Below, one piece after another: positions 1 through 64,000 of a stretch of 64,000 bases of DNA; within the stretch, counting starts at the first letter, position 1, and each line of letters opens with the position of its first letter. The notes under the pieces were generated by a model that was given only the letters and a program-made list of their open reading frames with translations, was not told the origin of the DNA and searched no databases. The position numbers and the translations under genes were made by a program. The stretch comes from Calothrix sp. NIES-4105. GTDB lineage: Bacteria > Cyanobacteriota > Cyanobacteriia > Cyanobacteriales > Nostocaceae. The stretch spans positions 4,849,614 through 4,913,613 of the forward strand of contig NZ_AP018290.1 of NCBI RefSeq assembly GCF_002368415.1. Direction: 5' to 3'.

Positions 1-174
1 CTTACACCGGGGACTATATATTGTTGGACGGCACCAGGGACTGTTGTATACTATCCCTATACCGCCATTGATACTGCCTAGTTCGCTATCGACTAACTCG
101 GTCATAAAGTTTTCGGAATCTTTGAACAATTCAGAACCAGCAGGGTACAGGTTGAAAATCTTAATACTTGCCAT
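1..174 (-). CDS. Double-glycine RiPP precursor peptide, C-terminus cut by window edge
   Basis: The frame is open from an ATG at 174 to the window edge and encodes 58 residues. The leader begins MASIKIFNLYPAGSELF and continues to a double glycine (INGG) at residues 37-40. This is the same leader as in the four peptides at 3994-5261, with the shared pattern I-DLRPxGS(E/D)LFxxSExYMxEL. The visible core after the GG contains two Cys plus Ser and Thr, so it could carry thioether rings. A purine-rich GAAGAGGAAA stretch about 5-14 bases upstream of the ATG is a plausible ribosome site. It lies downstream of the reductase gene on the same strand. A precursor role is inferred from the family resemblance and the C39 exporter nearby. 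Confidence 0.8.
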   Translation of the reverse strand, partial: MASIKIFNLYPAGSELFKDSENFMTELVDSELGSINGGIGIVYNSPWCRPTIYSPRCK

Positions 175-294
175 TTGAAATTTCCTCTTCAGTAAAGTTG
201 TATAGATTGTGATTAAGCTGTGTCAGTTTTTTCCAAACTTTATTTCATGGCTTTGTTCTCCTGGGTGAGTAGTTTATTGTGCTAGCATTGCTCC

Positions 295-1308
295 CTAAAT
301 TCGGTAAAGTAATCGCTCAGATGGAATTTCTTGAACTTTCAGTTTATTGCGATGTAAATCGCCGTAAATGTTTAGATATTCAAGTTCTGTAGGCGTGAGT
401 TTGCCCTGCTGGACTCCAGATATTGCGGCATCAATTTGTTCGCGGCAAGTCAAACCTGTTAAGCAAATATCGACACAGTTCTGTGTTAAAGAGTAGCGGT
501 ATAAATCAGGAACAGTAGGTTGCCAGCACCCTTTTGGTAGACCATCAGGAGCATCCCATAGCGCACCTGTGTGAGAACCTGTTGATTTGAATGTAACAAT
601 GCCTGGTCGAGAAGGGTTTTGTGCCTCAAGCTGATTAAACACATAGCTTTGTGCCGATCGGTGAGCAACATTATGTCTAACCATGACCACATCTAATAGT
701 GGGCTATGCGACCACTGTCGAGCCAAATTGATATCGTGGAACGAAGCACCAATGTAGCGAACAGCACCCATTTTTTTGAGACGCTCGGAAGTGCCAAACA
801 TTCTTTCGATGGTGCGCTGATAAACGCTATTCGAGCCTCTCAAATCGGGGGTAAGCTGCAAGCAATCCTCTAAAGCTTGTCCATCATTTGAACCAATCCA
901 GCCCCAAAACAACACATCAATATAGTCAATCCCCAGTTCGACAAACTGATCTAATAACGCTGCTATTGCCATTTCTGGACTTTTGATATAAGTCACAGTT
1001 GCCAGCACCACTTTCTCGCGCGCCCTTGAGCCACGCCCACACAACTGGCGCAGCGCCCCAGACATCGGACTGTAGAGATAGTGGTGCAGGTCACTGGAGT
1101 AGAAAAAGTAGTTAATTCCCCTGTCGAAGGCGTAAAGGGTATCTTCACTGGAGATACTACCGCCACCACCCAAGCCCAGACAGCTAACCGTTAAATCAGT
1201 CCGCCCCAGTTTGCGGTAAAATGGTAAATCAGATGAAAATTTATCTGCTGGATGGTTGACAACGCTGGCTGAGACAATTGATGGTGGTGCGAGATCGGTT
1301 AGTTTCAT
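295..1308 (-). CDS. Aldo/keto reductase-like protein, probably catalytically degenerate
   Basis: This 337-residue protein has an aldo/keto reductase TIM-barrel layout: LGRTDLTVSCLGLGGG at residues 34-49, then helix and strand segments ending near LNIYGDLHRN. The family's catalytic tetrad is Asp-Tyr-Lys-His. Here the usual NFFDT-like stretch reads NYFFY, the ATK stretch reads ATV (Val105), and the strand ending in the active-site His reads YIDVLFWGW (Gly136). At least the Lys and His, and probably the Asp, appear replaced. The start ATG overlaps the HopA1 gene's stop by 4 bp, so the two are translationally coupled. It may be a tailoring or scaffold protein for the peptides. An active reductase of unusual chemistry cannot be excluded. 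Confidence 0.8.
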   Translation of the reverse strand: MKLTDLAPPSIVSASVVNHPADKFSSDLPFYRKLGRTDLTVSCLGLGGGGSISSEDTLYAFDRGINYFFYSSDLHHYLYSPMSGALRQLCGRGSRAREKVVLATVTYIKSPEMAIAALLDQFVELGIDYIDVLFWGWIGSNDGQALEDCLQLTPDLRGSNSVYQRTIERMFGTSERLKKMGAVRYIGASFHDINLARQWSHSPLLDVVMVRHNVAHRSAQSYVFNQLEAQNPSRPGIVTFKSTGSHTGALWDAPDGLPKGCWQPTVPDLYRYSLTQNCVDICLTGLTCREQIDAAISGVQQGKLTPTELEYLNIYGDLHRNKLKVQEIPSERLLYRI

Positions 1309-2408
1309 AGGTATAACAGTGTGTAGATGTCTTCAGAGTTGGCATTGAGGTAAGCACGCTGCCAGTCAATTCCCAAAACAGAGAAGTGCTGGTGGATACA
1401 TGCCATGCGATACTCGGTTGATTCATCACCTGTAGCCCGTGCTTCGAGCAAGCCATTTGCAACAATTTGGCAGCGGTTCATCCCAAAACTCTCTACAGCA
1501 GCAAATTTGCAATCAGGTTCTTCTGCTAGAGCAAGCCCAGGCGCCAGTAGCTTTGTGAACAAAGGTACTTCCGGGCGAAAATGCGATTCGTTTTCTACAT
1601 AAACACTTCTTAGCACTTGCCGGACTATTTCATAGTTGCTTTTCTCAAAGTAGAGAACCCCTGAGTCATAACGACCGTAGTCAGAAAGGTTATATAGCAC
1701 CTTAAAGGTAAAAGGAATTTTAGTTTCATTGAGTTGCCGTGTTAGACTTTCCATAACGGCAACTGCACCTTCTGGTGTTAAGTTAAAGTAAACTCTCACT
1801 GTTTGAGGATGAGTGTCCGAACCTGCATTGCTGACCGCCATGTAAAACCCATTTTGTACAAAATTCCGAGGCATCCGGATGGCAACTGAGTCGCCTACAG
1901 TGGCGGATTGTTGAGTTTGTTGTAGATGTTTTTCGCGCTCAATATGCAAAGTCAAACCGCCCTTTTTCACGGCCAGACTACCATCACTCTCCTGACGCAG
2001 TATAGACCAATCAGGGTCAAAGTAACCTTCGCCGCTATTACTTTTATGCAGGCGCTCGTAAAACTCCAGGTCTACCCCCAGGAAAGTATTGTTCTCTAGA
2101 TTTTGATGAAGTGCTACGTCGGTTGCACTTGCATCTACTGCTAGGGCAGCTTGCATAGAACCGTTGTAATAGATACCGTAGAGAAAACTTTGCAGTTGTA
2201 AACTTAAATACTTATTTTGAAGATCCAAAGGTGTTCGTTGAAAACGGGTGACTGCCTCAGCAGGAATTTCAAAGGGTTTGTAAGCTGGATGGCTAATACA
2301 AAAATTGGATTGGAGCTGAATATTGTTGGCTATGTCTTGAAGACAATCCAGCACTCTCACTGGCGCCGAAGTTAACAGTTGACTTTGAGGAGAATCCAGT
2401 AATTGCAT
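1305..2408 (-). CDS. HopA1-domain protein (LanY/TvaD-like RiPP enzyme)
   Basis: The 367-residue protein resembles the HopA1 effector-domain family in overall pattern. It has an N-terminal helical part (residues 1-110), a central region with DPDWSILRQ and IRMPRNFVQNGFYMAVSNAG, then VRVYFNLTPEGAVAVMESL and a C-terminal segment with FGMNRC and ACIHQHFSVLGIDW. HopA1-domain proteins pair with phosphotransferase-like proteins in class V lanthipeptide (LanY with LanK) and thioviridamide-type (TvaD with TvaC) pathways, where they act in dehydration of Ser/Thr. Here it sits 25 bp behind a phosphotransferase-like gene and overlaps the reductase gene by 4 bp. Elimination of phosphorylated Ser/Thr is inferred. 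No signal peptide is visible, so it should be cytoplasmic. Confidence 0.75.
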   Translation of the reverse strand: MQLLDSPQSQLLTSAPVRVLDCLQDIANNIQLQSNFCISHPAYKPFEIPAEAVTRFQRTPLDLQNKYLSLQLQSFLYGIYYNGSMQAALAVDASATDVALHQNLENNTFLGVDLEFYERLHKSNSGEGYFDPDWSILRQESDGSLAVKKGGLTLHIEREKHLQQTQQSATVGDSVAIRMPRNFVQNGFYMAVSNAGSDTHPQTVRVYFNLTPEGAVAVMESLTRQLNETKIPFTFKVLYNLSDYGRYDSGVLYFEKSNYEIVRQVLRSVYVENESHFRPEVPLFTKLLAPGLALAEEPDCKFAAVESFGMNRCQIVANGLLEARATGDESTEYRMACIHQHFSVLGIDWQRAYLNANSEDIYTLLYL

Positions 2409-2433
2409 AATATTTGGGTGCGACTAAAAATAC

Positions 2434-3615
2434 TTAAGCAAGAGAACGGTTGAGGCGAGTGAGTTCAGATTCTGCCACGCCAAAAACAGTCGGGATTGAT
2501 TGTTCTGGGCGGCACAACAAAGTTTTGGCAACCTGAAGCATACAAATACCCATATTGCCAAAGGATTTTTGGTATTGAAGCATTGCCTGAATTTGTTGAA
2601 TTAAGGCAAGTCCAGAAAACTGCACAACTCGTATCAAAAAGTCAGGATAGCGCTCGATAATTTCTGGAAAGTTATCAAAATAAGCTTTAGTAAGCGCTGC
2701 AATAGAAGGTTGGAGTACATCAAGCGGTGTCATAGCTAGGCGTAAAGATTCTTCGACATCGATAGACTTACTAACAACCAAGCTACCCAGCCAAATTTGT
2801 AGGTAGCTGGCGATGAGCATTCCTAAATCGAATGCAGGGTCTCCCCAGGCGCCGCGCTCCCAATCAATCAATCGAATAATGCTATTATTTGATTGCTCTA
2901 CTTTAGAGATGTCTTGCTCCCAATCGTTATGCAAGAGGATATTGTTCAGCTTGAGATCATTGTGGGTTAGACAACAGGGTTTGAAAGCAGTAGTAAGTTC
3001 TGTGATCGCTTTTCCTAGACTATCGTAGCGCTGATAGAGAGCAAAGAATTTCAACCCATCTGCGGGAACCTGACCAAAAATTTCTGGGCTAATTCGTTCT
3101 AGTCCACGAGCAAATTTAGGAGCTTGGTCAATGTGGGCGCCCTCAGAATTTTGAGAGAAGAAGTCTTGGTACTGCTGACGATCTAAAGTAGCGCGATGGA
3201 TTGTTGCTAGAGTTGTTCCAATTGAGGTGGCGATCGCAGTCGGGTAAATATTCTCCTTTGTGTAGAAATCAGCTAGATCGCAATAGTCATTGAGGTAGTT
3301 GAAGACAATAATTGAGTGATTTGCATCAAAATGAAGTACTTCAGACATTAATGGGCGAATGTGGTAAAGTTCAGGAGTTTTTACAACGAACTCCTGAATT
3401 TGCCATTCACTTAAAAATTCGCCAGCAGTTTTCCCTTCTCGATCGTGACGCTCCTGTTTAACGAGGAGTTTACGACCGTCTTGCAAGCTCACTAATAGAT
3501 TAAAGTTTTTGGCAACTTTAAGTTCGACTTGGCTCAAATCTTGCTCTTTTTGAGTAAAGATATTTTGTGCTACTAAATAGTTAAAAACGTTTTTTGAGCT
3601 TAAAACAAGTGTCAT
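2434..3615 (-). CDS. Aminoglycoside phosphotransferase-like kinase (LanK/TvaC-like)
   Basis: This is a 393-residue APH-fold kinase. The catalytic loop is THNDLKLNNILL (Asp220, Asn225) and the metal-binding segment is RLIDWERGAWGDPAFDLG (Asp251). The N-lobe carries LLVKQERH with a candidate ATP-binding Lys. The ATG at 3615 was chosen over an upstream in-frame start at 3765 because AAGGAGAG lies just before it and the family pattern begins there. In class V lanthipeptide and thioviridamide-like clusters, a partner of this type phosphorylates Ser/Thr of the precursor before HopA1-assisted elimination. That role is inferred here from the operon with the HopA1 gene and the precursors upstream. A small-molecule kinase is the alternative. 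Confidence 0.8.
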   Translation of the reverse strand: MTLVLSSKNVFNYLVAQNIFTQKEQDLSQVELKVAKNFNLLVSLQDGRKLLVKQERHDREGKTAGEFLSEWQIQEFVVKTPELYHIRPLMSEVLHFDANHSIIVFNYLNDYCDLADFYTKENIYPTAIATSIGTTLATIHRATLDRQQYQDFFSQNSEGAHIDQAPKFARGLERISPEIFGQVPADGLKFFALYQRYDSLGKAITELTTAFKPCCLTHNDLKLNNILLHNDWEQDISKVEQSNNSIIRLIDWERGAWGDPAFDLGMLIASYLQIWLGSLVVSKSIDVEESLRLAMTPLDVLQPSIAALTKAYFDNFPEIIERYPDFLIRVVQFSGLALIQQIQAMLQYQKSFGNMGICMLQVAKTLLCRPEQSIPTVFGVAESELTRLNRSLA

Positions 3616-3910
3616 ATCTCTCCTTCGATTGGAAATTTTTATAAAAAAACCTAGTATAGCTGACGAAAGGCTATCAACGTTTTTCTCCTTATTATGAAAA
3701 GCAGATAAAATCCTGGTACATTGAGATTGTTGATTAAAATGTTTGTTGTTATAACTTATGCACAATTAACGAGAAAGTAGGTGTTCCAAACATATTAGTT
3801 CTTCCAACCCTTCCCTTAGAAAGGGGAGCTTTGCGTAAGTCCTATTATGGTTGATTTCTTCAAGTAATATGTTATACCGTTTGTTTATGAAGATACGCTT
3901 TATCCATAAT

Positions 3911-3938
3911 TGTAGAGATTGACATGTCAATCTCTACA
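3911..3938. repeat. Perfect 28-bp palindrome between precursors and modifying enzymes
   Basis: TGTAGAGATTGACA is followed immediately by its exact reverse complement with no loop. It lies in the 378-bp gap between the precursor at 3994 and the kinase at 3615, in the transcribed direction. It shares the TGTAGAGA half with two other palindromes at 43968-43995 and 57422-57473, so it is probably a dispersed repeat. It could also act as a partial terminator that keeps enzyme expression below precursor expression. The rest of the gap holds a weaker GC-rich hairpin (about 3805-3832) and no gene. Confidence 0.7.
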
Positions 3939-3993
3939 GGATTAATTTGGCGCAACTTTATGCAGAATTGGTATTACTTGATTAACTCAGTTG

Positions 3994-4233
3994 TCAATTG
4001 CGCTTGAACCAGCGTTCGACAGCACCAGCTGCTCCAGCTATGCCCATAGCGCATTGCTGTGACGAACGGGCGCCAGCATATCCAAGTCTAGCAGCAGATA
4101 TAATTAGCGCTGGTGTTAAACCACCGTAAATAGCGTCAAATTCACTTTCACCCAGATCATTCATGTAGCCTTCAGAATCAGAAAATAGTTCAGAACCAGT
4201 AGGACGTAAGTCGGAAATCTTGATAGTAGCCAT
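3994..4233 (-). CDS. Double-glycine RiPP precursor peptide
   Basis: The product is 79 residues. The leader MATIKISDLRPTGSELFSD continues to YMNDL and ends in YGG at residues 36-38. The core of about 41 residues is Ala/Gly-rich, with one Cys, several Ser, one Thr and a basic C-terminus (WFKRN). AAGAGGAAG lies just upstream of the ATG, and the same 5' segment is found before the peptide at 5261. The C39 exporter would cleave after GG. The APH/HopA1 pair downstream could dehydrate Ser/Thr for ring closure with the Cys; this is inferred. Confidence 0.85.
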   Translation of the reverse strand: MATIKISDLRPTGSELFSDSEGYMNDLGESEFDAIYGGLTPALIISAARLGYAGARSSQQCAMGIAGAAGAVERWFKRN

Positions 4234-4424
4234 TGTTTTCTTCCTCTTAGATGAAGTTGCTTTTAATTTGATTAGCTGTATGTTGCTTATAGCGTTTCTT
4301 AGTCAAGTGAGGTACAAATTAAATTAATAAATTTTTTGTGGGGTGGGCATCCTTGCCCTTGTGTACTTCATAAGAACGGGAAACGCTATAATTAGATTTA
4401 CAGTGTTTATCCTTAATACTCTAA

Positions 4425-4637
4425 CTAATTGTTAGGGCGCTTTAGATAACGTGCTACCTCACGTGTTAGGCGGGGACTAACGATCCTAGAAACGACAGCA
4501 GCGCAAACAGGAGAGGTTAGAATTCCACCATTGACACTGATAAGTTCGTTGTCACTCAGTTCGCTCATGTAGCCTTCAGAATCAGAAAATAGTTCAGAAC
4601 CAGTAGGACGCAAGTCGGAAATATTGATAGTAGCCAT
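4425..4637 (-). CDS. Double-glycine RiPP precursor peptide
   Basis: The 70-residue peptide has the shared leader MATINISDLRPTGSELFSDS, then YMSELSDNEL and NGG at residues 36-38. The 32-residue core includes one Cys, Ser and Thr residues and a basic tail ending KRPNN. It lies between two sister precursors on the same strand, and TAAGAGGAAAAATTC precedes the start. The nearly constant leader and wholly different core suggest one set of leader-guided enzymes acting on several products. Confidence 0.85.
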   Translation of the reverse strand: MATINISDLRPTGSELFSDSEGYMSELSDNELISVNGGILTSPVCAAVVSRIVSPRLTREVARYLKRPNN

Positions 4638-4692
4638 TGAATTTTTCCTCTTAGATAAAGCCCACTCTATTAAAACGCTGCTTTGTTACAGG

Positions 4693-4905
4693 TTAGTTAG
4701 CGGCACGTGCAGTAGTAACTACAAGTGAAGCAACAATAGATCCCACAACACTAAAACGAGCTGACCATATTACGCATTTCCAGCTAGAAAAGCCACCCTG
4801 GATAGTACCAATTTCGCCGTCACCCAGTTCATTCATGTAGCCTTCAGAATCAGAAAATAGATCGGAACCAGCAGGACGCAAGTCAAAAATTGCAATAGAA
4901 GCCAT
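4693..4905 (-). CDS. Double-glycine RiPP precursor peptide
   Basis: The 70-residue peptide begins MASIAIFDLRPAGSDLFSDS and ends its leader with QGG at residues 36-38. The core is hydrophobic, with one Cys, many Ser/Val and Thr near the end. The sequence around its stop codon (4669-4699) is repeated almost exactly at the stop of the next peptide (5060-5090), which shows tandem duplication of whole cassettes. The ribosome site is weaker here than for its sisters. Confidence 0.85.
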   Translation of the reverse strand: MASIAIFDLRPAGSDLFSDSEGYMNELGDGEIGTIQGGFSSWKCVIWSARFSVVGSIVASLVVTTARAAN

Positions 4906-5087
4906 ATGGAATCTCTAATTAAATGAGTTTAGTTTTTGAAAGATATACGGTAATAGGCTTTGCAAAAAAGCTAAAACTAATCCCATACACCTTGGAAAAT
5001 AACTGACGGTAGCTTAGATAAAATCAGATTTATCTAATCCATATCCCTACTCCCGCTCCATTAAAACACTGCTTTGTTACAGGTTAT

Positions 5088-5261
5088 TTAGTATGCTGGT
5101 GGTGCAAAGATTACCATTGCAGAAAAAAGGAGTGGTAGTAATCCAAATCCACCATTGATAATGTCAAGTTCACTATCACCCAACTCATTCATGTAACTTT
5201 CAGAATTAGAAAATAGATCTGAACCAGCAGGACGCAAGTCAGAAATATTGATAGTAGCCAT
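5088..5261 (-). CDS. Short double-glycine RiPP precursor peptide
   Basis: This 57-residue peptide is the first of the minus-strand series. The leader MATINISDLRPAGSDLFSNS continues to YMNELGDSELDIINGG (GG at residues 37-38). The 19-residue core FGLLPLLFSAMVIFAPPAY has no Cys and a single Ser, so it cannot form a Cys-based ring like its sisters. It may be a linear, differently modified or decayed product. AAGAGGAAGAAAAC precedes the ATG. The upstream region carries the CATAACT inverted repeat. Confidence 0.8.
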   Translation of the reverse strand: MATINISDLRPAGSDLFSNSESYMNELGDSELDIINGGFGLLPLLFSAMVIFAPPAY

Positions 5262-5370
5262 TGTTTTCTTCCTCTTAGATGAAATTCGATTAGCTATCTA
5301 TTGCTTAATCACATTTCAATCTTCTGAGATTCAATCTATTATTTCAAGGGTTTTAAACTTCTTTTTTATG

Positions 5371-5389
5371 CATAACTACATGAGTTATG
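5371..5389. promoter_or_regulatory. Inverted repeat CATAACT-N5-AGTTATG, copy 1
   Basis: The 19-bp site CATAACTACATGAGTTATG has perfect 7-bp arms. It lies in the 423-bp divergent gap between the precursor peptides and the HTH/exporter genes. The same motif occurs at 22647, 27107 and 30329, each time between divergent genes linked to export. It is probably the operator of a dimeric regulator, but no regulator was identified. Apart from this site and the HLR1-like element, nothing else was recognised in the gap. Confidence 0.65.
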
Positions 5390-5560
5390 TTTTAATTATT
5401 TAAATATTTAATACACCAAAATAGATGTACTTTCGTTTAACAAATCAAAGTGCAGTAACGCATCACTGCTCCGAATGATCTTTTGTTGTAGATGGTGTCG
5501 TTTTTACCCTGTTACAGCAGCAAAGCCTGAAAAGCCGCACTCCTGACCGTTTACGAGATT

Positions 5561-5578
5561 ACTGTAAAGTTTTGTAAC
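5561..5578 (+). promoter_or_regulatory. HLR1-like direct repeat upstream of the exporter operon
   Basis: ACTGTAAAGTTTTGTAAC contains two TGTAA cores 10 bp apart. Its reverse complement fits the cyanobacterial HLR1 pattern bound by RpaB (TTACA repeated with 10-bp spacing) with one deviation. It lies about 110 bp before the HTH gene start. Binding by RpaB is inferred from the pattern only. Confidence 0.4.
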
Positions 5579-5684
5579 GAGTCGTGGAATTTCTGGACTT
5601 TTGACTCAGATAAGTAAGGAGAAAGAAACTTGAAGCATCCGGATTAACTTCCAAAGGGAGCAAATTCGACTAGGAGGAATCGCT

Positions 5685-6245
5685 GTGGAAAATCAGAGTC
5701 TTTACTTAACCCCTTTTCAGCGCAAGCTTCTGCTGAAAACTCTAGAAGCAGATTTACGTCTGGAATATCGCCGTCGCATTGAAATTATGCTGCTGGCAGA
5801 TGCAGGTCAATCTCAGGCACAAATTTGTGAAGCTTTGGGGTGTTCTCAAGAGACTGCAAGGTATTGGATTGCGATTGCACAAGCAGGTAACGCTCACCAT
5901 TGGAGCGCTCGCCCGATGGGGCGCCCCAAGGCTGTAAATGAGCAATATCTCGCACGCTTAAAAGAAATAGCAAGTCATAGTCCGCGTGAGTATGGCTATC
6001 CATTTGAACGCTGGACAGGGCAATGGTTAAGCAAGCATCTGGCAAAAGAACTAGGGATTAAGGTTAGCAGTTGCCATATCAACCGTTTGCTTAAGGAAAT
6101 GGGGCTTTCGACTCGACCAAAAGTCAACATAACTGAGAAATTTTCTTCATATCAACAGAATTCCGGCATTACGATTGGTGATTTATCATCGCGCGTCGAG
6201 CCTAGTTTCTTGTGGCAATTAAGTTTGATGAAAACCAGCAATTAG
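5685..6245 (+). CDS. Helix-turn-helix protein derived from an IS630-type transposase
   Basis: The GTG start at 5685 follows AGGAGG at 5672-5677. The 186-residue protein has an HTH with QSQAQICEALGCSQETARYW (about residues 38-57) and a winged-helix-like second half with WTGQWLSKHLAKELGIKVS (about 113-131). This is the DNA-binding N-terminus of IS630/Tc1-type transposases. The DDE catalytic part is absent and the last 40 residues look unrelated. It ends 13 bp before the exporter gene and was probably co-opted as a regulator of the operon. A truncated transposase remnant is the alternative, but the good ribosome site and tight spacing argue for a working gene. Confidence 0.7.
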   Translation: MENQSLYLTPFQRKLLLKTLEADLRLEYRRRIEIMLLADAGQSQAQICEALGCSQETARYWIAIAQAGNAHHWSARPMGRPKAVNEQYLARLKEIASHSPREYGYPFERWTGQWLSKHLAKELGIKVSSCHINRLLKEMGLSTRPKVNITEKFSSYQQNSGITIGDLSSRVEPSFLWQLSLMKTSN

Positions 6246-6258
6246 TTCTGCGAAAACC

Positions 6259-9200
6259 ATGATTCAGAAGAAATCTGCACCTCCCAAGCAACAGTTAGCT
6301 CAACAGCTTACCCACACTTTAGGACAAACTCTAGAAGAGCAAGAACTTTCTCATTGCCTCCAACAAATTGAAATTCTGGAACCAAATGCAGGCAAAGCGT
6401 TCTGGCAGACAGCAGACGCGACGATTGGCATCTACATCATCCTGGCAGGTAAAGTTAGACTATTAGACCGCGCTGATAACATAATCGCTTCCGTAGGTAC
6501 AGGAGCATCATTTGGGGAGCTAACCCTGTTTCGAGAAGAGCAATTTCAGCCTTACTCTGCCAGAGCTTCTGTAAATCTCAAACTTTGCTATGTATCGGGT
6601 GATTGTTTGCGATCGCTCATCCGCAAGCATCCCTCTATTGGACAGCATCTTCACCGCCAAGCTGTGTTTTGGGATTTACTGCTGTTGTGTCGTAACAGTT
6701 CTCAATTAGCAAACGCTCCTATAGAAAGTGTGTTGCAAACGCTACCACTGTTAGAGCAGCAAAACTTACAAATCGGCAAATTACCAGCCTCTCTACTGAA
6801 AGACCAGCAACTTTGGATACTGCGCCAAGGAGAACTGCTACATTCATCAGAACTCAAACTTACCCCTGGAAATATTTACGTTTGCTCCCAGTTACCCAAA
6901 GAACGTGGTTGGCAGGTGACTCAACCAACCCAACTATATACTCTCAGCCATTCTCATTGGGAAACAGCACTCGCTAACTTGCCACAACTGGCTGAATTAA
7001 TTTCCTCTGGCGCCCTGCGAGTGGGAGAGGGGGAGATAGGGCAGTATAATTCGCAGATTCCCCTAACGCCCCTTGACAAGCAGGACTATGTTCCCCCCTT
7101 ATTAAGGGGGGCTAGGGGGGATCAAGTCTTACCATCCAAGAAAAAAATCAGTAAGGCTTACTTCCCAAACCCGACTGTAAAAATCGGTCATTTGTGGCAA
7201 CGTATCACTAAGCGCTATCCTTACTTTCAACAGCAAAGTGCGGCTGACTGCGGCGCCGCGTGCCTGGTGATGGTTAGTCAATACTGGGGTAAGCACTTTA
7301 GCGTCAACCGACTGCGAGACATTGCAAATGTCGATCGTAATGGTGCATCGCTGCGAGGTTTAGCTGCTGCTGCTGAAAGTATTGGGTTTTCGACTCGACC
7401 AGTAAAAGCCACTATTGACAAAATCGCAGAACAATGCTTACCTGCTATTTTGCATTGGGAAGGCAAACATTACATTGTCGTCTACGAAGTAACAAGCGAC
7501 CGCGTTATCGTTGCCGACCCAGCTATTGGTCAGCGTAACCTAACTTATGCAGAATTAAAAGTGGGTTGGACTGGCTATGCATTATTATTACAACCCACCG
7601 CTTTACTAAAAAAGACCAAAGATACTACTACTCCTTTTTGGCAGTTCTTTGAATTAGCGAAACCTCACTGGTTAGTTTTGCTGGAAGTGTTCATCGCTTC
7701 TGTACTGCTGCAAATTTTTGGACTAATTACACCGCTGTTTACTCAGTTGTTGTTAGACCGAGTAGTTGTGCAGCGTAGTGACCTGACATTAACGGCTGTA
7801 GGTATGGGCTTGCTCATCTTTAGCCTTTTCCGCGTTGCCATGACTGGACTGAGGCAATACCTTCTTGACCATACAGCTAACCGAATCGATTTAGCACTAA
7901 TTGTTGGTTTTATTAACCATACCTTCCGCTTACCCCTGAGCTATTTTGAGTCTCGTTATGTCGGAGACATTATTTCTCGCATTCAAGAAAATACTAAAAT
8001 TCAACGCTTCCTAACGGGTGAAGCACTGTCTATTATTCTCGATTTACTGACAGTGTTTGTTTATTTGGGACTGATGTTTTGGTACAGTTGGAAAATGGCA
8101 CTGCTCGTGTTGGTGATAGTGCCGCCATTTGTATTGCTGGCGCTAATTGCTACACCTTTTTTGCAACGTGTCTCACGCGAGATTTTTGGCGCCCATAACG
8201 AAGAGACTGGGTATCTGATTCAATCCCTAACTGGTATCCGCACAATCAAAGCAATGGCAGTTGAACATTCAGTACGCTGGCATTGGGAAGAATTGTTTGG
8301 TAAGTCGATTAAAAAGACTTTTTCCGGGCAGGTAATTGGCAATACGCTCCAAATTTTTAGCTCGACTATTGAAGCGGTAGTAAACACGGGCTTAATGTGG
8401 TTTGGAGCGTGGCTGGTGATTCAAAATGAACTAACAATTGGGCAATTAGTCGCTTTCAATATGTTGCTGGGCAATGTGATTCATCCCTTTCAGCGACTAA
8501 TTGTGTTGTGGAATGAGTTGCAGGAAGTGATGATTGCGATTGAGCGCATCAACGATGTGATTGACGCTGAACCAGAAGAAGACTTTCAACGCTCCTCTCG
8601 TCAATCTTTACCACCAATTCGTGGTTATGTTAATTTTGATAAAGTCACTTTCCGCTACCATCCAGAAAGTGATGTTAACACGCTGGAAAATATCAGTTTT
8701 GAAGTGCAGCCAGGGCAAATGATAGCGCTGGTGGGACGCAGTGGTTCGGGAAAGACGACCATTTCCAAGCTGATGTTAGGATTGTATCCTCCCACAGAAG
8801 GAAAAATTTTGATTGATGGTTATGATGTCACTAGCTTGTCAATGCAATCGCTGCGTTCCCAAATTGGTGTAGTTGATCAAGATACCTTTCTGTTTGGCAG
8901 TACAATTCGAGAAAACATAAGTGTAGGTCATCCCGAAGCTTCTTTAGAAGAAGTGATAGAAGCAGCGAAACTCGCAGGAGCGCATCAATTTATTAACTCA
9001 CTGCCGATGGGCTATGAAACCCAAATTGGTGAGGGGGGAGGAATGTTGTCTGGAGGACAACGACAACGATTAGCGATCGCGCGCGCTTTACTAGGAAATC
9101 CCCCACTGCTAATTTTAGATGAAGCTACCAGCAGTCTTGACGCTGAATCTGAACGCATTATTCAAACTAACCTCAACAAAATTTTCAAAAATAGGACAAC

Positions 9201-9372
9201 GTTGGTAATAGCTCATCGCCTTTCCACAGTCCGTAATGCTGACAAAATTCTGGTGCTAGATAAAGGCGTGTTAATTGAAAGTGGAACTCACGATCAACTA
9301 ATGTCTAAACGTGGGCAATATTTCTACCTTAATCAACAACAACTTACAGTTACAGGCATTCATTGTGATTAA
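6259..9372 (+). CDS. C39-peptidase ABC exporter with cNMP-binding-like N-terminus
   Basis: The 1037-residue protein cleaves double-glycine leaders and exports the products through the inner membrane. Residues 40-130 resemble a cyclic-nucleotide-binding domain (IYIILAGKVRLLD, GASFGELTLF). A long linker follows. The C39 peptidase covers about 320-450, with Cys331 in QQSAADCGAAC, His404 in EGKHYIVV and Asp420 in VADPAIG. Six membrane segments lie between about 460 and 760. The ATPase has GRSGSGKTT, LSGGQRQRLAIARALL, LLILDEATSSLD and an H-loop IAHRLSTV. The full catalytic set is present. Part of the linker (residues about 268-290) is encoded by a dispersed C/G-rich repeat. It is cotranscribed with the HlyD and PpiC genes. 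Confidence 0.93.
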   Translation: MIQKKSAPPKQQLAQQLTHTLGQTLEEQELSHCLQQIEILEPNAGKAFWQTADATIGIYIILAGKVRLLDRADNIIASVGTGASFGELTLFREEQFQPYSARASVNLKLCYVSGDCLRSLIRKHPSIGQHLHRQAVFWDLLLLCRNSSQLANAPIESVLQTLPLLEQQNLQIGKLPASLLKDQQLWILRQGELLHSSELKLTPGNIYVCSQLPKERGWQVTQPTQLYTLSHSHWETALANLPQLAELISSGALRVGEGEIGQYNSQIPLTPLDKQDYVPPLLRGARGDQVLPSKKKISKAYFPNPTVKIGHLWQRITKRYPYFQQQSAADCGAACLVMVSQYWGKHFSVNRLRDIANVDRNGASLRGLAAAAESIGFSTRPVKATIDKIAEQCLPAILHWEGKHYIVVYEVTSDRVIVADPAIGQRNLTYAELKVGWTGYALLLQPTALLKKTKDTTTPFWQFFELAKPHWLVLLEVFIASVLLQIFGLITPLFTQLLLDRVVVQRSDLTLTAVGMGLLIFSLFRVAMTGLRQYLLDHTANRIDLALIVGFINHTFRLPLSYFESRYVGDIISRIQENTKIQRFLTGEALSIILDLLTVFVYLGLMFWYSWKMALLVLVIVPPFVLLALIATPFLQRVSREIFGAHNEETGYLIQSLTGIRTIKAMAVEHSVRWHWEELFGKSIKKTFSGQVIGNTLQIFSSTIEAVVNTGLMWFGAWLVIQNELTIGQLVAFNMLLGNVIHPFQRLIVLWNELQEVMIAIERINDVIDAEPEEDFQRSSRQSLPPIRGYVNFDKVTFRYHPESDVNTLENISFEVQPGQMIALVGRSGSGKTTISKLMLGLYPPTEGKILIDGYDVTSLSMQSLRSQIGVVDQDTFLFGSTIRENISVGHPEASLEEVIEAAKLAGAHQFINSLPMGYETQIGEGGGMLSGGQRQRLAIARALLGNPPLLILDEATSSLDAESERIIQTNLNKIFKNRTTLVIAHRLSTVRNADKILVLDKGVLIESGTHDQLMSKRGQYFYLNQQQLTVTGIHCD
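7060..7125. repeat. C/G-rich dispersed repeat inside the exporter coding frame
   Basis: CCCCCCTTATTAAGGGGGG, followed by GCTAGGGGGGATC, matches the kind of repeat found outside genes at about 22790-22811 and 23080-23110. Here it is read in frame as YVPPLLRGARGD in the linker before the peptidase domain. The frame is intact, so the insertion appears to be tolerated. Confidence 0.7.
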
Positions 9373-9395
9373 TTGAGAACGATTGCTAAGTAATT

Positions 9396-10961
9396 ATGCC
9401 AACATTCAATACAGAATACCATAGTAATAATGGTAAAAGCCCGATGACCCAAAGTTTATCTAAAGAGGTTCTAGACTTTAACAACCCTAAAATAATCCCG
9501 TCATCTGAACCAAATTCTCCTGAATTGCCTAAGAACGAATGGTCTTCTTTAACTAAAGAAATAATTGATACTTTGCCACGGGTTTGGACGCGCGGGATGC
9601 TGTATTTTATCGTGGGATTTGCTGCTATACTCTTACCTTGGGCAACACTATCTAAAGTTGATGAAACTGGTAGTGCTAGAGGACGGCTTGAACCGAAGGG
9701 AAAGACTTTTAGGTTAGATGCGCCCGTTCCTGGAACAGTTGCTAAAGTTTTAGTAAAAGAAGGTCAACTGGTTAGGAAAAAACAACCTTTAATAGCACTG
9801 GAATCAGAGGAAGTTCGCAATGAGATACAGCAGCAACAAATAAAATTAGAAAGTCAAAAAAATCGACTGGCACAGTTAGAACTTCTTAAAAATCAACTGT
9901 CCCTTGCTCTTAGCGTGCAGCAGCAACAGAACCAAGCTCAAGAATTAGCAAAACTTTCACAAGTAGATCAGGCGCGACAGAATCTAGATGCTAGTAAAAC
10001 TGCCTACAACTTACGAAAAGTAGAGCAATTTACACAGTTCAATCAGGCACAGCAGAACCTGAATACAAGCAAAGCTAGTTACGAACTAGCAGATAATCGT
10101 TATGTCAAGGCAATTAAAGAAGTAGAACGCTATCGTAAACTTTGGCAACAAGGTGTTGTACCAGAAATCAAGATTGTTGAAATGAAAAATTTGGCAGAAG
10201 AAAATCAGAAGTTACAGTTACAGGCTCAATCGGAACTCAAGCAAGGTAAACTCCGTTTACAGGAACAACAAAATCAAAGAAAGAGCGTTGTTCATCAAGC
10301 TCAGTCTGATATTCAGCAAGCTAAACTCCGCTTGGATGAACAGTTACGCAGTTACCAGAGCATTGTTAAATCAGGCAAACTGGCTATGCTTAAAAGTGAA
10401 GAACAACTGAAAGACGTAGAATCACAAATCACAAGTCTCACAGCCGAGAATGCTCAAACAATCACTCAAATTACATCCTTGAAATTTCAGTTAAATCAAC
10501 GAGTGCTACGGGCGCCTGTAAATGGGACACTGTTTAAATTGTCGATTCAACATCCTGGGGCTGTGGTACAACCCAGTCAAATGGTAGCTGAAATTGCACC
10601 CCAAGGTGAGTCCTTTCTGCTTCGGGCACAAATGGCTACTCAACAAAGCGGATCTATTCATGAAGGAATGGCTGTTAAGGTGAAGTTTGATGCCTATCCT
10701 TTTCAAGATTATGGGGTAATAGAAGGTCGCTTAATTCGGATATCAAAAACCTCAAATGTTACGGAAACAGCACAGGGTCAGGTAGCTAATTTTGACTTGG
10801 ATGTTGAGTTGAAACAAAGCTGTATCCAATCTCCAAAGGGATGTATCGCCTTAACTCCCGGTCAAACAGCAACAGCAGAGGTAATTATTCGGCAGCGACG
10901 CATCATTGATTTCATTCTAGATCCGTTTAAGAAGTTGCAAAAAGGAGGTTTGGAACTTTAG
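9396..10961 (+). CDS. HlyD-family membrane fusion protein
   Basis: The 521-residue protein connects the ABC exporter to an outer membrane channel. One membrane segment lies at about 67-85 (GMLYFIVGFAAILLPWATL). A split biotinyl-lipoyl domain follows (APVPGTVAKVLVKEGQLV, RAPVNGTLFKL), separated by a long Gln-rich coiled coil (about 140-350), then the beta-barrel domain. It starts 23 bp after the exporter gene. An internal ATG at 9444 (MTQSL) is an alternative start because neither site has a strong ribosome-binding sequence. A TolC-like partner is encoded at 27525. Confidence 0.9.
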   Translation: MPTFNTEYHSNNGKSPMTQSLSKEVLDFNNPKIIPSSEPNSPELPKNEWSSLTKEIIDTLPRVWTRGMLYFIVGFAAILLPWATLSKVDETGSARGRLEPKGKTFRLDAPVPGTVAKVLVKEGQLVRKKQPLIALESEEVRNEIQQQQIKLESQKNRLAQLELLKNQLSLALSVQQQQNQAQELAKLSQVDQARQNLDASKTAYNLRKVEQFTQFNQAQQNLNTSKASYELADNRYVKAIKEVERYRKLWQQGVVPEIKIVEMKNLAEENQKLQLQAQSELKQGKLRLQEQQNQRKSVVHQAQSDIQQAKLRLDEQLRSYQSIVKSGKLAMLKSEEQLKDVESQITSLTAENAQTITQITSLKFQLNQRVLRAPVNGTLFKLSIQHPGAVVQPSQMVAEIAPQGESFLLRAQMATQQSGSIHEGMAVKVKFDAYPFQDYGVIEGRLIRISKTSNVTETAQGQVANFDLDVELKQSCIQSPKGCIALTPGQTATAEVIIRQRRIIDFILDPFKKLQKGGLEL

Positions 10962-11031
10962 AGTCAAGTCTTCTTCCTTGTTACAATTTCGCAATTTAAC
11001 TCAGATTGATATATTACCAAGGAGTTTTACT

Positions 11032-11769
11032 ATGTTAGAAGTGCTAACTGTTTCTCACGATGAAATTGTTGGTCAAATCAAATTTTCCTGCCAAATTCCT
11101 ACTGTAGTTGAAGGTATTCTTACTCGCAAGATTATCGCACGTGCAGCTGGGGAGGCTGATATTAAAGTAGAGGCAGAGGAACTTCAGCAAGCAGCAGATG
11201 GTTTGCGATTGATGAACAAGCTGACTAGCGCTGATGCTACTTGGTCGTGGCTACAAAAACATAGTCTGTCCCTAGATGAGTTTGAAGAATTGGTTTATAC
11301 CAATGTTGCTTCCTCAAAGTTGGCTCAACATCTGTTTACAGAAAAAGTTGAACCTTTTTTTGTCGAACATCAGCTTAATTATGCTCAGGTTGTGATGTAT
11401 GAAGTAGTATTGGATGACTTTGATTTGGCAATGGAACTTTTTTATGCACTTACTGAAGGTGAGATGAGTTTTCCTGAATTGGCTCATCAATATATTCAAG
11501 ATACAGAACTACGCCGTAAAGGAGGATATCGAGGGATATTGCACCGCGCACAGCTAAGGGCAGAGATTTCTGCTGCTGTCTTTGCGGCAACTCCACCGCA
11601 AATTCTCAAACCAATATTAACATCCATTGGGGCGCACCTGATTTTAGTTGAAGAATTAATTGAGCCACAATTAACCGAGATGCTGCGCTTAAAAATTCTT
11701 TCCGACTTGTTCTCCCAATGGCTACAACAACAAATTGAGCAAGTTGAAATTGTTACAAATTTGGCTTGA
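11032..11769 (+). CDS. PpiC/SurA-like peptidylprolyl isomerase
   Basis: The 245-residue protein has an N-terminal helical SurA-like part and a C-terminal parvulin-type domain with LRRKGGYRGILHRAQLRAEI and HLILVEELI. The ATG at 11032 follows AAGGAG by seven bases and is preferred to the in-frame start at 10978. No signal peptide is visible. Genes of this type follow C39 exporter/HlyD pairs in many cyanobacterial peptide loci, where a folding or presentation role is presumed. It is the last gene of the plus-strand operon. Confidence 0.85.
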   Translation: MLEVLTVSHDEIVGQIKFSCQIPTVVEGILTRKIIARAAGEADIKVEAEELQQAADGLRLMNKLTSADATWSWLQKHSLSLDEFEELVYTNVASSKLAQHLFTEKVEPFFVEHQLNYAQVVMYEVVLDDFDLAMELFYALTEGEMSFPELAHQYIQDTELRRKGGYRGILHRAQLRAEISAAVFAATPPQILKPILTSIGAHLILVEELIEPQLTEMLRLKILSDLFSQWLQQQIEQVEIVTNLA

Positions 11770-11926
11770 GGTAATCTAAGTTCAAACCAATAAGATATGG
11801 ACTATTAGATGAATTTTTGTAAAGAGATCGCGATAATGCATAAAGCTGGCGCCACCAAGAGTGAAAATTATGTGGATGTGCTTTACAACTAAACCAAAAC
11901 TGCTGCAATGCAATCGAGGTGCTTTC

Positions 11927-14900
11927 ATGGGCTGGAAATTAGGGTTCACCTGGGGGCTTTTTATTGGCGCCGCGATATCTTTGAACGCAAATTGTGCTTC
12001 TGCCCAAATTACTCCTGATAGCACTCTGCCCAATAATTCGAGTGTCAAATTAGAGGGAAACACCAGAATTATCGAAAGTGGAACACAAGCCGGAACCAAC
12101 TTGTTTCATAGCTTTGAGGAGTTTTCTGTACCCACTGGCGCCACAGTTTTCTTTAACAATGCAGCAGGCATTGAGAACATTATTAGCCGGGTAACGGGTA
12201 AATCTATTTCTAATATTGATGGTGTACTTAAAGCCAACGCGCGAGCCAACCTATTTCTGCTTAACCCTTCGGGGATTATTTTTGGTACTAATGCTCGGTT
12301 AGACATTGGTGGCTCGTTTGTTGCAAGTACTGCAAGTAGTTTCAAGTTCAGTAATGGTAGCGAATTTAGTGCCATCAATCCTCAAGCACCACCATTACTG
12401 ACAATTAATGTAACACCAGGGTTACAGTATGGATCGAGTCAACCTGGGGCTACAATTACCAATACGGGAAATTTAGCAGCAAAGCAAGACCTAACGCTAG
12501 TAGCTGATAAACTTGACTTGCAGGGGCAGCTACAAGCAGGAAAAGATTTGACACTGCAAGCGCAGGATACAGTGCGAGTACGTGACAGTGTAGAAACACC
12601 ATTTCTCGCTACTACAGGTGGTAATCTTACTATTCAAGGTAATCGCTTAATTGATATCCTGGCGCTGAATCATCCAACTATGGCGCCGTTTGTGAGTGGG
12701 GGTAATCTGAGCTTAATCAGTGATGGGATTATTTCTCTTGATGCTCACTTTGCCAGCGGTGGTAGTTTTTCGATACAAAGTGTATCAGGGGGACTGGCAA
12801 ACTTTGTAAGCAAATATGACCCGATAATTAGTGCGACTGGAGATGTCGATGTTGCTGCTAACTATACAGGAGCATCGCTTTTAGTCGAAACTCAGGGAAA
12901 TATTCGCTTACTCGGCGATATCAACATTACCGAACCGGATACTAGTGCGTTGCCAGCAGGAGCAGATACTGCAACCCTCAGCACGAGTCCAGCATTAATT
13001 CTCCGTTCAGGGCAGAGCGCTCTGACTTATGGAGGTATTAACTCTGACTTAGTACCCGCCGATGGCACTGGAACTGTGCCTGCTGGAATTACGTTGGATG
13101 GAGCGGTTACTTTACAGCCGTTTAATGGACCTGGGGGGATAGTTAGCTTGTCGGCAGCATCGGGGAATGTGAGTACCCAAGGAATTACTACCAATGGAGG
13201 TGTGATTAATATTAACAGTGCTGGAGCAATCGCCACCAATGGACAAATCCTGGACGCTAGGAATGACATCAACAATGGAGGCGAGATTAAGCTAATTGCC
13301 AACGGCAGCATTAACACTGGGAATTTGTTCTCTTTCTCGTCGGTAAATGGAGGCGAGATTAGCCTTTTAACTACCAATGGCAGTATTAACACTGGGCTTT
13401 TGTACTCTTTCTCGTCCTCTAATTCTGGTTCTGGGGGTCAGGGGGGTGCAATTAGCCTTGAAGCCTCCAACGGCAGCATTTCCACAGGCAGTTTGAAATC
13501 TGACTCGCATTCTGCTGGTCCTGGGGGTCAGGGAGGTGCAATTAGCCTTGAAGCCTTCAACGGCAGCATTTCCATAGACGGCAGTTTGGTATCTGACTCT
13601 TCCTCTAATTCTGGTCCTGGGGGTCAGGCGGGCGCGATTAGCCTTAATGCTACCAATGGCAGCATTTCCATAGACGGCGGTTTATTCTCTTACTCGTCCT
13701 CTTATTTTGACCTTGGGGAAAATGGGGGCGCAATTAGCCTTAATGCCACCAACGGTAACATTACCACAGGTAATTTGGGGTCTGCCTCACTCTCTAATTC
13801 TGGCGCAGCGGGAAATGGGGGAGTGATTAGCCTTTTGGCAACCAATGGCAGCATTTCTACAGGCAAGTTGTCCTCTGGGTCAGAGTCTTATTCTGGCACA
13901 TCGGCAAATGGGGGTGCGATTAGTCTTAAAGCCACCTACGGTAACATTACCACAGGCAATTTGGACTCTCACTCTCAGTCGTCCTCTTCTGACCTTGCGG
14001 GAAATGGGGGTGCAATTAGCCTTGAAGCCACCAACGGTAACATTACCACAGGCAATTTAGACTCTCACTCGTTCTCTTTTGACCTTGCGGGAAATGGGGG
14101 CGCAATTAACCTTGAAGCCACTAACGGTAATATTAACACAGGCAATTTGGACTCTCACTCGTCCTCTTTTAACCTTGCGGGAAATGGGGGCGCAATTAGC
14201 CTTAAAGCCGACAGCGGTAACATTACCACTGGCTTTCTGAACTCTTACTCGTTCTCTGTTTCTGGCTTTGGGGGAAATGGGGGCGCAATTAGTCTGGGCA
14301 CTTACAACGGTAATATTACCACAGACAATTTGAGTTCTTACTCATCCTCTTCTGAGGGCACAGCGGGAAATGGGGGTGTGATTAATCTTAAAGCCACCAA
14401 TGGCAACATTACCACTGGCAATTTGTTCTCTTCCTCGTTCTCTGATTCTGGCACAGGGAGAAATGGAGGCGCGATTAGCCTCGAAGCCACCAACACCATC
14501 AAGCCTGGTTCAATTAACTCTATAGGGGTGCTGGGTTCAGGAAATATTACCATTAATAGTCAGGCAGCTTTTACTTTAGACAATCGCCTCATCTCTAGCG
14601 ATACCTTTGGCTCTGGCAAGGGGGGAGATATTCAGATTAGCGCTCCTTCCATTTTCCTTAAAGCTGGCGCACAAGTATCCGCGTCCACCCATAGCAGTGG
14701 ACAGGGCGGGAATATCACTCTTAGAGCCTCCGACAAAGTAGAACTGAATGAAGCAATTACAGATCGCTTTTTCTTGTTTGCTCCAACTGGTCTAGCGGGA
14801 ATTCCACCCGATACGTTCCTCGGTGGTTTTATTCCCACTGGTGACACTAGGCAAAGACCTGCCAATGGCACCCTATTTCCTAGCGGCGTGTTTACTCAGA

Positions 14901-16633
14901 CAACTGTCGGCTCCACTGGTAGCGCTGGCAACCTGAGAATTGAAACAGGGCAACTGAGCGTTAAGGATAAAGCAGCCATTGCCACCACTACATTTGGGCA
15001 GGGTAGGAGGAATGCAGGTAGCATCTCAATAGATGCAAAAGACTCTATCTTAGTTGACAATGGCTCAATATTAAGCGGCGTGGCAGGAGGAGCAAGGGGT
15101 GATAGTGGTCGGGTTAACCTCGCTACTTCTTCCCTTTCTGTAACAGGGGGAGGAGTTGTGCAAACGCAGACCCTAGGAGAGGGAAATGCTGGAGACATTC
15201 GGGTAGATGCCCTAGATGCAGTGAGTCTCTCTGGTGCTGGCAGTGGTCTACGCTCTGGTAGTGGCAGCAACAACCTGTTAGGCACTGAAGGTAGCTTCAT
15301 TGGGGTGGGTGGCAACATCAGTGTCACCACACCCGGCAGCCTAAGCGTAGCTGATGGAGCAGTTTTGGATGCCCAAACCCAGACTAACTCCAAGGGAGGC
15401 AACATCACAGTTAATGCCAATACCTTAAGTGTTCTTCAGGATGCGCGATTGCTCACTTCTACGTCTGGCGGTGGTATTGCAGGTGACATCACGGTAAACG
15501 CGAAAGAAATACAACTGTCTGGCGCCAACAGTGGTTTATTTGCCCAAACAAGCAGTGAGGCAAAAGCTGGAAATTTAACGCTTCAGCCCCTTGGCAACGG
15601 GCAAACCTTAAAGGTTAATTTCCAAGATGGAGCGCAGGTATCAGCATCTACAAGTAGTAGTGGCTCTGGAGGAAAGTTGATGGTTACTGCCCCTGAGTCT
15701 ATAACTCTCAGTGGCAATGGCTCTATTATCTCAGCCGAGACTACAGGCAAAGGGGCAGGTGGCGACCTTACCTTGCATACAGGTTCGTTGGCGGTTCGAG
15801 ATGGGGCACAAGTCACGGTAAGCAGTGCAAGTTCAGGTACTGCTGGCTCATTAACCGTGGAAGCTGACTCTATCCGTCTCGATAACGGGGCAAAAATCAG
15901 CGCTGATACCTTTGGAGGAGGTGGGAATATCACCCTGCGCTCTCCCTTATTGCTAATGCGCCGTGGCAGTAGTATCACTACTAACGCAAAAGGAAGCAAT
16001 ATTCCTGGAGGTAACATCACCTTCGATGCCAAGAATGGCTTCATCGTCGCCGTTCCACAAGAAAACAGTGACATTAGTGCTAATTCTACTGAATTCTTTG
16101 GCGGTAAGGTGATTATTAATGCTTTTAGAGTTTTTGGCACACAGTTGCGGGATAAACTTACCCCAGAAAGTGACATCACCGCCACTGGGGGAAGACCTGA
16201 GTATAGTGGCACTGTAGAAATTAACACCCCTGATATTGATCCTAACAGTGGTTTGGTTAACTTGCCAGCTGTACCCGTTGATACTTCTGTCGCACAAAGC
16301 TGTACTGCGGGTGGAACTACTGCGCAAAGCGAATTTATTATTACTGGACGCGGTGGTTTGCCGCAAAATCCAGGTGAAACCCTCAGCACTGATGCAGTTC
16401 AAGTAAATTTGGTTACTCTCAACAGAGAAGTTAATAAACACTCTACTCCAGCAGTTTCCACAAATTCTACCAAATCTGCAACGCCTCCGATTGTAGAAGC
16501 TACTGGTTGGGTGAGAAATGCCAATGGCGATGTAGTTCTCACAGTTGAGGCGCCCACCACAAAGTCCCCTAATTCCTGGCATCAAACAACTGATTGCCGT
16601 GCATTAAATCAACACCTACAAATAAACTACTAA
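11927..16633 (+). CDS. Two-partner-secretion filamentous haemagglutinin-type exoprotein 1
   Basis: The 1568-residue protein begins with a signal peptide ([18 protein letters not shown], ending ANCASAQ). The TPS domain follows, with [22 protein letters not shown] and [16 protein letters not shown]. The ATG at 11927 follows GAGGTG, so it is preferred over the start at 11861. The rest is beta-helical, with a block of about 13 Ser-rich repeats in the middle. The C-terminal module ([34 protein letters not shown]) is shared with the exoproteins at 17870 and 31374. It should be exported by a TpsB (FhaC/ShlB) partner, which is not in the window. An adhesin or surface role is inferred. Confidence 0.9.
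13271..14500 (+). repeat. Tandem ~30-residue Ser-rich repeats in exoprotein 1
   Basis: About 13 units of 28-33 residues follow the pattern [18 protein letters not shown], then a Ser-rich stretch, then (D/G)LAGN. DNA identity is highest between 13925 and 14230. Unit number could change by recombination without losing frame, since all units are multiples of three. Confidence 0.85.
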
Positions 16634-17344
16634 TATCTGATAACTAGTACCAAAACATTTTGTAGAAGTCGCGGTTTTCCGGTGAGTGCAACCGATTCGA
16701 CTCTTTTACAAACACGCTGCCCGTCCCTTGTAGATTTCTTTCTCATTCCTACTTGGATTAACCTTTCGTACTAAAGACCGCCTCAAGGCAAGCCCTACTA
16801 GTTTTAGCGTGCAGGATGATACAAGGTGTACTGCGTAGCAACAATCACTCTGGTTGTTTACTACATTATTAGTATAATAGCATTCCTGGATACAAAGCAA
16901 GGAAATATGATCGACAAAAACATGCTAATTTTTAGCTTCTTTTAGTACTTATTAGTAGATTTTTGTAGCTAGTTAGTAGGCAGCAAGAGCGTTGATGTAG
17001 CAAGTAATGCTTATTTATTGTAAAAAAGCCAGCACTCTGTGTCATTAATTTTGGGGAGAAATGCGCCAATTTTAAGCTTCTCTTATTCTTCCCTCTGTGC
17101 CCTCTGCGTACTCTGTGGTAATTATCTTGACCATCAAAACAGGTTGTAAAGTTTTGTGAAAAAATAGCGTTTTCGCGTAAAACTCTGCGGTTAAAGCTGA
17201 GTATGAAGCAGAGCTTGTTCAAATAAAAAGATTGTTTAAACCTGAATTGATTGAAGGTAAGGACAATTTAGGGACTTTTTCGACATAAATTTTGACACAT
17301 GAATTTAGGCGTTAGTTTCCCGTTTATCCTTAGCGGTAATAATC
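16634..17344. other. Intergenic region without a recognised gene
   Basis: This 711-bp gap has two minus-strand open frames without family resemblance or ribosome sites. At about 17090-17122 there is a degenerate run of CTCTGTG/CTCTGCG units. An HLR1-like weak match lies at 17143-17160. AAGTTTTGTGA-N17-GTAAAAC at 17149-17183 is a copy of the bipartite element described at 31260. Confidence 0.5.
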
Positions 17345-17629
17345 ATGACAATAAACCAACCATCTAACAATCACAATGAAAACAGACTTTACACTCGATT
17401 AATTACTATTTTAAAGATACTTCAGTTTATCGGCTATTTTCTTGTAGCTATTTACTCTTTAGCTATAAGTAGTATTTACTCCTTAGCTATAAATAGTATT
17501 CCAATGCTTTCTTGGCTTCCCATTATGTTCTTTTTACTTGGGTGTATAAGTATTTACGTTTCTACACAAGTAATAATAGCAATCATCGACCTTTTAAGTC
17601 GTATAGAAAGAAATACAAGGTTGGAATAA
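17345..17629 (+). CDS. Small membrane protein of unknown function
   Basis: The 94-residue protein has a hydrophilic N-terminus and two hydrophobic segments, about 25-50 and 52-80, ending IDLLSRIERNTRLE. The tail faintly resembles the end of DUF4282-type membrane proteins. A perfect 9-residue near-repeat (SLAISSIYSLAINSI) lies between the segments. No good ribosome site is visible. Repeats of the bipartite intergenic element lie on both sides. It is probably real but is not recognised. Confidence 0.5.
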   Translation: MTINQPSNNHNENRLYTRLITILKILQFIGYFLVAIYSLAISSIYSLAINSIPMLSWLPIMFFLLGCISIYVSTQVIIAIIDLLSRIERNTRLE

Positions 17630-17644
17630 TTAGTGAGGAAATGT

Positions 17645-17680
17645 AAAGTGTTGTTAAAAAATTGTATTTTTGTGTAAAAA
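17645..17680 (+). promoter_or_regulatory. Bipartite AAGTTTTGTAA-type element, degenerate copy
   Basis: AAGTGTTGTTA, 17 bases, then GTAAAAA. It is followed by GCAGAGTTTGTTCAAATAAAAAGATT at 17703-17728, which also follows the copy at 17149 (17211-17231). Confidence 0.35.
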
Positions 17681-17754
17681 TATGCGGCACTTATTAAGTA
17701 CAAAGCAGAGTTTGTTCAAATAAAAAGATTACAAAAAATGTAACCCTTTTGATG

Positions 17755-17790
17755 AAGTTTTATAAAGAATTGCCTCTGTTCGTGTAAAAC
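17755..17790 (+). promoter_or_regulatory. Bipartite AAGTTTTATAA-N18-GTAAAAC element upstream of exoprotein 2
   Basis: It lies 80 bp before the exoprotein start and is nearly identical to 31260-31295 in front of exoprotein 3. Each copy is followed by TAGGCGCCTATC and a common leader up to the start codon. It is probably a promoter or regulator site kept when the gene was duplicated. Confidence 0.5.
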
Positions 17791-17869
17791 TTAGGCGCCT
17801 ATCTCTGAGAATTAGCAGTGACAAATAGTGTAGCGTCATCGTTGTTAAGTAACTGCTACAGGGGGTGCA

Positions 17870-20800
17870 ATGTTAAAAATGACACGATATAAGCGTTTTT
17901 GGCGCCCCAAGAGCGGGCTAGGAAGTTTGTTAGCTTTTGGGGGAGTAATCGTATCTACTAATTGTGCATTAGCGCAGCAGAGTAACATTGTTCCTGATAA
18001 TACTTTGGGCGCCCTTAGTTCTGTAGTTACACCTAATGTTGATATCAATGGTATTAAGAGTGAACAGATATCAGGGGGAGCAAGTCGAGGTATTAATTTA
18101 TTTCATAGTTTTCAAGAATTCAATATTAAGGACGGACACGGCGCCTATTTTACTAATCCCACTGGCGTTGAAAACATTTTGAGTCGAGTTACAGGGGGTA
18201 ACGCTTCTTCCATTTTGGGAAAGCTGGGAGTATTAGGCAATGCCAACCTGTTTTTGATTAATCCGTCTGGAATTATATTTGGGCAAAATGCCAGTTTGGA
18301 TGTTAGGGGTTCGTTTGTAGGGACGACAGCTAATGCGATCGGGTTGTCTAATGGAGACATTTTCAGTGCTAATCCGGGAGAACCTCTGCCAACAGGGCTT
18401 TTAAATGTGAATCCTAATGCGTTTTTCTTCAATCAAATTGCGGCTCAACCTATCACAGTCAACTCACGTAGGTATATAGGGAATCGTTTTGGTTCGCCCG
18501 ATCCTTTTAACGCATTTAATAGCTATCAGGGGTTAAAGGTTCCTGATAGTAAGAGTTTGTTACTACTGGGCGGCAATGTAAGTTTGGATGGTGGGATTTT
18601 ACAGGCTTTGGGTGGTCGAGTCGAACTAGGAGGAGTAATAGGTCTGGGAACAGTAGGGCTAGTTGTTGATAGCAGTAATCTAAGTTTGAGTTTTCCCGAT
18701 GTTGTGCAAAGAGCAGATGTATCGCTTACCAACATGGCTGTAGTTGATGTTATTGCTGGAGGTGGGGGTAGTATTGCAGTCAACGCCCGGAACTTAGATA
18801 TTTTGGGAGTAAGTAAGCTTCTTGCTGGAATAGGAAAAGGTAATGGTTCAGTTGACTCTCAGGCGGGAGATATTACGCTCAATGCTACAGGGGCAATCAC
18901 GATAGGGCAGTCAGATTACTCAAGCACAATTGAAAACAATGTAAATTCTAATGCCATTGGTAATGGGGGTAATATTAACATCCAAGCTGGGTCGCTCTCC
19001 ATGACTGATAATGCTGTTCTAAGTACCAGCACCGCTGGACAGGGGAATGCTGGCAGCATATCCGTGCAAGTTAAGGGCGCGGTCGATCTCATAGACAACA
19101 GCTATATCGACAGTTCTGCAAGCTCTTTTGCTATGGGCAATGGTGGCAATATCCAGATTAAGGCTGGGTCGCTCTTGATGGATCGCGCTCGGTTGAGTGC
19201 CAGCACCACTCGTACTCAAACAAGAGGCATGCCTTCTGGGCAAGGGAATGGCGGCAGCATATCTGTGCAGGTTGAGGGCGAGGTCGATCTGATACACAGC
19301 TCTATCGACAGCATTGTGGGCTTTGGAGTAGTGGGCAACGGTGGCAACATTCAGATCATGGCTGAGTCGCTCTCCATGACTGATGAAGCTATTGTCAGTA
19401 CCAGAATTGAAGGACAGGGGAATGCTGGCAATATATCCGTGCAGGTTGAGGATGAGGTTTCTCTCACAACTAGTTATATCAACAGCTTTGTGAACTTTTT
19501 GGGTAAAAACTTTAGCGCAGTTGGCAAAGGTGGCGACATCCAGATTAAGGCTGGGTCACTGACAATGAATGCTGACCCTCGTTTAAGAACCATGTCTGGA
19601 GCAAGCATAAGTGCTAGCACACTTGGAACGGGAAATGCTGGCAGCATATCCATGCAGGTTGAAGACAAGGTTTCTCTCTCAGGCAACAGCTTTATCAGCA
19701 GCGATGTGGGTTATAATGCTCTGGGTAATGGTGGCGATATCAACATCAAAGCTAGGTCGCTCTCGATGACGGATGGTACTGGGCTGACTAGCAGAACAGA
19801 AGGGAAAGGAAATGCTGGCGACATATTTGTACAAGTTGAGAATGAGGTTTCTCTGAAAAACAACTCGATTGACAGCAATGTCAGCACACCCTCAGCAGTC
19901 GGCGACGCTGGCAATATCCAGATAAAGGCTAGGTCGATCCTGATGACTGATGGCGCCAAGCTAAATACCAGCACACAAGGACAGGGTGATGCAGGAAATA
20001 TTGAGATCAATGCTGATGATTCTGTCAGCATTTCTGGATTTAATCCAGAAGTTAAATTACTATCCAGTGGATTGTTTACCAGTACTGAGGAAAGAGCCAT
20101 TGGTCAAGGCGGCGATATATCAATCACTACTGGTATTTTGCGCCTGTCAGATGGAGCAGTTTTAAATGCAAGAACTAGAAATGATGCAAGTGGTGGTAAT
20201 ATCACTGTTAAAACCAATACACTAGATCTGATTGGTGGCGGACAAATCCTGACCAGTACCTTCAGTAGTGGGAGTGCAGGTAACATCACTGTCAATGCCA
20301 GTGATCACGTCAATATCTCTGGCAGTGATCGCACATACGCTACTCGCCTTGAAGAATTTGGTGAGGCAAGAGTTGATCCGGACGGTCTCAATAGTGGCTT
20401 ATTTGCTCGCGTTAGAGGTAACGCAACTGCTAATGCTGGCAAAGTTGAAGTTAATGCTGGCTCGATCCGTCTTGACAAGCAGGGTACTATTACAACTGAA
20501 ACTACATCGGGTGAAGGTGGGGATATTATCTTGAACGTCAGAGATATTCTACTACTGCGTAACAACAGCAGCATCACTGCCACCGCAGGCACAGCACAGC
20601 AGGGCGGAAAGGGTGGTAACATTACTATCAACACGCCTAATGGTTTTATCGTTGCTCGACCAACAGAAAATAGCGACATCACAGCTAATGCTTATACAGG
20701 CAAGGGCGGTAGAGTCGGAATCACCGCATTTGGTATCTATGGCACTCAATTTCGAGAAAAAGAGAATCCTCAAACAAACGACATCACCGCCAGTTCTACA

Positions 20801-21223
20801 TTTGGCATTAATGGTACTGTCGAAGTAAATACCCCCGATATCGATCCCAATCGCGGATTAATTAACTTACTAGTCGTACCAGTTGATACTGATGTAGCGC
20901 AAGTATGTAGTGCAGGTGGAACTACTGCACAAAGTAGATTTACTATTACTGGACGTGGTGGCTTACCTTCTAATCCAAGTGAGAGCCTTAGTACTGATGC
21001 AGTGCAGGTAGATTTGGTGACACTTAACCCGAAATTTAAGCAACCCTCTAATACAATTTCCACAAGTGCTATTAGCCCTGCACCAATTCCTATTGTCGAA
21101 GCTACTAGATGGGTGAAAAATACCAGAGGAGAAATAGTGTTAACTGCTACACCTACAAGAGCGCAGCATAGTTCCTGGCAGAAAACAGATGATTGTCGCG
21201 TACTCAATCAACGACAAAAATGA
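17870..21223 (+). CDS. Two-partner-secretion exoprotein 2
   Basis: The 1117-residue protein begins MLKMTRYKRFW with a signal region (LGSLLAFGGVIVSTNCALAQ). The TPS domain has NLFHSFQEFNI, GVENILSRVTGGN and [16 protein letters not shown]. Residues about 340-730 are repeats of 60-75 residues with GNGGNIQIKAGSL and GQGNAGSISVQVE. The C-terminal module is the same as in the other two exoproteins ([30 protein letters not shown]). The first 200 bp of the gene and its upstream region are nearly identical to exoprotein 3, so they are duplicates. A surface or adhesin role is inferred. Confidence 0.9.
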   Translation: MLKMTRYKRFWRPKSGLGSLLAFGGVIVSTNCALAQQSNIVPDNTLGALSSVVTPNVDINGIKSEQISGGASRGINLFHSFQEFNIKDGHGAYFTNPTGVENILSRVTGGNASSILGKLGVLGNANLFLINPSGIIFGQNASLDVRGSFVGTTANAIGLSNGDIFSANPGEPLPTGLLNVNPNAFFFNQIAAQPITVNSRRYIGNRFGSPDPFNAFNSYQGLKVPDSKSLLLLGGNVSLDGGILQALGGRVELGGVIGLGTVGLVVDSSNLSLSFPDVVQRADVSLTNMAVVDVIAGGGGSIAVNARNLDILGVSKLLAGIGKGNGSVDSQAGDITLNATGAITIGQSDYSSTIENNVNSNAIGNGGNINIQAGSLSMTDNAVLSTSTAGQGNAGSISVQVKGAVDLIDNSYIDSSASSFAMGNGGNIQIKAGSLLMDRARLSASTTRTQTRGMPSGQGNGGSISVQVEGEVDLIHSSIDSIVGFGVVGNGGNIQIMAESLSMTDEAIVSTRIEGQGNAGNISVQVEDEVSLTTSYINSFVNFLGKNFSAVGKGGDIQIKAGSLTMNADPRLRTMSGASISASTLGTGNAGSISMQVEDKVSLSGNSFISSDVGYNALGNGGDINIKARSLSMTDGTGLTSRTEGKGNAGDIFVQVENEVSLKNNSIDSNVSTPSAVGDAGNIQIKARSILMTDGAKLNTSTQGQGDAGNIEINADDSVSISGFNPEVKLLSSGLFTSTEERAIGQGGDISITTGILRLSDGAVLNARTRNDASGGNITVKTNTLDLIGGGQILTSTFSSGSAGNITVNASDHVNISGSDRTYATRLEEFGEARVDPDGLNSGLFARVRGNATANAGKVEVNAGSIRLDKQGTITTETTSGEGGDIILNVRDILLLRNNSSITATAGTAQQGGKGGNITINTPNGFIVARPTENSDITANAYTGKGGRVGITAFGIYGTQFREKENPQTNDITASSTFGINGTVEVNTPDIDPNRGLINLLVVPVDTDVAQVCSAGGTTAQSRFTITGRGGLPSNPSESLSTDAVQVDLVTLNPKFKQPSNTISTSAISPAPIPIVEATRWVKNTRGEIVLTATPTRAQHSSWQKTDDCRVLNQRQK

Positions 21224-21244
21224 TGATGTAATTAATTACACTAA

Positions 21245-22483
21245 TCAAGCTTCTTGCTGAATTGATAAAAGACTTGATTTGAGGGCAGCACCCCAACTTC
21301 GACTAGCATCGTAAAACTGCTGCTGAAGTTTCAAACAAGCAAGGCGCTTTTGTTCATAGGTTCTGGAATTACTATACAGTTCCACTATTGCCTGTGCATA
21401 TGCCTCTGGGTTATCGGGTGGAACTTCAACAGCAGCAGGACGCACGTAGGACAAGGCTGGGCAAACAGCGCTCGTCACTACCGGACGACCGGACAAAATG
21501 CTTTCGGCAACGGCACGATTGAAACCCTCGATAAAATCACTACGGGTAGGTACTATCAGAATGTGGGTTTTCCCAAAAATTTCTTGCATTTGTTGCTTAT
21601 CACAATACCCATGAAAGATAAAAAATCTATCTAAGGAGTGTTGTATTACACTCTGACGCAGAGAATCTAATGCTGTACCATCGCCGCAAATATCAAAAAT
21701 AATGTCTTTTATTCCCTGTTTTGATATTTTTCTAGCAACTTCTAGCAAGTCAAAGACACCTTTATCGAACTCAATACGACCAATAAACAAAACCCGAAAA
21801 GCTGATAATTCTTTAGAGCATTCCTTTTCTTTGGTGGTGACTTGAAAACTTCGTTCGGGTGGAGGTGCAATATTGTCAAAGTAACCGCGTCGATACGTTG
21901 GGTTGAATTCATAAATAGATTGATTTCGGTATTGCGTCAATTTTGTAACTTGTTCAGCAATATCACGCGAGACTACATGTATGCTATGACACGATGATTG
22001 GAACAAGCTGCGACTTAACTTCAGAATAATTCTTTCACCGAAAGTTTGCTCTCGATACTTACGCCACAAAGTACAGTGAAGACACGGAATGACTTTGATT
22101 CCTATCCAATTAAACAGTAATAAAACAAACCAGTATGTTGTACCGCTAGCAAAAAACGCAACATTTGCACGAAAGCGAATTGCTACAGTTAATAACTGCA
22201 ATCCCCGTAACAGTTGACGTAGGTGATAGAAGATACCAGAACCATTTGCAAAAAAAACCGGACGACGTTCAACAATAAAATTTTTGTCTTTAATAATTTC
22301 AGCCGCAAAAGATTCTGCAATAACGTAGCCTTTTGCATCCAAGCTTTTACAGACTTCGTAAAATTGGCCAGAGTAAGTCATCGATACTTGCGACGAAGTA
22401 TCTTCACCTTTTCGCCAAGATTTGTATGAATCTATAACATTTTCTGGGCCAAGTGCGTATAGAATTCGTAACTGTTTTGACAT
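21245..22483 (-). CDS. Glycosyltransferase family 4-like protein
   Basis: The 412-residue protein has the GT-B layout. An N-terminal domain (LRILYALGPENVI at about 5-17) contains a hydrophobic segment near residues 120-135 (TTYWFVLLLFNWIGIKVIP). The C-terminal domain begins VLFIGRIEFDKGVFDLLEVA, followed by FDICGDG and EGFNRAVAESILSGRPVVTS, which carries the E-x7-E type motif. It transfers a sugar from an activated donor, but the acceptor is unknown. It is convergent with exoprotein 2, with a gap of only 21 bp. It may decorate a surface polymer or a secreted protein. Confidence 0.85.
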   Translation of the reverse strand: MSKQLRILYALGPENVIDSYKSWRKGEDTSSQVSMTYSGQFYEVCKSLDAKGYVIAESFAAEIIKDKNFIVERRPVFFANGSGIFYHLRQLLRGLQLLTVAIRFRANVAFFASGTTYWFVLLLFNWIGIKVIPCLHCTLWRKYREQTFGERIILKLSRSLFQSSCHSIHVVSRDIAEQVTKLTQYRNQSIYEFNPTYRRGYFDNIAPPPERSFQVTTKEKECSKELSAFRVLFIGRIEFDKGVFDLLEVARKISKQGIKDIIFDICGDGTALDSLRQSVIQHSLDRFFIFHGYCDKQQMQEIFGKTHILIVPTRSDFIEGFNRAVAESILSGRPVVTSAVCPALSYVRPAAVEVPPDNPEAYAQAIVELYSNSRTYEQKRLACLKLQQQFYDASRSWGAALKSSLLSIQQEA

Positions 22484-22646
22484 ATGATAACAAGAATTTA
22501 TCCTTGAAAGGCTTTGCCTACTTATCAGAATTAAAAGCTCAGAATTTACACAACTATTTACAAAAATTCATAATTAGAAAGTGAATCGGCTCAAATTGGA
22601 AAACAAGAATAATTATTTTGAAAAGAAAAGATTTGAAAAATAAAAA

Positions 22647-22665
22647 CATAACTCATGAAGTTATG
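22647..22665. promoter_or_regulatory. Inverted repeat CATAACT-N5-AGTTATG, copy 2
   Basis: CATAACTCATGAAGTTATG has perfect 7-bp arms. It is 164 bp upstream of the glycosyltransferase start and in the divergent gap before the MacA-like gene. Confidence 0.6.
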
Positions 22666-22789
22666 CATCATTAAATAAGTCAAAGTGTCGCATATACGCT
22701 TAGAACCATGCTAAATTTGTTATGAGGTTGCCCATGTCGGTGCTTTAAACAACACAATCTGTACCAATACTACTCGGTTAAGATTAAAA

Positions 22790-23110
22790 TCCCCCCAACC
22801 CCCCTTAATAAGCTACCGTGTACACACAACTTCTTGGCATCGGGGGCAGGGGAGCTAGTGGTGCTCTTGAGGTATGGAAAATCAAGCAATTGGAGAGTTG
22901 GGAGATTTCAAAAAATTAATTCCAGGGCACCAATACGTGAATACGTGCGGAACTCTTAAGCCTTTAAAACCATGCCTTTTTTCCTCAGAGCCACCCCTGC
23001 CACCCCTGCTACCCCTGCTTTTTAAGACTTGTGTGTACACCGTAGCCGCGTGTCAGGGGGGCTACAGGGGGTTATAAAGTCCCCCTTATTAAGGGGAATT
23101 TAGGGGGATC
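22790..23110. mobile_element. MITE-like element with nested inverted repeats
   Basis: The outer arms are the C-rich/CCTTAATAAG type repeat (22790-22811) and its inverted counterpart (23080-23110). The inner arms are CTACCGTGTACACACAA at 22813-22829 and its complement at 23029-23045, with 16 of 17 bases matching. The 320-bp unit encodes no transposase. The small open frame at 22874-23077 is low-complexity Pro/Leu. It could be a non-autonomous element or a large hairpin repeat. Confidence 0.5.
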
Positions 23111-23181
23111 GACGTTGAGTAAATTTCTTAAGCGAGCAGTATTACCATCTATACCCATTTGATTAAGCTGCAAGCGATTGT

Positions 23182-24693
23182 ATGACCTCAAAAACGGCAA
23201 GTGCTACGCTTATGGAGCAGGGTAAAAAAAAGTTCAAGACAGGAATTAGATGGTTAGCGTGGTCAGGAGTTTTGGCTACACTTAGCATCGGCGGCTGGCT
23301 AATTTATGTCCATCAGAATCGACCAGTCGAGTCGGTACAACAGCCTGTAGTTGCCGTCGAACGTGGCAACATTGAAACCACAATCAATGAGAGTGGCATT
23401 CTGGAACTGCGCGGTCAACAGACCCTTAAGTCTCCGGCAGAAGGTGCAGTTGAGCGGGTGCTAGTGCGGCTAGGTGATCGCGTTAAAGCCGCTCAACCGC
23501 TGATTATTCTACGTAACCCCGACCGACAAACTATCCTCGCCAACCAACAGTTGCTAATTCAAAAACAGCAACTCACCATCACAAATAACCGTCAAAAAAT
23601 AGTCGAAGCTGAGGCAAAGCTAGAAGCAATTAAACGGGAAGACCAGACTAACAAGCAATTCCAGATTCAAAAACAGCAACTCACCTTCACAAGTAACCAA
23701 GAGAAAGTAGTCGAAGCCTCAGAAGCACTAAAAGACGAAGAAAAGAAACTCCAAGAGCTTGAGGTTTTAGATCAAAGGGGCTTCATTCCCAAAAACGAAC
23801 TTCGCGCGCAGGAAGAACAGGTTCGCCGTGCAAAATCTGCCGTGCGCGCGGCTCAGTTAACTGTCAGTAGCGATAAACTCGAACTCCAGAACCTTCAGAT
23901 TGAGCTACAAAATACGCAACAGCAAAGGCAGAACAAAGTTATGGAGGCTCAATCTGCCCTGCGGGAGGCTCAGTTAGCCGTCAACACCGATACCCGTGAG
24001 CTGAGGCGCCTTCAGTTGGAGTTGCAAAAAATTCAACAGCAACTCCAAAACAATGTCTTGAGTGCGCCAATTGATGGTAAAGTCCTCGACATCAAAGTTA
24101 AGGATGGAGAAGGAGTTCAGTTGCGTACTGACATGCTCACTCTGGGCGATTCCTCCCAAGAACTGGTGTTGCTACAGCTTTCCACCCTCAATGCAGCCAA
24201 AGTCCGAGTCAACCAATTGGCTCGCATCAGTGTCATCGGTCCCAATGCTCAATCATTTGAGGGACGGGTGCAGAGCTTGTCTCCCATCGCAACTACTTCT
24301 TCTGGAAACGAGAGCCAAGGCAGCAGCCAACAAGCGGCGCAAGCGGGGCAAGCAACGGTATCTGCAAAAGTGCGACTTAATACTCCTTCCGGCAAGCTGA
24401 TTCCAGGCAGCCAGGTAAATGTCGAGATTATTTTGCTTTCTCGGCAGAACGTGGTGGTTTTGGACACGGAAGCGATTCAGCGGTCTGAAGAAAAGCCTTT
24501 CGTGTTGGTGCGGGATAAACAAGGTAAAGCTCAGAAAAAAAACATCACTCTAGGGCTAGAGGGGTTGACTAATGTGGAAGTAACCTCTGGTCTGCGTCCT
24601 GGCGATCAAGTGGTGCTGCCCTCAGCTGATTCCAAATCGGAACCAGGAACGTCAAGCTCCCAAGACAACCCAAAAGAAGGTAAAAGCGAATAA
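23182..24693 (+). CDS. MacA/HlyD-like periplasmic adaptor protein
   Basis: The 503-residue protein has one membrane anchor (about 26-42, WSGVLATLSIGGWLIYV). A biotinyl-lipoyl half follows (SPAEGAVERVLVRLGDRV), then a long coiled-coil hairpin (about 110-290), the second lipoyl half (LSAPIDGKVLDIKVKDGEGV) and a beta-barrel domain. The tail is Ser/Gly-rich. It should link an inner membrane ABC permease to an outer membrane channel. It is followed by a MacB-like permease after 1 bp. A shorter start at 23212 is possible; neither start has a clear ribosome site. Confidence 0.87.
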   Translation: MTSKTASATLMEQGKKKFKTGIRWLAWSGVLATLSIGGWLIYVHQNRPVESVQQPVVAVERGNIETTINESGILELRGQQTLKSPAEGAVERVLVRLGDRVKAAQPLIILRNPDRQTILANQQLLIQKQQLTITNNRQKIVEAEAKLEAIKREDQTNKQFQIQKQQLTFTSNQEKVVEASEALKDEEKKLQELEVLDQRGFIPKNELRAQEEQVRRAKSAVRAAQLTVSSDKLELQNLQIELQNTQQQRQNKVMEAQSALREAQLAVNTDTRELRRLQLELQKIQQQLQNNVLSAPIDGKVLDIKVKDGEGVQLRTDMLTLGDSSQELVLLQLSTLNAAKVRVNQLARISVIGPNAQSFEGRVQSLSPIATTSSGNESQGSSQQAAQAGQATVSAKVRLNTPSGKLIPGSQVNVEIILLSRQNVVVLDTEAIQRSEEKPFVLVRDKQGKAQKKNITLGLEGLTNVEVTSGLRPGDQVVLPSADSKSEPGTSSSQDNPKEGKSE

Positions 24694-24694
24694 C

Positions 24695-25858
24695 ATGAGT
24701 CTCAAATCTTTCGACCTACTTACTCTTACTATTCGTTCTCTAAGCGGCAACCCTTTGCGTTCCACCCTAACCACCTTGGGCATTTTTATGGGTGTAGCTG
24801 CGGTGACAGCGACGCTTCAGGTTGGCAGCATTAGTCGGGCAGTGATTGTCCGTCAAATGGCAGAGCGAGATGCACCTCAAGTAACAGTATTCCCAGAGTC
24901 GCAAATGAAGCTAGAAGACATGAAATTTCTGCAAAAACGGCTCTTGGGCTTGCAAGCAATTAGCGCGTCTAGTGCCCCAACTTCTTCTCAAACATTTTTT
25001 CAAGATAAGGAAGCAAAGAATCCTTCGATGTTGGGTGTTTCCCAAAACTTCTTGCTCACATCGGGTAAGCAACTAGTGAAGGGACGGTTCTTCACAACAG
25101 CAGATTTTGCCACCTATCGACCTGTGGTGGTAATCGATCAATTTCTCGCAGACAAACTTTTCAAAGGTCAAAAGCCCACGGGTAAGCGCATCTATGCCGA
25201 TCACCGTCCGTATATTGTTGTAGGAGTGGTAAAGACTAATGCCAGTAACAACCAGGCGCCTGAAGGTGAGCTACTAATACCGATGTCGGTTTTCAATGCC
25301 TTAATGGGTAGCCAGAATATTGGAACTATTTGGATGCGCCCTCGCAAACTTGAAGACCTGAAAAACTTGGAAGACCAAACAAAGAAACTGTTGGAGCAGC
25401 GCTTTTCTGGTAAAAAATTTTATGTTGTGAACAATGTGGAAGACATTCTGGAGCAACAGAAAACCCTTGAATCCGTTTCACGGGCACTGGCAGCAGTGGG
25501 GGTCATCTCTCTATTGGTGGGTGGTGTCGGTATTGCCAATATCACGATTGCCACTGTAGCAGAGCGTACTTCTGAGATTGGTCTGAAGCTGGCAATAGGG
25601 GCAACAAAGCAGGACATCATGTTGCAGTTCATTCTCGAAGCGGTGCTTTTGAGCTTATTGGGGGGAACTGTTGCAATCGCCTCGGTGCATGGATTGACGT
25701 TAGTAGTTGCTGGTACTTTTAATTTGCCCTACCAATTTGAAAGCAGTACAGCAGCCTTGTCGTTAGGGTCAGCACTCCTGGTGGGGGTGGGCGCTGGTTT
25801 TCTCCCGGCTCTGCGAGCTAGTCAGCTAAATCCTGTTACAGCTTTGCGTAGCACGTAG
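24695..25858 (+). CDS. MacB/FtsX-type ABC transporter permease
   Basis: The 387-residue protein has a MacB-like periplasmic core domain between a first membrane segment (about 22-45) and three C-terminal ones (about 270-295, 310-335, 355-380). GGVGIANITIATVAERTSEIGLKLAIGAT is the family's hallmark stretch (about residues 275-303). The ATPase domain fused in E. coli MacB is absent, and no ATPase gene follows. AGAAGG precedes the ATG. It probably works with the adaptor gene before it, and with an ATPase encoded elsewhere. Confidence 0.87.
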   Translation: MSLKSFDLLTLTIRSLSGNPLRSTLTTLGIFMGVAAVTATLQVGSISRAVIVRQMAERDAPQVTVFPESQMKLEDMKFLQKRLLGLQAISASSAPTSSQTFFQDKEAKNPSMLGVSQNFLLTSGKQLVKGRFFTTADFATYRPVVVIDQFLADKLFKGQKPTGKRIYADHRPYIVVGVVKTNASNNQAPEGELLIPMSVFNALMGSQNIGTIWMRPRKLEDLKNLEDQTKKLLEQRFSGKKFYVVNNVEDILEQQKTLESVSRALAAVGVISLLVGGVGIANITIATVAERTSEIGLKLAIGATKQDIMLQFILEAVLLSLLGGTVAIASVHGLTLVVAGTFNLPYQFESSTAALSLGSALLVGVGAGFLPALRASQLNPVTALRST

Positions 25859-25880
25859 TGCTTGCTGTAGGCATCGCAAT

Positions 25881-25921
25881 AAACTACCCCACTCGATTTT
25901 TAGAATTGGGTGGGGTAGTTT
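25881..25921. terminator. Bidirectional hairpin terminator
   Basis: AAACTACCCCAC pairs exactly with GTGGGGTAGTTT across a 17-base loop. A- and T-rich flanks lie between two convergent genes, so it could end both transcripts. Confidence 0.75.
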
Positions 25922-25943
25922 ATTATCTAGCCGTTATTGACTA

Positions 25944-26366
25944 TCAAGAATATCTCAGGTTTCCATCATTATTGTAGATTCCCCGAATCAGAATCGATGT
26001 TGGGTTGTATGTGCCATTTATTCTACGACAACTTGCTGTTAGGGTAGCTCCTGCAACAGAAATGCTCCGACAAGAACTTTGATAACTACTTGCCGCTGTG
26101 GGACTGCCAGTATACCTCAAGTTTCCATCGTTATTGTAAATTCCTCGAATCAGAATCGATGTTGGGTTGTATGTGCCATTTCTTCTACGACAACTTGCTG
26201 TTAGGGTCGCTCCAGCAACAGAAATGTTCCGACAAGAACTTTGATAACTACTAGGAGAGGATGGTCCTGCCAAAGCAGTATCAATGGGAATTGTAGCCAA
26301 CATTGCACTACAAGCTGCAAGAGTTATTAAACCTGATGACCGACTTAGCTTTGTAAGATAAGACAT
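25944..26366 (-). CDS. Secreted cyanovirin-N homologue (CVNH lectin-like)
   Basis: The 140-residue protein has a signal peptide (LITLAACSAMLATIPIDTALA). Two tandem 46-48-residue units follow, each with SYQSSCR, GATLTASCRR, GTYNPTSI and NNDGNLRY. This is the cyanovirin-N pattern, in which two such units make one carbohydrate-binding domain with a Cys pair in each unit. The two units differ at only about two positions, far fewer than in classic members. The ATG at 26366 is preferred over 26372 because AAGGAAG is seven bases upstream of it. A secreted mannose-type lectin role is inferred from the family. Confidence 0.88.
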   Translation of the reverse strand: MSYLTKLSRSSGLITLAACSAMLATIPIDTALAGPSSPSSYQSSCRNISVAGATLTASCRRRNGTYNPTSILIRGIYNNDGNLRYTGSPTAASSYQSSCRSISVAGATLTASCRRINGTYNPTSILIRGIYNNDGNLRYS

Positions 26367-26530
26367 AAGCATTCTTCCTTGATAAATAGAGTTTTATTGC
26401 CCTTGCTTTACCTGAAAAACGACAATATAAATACCAACAGTTGCTTGGTTAGCCCGCTGGTATTACTTGCCTATTTTTGGCACCGCGATTTCAAATTGAG
26501 AGTAAATCTAAACTCTTGTCAGAGGTCAAA

Positions 26531-26848
26531 TTAGCATTTCTTCAGTCCGTCAAACCGGGGCGAACGTCCTACGACGGTGTGAGAGAAGCTTGTTCCAGGG
26601 GCGAGCGTGTTACATGCGCTATCGAAACCGAACGCCCAGAGTACCTTGACTCGTTGCGTCGTCTTGCAATCGTTAGTTACCCTGACGGTTTGGCTTGCGC
26701 GACCGGTACTGCGTCTTGTGGAAACACAGGTTGGCGCGGGAGCGGCAAGTGATGGTGGGACGGCGCCAACAAGCGAAAGAGAGGTTGCGGCAGTACCGAT
26801 AGCAGCCAACCGAACCAAATGTGTAACCTTTGCTATTGCTTTGTTCAT
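26531..26848 (-). CDS. Small secreted protein, possibly tendamistat (alpha-amylase inhibitor)-like
   Basis: The 105-residue protein has a signal peptide (AAIGTAATSLSLVGAVPPSLAA). The mature part has four Cys spaced C-x19-C, then C and a C-terminal Cys. The pattern TCVS, VTNDCKTTQRVKVLWAF, CNTLAPG and FDGLKKC recalls the tendamistat-type beta-sandwich. The inhibitor's Trp-Arg-Tyr triad is not present, so amylase inhibition is doubtful. It is divergent from the TolC gene and preceded by the duplicated regulatory region with the CATAACT repeat. Confidence 0.65.
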   Translation of the reverse strand: MNKAIAKVTHLVRLAAIGTAATSLSLVGAVPPSLAAPAPTCVSTRRSTGRASQTVRVTNDCKTTQRVKVLWAFGFDSACNTLAPGTSFSHTVVGRSPRFDGLKKC

Positions 26849-26989
26849 GATTTATCTCCTTTAGGATTTACGCATTGAGAAAATAAAAACAATCTGCATC
26901 ACTTTGTTGGTGCAGTAATTTGAACTTTAAAGTTAATTCAAACTCTGACAAAAGTTTGGGGTTTGCATTAAGAGTGTAGGTGGAGTTAT

Positions 26990-27300
26990 AGTTCTTATTC
27001 ACCTACTTTTATCAAGTAGAATTAAGCTATCAATGCCTAATCTACTTAATTCAATTTTTAGACTAGCAAATCTATAAAGTCAAGGTGATGAAACTGATTA
27101 ATAAAACATAACTACAGTAGTTATGTTTCGATTATGTAAAATTTCAAAAACTTAAGATTATTTCAAATTATGAATAGTAATATTGAGATGACTTACTACT
27201 TATCTTTAAAACCTTGTTGTTAATAAATTCATAATTTTTGCGCTCAAAACTAAAGCACTTTTGTTTCCGAAACTTACACAAAAGGTAAGGTAAGTAGTGT
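26990..27300. repeat. Duplicated regulatory region, copy A, with CATAACT inverted repeat
   Basis: This region upstream of the secreted protein at 26848 is similar over its length to 30200-30515. Shared blocks in order are CACCTACTTTTATC, CAATGCCTAATCTA, AGTCAAGGTGAT, the 19-bp CATAACT repeat at 27107-27125 and TTTTGTTTCCGAAACTTAC. The rest of the gap to 27524 contains no recognised gene. Confidence 0.7.
27107..27125. promoter_or_regulatory. Inverted repeat CATAACT-N5-AGTTATG, copy 3
   Basis: CATAACTACAGTAGTTATG is a complete palindrome apart from its central base. It lies in the divergent gap between a small secreted protein and the TolC-like gene. Confidence 0.65.
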
Positions 27301-27524
27301 AGGGTAAAATCATGACTAGTATCCAGACGGCAATAAGTTTTACTAAACGTAAACTACTGCCCGATGCAACTTGCACGCGCTGACAACGCCAACCTGACAG
27401 TAGCGGTAATGTCTAGAGATTTGACTGTTCAGTTCAAAGCGAATGGCTTTGTTTAGGCAGTGTCGAAAATGAATCTCAATCCGCGCATCAGCCAAGTAGA
27501 ACAATCTACTAAATTAACCTCGTT

Positions 27525-29600
27525 ATGCAGAAGCCACCTAACCAAGACTCCCAACCTCAAAACCAACTTTATCTATCTAGACGACCCGTCAGCTTTTTGT
27601 TATTTAATGCGGTCGCTATTCTAGCTGTAATAGGTATGGCTCGTATCCTCATTGAGATTTTTAACACCCAACAAATACTTAAACCTGCTGTCGGTGTTGA
27701 GGCAGCGGTCAAGCCGCCAATTGTTCAACCTGCGACTCGTGAAAATATCAAACACATCGAAAGCAAAAATAAAGGCAATCAGCAACGGGAGCAAGGCAAT
27801 GCAATTATTTTACCCTGGAAAAACTTTTGGGAAACTCCTAGAGGGCAGGAACACCAACAGTTAACGCAGACAGGGAAACGCATATACTATCCTTCAAAAA
27901 TGTTTACAGTAAATGCGAACACACTTATAGCCAACCTCCAACCTCTTAACAAAGAGAAGCCGCAGCAGAATTTTCTGGAGCCGCAATCGCGCGAATCACA
28001 CGCTACGCGAACGCAGGTTGCCTTTGGATTACACCCGTCAACCTCTATCCCGGTTCTGACAGAGAATAACAGAGCGCCAGAAGAAATTCAAAGCAGCAGC
28101 TCACCAAAAGCATTCTCAGGTGGAAGGGAACGAAAGGGAAGTGTCTCTTACGGAGAATCGTCGATCAAGTTTAAGTTAACGGCACAGACCCAAGCTCATC
28201 AAACTCCAACAGCAGCAGCGCTAATTTCTCAGAATCAATTTTCACTAGCTGAAAATAGTCGCAAACAAAATCAACAGCAATCATTACCTCTTGCTCGCAC
28301 AATTGCACTGCGAATTTCTGATATTGTCGCCTTGGCTCTGGCAAACAATAGAACTATTAAAAACTCATATCTCGAAAGGATAGCTCAAAGACAAGACCTA
28401 GCAGTGGAAGAAGATAAATTTGCCCCTCAGATTACACCTACCCTGTTGATGTCGGCTGGTCAATCCGGTACTGGAACCACAACTACTAATGATATTGGTC
28501 TTGAGGCAAAAATGAAAATTCCAACTGGGGGGGAATTGAGCGTAGGGTTAACAAATAATGCTCTAATGCCAAAAATTACTTTTAACCAACCTTTACTAAG
28601 AGGATTTGGAGTCGATGTCAATAGAGCTTCAATTCAGACTGCTCGACTCACAGAAAAAACCAATATCTTGGGTTTAAAATTAACATTGATTAATACCATT
28701 ACGGATGCAATTTTGGCATACCGAAATTTACTCCGCGCGCAGGAACGACTGAAAATTGAGCAGCTTTCCCTAAAAAGTGCCCAAGAAATCCTCGAAATTA
28801 ACAAAGCTTTGATTGCAGCAGGTAGATTGGCGCCTGTTGAGATTATTCAAAGTGAAACTGCTATCGCTAATCGACAAGTAAGCTTGGTAGCTGCCCAAAA
28901 TACTCTTGAGTCAGCAAAGTTAGCTTTACTTCAAATTCTCGATATCGATCAAAATACCAATATTGTGGCAGCAGAAATTCCCAAAGCATTACCCGTTGCT
29001 TTAGACTCAAATAAACTTCGACAATTAGCGCTCTCAAATCACCCAGACTATTTACAGGCACAGTTAAACCTTGACAAGGCTAAACTTGACCTATTGCAGG
29101 CAAAAAACAACAGACGCTGGGACTTGGGATTGAATATCAGTTATGACAACACAACGGTTAATAATAATACAACACCAGATGTAAGAGCAGGGCTAACTTT
29201 TAGCAAAACATTAGGGGATCGAACACCGGAACAGAGATTTCAGCGCAGTCGAGTCAACCTACTGCAAACCGAAAATAATTTGAAGGAGCAGCTTGAAAGC
29301 TTAGAGATTCAGGTAACAGACAGAATTAGAGATGTTAATTTAAGTTTCTCTCAAGTGCAACTCGCGCGACAAGCTAGGGAGTCTTCGGAACGACAACTAG
29401 AGATTGAAAGAGAAAAACAGAGATTAGGAAGGGGATCTGGAGTTTTCGAGATTGTCAGTCTTCAAGATAGTTTGGTAGAGGCAAGAAATGCAGAACTGAA
29501 TGCAACTATAGAGTATCTAAATGCCTTAACAAACCTTGATCGTTCTGTCGGAACCACGTTAGACAGTTGGCAGGTAAAAATTGAAACAACTAAAAGCTGA
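27525..29600 (+). CDS. TolC-family outer membrane efflux protein with long N-terminal extension
   Basis: The 691-residue protein has a hydrophobic segment near residues 22-45. A Gln/Pro-rich extension, presumably disordered, runs to about 255. The TolC domain follows (ALRISDIVALALANNRTIKN onward), with two helical repeats, KITFNQPLLRGFG and a conserved DRIRDV-containing helix near the end. Usual TolC proteins are 420-550 residues, so the extension is notable. It should supply the outer membrane channel for the HlyD- and MacA-type adaptors in this window. Confidence 0.88.
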   Translation: MQKPPNQDSQPQNQLYLSRRPVSFLLFNAVAILAVIGMARILIEIFNTQQILKPAVGVEAAVKPPIVQPATRENIKHIESKNKGNQQREQGNAIILPWKNFWETPRGQEHQQLTQTGKRIYYPSKMFTVNANTLIANLQPLNKEKPQQNFLEPQSRESHATRTQVAFGLHPSTSIPVLTENNRAPEEIQSSSSPKAFSGGRERKGSVSYGESSIKFKLTAQTQAHQTPTAAALISQNQFSLAENSRKQNQQQSLPLARTIALRISDIVALALANNRTIKNSYLERIAQRQDLAVEEDKFAPQITPTLLMSAGQSGTGTTTTNDIGLEAKMKIPTGGELSVGLTNNALMPKITFNQPLLRGFGVDVNRASIQTARLTEKTNILGLKLTLINTITDAILAYRNLLRAQERLKIEQLSLKSAQEILEINKALIAAGRLAPVEIIQSETAIANRQVSLVAAQNTLESAKLALLQILDIDQNTNIVAAEIPKALPVALDSNKLRQLALSNHPDYLQAQLNLDKAKLDLLQAKNNRRWDLGLNISYDNTTVNNNTTPDVRAGLTFSKTLGDRTPEQRFQRSRVNLLQTENNLKEQLESLEIQVTDRIRDVNLSFSQVQLARQARESSERQLEIEREKQRLGRGSGVFEIVSLQDSLVEARNAELNATIEYLNALTNLDRSVGTTLDSWQVKIETTKS

Positions 29601-29652
29601 GTTTTTGCGTTGTGCAATTGCCGTGCCAATAGAATATTGTAGGCAATTAATA

Positions 29653-29681
29653 AGCCCCCAAGTGGCAAGCTATTGGGGGCT
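29653..29681. terminator. Hairpin terminator between convergent genes
   Basis: AGCCCCCAA pairs exactly with TTGGGGGCT across an 11-base loop. It lies 52 bp after the TolC stop and 35 bp before the end of the opposing small secreted gene. Confidence 0.75.
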
Positions 29682-29715
29682 GTCCTACATTTATTTCAGA
29701 TAGCTTTTTAGAGTG

Positions 29716-30135
29716 CTACCGAAGCGATAGCCGTGAGATGTTGCCTACACGATGTTGAGGTAACTCTGACCGACCGTAGGGTATACTTCTACAGTTGGTA
29801 ACGTTTACAGTTCCGGGATTTGATATGTAAGTACATCTATTTCCAGAATACATGTTGCAGTGTTCCTTAAATACCCATTTCCCCTTCCTTTTTACGTAGA
29901 CATCACAAATTCTAATGTAATCTACTTCAAGAGCATGAAGTTTTGGTGCAGCAGTACAGGTAGGTTTCTGAGATACGCTCTCTACCAAATTCCTTGTATT
30001 TGGAAAGGCATTCGCCTGAGCCGCTCCCGCTCCGCTTATTCCCAAAGCAAGACAAGCTCCAGCGGCAGCAATTGATAATTTAAGTTTTGTGACCATAGTT
30101 TTCGGAATATATTTTGAGATAAGTTTTGCTCCCAT
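29716..30135 (-). CDS. Small secreted Cys-containing protein, unknown
   Basis: The reading frame encodes 139 residues. A start at 30096 (MVTKLKLSIAAAGACLALGI) would give a classical signal peptide ending AAQANA; the longer start adds a basic stretch. The mature part has six Cys (TCTAAP, IRICDVY, EHCNMYSGNRC, VTNCRS), suggesting disulfides. Its function is not recognised. The upstream region is copy B of the duplicated regulatory segment, which ties it to the secreted protein at 26848. Confidence 0.7.
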   Translation of the reverse strand: MGAKLISKYIPKTMVTKLKLSIAAAGACLALGISGAGAAQANAFPNTRNLVESVSQKPTCTAAPKLHALEVDYIRICDVYVKRKGKWVFKEHCNMYSGNRCTYISNPGTVNVTNCRSIPYGRSELPQHRVGNISRLSLR

Positions 30136-30199
30136 TCAATGCGGACTAATACCTTTAGGGCGACATGGAGGTGCAAAAGTTTATGTTTCCTATTAACGT

Positions 30200-30515
30200 G
30201 TAGGTTTGGTTATCGTTTTTTTCACCTACTTTTATCGATAGAACTAAGCTGTCAATGCCTAATCTATCTAATTAAATTTTTATATGAGTTTATATATGAA
30301 GTCAAGGTGATAAACCTTGTTTATAAAACATAACTACACTAGTTATGTTTTGATATTGTCTAAATTTCAAAATCTCAAGAGTATTGACATTATTAAATAG
30401 TAACATTTATCTAATTTTATATTTTTTGGAAAACTTGATTATTAAATTTATAATTTTTTGCGTTCAAAAGTAAGATACTTTTGTTTCCGAAACTTACATA
30501 AAAGTTCGGTTAGTT
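30200..30515. repeat. Duplicated regulatory region, copy B
   Basis: This is similar to 26990-27300 in block order and spacing, including the 19-bp CATAACT repeat and TTTTGTTTCCGAAACTTAC. It lies between two divergent small secreted-protein genes. Confidence 0.7.
30329..30347. promoter_or_regulatory. Inverted repeat CATAACT-N5-AGTTATG, copy 4
   Basis: CATAACTACACTAGTTATG has perfect 7-bp arms. It lies in the divergent gap between the small secreted genes at 30135 and 30707. Confidence 0.65.
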
Positions 30516-30569
30516 GGCGATGTCTGTGTAAAACTTAAGTGCCTTACATTCTCCTTGGCAATTAGTTTT

Positions 30570-30605
30570 AAGTTTTGTAAATAAAATATGATGTTTGTGT
30601 AAAAC
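30570..30605 (+). promoter_or_regulatory. Bipartite AAGTTTTGTAA-N18-GTAAAAC element
   Basis: This copy lies about 100 bp upstream of the secreted protein at 30707. AATTAAGCAGAGTTTAC follows, echoing the sequence behind the copies near 17150 and 17645. Confidence 0.45.
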
Positions 30606-30706
30606 TGGCACCATGAAAACTGAGAATTAAGCAGAGTTTACCTCGACAATTTGGAATCGTTTATATTTCGGAAATTACTGATAATCTACTTCTTCAAAAA
30701 TTAATT

Positions 30707-31138
30707 ATGCCACGAAAAAATCATGTAGTAGCATTTCTTGCATCTGCAAATATTGCCTCAATATTTGCCACTTCTTTTGCAGCTATACCTAAAGCAGAAG
30801 CAACGTCAAGTGGTTGCTCTGGTGGGTCGTGTGTGTTTGTGCAAGGCGGGGGCTTGCACGTTAATACCGTTCAAGGTGGAGTAAAAGTAGGTACTAGAAA
30901 GAGTGTTTATGGTCATGTAGAAATTTGGGGATCAGGCTTTCATAAGAACACGTCGGATAAGACTTACAGAGAATGTAATTCTCAAACGGGTGGATGTAAT
31001 GTTATAGTTAAAGACCGCGAAATTGTTCGCCTTAATCGCAATCTACCAAACGGCTCGAAAGTTTGTGCGAGGTTTTGGCGCAAACAAGGTAGCGGTTACG
31101 CTGATGAAGATATTGCTTGCGTAACAATAACACGTTAA
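30707..31138 (+). CDS. Small secreted Cys-containing protein, unknown
   Basis: The 143-residue protein has a signal peptide (FLASANIASIFATSFAAIPKAEA). The mature domain of about 110 residues has six Cys (SGCSGGSC, CNSQTGGC, VCARFW, IACVTITR) and beta-strand-like segments such as YGHVEIWGSGFH. The layout recalls small secreted domains of actinobacteria and cyanobacteria with unknown roles. No family can be named. It has its own bipartite upstream element and a clear terminator. Confidence 0.7.
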   Translation: MPRKNHVVAFLASANIASIFATSFAAIPKAEATSSGCSGGSCVFVQGGGLHVNTVQGGVKVGTRKSVYGHVEIWGSGFHKNTSDKTYRECNSQTGGCNVIVKDREIVRLNRNLPNGSKVCARFWRKQGSGYADEDIACVTITR

Positions 31139-31153
31139 TTAGCAATCAAATAG

Positions 31154-31194
31154 TCCCTCATGCTTGTTCTATGGTCTGAGGGATTTTAGTTTTT
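31154..31194 (+). terminator. Rho-independent-like terminator
   Basis: TCCCTCA pairs with TGAGGGA and is followed by TTTTAGTTTTT. It is 15 bp after the stop of the small secreted protein. Confidence 0.75.
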
Positions 31195-31259
31195 ATATAC
31201 GTAAATATAATGTACTAATTACAACTTAAAACTTTAATTATTAGTAATGATTTTTGATG

Positions 31260-31295
31260 AAGTTTTGTAAAGAATTGGCAATGGATGTGTAAAAG
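31260..31295 (+). promoter_or_regulatory. Bipartite AAGTTTTGTAA-N18-GTAAAAG element upstream of exoprotein 3
   Basis: It is nearly identical to 17755-17790 and stands at the same distance from an exoprotein start. TAGGCGCCTATC follows in both. Confidence 0.5.
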
Positions 31296-31373
31296 TTAGG
31301 CGCCTATCTCTGAGAATTAGCAGTGACTAATAGTGCAGCGTCATCGTTGTTAAGTAACTGCTACAGGGGGGCA

Positions 31374-34300
31374 ATGTTAAAAATGACACGATATAAGCGT
31401 TTTTGGCGATGGTTCAGTGGGCTAGGAAGTTTGTTAGCTTTTGGGGGAGTAATTGTATCTACAAATTGTGCGTTAGCGCAGCAGAGTAACATTGTTCCTG
31501 ATAATACCTTGGGCACCGAAAGTTCTGTTGTTACACCAAATGTTGATATCAATGGTATAAAAAGTGAGCAGATATCAGGGGGAGCAAGTCGAGGAAATAA
31601 CCTATTTCATAGTTTTCAAGAATTCAATATTAGGGACGGACGAGGCGCCTATTTTGATAATCCTGCTGGTATTGAAAATATTTTGAGTCGCGTAATAGGG
31701 GGTAACGCCTCTTCCATTTTAGGAAAACAGGGTGTATTGGGTAATGCAAACTTATTTTTGATTAATCCGAAAGGTATAATTTTTGGTAAAAATGCCAGTT
31801 TGGATGTTAAAGGTTCATTTATAGCGAGTACAGCAAGCAGTTTGAAGTTTGCCGATGGCACACAGTTTAGTGCGACTGCTCCTCAAGCTACATCGTTGCT
31901 GACTGTAAGTGTTCCAATTGGGTTACAATATGGAGAAAATGTTGGAAGTATTCTCAACCAATCCTCTGGACGCAATAGTAATAATCAAATCGTTGGCTTA
32001 CAGGTTGAACCTGATAAAACCTTGGCATTAGTGGGTGGTGATGTAATGCTGTTAGGAGGTCGTCTGACGACAGCAGGAGGACGAATTGAACTAGGCAGTG
32101 TCGCCGATAATAGTTTGGTTAGCTTGAACCCAACAGATAACGGCTATACTCTCGGATACGAGAGCGTACAAAACTTCCAAGATATAAAACTGTCCCAACG
32201 CGCGGTTGTCAACGCCAGTGGTAGTGGTGGTGGTGATATCCAGCTTTCAGGTAGGCATGTTAGACTCACCGATGGTTCCCAAGTTCAAGCTAATACTAAT
32301 GATTCAAAATCTGGAGGAATTATAGCTGTGACAGCTTCAGAAGCTGTGGAAATAATTGGCACATCAGCAGACGGTAAAGAGCGCAGCAGGTTGAGAACTG
32401 AGACACAAGGTGATGGAAAAGCAGGAGCAATATCAATTACCACCAAAAGGTTGAGTGTTCAAAATGGGGCACTGATATCAACAGGTGCTTCTTTAAATAA
32501 CGGGGTTCCTATATCCGCTAAAAAAGGAGCAGCAGGAAATCTTACTATCCGCGCTTCTGATGTGGTTGAGGTAATTGGAGAAAGAGCAGATAGCAATTTT
32601 GAGAGTCGCTTGACAACTCAGACGGCAGGCAGTGAATCTGCCAATGCCGGGGATATAACAATCACTACAAACAGGTTAGTTGTCAAGGGAGGAGGACAGA
32701 TATCTGCTGGAACTTATCCTCGTAGCCAAGGTGAAGGAGGAAGTTTAACTATTACTGCTTCTGATTCGATAGAGGTAAATGGAGCATCGGCAGATGGTAA
32801 GGAAGTAAGCCGCTTGACAAATTTGACAACAGGTGAAGGGAATGCCAAAAACTTGACGATTACTACTGGAAAGTTAATTGTTCAGGGCGGGGGACGGGTA
32901 CATGCTGGTAGCATGTCTAGTAGTAGTAATCCTGATAACTTTAGTTTAGGGTCAGGGGGTAATTTGAATATAACCGCTTCTGACTCTGTTGAGATAATTG
33001 GAGGTTTAGAATATAGCGCACTAAGAAATAATGTAAGCAACCGCAGCCGTATAACAACACAAGCGGAAGGTGCAGGAAATGCAGGAGATTTAACAATTAC
33101 TACTGGAAAATTAGTTATTCAGGATGGCGCCCAAGTATCTGCTGGCACTCTTGGTGCATCTAATAACCAGCTAGCAGGACGTTCTGATGGGGGGGATGTC
33201 AATATTAATGTGACCGGGGCAGTTGATATTGTTGGGAGGAGAGGCACATCCTCCAGTGGAATTTTCAGCAATGTGGGAAAGGGGAAAGTTGGCGATGCAG
33301 GTAGTATTACTATAAATTCTGGTTCTTTCTCATTACGAGATGGCGCTCTACTTTCCGCTGAAACTTCTGGACAAGGGAATGCCGGAAATGTGACAGTGCG
33401 GGCACGAGATGCTATTTCTCTTGAACGTGCCAGCATCAACAGCAGCGTGCAAGCTTCGGGTGTAGGTAACGGAGGCAATATTGACATCAATGCTGTAACG
33501 TTGTCACTAATTAGTGGCGATAGATTGCTAAATTCCACAACTTCTGGACAAGGGAATGCCGGAAATGTGACAGTGTGGGCACGAGATGCTATTTTTCTTG
33601 AACGTGCTAGCATCAACACCAATGTAGAATCTGGGGGTGTAGGTAAGGGAGGCAATATTGACATTAATGCTGCAACGCTGTCACTAATTGATTCAGGTCA
33701 ACTGCAAACTTCCACTAGTAGTACATCTAATAACCAACCAGGAGGACGGGGGGATGCGGGGAATGTCAATGTTAATGTAACTGGAGCAGTTAATATTGCT
33801 GGAAGAGTCGGTAATTCCCCCAGTGGGATTTTTAGCTATGTGGGAACGGGGACAGTTGGCGATGCAGGTAATATTACTATCAATTCAGGTTCTTTATCAT
33901 TACAAAATGGCGCTCGACTTTCTACTCAAACTTTTACACAAGGGAATGCCGGAAATGTGACAGTGCGCGCACGAGATGCTGTTTCTCTTATTACAAATGC
34001 TGGCATCAACGGCAGGATAGAAGCTTTGGGTGAAGGAAAAGCAGGCAATATCAACATCAATGCTGCTTCTTTATCACTAATTGATGGCTCTCAACTGCAA
34101 ACTGCCACTGGTAGTGCATCCAATAACCGGCCAGGAGGACGGGGTGATGCGGGGGATGTCAATGTTAAAGTTACTGGGGCAGTTGAGATTGTTGGAGGCA
34201 CATCATCCCTCAGTGGGATTTTTAGCTATGTGGGAAGGGAGACAGTTGGCGATGGGGGTAATATTACTATCGATTCTGGTTCTTTATCATTACAAAATCG

Positions 34301-35267
34301 CGCTGAACTTTCTACTCAAACTTTCGCACAAGGGAATGCAGGCACAATCACAGTTAATGCGGCTGATTTTGTCACCATTTCTGGTAGCAGTTCTAACTTT
34401 AACACTGGTTTATTTGTTAACTCCCAAACTACAACGGGTACAACTGGAAATATTATCGTTACCTCACCTAAAGTTACCCTAAAAAACAATGGCAGACTCA
34501 ACGCTCAATCTACATCGGGTAACGGTGGCAACATTAACTTACAAACTGATTTACTTTTTCTGCGTCGTGGCGCCCAAATCTCTACCACCGCAGGTACGGC
34601 ACAAGCTGGTGGTGATGGTGGGAATATTAATATTGATGCTCCGTCGGGCTTCATCGTTGCTGCTTCAAGGGAAAATAACGACATCACCGCGAATGCGTTT
34701 AGAGGCAGTGGAGGGAGAGTCACAATTAACGCTACTGGTATTTTTGGTATGACAGTGCGTAGTCGAGAAGACTTAGTGAGGCTGCTAGGAACTAACTTAA
34801 ATCCTCAATTCCTACCCACGAATGACATCACAGCATTTTCCCAGACAAATCCGACTTTAAACGGTACTATAACAGTTAATAGCCCAGATGTTGACCCTAA
34901 TCGCGGCTTACTTAACTTGCCAACCGTACCAATTGACACCTCTGTGGTACAGAGTTGTACTGCGGGTGGCTTTCAAGCACAAAGCAAGTTTGTTATTACT
35001 GGACGTGGCGGTTTACCCTCTAATGCAGGTGAAACCCTTACAAGTAATGCAGTTCAAGTAGGTTTAGTTACTCTCAAACCGGAAGTTGCTCAACTCTCGA
35101 CTCCAGTATCCACAAATTCGATTAAATCTGCACCAGTTCCGATTATAGAAGCTACTGGTTGGGTAAAGGATGCTAGTGGCAACGTGGTTCTCACGGCGAA
35201 TGCGTCTACTGTCACGCCTTATGATTCTTGGCAAAAAACAGCTGATTGCCGTGGATATAATCCATAG
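31374..35267 (+). CDS. Two-partner-secretion exoprotein 3
   Basis: The 1297-residue protein has a start and signal region nearly identical to exoprotein 2 (MLKMTRYKRFW, LGSLLAFGGVIVSTNCALAQ). The ATG at 31374 is preferred over the GTG at 31323 by this comparison. The TPS domain is complete (NLFHSFQEFNI, NLFLINPKGIIFGKNA). Three long repeats of roughly 130-190 residues lie between residues 580 and 985, each with SGIFS(N/Y)VG and QGNAG(N/T). The C-terminal module is shared with the other exoproteins (VVQSCTAGGFQAQS, TADCR). It stands 68 bp ahead of the secreted TPR/CHAT gene, a pairing that suggests a joint function. Confidence 0.9.
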   Translation: MLKMTRYKRFWRWFSGLGSLLAFGGVIVSTNCALAQQSNIVPDNTLGTESSVVTPNVDINGIKSEQISGGASRGNNLFHSFQEFNIRDGRGAYFDNPAGIENILSRVIGGNASSILGKQGVLGNANLFLINPKGIIFGKNASLDVKGSFIASTASSLKFADGTQFSATAPQATSLLTVSVPIGLQYGENVGSILNQSSGRNSNNQIVGLQVEPDKTLALVGGDVMLLGGRLTTAGGRIELGSVADNSLVSLNPTDNGYTLGYESVQNFQDIKLSQRAVVNASGSGGGDIQLSGRHVRLTDGSQVQANTNDSKSGGIIAVTASEAVEIIGTSADGKERSRLRTETQGDGKAGAISITTKRLSVQNGALISTGASLNNGVPISAKKGAAGNLTIRASDVVEVIGERADSNFESRLTTQTAGSESANAGDITITTNRLVVKGGGQISAGTYPRSQGEGGSLTITASDSIEVNGASADGKEVSRLTNLTTGEGNAKNLTITTGKLIVQGGGRVHAGSMSSSSNPDNFSLGSGGNLNITASDSVEIIGGLEYSALRNNVSNRSRITTQAEGAGNAGDLTITTGKLVIQDGAQVSAGTLGASNNQLAGRSDGGDVNINVTGAVDIVGRRGTSSSGIFSNVGKGKVGDAGSITINSGSFSLRDGALLSAETSGQGNAGNVTVRARDAISLERASINSSVQASGVGNGGNIDINAVTLSLISGDRLLNSTTSGQGNAGNVTVWARDAIFLERASINTNVESGGVGKGGNIDINAATLSLIDSGQLQTSTSSTSNNQPGGRGDAGNVNVNVTGAVNIAGRVGNSPSGIFSYVGTGTVGDAGNITINSGSLSLQNGARLSTQTFTQGNAGNVTVRARDAVSLITNAGINGRIEALGEGKAGNININAASLSLIDGSQLQTATGSASNNRPGGRGDAGDVNVKVTGAVEIVGGTSSLSGIFSYVGRETVGDGGNITIDSGSLSLQNRAELSTQTFAQGNAGTITVNAADFVTISGSSSNFNTGLFVNSQTTTGTTGNIIVTSPKVTLKNNGRLNAQSTSGNGGNINLQTDLLFLRRGAQISTTAGTAQAGGDGGNINIDAPSGFIVAASRENNDITANAFRGSGGRVTINATGIFGMTVRSREDLVRLLGTNLNPQFLPTNDITAFSQTNPTLNGTITVNSPDVDPNRGLLNLPTVPIDTSVVQSCTAGGFQAQSKFVITGRGGLPSNAGETLTSNAVQVGLVTLKPEVAQLSTPVSTNSIKSAPVPIIEATGWVKDASGNVVLTANASTVTPYDSWQKTADCRGYNP

Positions 35268-35335
35268 TGAGAGCGCTGATATTGGCAACTAATGCTTATC
35301 TATTGTAAAAAAGCTTGGCGAACGAGGACTAGAAC

Positions 35336-37978
35336 ATGGCTTTGAAAAAATTTAGATTCCATAGAATCAAACGCCTCTTAAGTGTACTGCTGCTTTTGAC
35401 CATGTTCTTTGGCGCCAGCTTATTGCCCCCCACTTTAGCCCATATAACAGCGGAACACTCCATCGTACAAAGCTTGCCCGATGCCGAAAACTTAGTAGAG
35501 CAAGGAAGAAAATTTTATGAAGTGGAACAGTTTGCTAAGGCTACTACAATATGGCAACGCGCGGTAGCTGCATTTAAAGCTTCGGGGGACGAACTAAAAC
35601 TTGCAATGACACTGGGCAATTTATCATTAGCTTATCAGCAGCTAGGACAGTGGAATGAGGCAGAAAGTGCGGTTGCTCAAAGTCTAAATTTACTGGGATA
35701 TCCACAGCAGAGGGAATCAAAAGTCAAAAATCTACAAGTTCTTGCTCAAGTTTTAGATATTAAAGGGCGCCTGCAACTTGCTGTTGCAAAACCTGAAGAT
35801 GCGCTGACAACTTGGCAACAAGCACTTGACATTTATGGCAAATTAGGAGATAATAACGCAGCTATTCGCAATCGCATCAATCAAGCGCAAGCATTGCAAA
35901 CATTGGGGTTTTATAATAGAGCTAGAAAGACGTTATGCGAAAGTACTCAGCTTTTACAAAATCAACCAAACTCGTCGCTTAAGGTTGCAGGATTGCGTAG
36001 TCTAGCTAACGTTTTGCTGTTTACAGGTGATGTACAAACACCTAGACAAGGTGATATACAAACATCCCCACAATGTTATTTAAAAACGCCACAGCAGATA
36101 TTACAACAAAGTTTAGAAATAGCTACCGAGTTAATAGATAAACAAGCGATTGCTGACATTCTTCTTAGTTTAGGTAATACAGCGATGGCAAAAGCAAATA
36201 CCCAACCAGCTATAGATTTTTATCAAAAAGCTGCCAACGCTGGTGCCTCACCAACTACTCGCGTCCAAGCTCGAATTAATCAATTGAGACTACTGCTTAA
36301 TACCAAGCAATTTTCAGAATTTCAAACGTTGTTTCCCCAAATCCAAACTCAGCTTGGCGATTTGCCTTTGAGTCGCACGGCAATTTCCGCACGCATCAAC
36401 TTTGCCGAAAGTTTAACGCGATTCAGACAAAATACTACTATAAATAGTCCTTCATGGCTGGATATTGCCCAAATACTATCAACTGCAATTGAGCAAGCAA
36501 GAAGTTTGCAAGATAGACGTACAGAATCTTATGCTCTCGGTACTCTTGGTAAGGTGTACGAACAAACTAAGCAGTGGTCTGATTCACAAAACCTTACTCA
36601 GCAAGCTTTAGTTATAGCTGAAGCTATTGATGCTAAAGATATAGCATATAAATGGCAATGGCAATTAGGAAAGTTACTTAAGGCTAGGGGAGAGATAAAA
36701 GAAGCTACAGCAGCTTACACAGAAGCAGTTAATAACCTCCAAGCTCTCCGTAACGATTTATTTGCAATGAATCCAGAGGTTAGGTTTTCTTTTCGCGAAG
36801 AAGTTGAACCAGTTTATCGGGAGCTAGTCGATTTACTTTTGCAACCTCCATCCAAAGAGGGGGGGGTTAATGTCAAAAATCTCGAACAAGCTAGTAATAC
36901 AATTGAATTGCTGCAAATTGCAGAACTAAACAACTTTTTTCGTAACACTTGTTTAATTGCTCCAATCCAAAGTCCCAATAAAGACCAAACAGCGGCAGTT
37001 ATCTATCCATTTGTTTTGCCAGACCGACTCGAAGTTATCCTGCATTTACCGCAAAATCGGTTGTTGCACTTTACTAGCGCTGTAGATGCAGAAAAACTAA
37101 AAGCGACTTTAAAGCAACTACAAGAAGATTTACCAAAACCTCACACGCAGCGGCAAATTCAATCTTTATCCCAGCAGTTATACAGTTGGCTAATTCAACC
37201 ACTTGAAGCAGCTTTGGCTGAAAGTAAAACCTCAACTTTAGTGTTTGTGCTGGATGATTTGCTGCGGAATATCCCGATGGCAACTCTCTACGACGGCAAA
37301 CAGTATTTAATCGAGAAGTATAGCATTGCACTTGCCCCAGGTCTGCAACTAGTTGACCCTAAACCATTACAGAAACAATTACAAGTAATAGCCGCAGGAT
37401 TAACCGAACCAAGTTCTGGATTTTCTGCATTACCAAACGTCAAACTTGAATTAGACAAAATCCGTTCCCAGATTCCTAGCAGTATACTTCTTAACAAACA
37501 ATTTACTAGCACCGCTTTGCAAAGCCGAATTAATTCTCTGCCTTTTCCCGTAGTTCATCTAGCAACTCACGGTCAGTTCAGTTCCAAACCTGAAGAGACA
37601 TTTATTATTGCTGCGGATGGACCAATATATGTGACTCAGTTTAATAACTTAGTGCGAACTGTAGAGCAAAACAGACCAGAAGCGATTGAATTACTTGTTC
37701 TTAGTGCATGTCAAACAGCTGCTGGAAACGAACGCGCGGCTCTAGGAATTGCTGGTATAGCTTTCCAAGCAGGAGCGCGCAGTACCATTGCCTCGCTGTG
37801 GAACTTAGATGATGAGTCCACAGCAGTGTTGATGAGCAAATTTTACCAAGAATTAGCCAACAACAAATTGACTAAAGCCGAAGCACTTCGTCGCGCGCAA
37901 GTAGCTCTTTTGCAAAATCCCAGATACAAACGTCCTAGATATTGGGCGCCTTATATTCTTCTTGGCAATTGGCTCTAA
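35336..37978 (+). CDS. Secreted TPR-CHAT protein (caspase-like)
   Basis: The 880-residue protein starts with a signal peptide (LLSVLLLLTMFFGASLLPPTLA). TPR units follow from about 45 to 500, including AMTLGNLSLAYQQLGQWNEA and SYALGTLGKVYEQTKQWSDS. The CHAT domain is C-terminal, with a His-Cys dyad: His745 in VVHLATHG and Cys792 in LSACQTAAG. FQAGARSTIASLWNLDD and APYILLGNW complete the family pattern. Both catalytic residues are present, so protease activity is plausible. With its signal peptide it should act outside the cytoplasm. It follows exoprotein 3 directly, so processing or anchoring of that exoprotein is a reasonable inference. Confidence 0.9.
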   Translation: MALKKFRFHRIKRLLSVLLLLTMFFGASLLPPTLAHITAEHSIVQSLPDAENLVEQGRKFYEVEQFAKATTIWQRAVAAFKASGDELKLAMTLGNLSLAYQQLGQWNEAESAVAQSLNLLGYPQQRESKVKNLQVLAQVLDIKGRLQLAVAKPEDALTTWQQALDIYGKLGDNNAAIRNRINQAQALQTLGFYNRARKTLCESTQLLQNQPNSSLKVAGLRSLANVLLFTGDVQTPRQGDIQTSPQCYLKTPQQILQQSLEIATELIDKQAIADILLSLGNTAMAKANTQPAIDFYQKAANAGASPTTRVQARINQLRLLLNTKQFSEFQTLFPQIQTQLGDLPLSRTAISARINFAESLTRFRQNTTINSPSWLDIAQILSTAIEQARSLQDRRTESYALGTLGKVYEQTKQWSDSQNLTQQALVIAEAIDAKDIAYKWQWQLGKLLKARGEIKEATAAYTEAVNNLQALRNDLFAMNPEVRFSFREEVEPVYRELVDLLLQPPSKEGGVNVKNLEQASNTIELLQIAELNNFFRNTCLIAPIQSPNKDQTAAVIYPFVLPDRLEVILHLPQNRLLHFTSAVDAEKLKATLKQLQEDLPKPHTQRQIQSLSQQLYSWLIQPLEAALAESKTSTLVFVLDDLLRNIPMATLYDGKQYLIEKYSIALAPGLQLVDPKPLQKQLQVIAAGLTEPSSGFSALPNVKLELDKIRSQIPSSILLNKQFTSTALQSRINSLPFPVVHLATHGQFSSKPEETFIIAADGPIYVTQFNNLVRTVEQNRPEAIELLVLSACQTAAGNERAALGIAGIAFQAGARSTIASLWNLDDESTAVLMSKFYQELANNKLTKAEALRRAQVALLQNPRYKRPRYWAPYILLGNWL

Positions 37979-38805
37979 TAGGGGTATATGTAGCATCGCT
38001 GACACTTGGGGCAAACTAAACCATATAGTTTAAATGTCGTTATACTCATAATATTGCCGTTTGGCAGGCTTGTACTTCCAATTTTTATCGGCAATGTTAT
38101 ACTTTTAATACTTACAATGCTTGTCAAATCTAGATTACTGTTTGTCCTCCTATATAAAATATGTAACTGGAACGATTACTTGGCAGAAAAAGACACTATA
38201 TCTTTCCAATCATGTTCCGGACAAATTATGCTTTCAAGGCTTAAATTTAAGCTGGGTAAACTTTTCACAAAATAGTAATTTAGTTCTAAACGTTTTTATC
38301 AGGTTTAAAGAGTGCTTTCTTTAAGGACTCACGTATCGCTTTATGCTTCCATTTTTAGTCAAAAGACAAATTATGGTTCCTTATTAGCAATTATTCGCAA
38401 ATTTCTAACGTAGCAATAAGGGCTTCAAACACTGAAATTCTAGCTTATGTTTCTAGATACTGGCAAGTTTTGGGTCTGGTCATAATAATCCCTATGACGG
38501 ATAACCCCGCGCGCTTATCAAACTTAAAAGCTCCCGTTACTAACGAGAGCAATTACAATTAAATATTTTTATTCTTCCTAAACTCCCAAGGTGATACAGA
38601 GTTTATATTACCCTACACCGAGGCGCCTATATCAAGAGTTCTAGTCTTCAGCTATACATTTTTCAGTACAGTGCAGGTACCTTCTCACCCGTACCATTGC
38701 AAGCACGTAGTTAACTTTAAATTGTGGTACAGGCGCGCTCCTCTACCTACCATTTACAACTTGAAATTATGTTACAGATGTCGGCGTTGCACTGACAACA
38801 CATTT
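37979..38805. other. Intergenic region without a recognised gene
   Basis: This 827-bp gap contains a plus-strand frame at 38006-38275 that lacks a ribosome site and family resemblance. A hairpin GCTCCCGTTACTAACGAGAGC at 38530-38550 may be a terminator for the RTX gene to its right. Nothing else was recognised. Confidence 0.4.
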
Positions 38806-39357
38806 TTAAAAGATGTCTGAACTAAAACTGGTTGTTAAATCTTGGCTAGTTGTCAAACCAATATTATATGTTGAAAAATCAGTAGATTTGATTTGAAAGA
38901 TGTCTGATTGAACTCCTTGGAAAGATAGGATACCGAGGCTGTTATCATAATTGAAATCGTCAAGTGAAGTTGCGGGACTTACTACAAACACACGATCACC
39001 TTCTTCAGGGTTGTAGTCTATTTGGGCACTACTACCTGTGTTTACGAAAAAAACGTCTGCTCCAGCACCACCAAGCAAGGTATTATTGCCGCTATCACCT
39101 ATTAAATAATCATTGCCATTACCACCGCTTATATAGTCATTGCCATTATTACCCCTTAGAAAGTCATTGCCATCGTTACCGATTAAAAGGTCGATGCCAT
39201 CACCACCATAGAGTTTGTCATTACCATCACCACCATAGAGTTTGTCGTTGCCACCGCGACCTTTTAAAGTATCATTGCCACCACGACCTTTTAGAGTATC
39301 ATCATCTGAACCACCAGTTAGGATATCATCGCCGGGACCGCCAGTTTGTATTGCCAT
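38806..39357 (-). CDS. RTX (haemolysin-type calcium-binding repeat) protein
   Basis: The 183-residue protein is almost wholly made of GGxGxDxLx nonapeptides (for example GGNDKLYGGDGNDKL) between residues 5 and about 105. A C-terminal beta-rich tail (DVFFVNTGSSAQIDYNPEEG onward) is typical of a type I secretion signal region. The ATG at 39357 follows AAGGAG by five bases and is preferred over the start at 39399. There is no N-terminal signal, as expected for type I export. No enzymatic domain is attached, so it may be a calcium-binding surface protein. Confidence 0.85.
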   Translation of the reverse strand: MAIQTGGPGDDILTGGSDDDTLKGRGGNDTLKGRGGNDKLYGGDGNDKLYGGDGIDLLIGNDGNDFLRGNNGNDYISGGNGNDYLIGDSGNNTLLGGAGADVFFVNTGSSAQIDYNPEEGDRVFVVSPATSLDDFNYDNSLGILSFQGVQSDIFQIKSTDFSTYNIGLTTSQDLTTSFSSDIF

Positions 39358-39530
39358 AATTTCTCCTTCATTAACATTAATGCGGGCAGGAACGCTCATC
39401 CAGCTTCTTTATAAAATCAGCTTGACAACTAAAGCCTTCATATGTTTTTCGGAGGAGAGAGGGGAGGTTTTACACAATTATCAGATCATATTTACAATTC
39501 TTAACCTAATGGTTGTATCAATTCAATTTT

Positions 39531-39710
39531 TTACCAAGATTTGCTTTCCGGTGCGATATCTCCGTAAGGAATTGCACCTAGTAAAGCTAATGGTTTCTTA
39601 GCATCAGGCCACTTTTCCCATAAAAACCAATACATTGGTAGCGCAAAGGAAATTGCTCCGCAAACCCCGCTAATGATTGTACTTATAATTACTCCCAAAA
39701 CTGCTCGCAT
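39531..39710 (-). CDS. Possible small membrane protein
   Basis: A 59-residue frame from the ATG at 39710 has one or two hydrophobic segments (AVLGVIISTIISGVCGAIS, FALPMYWFLW) and a short polar tail. It lacks a clear ribosome site and ends near the Uma2 promoter region. It could be a real small membrane protein but is not recognised. Confidence 0.35.
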   Translation of the reverse strand: MRAVLGVIISTIISGVCGAISFALPMYWFLWEKWPDAKKPLALLGAIPYGDIAPESKSW

Positions 39711-39739
39711 AAAAATTACATGATTGTTTATTACAATTA

Positions 39740-40333
39740 ATGTACATGAATGAAACAAGACGCGCCCCTATGGTTAAAATACCCACAAGCAAAAAACTCA
39801 CGCTCTTAGAATTTCTATCGCTTCCCGACGGAGATACATATCATGAGTTTGTTGATGGTTATGCGGTTCCAAAAGTGTCACCAAAATTTTTTCATTCAAC
39901 TTTACAATTAGCTTTAGGACTTTTGCTGCGTACATGGTGTAAAGGCAAAGGTAGAGTCTGTTCTGAATGGGCAATTTTATTAAAGCGCAAAGGTCAAGAC
40001 TGGGCGCCAGTACCAGACTTAACTTACATTTATTATACTCGTTTACCACGAAGTTGGAGCCGTAATGAACCATGTCCAGTACCTCCAGAATTGGTGATAG
40101 AAATTATTTCTTCAGATCAAACAATGGAAGATTTTGAGGAGAAAGCCAAGGATTATTTTGCAGCAGGTGTATCACGAGTATGGGTAGTAGACCCAGAAAA
40201 AATTATCATTCGCGCATTCTTCTCAGCACAATCAAGTCAAGTAAATACAGATGAACTACCAATTACAGATAATTTATTACCTGGTTTAACATTGACAGTA
40301 AAGCAGATTTTTGAAGAAGCAGAATTAATTTAA
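39740..40333 (+). CDS. Uma2-family (DUF820) putative endonuclease
   Basis: The 197-residue protein has the PD-(D/E)XK-like Uma2 layout: an early EFVDGYAV, then PVPDLTYI, ELVIEIISSDQ with the acidic core, and KAKDYFAAGVSRVWVVDP. These proteins are very numerous in cyanobacteria and their cellular role is unsettled. A start at 39770 (MVKIPTSKKL) is also possible. It is one of three Uma2 genes in the window. Confidence 0.85.
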   Translation: MYMNETRRAPMVKIPTSKKLTLLEFLSLPDGDTYHEFVDGYAVPKVSPKFFHSTLQLALGLLLRTWCKGKGRVCSEWAILLKRKGQDWAPVPDLTYIYYTRLPRSWSRNEPCPVPPELVIEIISSDQTMEDFEEKAKDYFAAGVSRVWVVDPEKIIIRAFFSAQSSQVNTDELPITDNLLPGLTLTVKQIFEEAELI

Positions 40334-40380
40334 ACTAAAATTAAGTCTAAACGGAAGTAACTATATTAAGAAACAAAATT

Positions 40381-41136
40381 TTACAATTTTGCAGAACCAG
40401 TAAGTGTACAGCATTCAACTTTTGGTTCATTTGCGATATCTTTCAAACCAACACTTTGCAACAGCGCGCGCCAAGAATTATTTTGCGGTTGGGTGCGACG
40501 CAGTGTACTAGCAACACTTAGTGCTTCGTACCAAATACCATTGGCCCCATAAAGCGTTACTTGCTGACTCGGTGTGGCTTTTTCCAACTGAGTTTTTAAA
40601 TTAGAGTTCAGCGGTACTCGTTTTACATATCCTTCAACATCAGCAACAATTTGATTATTTTTCTGACAGTAAATATTGAAATAAAAGCGGTATTGTTTGC
40701 CAATTTGTAGAGGCGCCGCTGTTGATGGTAAGCGAAGGTTTACTATTCCTGGCGCCGCTGTTAAAGAAGTTTTGTAAATAGTCTGATTTTGTGCCTCATC
40801 TTCTAGCACAAATTCTCCATATGCAACAGACGATGAATAAGGAACATAAAACCAGAAATCTGGACGCTCGGCAATCGTTGTTGCAAAAACTTGTTCTGAC
40901 TTCGGATAAATGGGTAATAAGGCTGTAAGCAGCTTTTGAGAAGGAGCAGGTTTGTTCACGTCCTGCCCGCAACCACGACTACCTGCTGCCGAGCGCTTAC
41001 CAGGTTGTCCAATATCTGCTGGTGGGGGTGGTGCAACAAAAATTGGTGAGTTTGGTAACTGTGCCTGTACTTGTACGTAACAGGTAAGTATTAAACTGAT
41101 AGCAGCGAGTGAAATTTTTTGCATATAACGTTTCAT
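40381..41136 (-). CDS. DUF928 secreted protein
   Basis: The 251-residue protein has an N-terminal signal peptide (ISLAAISLILTCYVQVQAQ). The DUF928 pattern includes RSAAGSRGC, LTALLPIYPKS, FWFYVPYSSS, GIVNLRLP and YRFYFNIYC. The function of this family is unknown. It is the last gene of the four-gene minus-strand operon and starts 22 bp after the CHAT-CHASE2 gene. Being exported, it may act with the extracytoplasmic CHASE2 sensor or with the secreted TPR/CHAT protein. Confidence 0.85.
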   Translation of the reverse strand: MKRYMQKISLAAISLILTCYVQVQAQLPNSPIFVAPPPPADIGQPGKRSAAGSRGCGQDVNKPAPSQKLLTALLPIYPKSEQVFATTIAERPDFWFYVPYSSSVAYGEFVLEDEAQNQTIYKTSLTAAPGIVNLRLPSTAAPLQIGKQYRFYFNIYCQKNNQIVADVEGYVKRVPLNSNLKTQLEKATPSQQVTLYGANGIWYEALSVASTLRRTQPQNNSWRALLQSVGLKDIANEPKVECCTLTGSAKL

Positions 41137-41158
41137 ATTAAATACCTTAAGGTAGAAA

Positions 41159-43516
41159 CTAGTTGGTAAAGGTATTGATTGATAACCGTGGTGAAGATAA
41201 ATAAATTGCTACAATGGCGCCATTTAATATTAATACCAAGACTGAAGGTACTAGCGGAATCCAACAACCTTGGCATAAGAGAACTAAGCAAAGAATGTAT
41301 AATATGCTGATTGCGCCGGAACCTGCTAGTATTCGATATAGTCCTAATTGACAGTACCAAACTATTACACCTCCAACTACACACCAACTCCAAATCCACA
41401 AAACTTCACCCCAAATTGGCAAAACCCATAACAAAGGGCGCCCATCTTTAACCGCACTGACGATTTGACTAACCATTTGTGCTTGCACAATTACTCCTGG
41501 TATTTCTTGATGAAGTTCCTGCTCAGATGTGTATGGTGTAGGAATATAATCACGAAAAGTTTGAGCGGTAGTGCCGATGAGAACGATGCGGTCTTTCACT
41601 TCTTCAGGCTTAAGTGTACCTTTGAGAACTTCTGTAAGCGTGACTTTTGGAGCAATTTCTACAGGAGAACGACGGTAAGAGCGGTAATTAAGCAATATTT
41701 GATAGCCTTCTGTATCAATTTGTTGATAGGCGCCCATATGCGACCGCAACCGCTTAAAAATAACTTTACCTAACTGTAAATCTCCTGTTGCATTGTACTT
41801 GGCAGAAATGCCCTCTTTTTCTAGGTAGTGAAATGCCATTTGCGCGCTGAGAGCGTAGGGTGCAGCACATTCTGACGCAGGAGATGGAGTCATTGCTAAC
41901 AAATGGCGCCGCAAAACACCGTCTGTATCTTTTACAACGTCACTAAAACCAAGACGTTGTTTTGGAACTTCAGGAGGAGGTTTAGTACCAGGATGGTTGT
42001 TTGCGCTATCGCTAGCTTTACAAATCGCAAAGAAATTCTGAGTATTTTGCAGACGAGTCGCTAAAGAAGCTTGGTTTGGTTGTACTGCATTATCACGATA
42101 AATATCTAAGCCAATAGTTCGCGGTTGCAACTGTACAAGCTTTTCTAAAAGTTTTGCCAGTGCAGTATCTGATAATGACCCACTTCTTTGCTGCTGTTCT
42201 TTTAGTTTGAAATCTTCTTCGGTTACTTCTACTATCAATAAGCGAGAATCTTGCTTTTCATCTGGACGACTACGCATAAGTTGGTCAAAGAAATGCAATT
42301 CCCATGTTTGAAATGTTCCCAGTTGCCGCACTCCCATTACACTGGTAGTTACTAGTAAACTAGATAGTAACAATGTTTTGAGACGGCGACTGTTTGGAAT
42401 TCGAGGTTTTGGCCAAGTTATTGGCGCCACGGTAGGATTTTCACAAATTATCGGCAACCAACTGGCGCCTGGATATTCGTTTTCTATTCCTTGCAACCGT
42501 ACTCTCGCAGAACGAACCGCAGTATATAAAGACTCTCCAGAGGAAAAAGCTACCAGAAAATGCCTTAAAAATTCTTGAGCCACCATATCCGGTACAGGTT
42601 CGCGCATGACAATTATTTGCGGGATATGTAAATTTTGTAGCTCGCGCGCTAATCCCAAACCATCGCAGGAATTAAAAATTGCCAACTGCAACCCATTAGC
42701 TACGGCTTTTCTTAAAGCGTATCTAAGTTCGTCAATCGTTAAGCTATCTGTTTGATTAATATAAATGTTACCAATTTTATTCTCAGTCTTACTATGACCA
42801 GCAAAAAATAAAATGTCCCAGTGTTGATTCCACAAATGGTCATTGATGTCTTTTCGTTGGGGTTCTACCAAAAAAGTTGTAGCGGCTAATGGTAGTCTTT
42901 GTAGCAACTGGCGGTCTTGGTCTATATCAATACCATCACTATTGCCTAAAATCGCCAATATTTTAATTTTACTACTAATTTTATTACTATAGATAGATGT
43001 TTGTGATGGAGCTAATTGTTCTGATTCTGGAACGCTTAAAGCTACTTCAGCTTCAAGGTAATCCCGGTCTACTAAATCCCACAAATGCCAAGGAAGTTTC
43101 TCTAACTGCTCTTGTGCAGTCCTAATTAACACCCGTACCTCATCAGAAGGCATTAAGTGTTTGAGCAATTTTTCTCTGAGAGGACGAAAAGACTCTGAGA
43201 GCAACCAGTTATTAAGGTGCGCGCGTAACTCAGTAGCTCTATGATGACAGTCCTGGCGCCGTTGGCTAATCGAACCATCGTAAACAATTTTTTTAGCTTT
43301 GATGCGGGTAAATTGCCACAAATTACGATAAGTTGACTGCCACTGGTCAATTGCTGCTAGCATAGCTGGATTGGGAGGTAAATTGCCAGTAATTTCTGTA
43401 TTGGGACGTTTGCCTTCTTCCCCAATTTCTAATGTTACTCGCACTCCGAGTTCCAAATCGCCATCTAACTTTAAAACAACTAATTTCCTCACTTGCAGCA
43501 CCCCTATTGTTGTCAA
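41159..43516 (-). CDS. CHAT-CHASE2 membrane protein
   Basis: The 785-residue protein joins a cytoplasmic CHAT domain to a CHASE2 sensor. The CHAT part (about 125-345) has His241 in FFAGHS and Cys284 in IFNSCDG, so the dyad is complete. A membrane segment near 360-380 leads into CHASE2 (about 385-670, with FDQLMRSRPDE, RTIGLDIYRDN and DRIVLIGTTAQTFRD). Three or four membrane segments at the C-terminus follow (PLLWVLPIWGEVLWIWSW onward). The start overlaps the DUF1822 stop by 4 bp. An external signal probably controls a protease-like output; the target is unknown. Confidence 0.9.
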   Translation of the reverse strand: MTTIGVLQVRKLVVLKLDGDLELGVRVTLEIGEEGKRPNTEITGNLPPNPAMLAAIDQWQSTYRNLWQFTRIKAKKIVYDGSISQRRQDCHHRATELRAHLNNWLLSESFRPLREKLLKHLMPSDEVRVLIRTAQEQLEKLPWHLWDLVDRDYLEAEVALSVPESEQLAPSQTSIYSNKISSKIKILAILGNSDGIDIDQDRQLLQRLPLAATTFLVEPQRKDINDHLWNQHWDILFFAGHSKTENKIGNIYINQTDSLTIDELRYALRKAVANGLQLAIFNSCDGLGLARELQNLHIPQIIVMREPVPDMVAQEFLRHFLVAFSSGESLYTAVRSARVRLQGIENEYPGASWLPIICENPTVAPITWPKPRIPNSRRLKTLLLSSLLVTTSVMGVRQLGTFQTWELHFFDQLMRSRPDEKQDSRLLIVEVTEEDFKLKEQQQRSGSLSDTALAKLLEKLVQLQPRTIGLDIYRDNAVQPNQASLATRLQNTQNFFAICKASDSANNHPGTKPPPEVPKQRLGFSDVVKDTDGVLRRHLLAMTPSPASECAAPYALSAQMAFHYLEKEGISAKYNATGDLQLGKVIFKRLRSHMGAYQQIDTEGYQILLNYRSYRRSPVEIAPKVTLTEVLKGTLKPEEVKDRIVLIGTTAQTFRDYIPTPYTSEQELHQEIPGVIVQAQMVSQIVSAVKDGRPLLWVLPIWGEVLWIWSWCVVGGVIVWYCQLGLYRILAGSGAISILYILCLVLLCQGCWIPLVPSVLVLILNGAIVAIYLSSPRLSINTFTN

Positions 43517-44460
43517 CAGATGATAAAATCTTCTACAACACTGATATCCCCTAAAGCAACTTTAATACTAAAACGTTCTCCAACTGCCCCACTAAATTGT
43601 AATTGAATATTCTTATTGCTGCTTCTGGTTTGGGCTTCCATAACAGATAATCCTTCAAAGTCTAATATCATCAATTGGAGATTTGGTGGCAAATAATCTT
43701 GTCCGCTTTTAGGATGTATTTCTACAATAATATCCATTTCCTGTTCGTTATCTTCTGGGAGAGTAACAACTAAAACTACTCCTTGCTCGGTCAAAGTTCC
43801 AAAATCAATTAGCTTACCCCTACTAACAAAAGTATCATTACTACTTCTCAAGCTCCAAGCTGGTAAATTAGCTTGAGTACCTAAAAGAGTTTCAACACTA
43901 AGCCAACCTGCTTCAAAAATATTTTCCAACCACTGCTTTAATTTAATTAAAGTCTTGTTTGGCGTATGTAGAGACCGAATTAATACGGTCTCTACTTCTA
44001 AATATTCCAGTAAATTTTCCAAAGATTGCAGTTGACTGACTGGTAATAAATCGCTTGCTACTTCCTTAACAAAACCTAGCAGCTTTGCTTCTCTATATGA
44101 TTTACTAATCTGTACAACTACATAGCCAATTCGGTCTAACTGTGCTTCTTCTGGTATATAAACAAACTTTTCTCCTTCTAAAATCGGACGACACTCTAAG
44201 GCGCCTAAATTCTTTAACGACAAATCAGCGACATCCGTAAGTGTTTGCTGCACTGGGTTCCAACTGTCGCTGTTCTCTAAGTCCGTCTCAAATCCCATGC
44301 ATTGTAAATACGAATTAACAAAAGATACAGATAAGATATTAAGACGGACTCGTTCGCCTTTTTCAGGTGTAGCTTGTTGTCTAGACAAATGTTCGGCGCG
44401 GCGCCTTGCATCTGGAGATATAGGCCCTGTAAATGTTAAAACGTCTGTGATACTGTTCAT
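43513..44460 (-). CDS. DUF1822 family protein
   Basis: The 315-residue protein has the DUF1822 pattern: an N-terminal VRLNILSVSFVNSYLQCMG, ADLSLKNLGALECRPI, and a late EQEMDIIVEIHP and PPNLQLMILD. Its function is unknown. It lies between the sigma-like gene (29-bp gap) and CHAT-CHASE2 (4-bp overlap). Residues VLIRSLHTPN are encoded by a TGTAGAGA-type palindrome at 43968-43995, a repeat apparently accommodated in frame. No signal peptide is visible. Confidence 0.85.
   Translation of the reverse strand: MNSITDVLTFTGPISPDARRRAEHLSRQQATPEKGERVRLNILSVSFVNSYLQCMGFETDLENSDSWNPVQQTLTDVADLSLKNLGALECRPILEGEKFVYIPEEAQLDRIGYVVVQISKSYREAKLLGFVKEVASDLLPVSQLQSLENLLEYLEVETVLIRSLHTPNKTLIKLKQWLENIFEAGWLSVETLLGTQANLPAWSLRSSNDTFVSRGKLIDFGTLTEQGVVLVVTLPEDNEQEMDIIVEIHPKSGQDYLPPNLQLMILDFEGLSVMEAQTRSSNKNIQLQFSGAVGERFSIKVALGDISVVEDFIIC
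43968..43995. repeat. Palindromic GTAGAGACCG repeat inside the DUF1822 gene
   Basis: GTAGAGACCG and CGGTCTCTAC flank an 8-base spacer. It shares the TGTAGAGA arm with the repeats at 3911 and 57422 and is read through in frame. Confidence 0.65.
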
Positions 44461-44489
44461 AATTTGTTGGCCTTCTGGTTAGGTCATAG

Positions 44490-45128
44490 TTAAAGATATA
44501 GATGTTCTTGAAATATGGGAGTAAATTTTTTTAGGCAGCGTTGGTAAAAAATATTTAAAGAAGAAATTCCAATACCCCATTCTGCCGAAATATCTTTCCA
44601 AGAAACCCCACAACACCTTTTTCTGGCTATTGCTTGAAAATTTGCCTCTGGATGACCTGTTATATGTACTTTGACAAATATTTTTTCTGGGTCAGATTCG
44701 ATACATTCGACTACTTGTTCAAATAAAGATGTCGGTTGAGATGATGATATGTTTTCCAAGTGAGAGTTCTCAAGATTCACTTCATTTTCTCTCCCGATGA
44801 CTTTAGGGATAGCTTCTGGAAAAAAACGCTTACTTAGTAGCATATTTATCCAGGTCATAACTTCGCTGCGTTGTGGGTTATAATTGTTAATATTATCACC
44901 TTGACAAAGATGGAAAAATAAGTTTTGCACTGCCTCATCATAAATATCTTTATAAACTAGTTGAAATTGACCTTTATAGGGTTGATAGAGTCTACCCGAC
45001 TGCCAAATCGCATTAATCAGCCGAGTTAGTGCGACTCGCCGCTCCCTAGTTGAGTGTGGGTGTTGTTGAGCTTCGAGTGCTAATTCTTTAAGTTGTGCAT
45101 CTAATTGTTCTTTTAAGTCGTTAGTCAT
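44490..45128 (-). CDS. Sigma-70-like regulatory protein
   Basis: The 212-residue protein resembles cyanobacterial sigma-70-family proteins found ahead of DUF1822 genes. Region 2-like segments lie around 40-110 (IYDEAVQNLFFHLCQGDNINNY, NPQRSEVMTWINMLLSKRF). A C-terminal HTH-like stretch follows (GVSWKDISAEWGIGISSLNIFYQRCLKKF). It is the first gene of the operon with DUF1822, CHAT-CHASE2 and DUF928 and may control it. The region 4 match is weak, so it may be a degenerate or adaptor-like sigma protein. Confidence 0.7.
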   Translation of the reverse strand: MTNDLKEQLDAQLKELALEAQQHPHSTRERRVALTRLINAIWQSGRLYQPYKGQFQLVYKDIYDEAVQNLFFHLCQGDNINNYNPQRSEVMTWINMLLSKRFFPEAIPKVIGRENEVNLENSHLENISSSQPTSLFEQVVECIESDPEKIFVKVHITGHPEANFQAIARKRCCGVSWKDISAEWGIGISSLNIFYQRCLKKFTPIFQEHLYL

Positions 45129-45192
45129 AAAAGACCCCGAATTTCCGAACCGTGCTTGCGGCTCTCTATATTAGTCAGGTCTTTACGCGCGG

Positions 45193-45234
45193 CTTTTACA
45201 CAAACTAGCCGTGATTGTTACAAAACTTTTCATT
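45193..45234 (-). promoter_or_regulatory. Bipartite element plus HLR1-like repeat
   Basis: On the minus strand this reads AAGTTTTGTAA-N18-GTAAAAG. The plus-strand GTTACAAAACTTTTCATT at 45217-45234 fits the HLR1 pattern with one mismatch. It stands between the sigma-like operon (minus) and the split methyltransferase (plus). A closely similar copy is at 52473-52514. Confidence 0.45.
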
Positions 45235-45286
45235 AGTTTTCCACAATCTCTATAATTCCTTCACAAAACGCAATGTTTCTGACTTG

Positions 45287-45979
45287 ATGGAACCTTACAT
45301 AAATACCGATATTGATTATTTAGCAATTGAGAACGTTTGGATATCCAAGCGGCATGTCCCCGTTCGCAGTTATGAGGAACATTTGACGAAGGTTGGTGAT
45401 GTTGTGCTACCAAATGGACTTCCCCCAAATGCGCCTAATGTCAATGATTTAATGGCAGAGCTAGATCGAGCATTATTCTTTGGTCATATTGCTGGTTGTA
45501 CTTGGTCTAGTGAAGAATTACAAATCCTTTCCAACCAAGTCGCTCAATACAAAGAAACAAGTGTACTTTTCCCTAAGACTCCTTTTTACGGGGACTTGCA
45601 AACAAAACTATCTAGAGATGTAATTTTGCTGCTCAACCCTCTCAGTAAATCTACTTTAGTAGACCTCAAGCAACAAGTACCTCCCTCAAGCTATTCTTTT
45701 GAGGAAGTTAAGCTGTTGTTAGCTGTTCTCAATGCACCTGAGAGTTGGTTAGGACAAATGCGAATTGATCTACGTTTGACCCACTTTGAATTTACACAAC
45801 GGATTGAATGGGCAAATCAACAACTTCGTATGTATCGGCTAGAGCCTGCATACTCCTACATCCAACCATTACCCGAAGATTCTGCATTACCTTCAACCTC
45901 AAACAACAAAACTTTGGCGCCTTTTGAGAATGAAAACTTCTCAGCCCAACGTATGCTTAGGAATTTGTATCAATTTTGA
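45287..45979 (+). CDS. N-terminal part of a methyltransferase gene split by in-frame TGA
   Basis: This 230-residue frame is not recognised over most of its length. It ends ...LRNLYQF and a TGA at 45977-45979. The same frame continues without another stop into the methyltransferase, and the first residues after the TGA (QQAGYNEANICKLLN) look like a direct continuation of RMLRNLYQF into the methyltransferase's N-terminal helical domain. The two parts were therefore probably one protein of about 720 residues. The ATG at 45287 is the first ATG; a TTG at 45215 is possible. It may be a nonsense mutation, read-through or a sequencing error. Confidence 0.55.
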   Translation: MEPYINTDIDYLAIENVWISKRHVPVRSYEEHLTKVGDVVLPNGLPPNAPNVNDLMAELDRALFFGHIAGCTWSSEELQILSNQVAQYKETSVLFPKTPFYGDLQTKLSRDVILLLNPLSKSTLVDLKQQVPPSSYSFEEVKLLLAVLNAPESWLGQMRIDLRLTHFEFTQRIEWANQQLRMYRLEPAYSYIQPLPEDSALPSTSNNKTLAPFENENFSAQRMLRNLYQF

Positions 45980-46096
45980 CAACAAGCAGGTTATAATGAA
46001 GCCAATATTTGCAAGTTACTAAATATAGTCTCACAGCAACAAATTGAGCCAACATATCTCCACTACTATAAGCGCTATCAACTACCCAAATCCACA

Positions 46097-47461
46097 TTGG
46101 CAGATTTGATTCGCCTGTTTTTACTGCAAGGCGCCTTTACGAAAGCCAAATTGCAAGAAATTTTTGGTCAAGAGTTATTCTCAACCTTATGTAGCTTAGG
46201 TTTACTAATTCAGCGTGGTGAAGATTGGGCTTCACGAATCGATTTATTTGCTGTTGCTGGGCTATACGTGGCTACAGATCATCGCTACATGATTCTTCCT
46301 GAAGATGAGATTGAGGAAGATGTTGTAATGTACGTAGGTATGGATAGTACAGGGTTGGTTCATACGGCTCCTCAATATCCAGCAAATCGAGTTTTAGACC
46401 TGTGCTGTGGTAGCGGTATTCAAAGTTTAGTAGCAAGTCGTTATACAAAAGAAGTGGTCGGAGTTGATATTAACCCACGAGCAATTCGCTTTGCTCGGTT
46501 TAACGCTCAACTCAATGGCATATCTAATACTCACTTCTGTTTAGGCAATCTCTACGAAACAACTTCTGGCTACTTCGACACAATTTTAGCAAATCCTCCC
46601 TTTGTTCCCAGTCCTAGCCAGGAATGTCGCTTCCGGGATAGTGGGGTAGCTGGCGAAGAAATTCTGGCTCGAATTATTACTGAAAGTGCAAACCACCTGG
46701 CGCCATTAGGCAAGCTATTTATTGTTTCGGATTTGGTCAATATCCAGCAGTATGAGTCTAAACTGGAGCAATGGTGGCAAGGAGGAGCGGCTGATAAGTT
46801 AGTACTGAGTACCGCTGATCGTAATGATATTCTATTCTCAGTTCCCCACTGCCATACAGCTTTTAATCAAACTTGGGAGCAATATAACATTGAGTTAGAT
46901 GAGTGGCTACAGAACTTTCATACAAGTGGCTTACGCACAGTTAACTTTGGTTATATCTTGATCTGTCAGGTTGATAGTACTAGTAAAAGCTCTTATTATA
47001 GTCGCACAATCCACAACCCGAATCAGCCAATTCATCAGTATGTACAAGAATATTTCCAGCAACGGCAGCTAATACAAGAACAGCAAATTAACAATTACTT
47101 TTTAGCGATGTCTCCTGATTTACGATTTCGCCTAGAAATCAGTTCCACAACAGGAGAGCGCGAAATAGAATTATTTTCTCCCAATAACCCCTATTTCACA
47201 ACTTACCAAATCAGCGAACAAATGTATCGCATGTTGCAAGATATCAATCACTCCCAACCTAAATGGGAAACCTATGCAACCGCACTTAATCAAAATTGGC
47301 TCTATGAATTGATTTATAAAGGCATCCTTTACTTAAGTCCTCAAGCTACTACAGTTAAGCAGAATCGGCGATTGAAGGTTCCACCTTCCACAGAAGGGCT
47401 AAAAATCGAAGAATTAGAAACCAAAACAACTCCAACCTGCATCTCGTCGTATCTACACTAA
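46097..47461 (+). CDS. Class I SAM-dependent methyltransferase (C-terminal part of split gene)
   Basis: The part from the TTG at 46097 is 454 residues. Motif I is RVLDLCCGSGIQSLVASR, the acidic loop is VVGVDINPRAIRFA, and motif IV is ILANPPFVPSP, as in N-methyltransferases acting on Gln or adenine. Before it lies a helical/winged domain (LIRLFLLQGAFTKAKLQEIF). The open frame really extends back to 45980, just after the TGA that ends the preceding frame. No start codon with a ribosome site is seen inside, so independent translation is uncertain. The substrate is unknown. Confidence 0.75.
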   Translation: MADLIRLFLLQGAFTKAKLQEIFGQELFSTLCSLGLLIQRGEDWASRIDLFAVAGLYVATDHRYMILPEDEIEEDVVMYVGMDSTGLVHTAPQYPANRVLDLCCGSGIQSLVASRYTKEVVGVDINPRAIRFARFNAQLNGISNTHFCLGNLYETTSGYFDTILANPPFVPSPSQECRFRDSGVAGEEILARIITESANHLAPLGKLFIVSDLVNIQQYESKLEQWWQGGAADKLVLSTADRNDILFSVPHCHTAFNQTWEQYNIELDEWLQNFHTSGLRTVNFGYILICQVDSTSKSSYYSRTIHNPNQPIHQYVQEYFQQRQLIQEQQINNYFLAMSPDLRFRLEISSTTGEREIELFSPNNPYFTTYQISEQMYRMLQDINHSQPKWETYATALNQNWLYELIYKGILYLSPQATTVKQNRRLKVPPSTEGLKIEELETKTTPTCISSYLH

Positions 47462-47572
47462 ATCGGAAAATATTGCAAGGCGCCTTTATATTAAATAATC
47501 AGGCGCCCAGCATCCACTACCTAAAACTGATATACTAGATGCAAAGACGATTCTTTTCTTAGGTTTGGGCTA

Positions 47573-48265
47573 ATGACATTATCAGTAGAGCAAAGCCTTG
47601 ATAAAAATACTCACATTCCACCATTAGAAAATGGGGATAGGCTGACTCGTCAAGAATTTGAGCGACGATATACTGCAATGCCGCATGTTAAGAAAGCAGA
47701 ATTAATAGAGGGTATAGTATACATGGCATCTCCAGTCCGCTCTAAAGCTCATGGTAAACCTCATGGAAGATTAATGACGTGGTTAGGAGTTTACGAAGCA
47801 GCTACTCTAGGCGTTGATTTAAATGATAATGCAACAGTTCGGTTAGATGCAGACAACGAACCACAACCGGATGCTTCGCTACGTATCGAATCGAATGGAA
47901 CTTCCTGTATCAGTATTGATGATTATATCGAAGGGGCGCCGGAATTAGTCGCTGAAATTGCAGGAAGTAGTGCAGCAAACGATTTATACGATAAGAAAAA
48001 AGTCTATCGCCGCAATGGCGTAAAAGAATATATTGTTTGGCAAACATTAGATAATAAGCTTGACTGGTTTAACTTGCAGAATGGCGAGTATATATCCTTA
48101 GAAGCAGATGCAAATGGTATAATAAAAAGCCAAGTTTATCCAGGTTTATGGTTAGATGTCACGGCATTATTGAAGAGTGATATGGCAAAGGTTTTAGATG
48201 TATTGCAACAAGGTTTGAATAGCTCAGAACATGCTACTTTTGTGCAAAAATTAGCGCAGCCATAA
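47573..48265 (+). CDS. Uma2-family (DUF820) putative endonuclease
   Basis: The 230-residue protein has the Uma2 pattern: KKAELIEGIVYMASPVR, EPQPDASLRI, APELVAEIAGSS and KKKVYRRNGVKEYIVWQ. It starts 111 bp after the methyltransferase. The upstream region and first codons (47526-47598) are copied in degraded form at 52548-52622. The cellular role of Uma2 proteins is unsettled. Confidence 0.87.
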   Translation: MTLSVEQSLDKNTHIPPLENGDRLTRQEFERRYTAMPHVKKAELIEGIVYMASPVRSKAHGKPHGRLMTWLGVYEAATLGVDLNDNATVRLDADNEPQPDASLRIESNGTSCISIDDYIEGAPELVAEIAGSSAANDLYDKKKVYRRNGVKEYIVWQTLDNKLDWFNLQNGEYISLEADANGIIKSQVYPGLWLDVTALLKSDMAKVLDVLQQGLNSSEHATFVQKLAQP

Positions 48266-48441
48266 ATTTTAAATACACTTTCTACTGTACTAGCGTCATA
48301 GGAACTAATATCGCGATAGTAAACTAGTTACAGTGCTACTATAAGGTATTCTTATCACTATAATCCTAAATCTGATGTTACCATGCTTAATTGTTATCAA
48401 GTAGCAAATTTTTGCTTACTATACATTAATGGGGTGAGCGA

Positions 48442-48582
48442 ATGGAAGGAAAAGTTTTAGCTAGACGTTACCAGATTGTCAAGGGTTGTAGGGATAATAA
48501 TTCCTTCTTTGTGCCCTTTGTGTCTTTGTGGTTAAAAAAAATCAACATAACTAAGCCTCTCCTCGCAGGGAAGAGAGGTTAG
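48442..48582 (+). pseudogene. Remnant of a Ser/Thr protein kinase N-terminus
   Basis: The frame begins MEGKVLARRYQIVKG, the usual opening of cyanobacterial Hanks-type kinases, where the glycine-rich loop should follow. Instead it runs into CRDNNSFF and low-complexity CCCTTTGTGTCTTTGTGG sequence and stops after 46 codons. The rest of the 345-bp gap holds no gene. It is a relic or a truncated insertion product. Confidence 0.5.
48553..48580 (-). terminator. Hairpin terminator of the phosphatase-RTX gene
   Basis: CCTCTC pairs with GAGAGG around a 12-base loop. On the minus strand it is followed within 12 bases by a run of eight T. It lies about 30 bp beyond the stop of the gene to its right. Confidence 0.6.
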
Positions 48583-48610
48583 TTAAATTAGTCAAAATCA
48601 CGGCAGGCAA

Positions 48611-51600
48611 TTAAGCAAAGGCAAATTGGCTGGCATCATTTAGGTCTAAGCTAGTTGCTTGCATACCACCTAAAATAGCCAAAGTTTGACCGCCAAAACT
48701 AATTTGTGTATCGCTACCAACTTGGATTAAATTCAGAGTTGATGCAGAGATACCCAAACTATCACTACCAAGAATTCCAATTACATCAGTACCAACTTGG
48801 AAATCGAGAATAGTGTTAGCTATATTAGGTAATCCCGCGTTGGCAATCCAAAATTGGTCGGCGCCAGCACCACCAGAAAGTAGGTTGCCACCACCAGATC
48901 GGACGTAGAACTTGTCGTTACCATCGCCACCTAATGCACGGTCATTGCTGCCAAGATAGAAAATATCATCCCCTGCATCACCGGACATGCGGTTGTTACC
49001 TTTAGCACCAGTAGCATCAAATACATCATTTCCATCGCCACCAGAAACGCGATTACCTTTGCTAACAAAGATAGTATCGTTACCACTGCCTAAGTCAATC
49101 TGATTACGACCAGCAATTGGAGATGTTGCAGTTTGTGTATCAACTTCATCATTGCCTGCACCTGTAAATACAGTGTCATTGATACCGTCAAAGCTACTAC
49201 CAGGGGCGCCTGCAATTAAGATATCATCGCCATTGGTACCGGATACTAACTTGGTTTCTTGCTGTGCGGCAGCAAATTCTGGTGTGACACCAAACAACGT
49301 CTGATACATTAAAGCGTAGATTTCGGTGTTATCTAAGGTACTAGATAATTTATCTGCATTCATTCCGTAGGCTTTGGAAACAATGCTACCAGGGAAGTCT
49401 GGTGTACCGACCCAGGCAACACCAAAGTTACCCATTGGTCCATCTATACTGTCTTGAGATGTAAATGGTATCCAAGGCGCCTCTGCACTACCTGTACTAC
49501 CATTCACACCGTCCAACACAGCTCGGTTAGTATTAGTTGTTGTTGGGTTAACGTTGATGAAAGGAGCAGATGGTTCGCTATCGGCGATTGCTGGATTATT
49601 GGGAGTATAGTTGCCAGAAGGACGAGTGTAAGGCGCAAATTGGAACACCTGTAACCCACCTGCATCACTGTCTGCGGCAGTAATGACTAAAGTGTTTGGG
49701 TCTTGGGTATTAACATAATTCATTGCCACGCCAATTGCTGCATCTGCCCGACGGACTGCCTCAACCGTTCCTACGGCGTTATTATTATTAGCAAAGTTAT
49801 CCGAACCTTCTTCCTCAACTACCACAAAGAAGCCATCCGGGTCTTTACTAACTATCTTCAAAGACGCTTCCGTCATCTCGGCAACGGTGGGCGCCGTTGC
49901 TACGTACAACGGTAGAGGGTTGCTGCCGTTGAGTCCTAGTGCTTCTTCAGTGCGGTCGTCAAAGGTATGTATCGCCGCAAACACACCCAACAGTCTCTCC
50001 GGTGGGTTAGTGCTATTAACGACTTCGTTCATTTGTTCTTCAGTGTAAACCACTGTGTAACCCAAAGACTTTGCTAAATCAATCAGGTTAGTAGTAGGGC
50101 GCCTTTCGGGGCTACTTTCTGAAGCATCTAGTTCAGCAGTGACGTGGAAACCTGTAGTCCCCTTTGGCAACATATATAGTTCACCACCGCCCATAATTAC
50201 GTTGGTACCAGAGCGGATGACATCCTCGATAATTTCAGCATACTTATCGCGCGCCCGAATATTGTCACCATCACGATTAGTAGTTTCCGCAGCAAAGGCA
50301 GCAGTACCAGGTTCTGCTAAGTGTCCTGATTGTATCAACGCAGTCGCTTTTCCAGCTTCAATGGCTTCTTCAAGAATAGTGTAGCCAGTTTTACCTGAAG
50401 CTGGAGTAACGCGAGTATTATCTTCTTCCAATCCAAAGGATTCGTTGAACACCTTTACGCCGTTAGCGTGGGTAACTGCACCCGCGTTGGAAGTACCTGT
50501 TAGTTGGTTTTCCATATGTCCCAGGTAAACCCCAGCATTGGACATCATGTCCCAGTTGAGGCGCCCATCAGGACCCTTATCGATGTTTCGCAGCGCCATA
50601 TAATGTGAAGGGCTGGTACCATCGGGGTGAATGAAGATAACATTGCCAGTGTCCTTGGTGGCTTTCGGTGCTGCTGTTGGTGCCCTTTTACGCGAAGGTA
50701 GTTCGGTGTTGAACAGAGTTTCGTACATCAATTCGTACATCCCCGTGTTGTCTACCGTTGCAGGTAACTTATCTGCATTAAGACCGTGTGCCTTGGATAC
50801 AATGGAACCGCTGAAGTCGGGTGTACCTGCCCAACCGACAGCAAAATTGAAAACATCACCATTCGCATCGGGAGCAGCAACGAAAGGCAGGGTATTTGCT
50901 CCTGTTTGACCATCGAGGGGTACGTTGCGCGCAGTGGTGGTGGGGTTATTGTTTATACTGCCGACAGGCTGACCGGGAGTACGGGGGTCAACTACTTGCA
51001 AACCACCTGCATCGCTATCAGCTGCAGTTAGCAACAGAGTATTGGGATACTTGTTAATAAACTCCATTGCTACCCCAACCGCCGCATCTGCACGACGTAA
51101 ACCTTCCAGAACTCCAGCAGCATTGTTATTGTTGCCAAAGTTGTCGGTTCCTTCTTCTTCTACAACTGCAATCGAGCCGTTATTGAAGTTAGGATGTTTT
51201 TCCATCAACTTCTGGGCAACATCCAGCATCTCGGCAATTGTCGGGGCTGTTTCAACATATAGGGGTAAGCCCTGTGCTGCTAAAACTTCTTCTGGACGGT
51301 CGTTGAAGGTGTGGATGGGAGCAAATACACCCAATACTTTGGTCGGTGTTGTAGGAGTCTTGGTCGGATCGAGCAGGTCGTTGAGTTGTTGCTCATTATA
51401 AACAACAGTGTAGCCGTCGCTTTTCGCCAATTCAATCAGGTTTTCGCTGGGGCGTTGCTGGGCGCTAGTGCTGAGGGCATCATATTGAGCCGCCGTGCCG
51501 TGGAAGCCGTCAGTACCGATGGGCACCATGTTAAGTTCACCACCACCGAAAATGAAATCTACTCCAGAGAGGATGACTTCTTTAGTAATATCAGCCAAGC

Positions 51601-52033
51601 GCTGACGGGGTGGAATTCGGGTTCCATTTGCATCAACTGTTTCACCCACCTCGGCTACAAAGGCGGCTGTACCAGGCTCATATGCAGCACCCGACTGCAC
51701 CAAAGCAGTCACCTTGTTGGCTGCAATTGCTTCTTCGATAATGGTCTTACCTGTGTTACCAGACAGAGGAGTAACTTGCGAACCATCTGCATTCAAACCA
51801 AAGGATTCGGCATATACTTTGGCGCCTGTAGCGTGAGTCACAGCACCACCATTCGAGGTTCCCCCAAGTTGGTCTTCCATGTGACCCAGGTAAACACCTG
51901 AATTAGACATCATGTCCCAATTCAAACGTCCGTCGGGTCCCTTATCTACAAATCGTCCCAAAGCATAATGCGATGGACTTGTTCCATCTGGGTGCAGGAA
52001 AATTACATGATTCCCGCTAGTAGCATTTGTCAT
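48611..52033 (-). CDS. Double alkaline-phosphatase-like protein with RTX C-terminus
   Basis: The 1140-residue protein has two homologous alkaline-phosphatase-like domains, about 5-450 and 460-925. Each starts with VIF(L/I)HPDGTSPSHY and contains GGAVTHATGAKV or its equivalent and TAADSDAGGLQV. An RTX region (about 940-1060) and a secretion tail follow. There is no signal peptide, which fits type I export. In both domains the usual metal-binding DH pairs read DNFGNNNN/DNFANNNN and ADSD, so His ligands appear lost. It resembles the giant atypical PhoA-type phosphatases of cyanobacteria. Phosphate scavenging is possible but activity is uncertain. Confidence 0.85.
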   Translation of the reverse strand: MTNATSGNHVIFLHPDGTSPSHYALGRFVDKGPDGRLNWDMMSNSGVYLGHMEDQLGGTSNGGAVTHATGAKVYAESFGLNADGSQVTPLSGNTGKTIIEEAIAANKVTALVQSGAAYEPGTAAFVAEVGETVDANGTRIPPRQRLADITKEVILSGVDFIFGGGELNMVPIGTDGFHGTAAQYDALSTSAQQRPSENLIELAKSDGYTVVYNEQQLNDLLDPTKTPTTPTKVLGVFAPIHTFNDRPEEVLAAQGLPLYVETAPTIAEMLDVAQKLMEKHPNFNNGSIAVVEEEGTDNFGNNNNAAGVLEGLRRADAAVGVAMEFINKYPNTLLLTAADSDAGGLQVVDPRTPGQPVGSINNNPTTTARNVPLDGQTGANTLPFVAAPDANGDVFNFAVGWAGTPDFSGSIVSKAHGLNADKLPATVDNTGMYELMYETLFNTELPSRKRAPTAAPKATKDTGNVIFIHPDGTSPSHYMALRNIDKGPDGRLNWDMMSNAGVYLGHMENQLTGTSNAGAVTHANGVKVFNESFGLEEDNTRVTPASGKTGYTILEEAIEAGKATALIQSGHLAEPGTAAFAAETTNRDGDNIRARDKYAEIIEDVIRSGTNVIMGGGELYMLPKGTTGFHVTAELDASESSPERRPTTNLIDLAKSLGYTVVYTEEQMNEVVNSTNPPERLLGVFAAIHTFDDRTEEALGLNGSNPLPLYVATAPTVAEMTEASLKIVSKDPDGFFVVVEEEGSDNFANNNNAVGTVEAVRRADAAIGVAMNYVNTQDPNTLVITAADSDAGGLQVFQFAPYTRPSGNYTPNNPAIADSEPSAPFINVNPTTTNTNRAVLDGVNGSTGSAEAPWIPFTSQDSIDGPMGNFGVAWVGTPDFPGSIVSKAYGMNADKLSSTLDNTEIYALMYQTLFGVTPEFAAAQQETKLVSGTNGDDILIAGAPGSSFDGINDTVFTGAGNDEVDTQTATSPIAGRNQIDLGSGNDTIFVSKGNRVSGGDGNDVFDATGAKGNNRMSGDAGDDIFYLGSNDRALGGDGNDKFYVRSGGGNLLSGGAGADQFWIANAGLPNIANTILDFQVGTDVIGILGSDSLGISASTLNLIQVGSDTQISFGGQTLAILGGMQATSLDLNDASQFAFA

Positions 52034-52472
52034 ATTTATAACACCGATAATTTTTCAGATGATTATGTAGCTATTGTTTTATTCTGGTATCAACTATCAG
52101 CCACTTCATCAGGCATATCCAGTAGACTAATAACTTGATAATGTACAGTTACAAATTATTATTTCCTAGAATCCACTGAGTCTTATTGGCTTAATAATGT
52201 CACTTCCTGATTAACGTAAGTTTATGTTATGTTTAATTAATCTAAAACTTGAAGATAGGCGCCGACGCTAAAATCCATGACAGAGTTAAGAAACAAGATA
52301 TATTAGTTGCTTTATTGGCTTATGAAGCAAAATAAGCCAAAAATAACCGCAAATAGTCAAAAAAAACTAGTAAAAATAGTTTTAATTTTATTACTAAGTT
52401 TGTTTCTGTAGATAGATGTTTGCTATGAAAGTAGCCAGCATTTCTCTAGATTTGTCAGGTCTTGACGCGCAA

Positions 52473-52514
52473 CTTTTATACAAACTAGTCATAATTTTTA
52501 CAAAACTTTACATT
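52473..52514 (-). promoter_or_regulatory. Bipartite element with perfect HLR1-like repeat
   Basis: TTTACAAAACTTTACATT at 52497-52514 fits the HLR1 pattern (two TTACA cores 10 bp apart) without mismatch. The adjoining minus-strand element is AAGTTTTGTAA-N18-ATAAAAG. The segment from about 52455 is similar to 45170-45234. It lies upstream of the phosphatase-RTX gene at 52033, but 440 bp away, and next to a Uma2 remnant. Confidence 0.5.
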
Positions 52515-52547
52515 TAGCTCCGATGTCAAACACCTAGTGACGCTCAA

Positions 52548-52622
52548 CCGATATACTAGATACAACGACAATTCTTGTCTTAGGTTTGGCGGCAGGACAG
52601 CATCAGTAGATCAAAGCCTATT
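52548..52622 (+). pseudogene. Remnant of the 5' end of a Uma2 gene
   Basis: GATATACTAGATACAACGAC and the bases up to ATCAGTAGATCAAAGCCT match the upstream region and first codons of the Uma2 gene at 47573 (47526-47598) with scattered changes. The start codon is lost and the sequence breaks off at the convergent DUF4058 gene's end. The rest of the 52034-52634 gap has no gene. Confidence 0.6.
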
Positions 52623-52634
52623 TGTAGTCTGTAA

Positions 52635-53432
52635 TTATACATCTCGAATTGGAGATAACAACGCTTCAACCCACTGTTCATCTTGTTTCGATAACGCAGG
52701 GGATGGAACAGGCTGGTGATAATCTATGCGTGTTGTATAACGCGCGCGTTCATACACACCATTAAATACTTCTTGTAAATTCACTAAAGGCTCTTTTTGA
52801 TTAAGTTTTAAAGGAACTCTTAAAGTTGGTAACTGCTGTTGTAGAGAAACACGGTAAAGTTCTGCTGCGGGACGTTGATGACCGCGACTAATTAAGATTC
52901 GATATGCAGTTGTTGATTGCATTCCTCGAATATTCATCGGTTTACCAGCTCGTAACAAATCTAATTCGATTAAATTAGTAGCACTGCCTAAAATTGCGCG
53001 CCGTTTTTTCTCATAAGCTATTCTACCATCCCCAGCTCGCTTATTCTTTGGAGATAAAAGTTCAATTACAGTAATTACCTCATCCGTTACCATCTCGCGT
53101 ACTTCTAAATAACGCTCATTAACTGAAACTGGCATAGGTAGTGTAACTAGTTCAGGACGAGACTGTGTGGCTACTGAGCTATCATCCGTAAGTTGTTGAG
53201 AGCTTGTTGCATCAGATTTGTTAGCGAATACAACAGCATCTGGAATGCCAATCATCAAGCTATTATCACTGTCATCGCTTTGATAGGTTCGGGTTTCAAC
53301 TTCGACATAATACTGTGAACTGAGTTGCGGTTCAATTGCATCCGCAATAGCTACTATAAGTCGGCTATGAAACGAAGACCAGAAGACAGCCTGTTCAAGG
53401 TATGGATCCATGCCGGGAAATGGTGAGGGCAT
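52635..53432 (-). CDS. DUF4058 family protein
   Basis: The 265-residue protein begins MPSPFPGMDPYLE, the hallmark of DUF4058, and has YVEVETRTY, RYLEVREMVTDEVITVIELL, SPKNKRAGDGRIAYEKKR and a C-terminal PLVNLQEVFNGVYERARY. This family is common in cyanobacteria and its function is unknown; the TVIELLSP-x-NK segment resembles a PD-(D/E)XK core. It is divergent from a Uma2 gene with a 101-bp gap. Confidence 0.87.
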   Translation of the reverse strand: MPSPFPGMDPYLEQAVFWSSFHSRLIVAIADAIEPQLSSQYYVEVETRTYQSDDSDNSLMIGIPDAVVFANKSDATSSQQLTDDSSVATQSRPELVTLPMPVSVNERYLEVREMVTDEVITVIELLSPKNKRAGDGRIAYEKKRRAILGSATNLIELDLLRAGKPMNIRGMQSTTAYRILISRGHQRPAAELYRVSLQQQLPTLRVPLKLNQKEPLVNLQEVFNGVYERARYTTRIDYHQPVPSPALSKQDEQWVEALLSPIRDV

Positions 53433-53533
53433 AGGTAAAACTCCCGTCGCACAAGCAATACTTCTAGTATACAGGTTCTCTGCGCTTCCGGCTTAAGTGC
53501 CATCTATAATAAGAAAATAATAAGGAGGAAGCA

Positions 53534-54166
53534 ATGGTCAGCAGTCTGAAAGAACTTATACAAGAACCAGAGATAGCTCTTGCTGACGACCCAGAGGAAA
53601 GGTTTATTACTAGCGGTGTCAGCTGGCATAATTATGAAGCGCTACTGACGAAACTAGAACAAAACTCTCATTACCGTGTTACCTATCTAGATGGAATATT
53701 AGAAATTGTGTCACCGTCCATTAGGCATGAAGGTATTAAAAAACGTTTAGCTATTTTGTTGGAACGCTATCTTTACAAAAAGCGAATACAGTTTAAACCT
53801 ATGGGAAGTTCTACTATCAAAAAACAGCTTAAACAGGCAGGCGCCGAACCGGACGAATGCTACTGTATTGGAAACCCTAAGCCTATTCCCGACCTTGCCA
53901 TTGAGGTCAATATCACTAGTGGTAGTGTTGATAAGCTGGAAATTTATCGGCGCCTGGGAGTATTAGAGGTGTGGTTTTGGGAGAATAACAGGCTAAAGTT
54001 GTACCGCAAAAGGGAAGATACACCTGCAACGTTTTTAGATACTAAGGGCTATGAACTGATTGATACAAGCGAGTTGTTGCCAGACCTAAATATTCCTTTA
54101 CTCGAAGAATGCACTTTGATTTCAGATGATATTTTAGCAATCGACGAATTTGAGCAAGGTATTTAG
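53534..54166 (+). CDS. Uma2-family (DUF820) putative endonuclease
   Basis: The 210-residue protein has YLDGILEIVSPS, EPDECYCIGN, IPDLAIEVNITSG and KLEIYRRLGVLEVWFWE, the Uma2 pattern with acidic core residues. AAGGAGGAAGC precedes the start, a strong ribosome site. It stands 74 bp ahead of the RelE-helicase fusion and might be cotranscribed with it. Confidence 0.87.
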   Translation: MVSSLKELIQEPEIALADDPEERFITSGVSWHNYEALLTKLEQNSHYRVTYLDGILEIVSPSIRHEGIKKRLAILLERYLYKKRIQFKPMGSSTIKKQLKQAGAEPDECYCIGNPKPIPDLAIEVNITSGSVDKLEIYRRLGVLEVWFWENNRLKLYRKREDTPATFLDTKGYELIDTSELLPDLNIPLLEECTLISDDILAIDEFEQGI

Positions 54167-54240
54167 GGTTATAGATTTTTGGCGAAGCTGGGAATAATAA
54201 GGCTGTACAACTACCGATTATCGGGGAGAAAACGTAGTGT

Positions 54241-56553
54241 ATGGCTGAGGTAAAGATAATTCGAGCAGCCTTTCGTGAAATCCAAAAGCTTCCACCTGCT
54301 GATTTGCAAAGGATTTACCAGATTTTGCATCGGTTGAGTCAGGGAGATGAAAGACAAACGAAAGCGCTTAAAGGGTTTGATAATTTGTTGCGAACTCGTT
54401 CTGGCAAGTGGCGCGTTATTTGGCAGCGCGCGGATCACAATGTTGTTGTAATCAAAGCGGGGTTGCGCGATAGTGTTTATGATGATGCGTTCGATGAGCG
54501 CGCGTGTTCCCAAACACAGGTAATTGAAGAACTTCTACACCCACAAGGTACTGCTTTAGAGGAAAACCCAGCATATCAATGGAATCATGAGCAAGATACC
54601 GATTGGTACAGGTTTGTTTATGGTAGTTACCGTTATTCGCCGATTTTAACAAATTATCAGCGCAATATATTAGACGAACCTTTGCGAATATTGTGTTCGC
54701 AGTATCAACCGACGACGGTACATCAATTTGAAGATAGTTCGTGCATTGTCATCCAAAGCGCACCCGGTACAGGAAAGACGGTGTGTGCTACTTTGTTTGC
54801 ATGTGAAATCCACCGTAATTTTGGCTGGAATACAATGTTGATTGTACCCGAAGCTTTACGGCGTGATATTTCGGAATTTTCTGAGGTTAAAACAGCAGCA
54901 ACTCAGGAGAATTTTTGGTTAGGCACGTTTCCGCAGTGGTTGACTAAGATTAATCCTGAATTTAAAAATCGTCTGGCTTCAGGACAAGAAGAGTTAGAAG
55001 CTTTGCAACAAGCATTAAAATATAGCCGCCAAAATGATATTACTACAAATGATGTTTTATTATACCAAGCATTTGTACTTGATGAGAATAAGCATAGAGC
55101 TAATGATAAAAACGTCATGTATCAAGTAAACTCACATAGAGTTGAAAGTTTATTAAAAATAAGTAAAAAGCATTTTTATAAAGCTTTATCTTGTCGCATA
55201 TCTCGCTCGGATGCAGCTAAAATTTTACAAAACTCACTCAATATTAATCCAAGTAATTCTGAATGCACTTTATTAATAATAGATGAAACGCAAGATTACT
55301 TATTAAGCGAGTTACAAGCTATTATATCAGTATGTAAATCCTGGGCTGCTCAAGGACATCAAACGTATTTATGGTTGTTAGGTGATTTAAATCAACGCAT
55401 TCAAGCTACTGATTTTAATTGGTCACAGCTACAAATCAAAAACTCGATTGAGTTAGTACGCAATTACCGTAATTCACGCCAGATATTAGAGTTTGCTAAT
55501 CAATTTTGGGAAGTAGCAAAAACAATTACATCTGAAAACAAATGTAAAGAATTGCCATTACCTGCGAATCCACAGCACGCTTTTGAAACTGGTGAAAACG
55601 TCCGGTTATTGGAATGTGCATCTAAAGAGGAAGCAATTGCATTTTTAGATGAACTTGCTGGAGAATGTGGCAGCGAGGAAAATCGTCGTTATTTACTCCG
55701 TGACCTTGCGAAAGCTGTCAAAGTTCTTTCCAACAGCGCATTAAATTCTCACGAAAACTTAGTAATTTTAAACCCAGAAAAAGCTAAGGGACGCGAATTT
55801 GAAGCTTGTGTGGCTTTTTGTTTATTTGAAGGTGAAGGAAAACCAACTCTAGAAGAAAGTTTTCAATGGTATACACTCCTAACCCGCGCGCGTTCGCGTT
55901 TACTAGTCGTTGTCACAACACCGGAAATTAGGCGCCTACAAGATAATGGTTATGACTTTTTCCAGAAATGCGAAACTATCGACCAAAAAGGCGCCATAAA
56001 TTGGATTAGCGAAGTTGTTAGTGATGCTGATTTGAATCAAATTACATCAGACGTGCTTTCCCGTTTACTTAAACGTTGTGAAACAGGTTATATATATTGG
56101 GATACTTACTTAGCGCTGCAATTTGCCGGAGTTGAAAACGCAGAACTATATAAATGGGAAACCCAAGCAATTACACTTTTGAAAAAGCACACACATGAAC
56201 ATTTAAATAGCGAACTCCAAAAAACTCAAAATATCCACCTGCGTTGTTTATTATTACGTGCGATGGAATCATCTTGGCAAGCTGTCGCCGAAGCAGAAGT
56301 ATTAAAAGATACTGACTTTCAAGAATATAAGTATTTGCTCAAAAGTATAGCCAAAGACTTAGAAGCAAAAGGTTTACCTTACGAAGCAGCGCGCGTGAGG
56401 TCACATATATATGATGGCAAGTACGAACAAAATCTAAGCTTTTGGCAAGACATAAATTCTCAATCAAACTTAAACGAACCACTTGTAACACTACTATGTG
56501 AGTCGTTTACATCACGTATTAATAACTTACTATCCAAAACAGGAGAACAATAA
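54241..56553 (+). CDS. RelE/ParE-like domain fused to SF1 (UvrD-like) helicase
   Basis: The 770-residue protein begins with a RelE/ParE-type toxin fold (1-85: FREIQKLPPADLQRIYQIL, LRTRSGKWRVIWQ, VVVIKAGLRDSVYD). The helicase follows with Walker A APGTGKT (174-180), Walker B LLIIDETQD (344-352), motif III GDLNQRI, then RNYRNSRQILEFAN and the late motifs NPEKAKGREFEACV and YTLLTRARSRLLVV. The C-terminal 150 residues are helical and unrecognised. The stop codon touches the start of the coiled-coil gene. A role in phage or plasmid defence is inferred from the fusion and the island around it. The helicase may restrain or sense for the toxin domain. Confidence 0.85.
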   Translation: MAEVKIIRAAFREIQKLPPADLQRIYQILHRLSQGDERQTKALKGFDNLLRTRSGKWRVIWQRADHNVVVIKAGLRDSVYDDAFDERACSQTQVIEELLHPQGTALEENPAYQWNHEQDTDWYRFVYGSYRYSPILTNYQRNILDEPLRILCSQYQPTTVHQFEDSSCIVIQSAPGTGKTVCATLFACEIHRNFGWNTMLIVPEALRRDISEFSEVKTAATQENFWLGTFPQWLTKINPEFKNRLASGQEELEALQQALKYSRQNDITTNDVLLYQAFVLDENKHRANDKNVMYQVNSHRVESLLKISKKHFYKALSCRISRSDAAKILQNSLNINPSNSECTLLIIDETQDYLLSELQAIISVCKSWAAQGHQTYLWLLGDLNQRIQATDFNWSQLQIKNSIELVRNYRNSRQILEFANQFWEVAKTITSENKCKELPLPANPQHAFETGENVRLLECASKEEAIAFLDELAGECGSEENRRYLLRDLAKAVKVLSNSALNSHENLVILNPEKAKGREFEACVAFCLFEGEGKPTLEESFQWYTLLTRARSRLLVVVTTPEIRRLQDNGYDFFQKCETIDQKGAINWISEVVSDADLNQITSDVLSRLLKRCETGYIYWDTYLALQFAGVENAELYKWETQAITLLKKHTHEHLNSELQKTQNIHLRCLLLRAMESSWQAVAEAEVLKDTDFQEYKYLLKSIAKDLEAKGLPYEAARVRSHIYDGKYEQNLSFWQDINSQSNLNEPLVTLLCESFTSRINNLLSKTGEQ

Positions 56554-57336
56554 ATGAAATTACATACAGATGTAGAAACAGCCAAGCAACTCGAAGAACT
56601 TTGGCATACCATCGAACGAGGAATTACAGTAGCAAATCAAGCTGCTCAACAAGCTGGCGCCATTCATGCAGCTATAATGCAAGATTACAGCAAAATCGAG
56701 CAATTAAAGTTAGACACATCTTCGTTTGCCCACACAATTCAAGATAATATAGATGAAGTTAAACAACAACAGCTTTATTTAGAAGACAATATTCAAGCTG
56801 TAAGTCATATTCGTCATGAAATTATATCACAATTGGAGCAAATAGGAGATTATCAAACTCGACTAGACGCATTTAAACAAGAACTAAAATTAGTTATAGA
56901 CAGCGTAGACACAACAAAAAATCAAGCCCAACAGCTTGAAGCAATTTTACCTGCATTTACCAAAGACTTGCCGCAGCAACTCGAACAAATCAATCAACTA
57001 GCAGTGCAAATTGAAACAAACAAACAAGAAATAGCGAAGTACCAAGAAAAAACTCAACATCAAGCCAACGAAGGCGCCCAAGCACACTCACAAATTCAAA
57101 CCTTAAAAACCGAAATCGAAACAGTAATTACCAACTTCGGGGGAAAGCAAGCACTAGATAACCTACATCTAGAAAATCAATCTATCCAAAATAAACTTCA
57201 ACAAGCACAAACAGAAATCGAACGACTACATCAAAAACTAGAAACTCAAACAAAAAAGCAAAAACAATTCAACAACTGGTTACTTGCCCTGTCTGTGGGT
57301 GTAACTTTAACCTTGATTTTTACAATCATGCGTTAA
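56554..57336 (+). CDS. Coiled-coil protein with C-terminal membrane anchor
   Basis: The 260-residue protein is almost entirely coiled coil (about 15-235), rich in Gln, Glu and Lys, with a single C-terminal membrane segment (WLLALSVGVTLTLIFTIM). It starts at the base after the helicase stop, so the two are coupled. Tail-anchored coiled coils can act as membrane effectors or tethers. Here it is probably the partner of the RelE-helicase protein. Confidence 0.75.
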   Translation: MKLHTDVETAKQLEELWHTIERGITVANQAAQQAGAIHAAIMQDYSKIEQLKLDTSSFAHTIQDNIDEVKQQQLYLEDNIQAVSHIRHEIISQLEQIGDYQTRLDAFKQELKLVIDSVDTTKNQAQQLEAILPAFTKDLPQQLEQINQLAVQIETNKQEIAKYQEKTQHQANEGAQAHSQIQTLKTEIETVITNFGGKQALDNLHLENQSIQNKLQQAQTEIERLHQKLETQTKKQKQFNNWLLALSVGVTLTLIFTIMR

Positions 57337-57421
57337 CATTCACCTGCCTCACGACATGTTAAGAACCTCGCCCCTCAGTTCCACGATTTGCCTGCGGCAG
57401 TGAATGCGTTGTTTGCGAAGA

Positions 57422-57473
57422 TGTAGAGACGCGATATATTCCCTTCGGGACACTTTGTGAACGCGTCTCTACA
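57422..57473. repeat. Palindromic TGTAGAGACGCG repeat
   Basis: TGTAGAGACGCG at 57422-57433 pairs exactly with CGCGTCTCTACA at 57462-57473, with a 28-base spacer that has its own small hairpin (TCCCTTCGGGA). It lies in a 269-bp gap with no gene and is related to the repeats at 3911 and 43968. Confidence 0.75.
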
Positions 57474-57605
57474 CGCCTGTTTTTATGAAATAATGTGTAT
57501 TGCCCCCGAATCGCCAGCAGTATCCTGCGAGGAGAGGGGGCGCCGCCTAATTAAACTAGTTTTTACATAGAATATAATTGAAGCAAAGTAGTTTGAGGCA
57601 GAAAC

Positions 57606-57965
57606 ATGACTACAATAGCCATACAACCTATATTGGATGCTTCGGGGCAAAGGTCTTACCGTGCGGTTTATGGTGACAAGCAATCAATAGGTAAAACTGC
57701 TGGTCAAGCTTTAGATGCTTTAACAAATCAATTGGGGGAAACGGAGTTTCGCGCGATACTTGTGTTTCAAAACTTTCATCCTGACCAATTTTTTGGTATT
57801 GAAAAGCAAAAGCGTTTATCTGAATTGATGGAATTATGGAGAAAAGCGTGCGATGAAGAAAAATCGCTATCTGCTGAGTTACAAGCAGAATTAGATAGCT
57901 TGGTTGAAGCGGAGTTAAACGCAACAGCAGAAAGAGCAAAATTTTTAATGCAACAAAGTGAATGA
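57606..57965 (+). CDS. Small conserved protein upstream of an HNH nuclease
   Basis: The 119-residue protein has a beta-rich N-terminus (ILDASGQRSYRAVYGDKQSIG, then KTAGQALDALTNQL) and an acidic helical C-terminus. It is not a family that can be named. Its stop overlaps the HNH start by 4 bp (ATGA). Small proteins of this kind often precede HNH nucleases in cyanobacteria; an antitoxin or adaptor role would be a guess. Confidence 0.7.
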   Translation: MTTIAIQPILDASGQRSYRAVYGDKQSIGKTAGQALDALTNQLGETEFRAILVFQNFHPDQFFGIEKQKRLSELMELWRKACDEEKSLSAELQAELDSLVEAELNATAERAKFLMQQSE

Positions 57966-58324
57966 ATCCAAATTATACATCGGTAGCTAATCGAGCGAAC
58001 CATTGCTGTGAATATTGTCGCGCTCCTGAAATCATATTTAACTTTGCTTTTGAAGTAGAACATATTAGACCAAGTTACGTTACAAAACTTCACATTTTTG
58101 GTTTTCATCTCGCAAAAGTCGCTGCACAATTCCTGGTAAATCTTCCACGCTTGTCGAACACCAAGAAATGGCACCCGACAATGAAAGGGCTTTGGTTTAT
58201 AAAGTGCCTACGTACAAAGCTTTACCTGGAATACCTGGAAGTTCGTAAATCATTGACGAGTAATCGTATTTTGAGAAATTTTAGTATAAAATATTTTTCT
58301 ATCAGCCCTATATTCTCGGATTAG
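57962..58324 (+). pseudogene. Truncated HNH endonuclease
   Basis: Residues 1-36 (ANHCCEYCRAPEIIFNFAFE, then VEHIRP) are the start of an HNH nuclease with the first Cys pair and the His of the motif. After about 58072 the sequence changes character and the second zinc pair and remaining HNH residues never appear. The frame then runs through unrelated sequence to 58324. An HLR1-like GTTACAAAACTTCACATT starts at 58079, suggesting a foreign intergenic segment joined here. Confidence 0.65.
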
Positions 58325-58366
58325 GCAAGCTGTCATAGTGTAGAAGTTTATTTAAAGGATACTATA

Positions 58367-58750
58367 ATGCCAGAAGATAACCGCGTAGAACTAGCAGAAC
58401 TCATAGAGCAGGTTAAAAAAGAACTACTTTCTACTTACCCAAGTGATAAAAGCAACACTCCATTTCTCAGTGTAGACTCTATTGAGTTAGAACTGCAAGT
58501 GACAGTGAAAAAAGAAGCTAAAGGTGGAGTAAAAATTAATGTTTTACAATTTGGTGGGGGAGAACTAAGCGGGGGAGGTAGTAGAGATGATGTGCAAAAG
58601 GTGAGAGTAACACTTTCTCCTCTTCTGAAAAAAGAACAACTACTTAGTATTTATCAGAAGAATAATCCAGAGCAGTGGCAACAATTTTTGAAAACTAGTG
58701 TAGAAGCTCTTACAAAAGGTAGCGAGCAAAATATAGTAGGTGAGTACTAA
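58367..58750 (+). CDS. Trypco2-like small protein partnered with CHAT
   Basis: The 127-residue protein has VELAELIEQVKKELLS, then LSVDSIELELQVTVKKEAKGG and KINVLQFGGGELSGGG, followed by VRVTLSPL. This matches the trypsin-co-occurring domain 2 (trypco2) pattern described for prokaryotic conflict systems. The C-terminus is a helical extension. It is 27 bp ahead of the CHAT protease gene. It probably recruits or regulates the protease. Confidence 0.75.
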   Translation: MPEDNRVELAELIEQVKKELLSTYPSDKSNTPFLSVDSIELELQVTVKKEAKGGVKINVLQFGGGELSGGGSRDDVQKVRVTLSPLLKKEQLLSIYQKNNPEQWQQFLKTSVEALTKGSEQNIVGEY

Positions 58751-58777
58751 TAACGTTTGAATTAAGGAAGTACATAA

Positions 58778-60592
58778 GTGGAGCTATTAAAGTTATCTCT
58801 CTCTCCCATAGATGAACTTAACTTCAATATTTTCGCTGATTCGCCGAGTGCAGGTGAGGGAGAAGTTAAATCAACTTTACCTTTTTTTAATAATGGCATT
58901 AACCGACTTAAGACCATAATTAAGACATTAGATATTGTTAATTTTTCTGTTGATAAATTTCAGCAGGAAGAATTAAATTGGATGATAACTAATAAATTTA
59001 TCGGAGAAGATAAAAATGCTTTTAATCCGAACTTGTTAGTTATTATCGGAAAAAATTTATTTCAAGCCCTTTTTCCACCTAATAGTAAAGTTAAGTCAAT
59101 ATTAAATAGTGTTATTACTTTAGCTGATGATAAGCATAGCAAGGTTCATATACAATTCACTTATAGAAGTGAAAACCCATCTGATTTGACTCATTATCCT
59201 TGGGAACTAGTGCATGATGGTCAAAAATTTCTAGCACAACGTAATTTTACCTTCTCAAGATACATAGCTTATGATGCCGCTCAACCAAATGTACTACCAG
59301 TAGAGAAGCTTAATATTCTTTTGGTTTCTTCGAAAGCTTTCGATCTTGATAATAATTTAAAAAAATTTGATAGTGGTGAACAAGAGGCAATACGTAGAGG
59401 TATAGCTAAAGTTCAACGAGATAAATTAGTTTATCTTTCTAAATGCAAAATAAATAAATTTAATGAATTGCGAACATATTTAACTGAAAATAAAAATAAA
59501 AAAATTCCTCACATAATTCATTTTGATGGGCATGGAATGTATGGAAGAGCTTGTACAAACCAACTATGTGGGAAAATTAATTCTGGTGTAAAAGTGAGCA
59601 AGTGTAAACAATGTAATTCCGATTTACATAGTCCTCAAGGGTATTTGCTTTTTGAGAGCGAGAGCGATAAAGGTACAGCAGATTACGTTAGTGCTACTAA
59701 GTTCGGTGATTTAATACAGAAACATAGTTTTAATTATAAAACTCAACAAGGCATACTCTTGTTAGTACTTAGCGCCTGTAAATCAGGGATGGCACTTGCA
59801 GGTGATTCAAATTTTAATGGTATCGCTCAAAACTTAATTAGTCGTCAAATACCTGCAGTAGTAGCAATGCAATATTTAATTGAAGTATTTGTAGCACAAG
59901 CTTTTACAGAACAATTCTACCGCTCATTAGGACAAAAAAACTCTCTAGCAACCGCAGTTAGTGATGGTTATGAAGCAATAGGTTTTGAAACAAATCAGTG
60001 GTATCGTCCAGTTCTTTATCTACGTTGGAGAGACAATGAAGGTGGACAACTTTTTGATAAGTCATCACTGCTAGAACCAGAGCAAATAGAAAAAATAGTT
60101 CATCAGTATTTAGCGAATCAACGAAATTCTGCTACCTCTGAAGATTTATCTAAAGAATTTAGTGATGCGGTAGATGAAGTTGAATCAATCATTAAAAAAA
60201 CTCAATTTCTTAAACCAGCTGAAAAATGGCTGCAAGACGATAATACACGATGGCAATTAGCCGATACTTTAGTAAAGAAAACGCTAAAAGCACAACATTT
60301 AAAAAGTTATCGAACCCAAGAAGCCAAGGATGAGGCAAAGTTCCAGTACCATTCAAACTTGTATAATTGTTTATATTGGCTTTTGGAAGCATTTCAGACC
60401 TGGCAAGCCAAAGAAATAGACTATTTTTATGCTGATTTAAGTGAGTTTCCTAATCAACTATATATTGATGCTTTAAATAAGTTGAGAGATATTGCTTTGA
60501 AGGATTTTGCGTCTAATCAAAGTGTATTTAAAGTGATTAGCCACTATATTGATATGTTAATTGACAACTTAAATAAGTACACTTCATTTTAA
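58778..60592 (+). CDS. CHAT protease with zinc-ribbon insert
   Basis: The 604-residue protein starts at a GTG eight bases after AAGGAAG. An N-terminal domain leads to YPWELVHDG and then CHAT. His252 in IHFDGHG and Cys334 in LSACKSG form the dyad. Between them lies a four-Cys insert (C259, C264, C276, C279) like a zinc ribbon. AVVAMQ and FYRSLGQKNSLATAVSDG follow. The C-terminal part (about 430-604) is helical and may be an effector or sensor domain. There is no signal peptide, so it is cytoplasmic. With the trypco2-like gene it forms a two-gene conflict module, by inference. Confidence 0.87.
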   Translation: MELLKLSLSPIDELNFNIFADSPSAGEGEVKSTLPFFNNGINRLKTIIKTLDIVNFSVDKFQQEELNWMITNKFIGEDKNAFNPNLLVIIGKNLFQALFPPNSKVKSILNSVITLADDKHSKVHIQFTYRSENPSDLTHYPWELVHDGQKFLAQRNFTFSRYIAYDAAQPNVLPVEKLNILLVSSKAFDLDNNLKKFDSGEQEAIRRGIAKVQRDKLVYLSKCKINKFNELRTYLTENKNKKIPHIIHFDGHGMYGRACTNQLCGKINSGVKVSKCKQCNSDLHSPQGYLLFESESDKGTADYVSATKFGDLIQKHSFNYKTQQGILLLVLSACKSGMALAGDSNFNGIAQNLISRQIPAVVAMQYLIEVFVAQAFTEQFYRSLGQKNSLATAVSDGYEAIGFETNQWYRPVLYLRWRDNEGGQLFDKSSLLEPEQIEKIVHQYLANQRNSATSEDLSKEFSDAVDEVESIIKKTQFLKPAEKWLQDDNTRWQLADTLVKKTLKAQHLKSYRTQEAKDEAKFQYHSNLYNCLYWLLEAFQTWQAKEIDYFYADLSEFPNQLYIDALNKLRDIALKDFASNQSVFKVISHYIDMLIDNLNKYTSF

Positions 60593-60608
60593 TGACATTG
60601 GCAAATAT

Positions 60609-60959
60609 TTATAATTTTTTATTACGCTTTAAAGACCTTTTTCTCCAATGACCTGATACTAATACCCCATTCCTCAAGTGTGCGCTTACCCATATAGAAC
60701 CATCTTTTGTATGTGAAGTAGAATGCGTACTTAAATTTGATTTTTGGGAATATTCTTTTCTTGAATTATTGCTAATATTTTTTGGAGGAGGCTTTGGTAT
60801 AAACTGTTCATTACTGGCTCTATAGGCTTTAAGGCTGTCTATTGCCGATTTTAAATACGCAACTGTATCCTGCACCTGCGAAGAACGCAAGTTAATTAAT
60901 CTTGAGCGAATCCCTTCTAAAGTGTCAATAAATTGAGTTAAAAAATCTTTGCGTGCCAT
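60609..60959 (-). CDS. Hypothetical protein with C-terminal GHWRK motif
   Basis: The 116-residue protein has a helical N-terminus (residues 1-45), a Ser/Asn-rich linker and a short C-terminal motif (SIWVSAHLRNGVLVSGHWRK) seen in small cyanobacterial proteins. It is convergent with the CHAT gene, with a gap of only 16 bp. Its function is not recognised. Confidence 0.6.
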   Translation of the reverse strand: MARKDFLTQFIDTLEGIRSRLINLRSSQVQDTVAYLKSAIDSLKAYRASNEQFIPKPPPKNISNNSRKEYSQKSNLSTHSTSHTKDGSIWVSAHLRNGVLVSGHWRKRSLKRNKKL

Positions 60960-61532
60960 ATCTACTTAATTTCACTAATAGTTTTAGCAAGATTTACAAA
61001 AACGACAGATAGTCTAAAACTTAACTACCGTACACAATTAATATCAATATTGATGATGTAATTCGTCTGTTACACTAATAGGGAATTTTGCCAATTTACT
61101 GAGCGTTTATAACTAATTTTTACTATTAGTTATATATTTATTAAGATGTCATATTAATAGTTTATTTTGGACAAGTCACTACCTTTAACTGGGACAGTGG
61201 TTTACTGGTAAGGAACTACTACTAAGAAGACCTAAAAAGCGTAGCAAGCTTACACGCGGCGCCTGCCACTCCTACGAATGCTCATAAACACAAGCAGTTT
61301 TGAAAAATCTTGATCTTATAAGCTTTTTAGTTTGTGGTCTTGAAAAATACATTACTTAGCAGCTAATAAAACAAGCTGAGTGGATGTGTATTTTTTATTA
61401 CACTGATTACTTGGCAAAAAGGAGTCTAGACTAGCAAGCTTCACATTTCACAGTGGCTATCTGTCACATGCAAGCCTTGCCATTTAGTTAAAATTTTTAC
61501 GAATCTTGAAGCTCAGTGTTCTGAGCTTTAAG
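60960..61532. other. Intergenic region without a recognised gene
   Basis: Nothing beyond A/T-rich sequence and one GGCGCC site was seen. No terminal inverted repeat of an insertion sequence was identified next to the transposase remnant that follows. Confidence 0.4.
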
Positions 61533-61916
61533 ATGAGACAAAATAACGACAAGTATCTTAGCTTTCTAGAAAAAATTCGCTGGGAAGCGCAGCCACAGTG
61601 CCCTTACTGTGAATCAAATAATGCCACACCATACAAAAATGAACGAAGATACCATTGCAACAGTTGTTATACTTCGTACAGCGTTACTGTCGGTACGCTC
61701 TTTCACAAAACCCATATAAGTATGGAGAAATGGCAGTTGGCTATTCGCATAATACATAATTCGCCAGAGGGCATTAGTGTTCGTCAATTAGCCAAAGAGT
61801 TAGGAATTAATAAAAATAGTGCTTCCTACATGATGGAACGTATTCGCAAAGCCACATCTGAGGAACAAAAACTTCTACAGAAGTTTGCCAACTTTCAGCT
61901 TCAGGAGGATATTTAG
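61533..61916 (+). CDS. IS1595-type transposase N-terminal domains only
   Basis: The 127-residue protein from the ATG at 61533 has a zinc ribbon (CPYCES, then YHCNSCY) and TSYSVTVGTLFHKTHIS, followed by an HTH (GISVRQLAKELGINKNSASY). These are the DNA-binding parts of IS1595/ISXO2-like transposases. The DDE-like catalytic domain is missing, since the frame stops at 61916 and no continuation is seen. It may be a truncated element or a co-opted regulator. Confidence 0.7.
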   Translation: MRQNNDKYLSFLEKIRWEAQPQCPYCESNNATPYKNERRYHCNSCYTSYSVTVGTLFHKTHISMEKWQLAIRIIHNSPEGISVRQLAKELGINKNSASYMMERIRKATSEEQKLLQKFANFQLQEDI

Positions 61917-61977
61917 CAACCCTATCTAAGCTAACAATTTCTTAATTTGCACAATTCGCTTTTATCTAACAATGAGT

Positions 61978-62001
61978 GGGATGGGCATTCTTGCCCGTCC
62001 C
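61978..62001. repeat. Small dispersed hairpin GGGATGGGCA
   Basis: GGGATGGGCATTCTTGCCCG folds with the following TCCC. A related GTGGGCATCCTTGCCC lies at 4344-4358 in the precursor region. Both lie between genes. Confidence 0.5.
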
Positions 62002-62117
62002 TATTTACAAATTTTCAGTATATCCTTTTAGCATTTGTAAACTTAAACTTTTTATAATTATCTACACGAGTCTAACTTTGATATTATTTACTATGTCAAA
62101 AGTAAAATACTCAAGAA

Positions 62118-62627
62118 ATGGTAAGGAAAAAGCGACCAAGAGAACATATAATAGCAGATTTAAGTGTTAATTCTGTTGAACGATATGTGTTTTTATGTGG
62201 TTACTCTGTAGAACGCATTGAGTATGATTATGGCTATGACTTACTAATCTTTACTTATAATGCTGATGGTGAAATAGAAAATGGTCAGATTTATATACAA
62301 TTAAAGGCTACAGATTCGCTTTCTGTACTTGCAGACCAAAAAACTATTACTTTTACCCTCGCACGCTCAGACTTAGAGCTATGGTTATCTGAGCCGATGC
62401 CATGTATCTTAATTATATATGACGCAAAAGATAGTCAAGCTTATTGGCTCTATTTACAAGCATACTTTGAAAGCTTAGAGGGATTTGACCTATCCAAGGC
62501 TGGCGAAAGTGTAACAGTTCGCTTATCTAAACATAATATATTAAATAGACAAGCTGTTAAAATATTTGCTAAATTGAAAAATGATGTTCTCAGCCAACTA
62601 CAAGGAGTAATTCGTCACAATGGTTAG
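62118..62627 (+). CDS. DUF4365 domain protein
   Basis: The 169-residue protein begins RPREHIIADLSVNSVERYVF, followed by YDYGYDLLIFTYN and YIQLKATDS, matching the DUF4365 pattern with an EH...D...(E/Q)xK arrangement like restriction-type nucleases. It overlaps the HicA-like gene by 8 bp, so the two form a pair. A nuclease role is inferred. Confidence 0.78.
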   Translation: MVRKKRPREHIIADLSVNSVERYVFLCGYSVERIEYDYGYDLLIFTYNADGEIENGQIYIQLKATDSLSVLADQKTITFTLARSDLELWLSEPMPCILIIYDAKDSQAYWLYLQAYFESLEGFDLSKAGESVTVRLSKHNILNRQAVKIFAKLKNDVLSQLQGVIRHNG

Positions 62628-62871
62628 AGAAATAAAGTTTACAGAACTAGAACAGTTGCTTTTAAGTATAGGTTTTGTAACAATACCAACAACTGGTTCA
62701 CAGAAAGTTTATCAGTATCCATCATCTGGTGCATTAGTTGTTTTGCCTGGTTACGAGCAACAAGCGTATGTACGAACAGTGCATTTAGTAGCTGTACGTC
62801 GGATATTATCAGAAAATGGCTTAATGGATAGCGATAAATTCAATCATTTTTTGAACAAATTAGCCAGCTAG
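62620..62871 (+). CDS. HicA-like toxin-family protein
   Basis: The 83-residue protein has LLSIGFVTIPTTGSQKVYQY, SGALVVLPGY and VHLVAVRRIL. This resembles the HicA/YcfA mRNA-interferase fold, but the usual GSHxxY His is replaced by Gln (GSQKVY). No HicB antitoxin follows; the partner is DUF4365 instead. It may be an inactive or reassigned HicA fold. Confidence 0.7.
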   Translation: MVREIKFTELEQLLLSIGFVTIPTTGSQKVYQYPSSGALVVLPGYEQQAYVRTVHLVAVRRILSENGLMDSDKFNHFLNKLAS

Positions 62872-62942
62872 CTACAATATTACTAAGTATAGTTTAGTTT
62901 TATTTCAGGCGCCTGTGTATAAATATAACTTAAATAGTAAAT

Positions 62943-64000
62943 TTATATTTCCACCTGTGTTGGAATTTCTAGTTTTACTTGAGCTTCGACAAAAGAGGTG
63001 TAAATAGGAATATTAGCTTGGGTACTTTCAAAGCTAATAGCCAAAGAATATGGAACCGTCGCATCAGGGTCATTGTTCCAACCTTTATGTCCTACCACCG
63101 CAATACAAAAAGCTTCTGTTAATTCAAATGACTTTACATAAGTCCAATCTTTTTGAATAGTTCCAGCGCTTCTGGAGACATCTCTAACTATTCCATGATT
63201 ATTTTGTTTACCAAGCATCCATTTAAAAATACCATCTCCTTTGTCAGTATCATCAGGTGCATCATGTTCTTTTAAAATCCTTGCCAGAAAACGCTCTGGG
63301 TCTTCTCCCTTACCACTACAATCCCAATCTAACCAAGTTGAAAGGTACTTTCTACGATTTCTACGTGTTCGACGTGGTTGTGCTTTGTACGACAAAGTAA
63401 CTTCTACTAAAATCTCAAGTTCCTCACCTGGAGAACGTAATTGTTCTGGCAATTTAACTTGGTAAACATGAGCTTGCCTAGCTTTTAGACGACGCTCTCC
63501 TCTTGTAATTAATGTAACGCGATTAGGAAAATTACCTAACGCGCGGTTTATGTTGGGAATGCCATAACCTATTTGCCGCAGAACTTGCAGTTTATTTACA
63601 TTAGAAGACATTGCCCATTCTGGCCATTGGGCTGATTGTACTATTAATGCACGATATAAAAGACAACTTTCATCCCTGAACTCAGCAGCAAGACATGCTG
63701 CAATATGGCTGACTTTCGGTGCAGCAAACGATGTTCCAACATTATCAGAGGCAACCGCCGGACCACCACTTAAAGTTGAGCGTACTAATTCGGGGCAAAC
63801 TTCTTTCGGGCTAGTAATGTCAGGTGGTGTACCTTGATTTTTTACAAAATCGCCACCATACTCAACAACTTCAGGCTTAATCGTAGACCAAATTCCTAAG
63901 CCAGAACATGAAAAGGCTGAAGGTTGATCTTTTTGTGATACAGAAGAACACGGCGGTACTTTATAAGAAATTGAGGAAACTGAGCCAACGGTTAATGCTT
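62943..64000 (-). CDS. Subtilisin-like (S8) peptidase, N-terminus beyond the window
   Basis: The frame is open from the stop at 62943 to the window edge, giving 352 residues. ALTVGSVSS, GLGIWSTIKPEVVEYGGDF and the catalytic-Ser motif VGTSFAAPKV are visible. The Asp and His of the triad should lie upstream outside the window. After the protease domain comes a C-terminal domain of about 200 residues (ITRGERRLKARQAHVYQVKL onward) that is not recognised. Cytoplasmic S8 proteases with such C-terminal domains occur in defence-related loci. It is convergent with the DUF4365/HicA pair. Confidence 0.85.
   Translation of the reverse strand, partial: ALTVGSVSSISYKVPPCSSVSQKDQPSAFSCSGLGIWSTIKPEVVEYGGDFVKNQGTPPDITSPKEVCPELVRSTLSGGPAVASDNVGTSFAAPKVSHIAACLAAEFRDESCLLYRALIVQSAQWPEWAMSSNVNKLQVLRQIGYGIPNINRALGNFPNRVTLITRGERRLKARQAHVYQVKLPEQLRSPGEELEILVEVTLSYKAQPRRTRRNRRKYLSTWLDWDCSGKGEDPERFLARILKEHDAPDDTDKGDGIFKWMLGKQNNHGIVRDVSRSAGTIQKDWTYVKSFELTEAFCIAVVGHKGWNNDPDATVPYSLAISFESTQANIPIYTSFVEAQVKLEIPTQVEI

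Follow-up and report, generated by a model that had tools for sequence, protein, structure and literature searches.

A LanK/LanY-type RiPP cluster of Calothrix with an aldo/keto reductase-fold protein as candidate dehydroamino-acid reductase

On balance, the RiPP cluster at the left end of the window (the whole 64,000-nucleotide stretch of Calothrix sp. NIES-4105 DNA analysed here) is probably a class V-type (LanK/LanY) system in which an AKR-fold tailoring enzyme reduces some of the Dha/Dhb residues and small thioether rings form at Cys. A LanK-type kinase, a HopA1/LanY lyase and an AKR-like protein are encoded with five precursors of the double-glycine type, and a divergent operon supplies the C39 exporter, HlyD and PpiC (Table 1); all elements named for the cluster are present in the window. 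The AKR-like protein sets this branch apart from plain HopA1 clusters.

Gene content and known relatives

The cluster extends 0.9 kb beyond the left window edge, where the second PpiC protein is encoded, and the precursor gene that crosses this edge encodes 73 aa when complete (L004:13567-13788). The HopA1 and AKR genes overlap by 4 bp. The open frame of the kinase reaches 3765; its start was taken at 3615 because paralogues support it. The divergent operon, in which the earlier note on this DNA had recognised a C39 peptidase-exporter, HlyD and PpiC (6259-11769, plus strand, as we also find), opens with a helix-turn-helix gene that has an equivalent place in a sister locus, L005.

Table 1. Genes of the cluster, with positions in the window unless another locus is given
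Feature	Position	Strand	Basis or remark
Precursor 5, gene start, core IGIVYNSPWCRPTIYSPRCKPSLPRSIATTLPKAV	1..174	-	Crosses left window edge
AKR-like protein, proposed Dha/Dhb reductase	295..1308	-	PF00248, AKR fold, gene context, conservation
HopA1-domain protein, putative LanY-type phospho-Ser/Thr lyase	1305..2408	-	PF17914 1.6e-61, conservation, distant match to 9dk1
LanK-type APH-fold kinase	2434..3615	-	PF01636, NCBIfam LxmK model, motifs
Precursor, core LTPALIISAARLGYAGARSSQQCAMGIAGAAGAVERWFKRN	3994..4233	-	
Precursor, core ILTSPVCAAVVSRIVSPRLTREVARYLKRPNN	4425..4637	-	
Precursor, core FSSWKCVIWSARFSVVGSIVASLVVTTARAAN	4693..4905	-	
Precursor, Cys-free core FGLLPLLFSAMVIFAPPAY	5088..5261	-	
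Helix-turn-helix protein, putative regulator	5685..6245	+	Pfam HTH_32/HTH_28
Peptidase C39-ABC exporter, N-terminal cNMP-binding domain	6259..9372	+	Pfam, NCBIfam
HlyD-family membrane fusion protein	9396..10961	+	Pfam, NCBIfam
PpiC-type protein 1	10978..11769	+	TIGR04500-like, 68.5 bits, below 180-bit cut-off
Second PpiC protein	L004:12721-13536 = G000:C1:4848720-4849535	-	Outside window

Related cyanobacterial clusters have been described. In excerpts of their text, Eyles et al. 2021 (PMC8153245) report 570 'Family 1A' peptides in 183 cyanobacterial HopA1 clusters, a large family obtained by mining, with diverse cores behind a double-glycine leader and, as a rule, more than one precursor; its products they leave to future work. 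A cyanobacterial LanA group called 'type-B' appears in excerpts of Liang et al. 2022 (PMC9486802), in a set selected for Cys, and those of Kloosterman et al. 2020 (PMC7794033) mention distant cyanobacterial homologues. Our cluster fits Family 1A/type-B as judged by these text descriptions and not by alignments: it combines a cyanobacterial host, a HopA1 protein with a phosphotransferase (the kinase) and several precursors whose cores vary behind a conserved double-glycine leader. The novelty that the earlier note supposed for a multi-precursor cyanobacterial version is therefore not upheld, on the excerpts of the first two papers. No account linking an AKR to lanthipeptide or HopA1 clusters was found in open-access PMC papers; three that mention both lanthipeptides and aldo-keto reductases were judged unrelated as listed. 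In the excerpts of Eyles et al. and Liang et al. neither an AKR-like protein nor the [ST][ST]xxC motif nor a second PpiC protein is named for Family 1A/type-B, and 'aldo' occurs once in the main text of Eyles et al., in retro-aldol.

A LanK and LanY pair, as here, is found in class V lanthipeptides (cacaoidin, lexapeptide, pristinin A3 and the rosins), from which our cluster differs in its double-glycine leader, C39 exporter and AKR-fold protein. Some class V members gain D-residues via Dha reduction by the F420H2-dependent LanJC. We saw no LanD, LanX (a second APH-fold protein) or F420-type reductase among the cluster ORFs scanned (for LanD and LanX, 10 cluster proteins, the helix-turn-helix protein and the second PpiC protein); the earlier note likewise saw no cysteine decarboxylase or LanX-like gene. 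A class Va (cacaoidin type) assignment was rejected on the absence of LanD and LanX among these ORFs, and a thioamitide reading on the absence there of a YcaO/TfuA domain.

The dehydration pair and the precursors

The kinase matches the APH family (PF01636, 1.7e-09) and its HND-x4-N and DWE motifs are visible in the sequence, as had been noted before. Against the NCBIfam LxmK model NF038156, a profile comparison that the earlier note had proposed, it scored 82.5 bits, so that a match was obtained but fell below the 315-bit cut-off; by this score the kinase is an LxmK homologue but a different equivalog. The HopA1 placement held in a profile search (PF17914, 1.6e-61, 207.6 bits, cut-off 22.7). 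Lys236, Arg246 and Tyr253 of the HopA1 protein have the same spacing as K219, R229 and Y236 of CaoY, the residues having been mapped via this spacing and an alignment to the solved lyase 9dk1, which the protein matches distantly, and not to CaoY itself. Among 107 aligned HopA1 proteins from AKR loci, 105 have the LanY catalytic Lys and two are gapped fragments; the CaoY-essential R187 has no secure counterpart in our protein, a tentative one, position 181, being variable. These features identify a putative LanY lyase with catalytic Lys, Arg and Tyr and, as its predicted partner, an APH-fold kinase with both motifs; domain matches and conserved residues agree with the class V LanK/LanY kinship already proposed for the pair. 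Because of their homology to the reconstituted CaoK/CaoY, we regard dehydration of Ser/Thr by the two proteins as near certain.

All five window precursors have one common leader ending in GG, and their cores begin with I, L, I, F and F. Four of the five cores contain Cys as well as Ser/Thr, as previously described, and all five Cys have Ser at -3. A search of the same genome with one precursor gave 11 matches (E up to 0.1), five in this cluster and six in the second, L005, whose six cores are all Cys-free. Cys did not prove to be a general theme: of the 157 cores from AKR loci that remain after removal of redundancy, 51 contain it, versus 29/52 cores of HopA1 loci lacking an AKR (p 0.005), the latter loci being fewer, unmerged, drawn from a single HopA1-first scan and in some cases perhaps ending short of an AKR gene. 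The core statistics leave out 20 of 427 leader matches (14 with no GG-type end, 1 open and 5 short). Among the Cys of AKR cores, 52/67 have S/T at -3 or -4 (500 shuffles: mean 20, maximum 32); the [ST]xxC pattern suggests that the product may contain lanthionine. Recognised cores are exclusively Cys-free in 45 of the 80 AKR/HopA1 loci that have them. The first core residue is Ser/Thr in 29/157 AKR cores and another residue in 128/157.

What stays general in AKR cores is the avoidance of neighbouring Ser/Thr (123 adjacent versus 245 expected, z -10; 46 versus 44 in cores lacking an AKR). A first sample had suggested that Ser/Thr alternate in AKR cores at large, with an excess at lags 4 and 6 (z 6.1 and 6.8), but this was rejected on an enlarged, more strictly merged set, in which lag 2 was unenriched (229 versus 237.8 expected) and lag 5 enriched (z 6.4). 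At least five alternating Ser/Thr occur in 6/157 merged AKR cores (500 shuffles: mean 0.6, maximum 4) and in 0/52 cores lacking an AKR, and at least seven in ten distinct cores, from L039, L050/L194 and L083/L126 only. In L039, L050 and L083, 7 to 13 consecutive Ser/Thr stand in strict alternation with other, mostly hydrophobic, residues, and four strictly alternating cores end with alternating Trp.

The AKR-like protein and its genomic company

The earlier note mentioned the aldo/keto-like third protein only in passing and made little use of it. It scores 26.8 bits against PF00248, just above the cut-off of 24. A structure search with a model of moderate confidence found the AKR barrel fold, the 50 structural matches listed being AKRs; the C-terminal half of the model, where NADPH would bind, is of low confidence (mean pLDDT 65.4). 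The classical AKR catalytic tetrad is Asp-Tyr-Lys-His. Its Asp aligns to Phe69 and its Lys to Val105 of our protein, the His position appears to lie in W135-G136-W137, and its Tyr may be kept, Y79 being present in 86/86 AKRs. By alignment, the classical tetrad is at least partly replaced, and the family has a distinct invariant polar set, with H191, R211, N213, H216 and K241 common to 86/86 AKRs; in both respects the protein differs from aldo/keto reductases such as Kv-beta and L-galactose dehydrogenase.

Merging of near-identical loci reduced 115 AKR loci to 89, of which 80 carry HopA1 and LanK, eight carry LanM and no HopA1, and one is the window's own flank, its HopA1 lying inside the window. 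HopA1, LanK, both PpiC types and C39 occur all together in 54/89, so the gene set is not due to chance; the remaining loci have a partial set, often at contig ends. A Ser/Thr dehydratase is present in 72/72 loci fetched from AKR-first searches (64 HopA1, 8 LanM). The AKR gene lies no more than 50 bp from HopA1 on the same strand in 69/80, and L162 has one fused HopA1-AKR frame of 709 aa. Among HopA1 loci the second PpiC protein goes with the AKR: counted with repeats unmerged, 101 loci have both, 41 neither, 0 PpiC2 alone and 11 the AKR alone. Of these 11, 9 are of the LanM type and another is the window, with its PpiC2 beyond the edge.

The same AKR family is found in the eight proteusin/class II loci with NHLP leaders and LanM, whose dehydratase and leader are unrelated to those of our cluster. 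All five LanMs checked with Pfam have DUF4135 and LANC_like. LanC zinc ligands are lost in 8/11 AKR-linked LanMs versus 3/21 controls (Fisher p 0.002), and recognised cores are Cys-free in 35/39 versus 7/32; one clade (support 0.60) holds 7/8 of the LanM-linked AKRs, so there are few independent pairings and the evidence is weaker than the Fisher values make it look. The 20 LanM control loci were hand-picked from the matches listed, one per genome, and so lean to high-scoring matches; L226, L227, L236 and L243 had no recognised core and were left out of the core count. L146 and L147 have Cys in their cores and intact LanM zinc ligands. In L149 one LanM has intact ligands despite five recognised cores, all Cys-free; L013, a HopA1-type locus, likewise has an intact LanM, which is outside the count of 11. 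Two of the three zinc-less LanM controls carry other candidate D-residue makers, L242 a PoyD-type epimerase (TIGR04517, 573 bits, cut-off 325) and L244 an MDR-type dehydrogenase (PF08240, above cut-off), for which phmmer (E up to 1e-8) found no relative among the AKR loci. PoyD-type epimerases are also present in L148, L150 and L149 (cut off in L149), so the Cys-free cores of these three loci could have another cause.

Alternatives, proposed pathway and meaning

We think it rather unlikely that the AKR-fold protein works without redox chemistry, be it as a cyclase guiding Cys addition, as a LanK/LanY scaffold or as a site-selecting factor. The at least partial loss of the tetrad speaks for such a role, tight coupling and the one fusion with HopA1 would fit a member of a complex, and re-use of a fold has a precedent in the class V kinase-fold LanX, which acts as a cyclase (excerpts of PMC12291118). 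However, a thioether cyclase lacks its substrate at the 45/80 AKR/HopA1 loci with Cys-free cores only and in the 35/39 AKR-linked LanM cores free of Cys, and pairing with two unrelated dehydratases argues against a LanK/LanY-specific scaffold.

An ordinary class V-type lanthipeptide, with Dha/Dhb and lanthionines only and an AKR gene that is incidental or active elsewhere, would account for the intact LanK/LanY pair and for the Cys, each with Ser at -3, in four of five window precursors; an incidental gene is hard to reconcile with a dehydratase in 72/72 AKR-first loci, the short same-strand distance to HopA1 in 69/80 and the residue set common to the AKRs, and we hold this reading to be improbable. 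Least probable is that the AKR converts a 2-oxo group at the N-terminus into a hydroxyl, like ElxO or TaaRed, which are NAD(P)H-dependent reductases (excerpts of PMC8153245). Pathways of that kind need a reductase, the AKR fold suits ketone reduction and 29/157 AKR cores do start with Ser/Thr, but the other 128, like the window's five, do not, the tetrad residue loss argues against ketone reduction, and removal of the leader by C39 would presumably come after the cytoplasmic enzyme, not before.

The favoured reading, reduction of Dha/Dhb to D-residues by the AKR, is probable from the genomic company of the gene, and we infer the following pathway. The kinase would phosphorylate Ser/Thr of several precursors, recognised via their common leader, and the HopA1 lyase would remove the phosphate to give Dha/Dhb. 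The AKR-like protein would then add hydride to some of these, giving D-Ala/D-Abu. The LanJ reductases comprise zinc/NADPH dehydrogenases (LanJA), flavin enzymes (LanJB) and F420H2 enzymes (LanJC) (excerpts of PMC11519912 and PMC10373908). The proposed reaction (Dha/Dhb to D-Ala/D-Abu) and place in the pathway are like theirs, the fold here being AKR, and the protein would be a LanJ enzyme of a fourth kind, unrelated to these. Where Cys is present, Dha/Dhb three or four residues upstream would form a small (methyl)lanthionine ring with no LanC protein; a Cys-free core would become a linear peptide with scattered D-residues. The C39 exporter would cleave the leader after GG and secrete the peptides. 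A profile search of the same genome gave no LANC_like match (a control match was obtained in 1/14 genomes), and a lanthionine cyclase acting in trans was rejected for this reason.

A wider claim, that the AKR with its altered tetrad is a fourth, independently evolved dehydroamino-acid reductase class serving two unrelated dehydratases, LanK/LanY and LanMs largely devoid of the cyclase zinc site, and giving linear D-residue-rich peptides free of thioethers, some of them gramicidin-like, we put forward only tentatively, as possible but doubtful. Since alternation is limited to few cores, the gramicidin-like idea is kept apart from our best explanation. If true, fully dehydrated and reduced alternating cores would become alternating L,D peptides made with no epimerase, and some relatives (L039, L050, L083) would offer a ribosomally made analogue of the beta-helical channels of the gramicidin type. 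If the AKR does reduce dehydro residues, lanthionine-type machinery beside Cys-free precursors and LanMs devoid of a cyclase zinc site would be explained, the chemistry of the branch would become predictable and testable, a new type of D-residue-forming enzyme would stand beside LanJA, LanJB and LanJC, and Ser/Thr codons would be a genetic means to write D-Ala/D-Abu into peptides.

Cluster layout and the kinase/lyase pair

The window begins (G000:C1:4849614) within the cluster, whose genes are listed in the table below. The C39-ABC exporter operon is directly followed by a protein with a two-partner (TPS) secretion domain (11861-16633), and two further long proteins with such domains lie at 17870-21223 and 31323-35267. 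CHAT-domain proteins, one of them with CHASE2, were noted at 41159-43516 and 58778-60592.

Features of the window cluster (positions are those of the window)
Feature	Position	Strand	Remark
Four precursors	5261-3994	-	
LanK-type kinase	3615-2434	-	
HopA1/LanY lyase	2408-1305	-	
Aldo/keto-reductase-like protein (AKR)	1308-295	-	4-bp overlap with lyase
Fifth precursor	174-1, continuing past the window	-	
Second PpiC protein (- strand)	outside the window, left side		
Helix-turn-helix protein, C39-ABC exporter with cNMP domain, HlyD, PpiC protein			divergent to precursors

According to the portions of PMC9486802 cited here, the reconstituted class V pair CaoK/CaoY phosphorylates Ser/Thr and then eliminates the phosphate; in CaoY, elimination is lost or nearly lost with K219A or R187A and reduced with R229Q, and Y236 is a conserved residue. 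The window lyase has Lys236, Arg246 and Tyr253 at the same spacing as CaoY K219, R229 and Y236; in an alignment to the solved lyase 9dk1 these three fall on Lys, Arg and Tyr. The Lys is present in 105 of 107 HopA1 proteins from AKR loci, the other two being gapped fragments. Arg181 may be the counterpart of CaoY R187, a match of which we are unsure because position 181 varies. The likeness of the kinase to LxmK amounts to homology but not to equivalence, the score being 82.5 bits against an equivalog cut-off of 315. Judged by homology, it is near certain that the window cluster would carry out dehydration.

The genome itself (12.0 Mb, 8 contigs) holds a second cluster of similar organisation (L005), in which Cys is absent from all six cores, for instance that of the precursor at L005:13319-13513; its kinase lies at 10163-11356, its HopA1 protein at 9035-10147 and its AKR at 8005-9024. 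The flanks of L005 seem to encode a CHAT-like protein as well as a two-partner transporter. There is also a third kinase/HopA1 pair (L006), near which no leader-type precursor was found. This LanK-like/HopA1 pair (L006:8904-11238), together with L246-L257, is of another kind; the L006 copy adjoins genes that look thioesterase-like and acyl-CoA-ligase-like by sequence. In the 12 best matches to its HopA1 protein (own copy counted) the lyase Lys is always replaced by Tyr, His or Gln, and a kinase is present in 11. Might such pairs comprise a kinase without a working lyase?

Linkage of the AKR to dehydratases

AKR-first searches, whose genome sets overlap, returned the protein in 9 of 386 genomes across the phylum (E ≤1e-60), 61 of 217 in the family (E 1e-40) and 41 of 388 in the order (E 1e-30). 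HopA1, in contrast, is near-universal in this Nostocaceae-type family (214/217 genomes, 1e-20). A HopA1-first scan gave at least 584 stretches, 330 of them confirmed, and the best 80 of these became named loci. Among 72 loci fetched from the AKR-first results, leaving out some fragments, duplicates and 4-kb-only stretches, the dehydratase was HopA1 in 64 and LanM, an unrelated class II enzyme with a LanC-type domain, in eight; none had neither. Merging near-identical AKR loci reduced 115 to 89, comprising 80 with HopA1 and LanK (one also with LanM), eight with LanM only, and the window's own flank. The distance between AKR and HopA1, encoded on one strand, is at most 50 bp in 69 of the 80. At L162 the two share one 709-aa frame, although one indel in the short overlap that is usual here could create such a frame. 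In the AKR/HopA1 cluster L013, a LanM that retains its zinc ligands (L013:13436-16678) is encoded 2.3 kb away from the AKR gene.

LanM loci as a natural control

We compared the eight AKR-bearing LanM loci with 20 LanM loci lacking the AKR, chosen from the results of a LanM search of the same family. The one precursor scored from these LanM loci was NHLP-type (TIGR03793, 90 bits; cut-off 50.9). At the positions that we take to be the LanC zinc ligands, ligands were lost in 8 of 11 LanMs at AKR loci versus 3 of 21 at controls (Fisher p 0.002, uncorrected for kinship); the LanM of the AKR locus L152 is among those that lost them, and the L013 enzyme is outside the 11. Recognised cores were Cys-free in 35/39 cases at AKR-bearing LanM loci versus 7/32 at controls. 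Two loci depart from this pattern: L149, which has one intact LanM alongside one zinc-less and whose cores are all Cys-free, and L013 with its intact LanM.

The three zinc-less controls, which have no AKR, are L240, L242 and L244. L242 encodes a PoyD-type epimerase. The L244 locus has an MDR-type dehydrogenase (PF08240 over and PF00107 under cut-off; no NCBIfam model exceeded its own cut-off), which may be a LanJA-type enzyme. The cores of L242 and L244 are Cys-free. At L240, the one neighbour scanned is a ThcOx-type nitroreductase. Since L242 and L244 thus carry candidate makers of D-residues, the AKR, a proposed reductase of Dha/Dhb to D-Ala/D-Abu, would occupy the place of such enzymes, and loss of the cyclase site may be a mark of D-residue pathways. 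Against this, PoyD-type genes also occur at the AKR loci L148, L150 and, cut off, L149, and seven of the eight LanM-linked AKRs form one clade (support 0.60), with that of L177 separate.

Precursor cores and known systems

We analysed 407 precursors (20 of 427 matches were dropped), giving 157 non-redundant cores from AKR loci; HopA1 loci lacking the AKR contributed 52. Cys occurred in 51/157 of the former versus 29/52 of the latter (p 0.005), and loci with only Cys-free cores numbered 45 of 80 with AKR versus 12 of 38 (unmerged) without. AKR cores have fewer adjacent Ser/Thr than expected (123 observed, 245 expected), an avoidance that is not seen in cores without AKR (46 observed, 44 expected). 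Long Ser/Thr alternation is rare, examples being RAIESVTVTISVTLSVTYSWSWTW (L050) and ARATVTITLTYTVTLTRTYSYTWTRTRTF (L083). At L036, L042 and L076 the cores have repeated N-T-x-N-A-N-T-like motifs, which may be the source of a lag-5 Ser/Thr signal. Two core types, such as SPIVIWGVAI... and IIPIIITTIVAF..., alternate in the arrays of L017, L056 and L075, a layout that looks like that of two-peptide bacteriocins.

Upstream of Cys in AKR cores, Ser/Thr stands at -3 in 46/67, at -4 in 42/67 and at either in 52/67, this last count having a mean of 20 and a maximum of 32 in 500 shuffles of these cores. Cores without AKR share the motif (-3 in 22/63, -4 in 27/63, either in 39/63), so it also exists outside AKR loci. 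In the window precursors Ser is at -3 of all five Cys, with Ser/Thr also at -4 for three; the precursor at 4425-4637, for example, has a candidate ring segment TSPVC. This spacing would fit small thioether rings, of which the nisin TPxC ring is an example.

The suggestion that a multi-precursor cyanobacterial version might be new did not survive: cyanobacterial HopA1 peptides had already been found by genome mining as Family 1A (Eyles 2021, PMC8153245) and type-B LanA (Liang 2022, PMC9486802), and the window locus matches their description in the cited portions. Three kinds of LanJ reductase are described (PMC11519912, PMC10373908); the AKR is absent from these kinds as far as the cited portions go, and we found no paper on it in the open-access PMC literature. 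The interest of the window cluster rests on the AKR.
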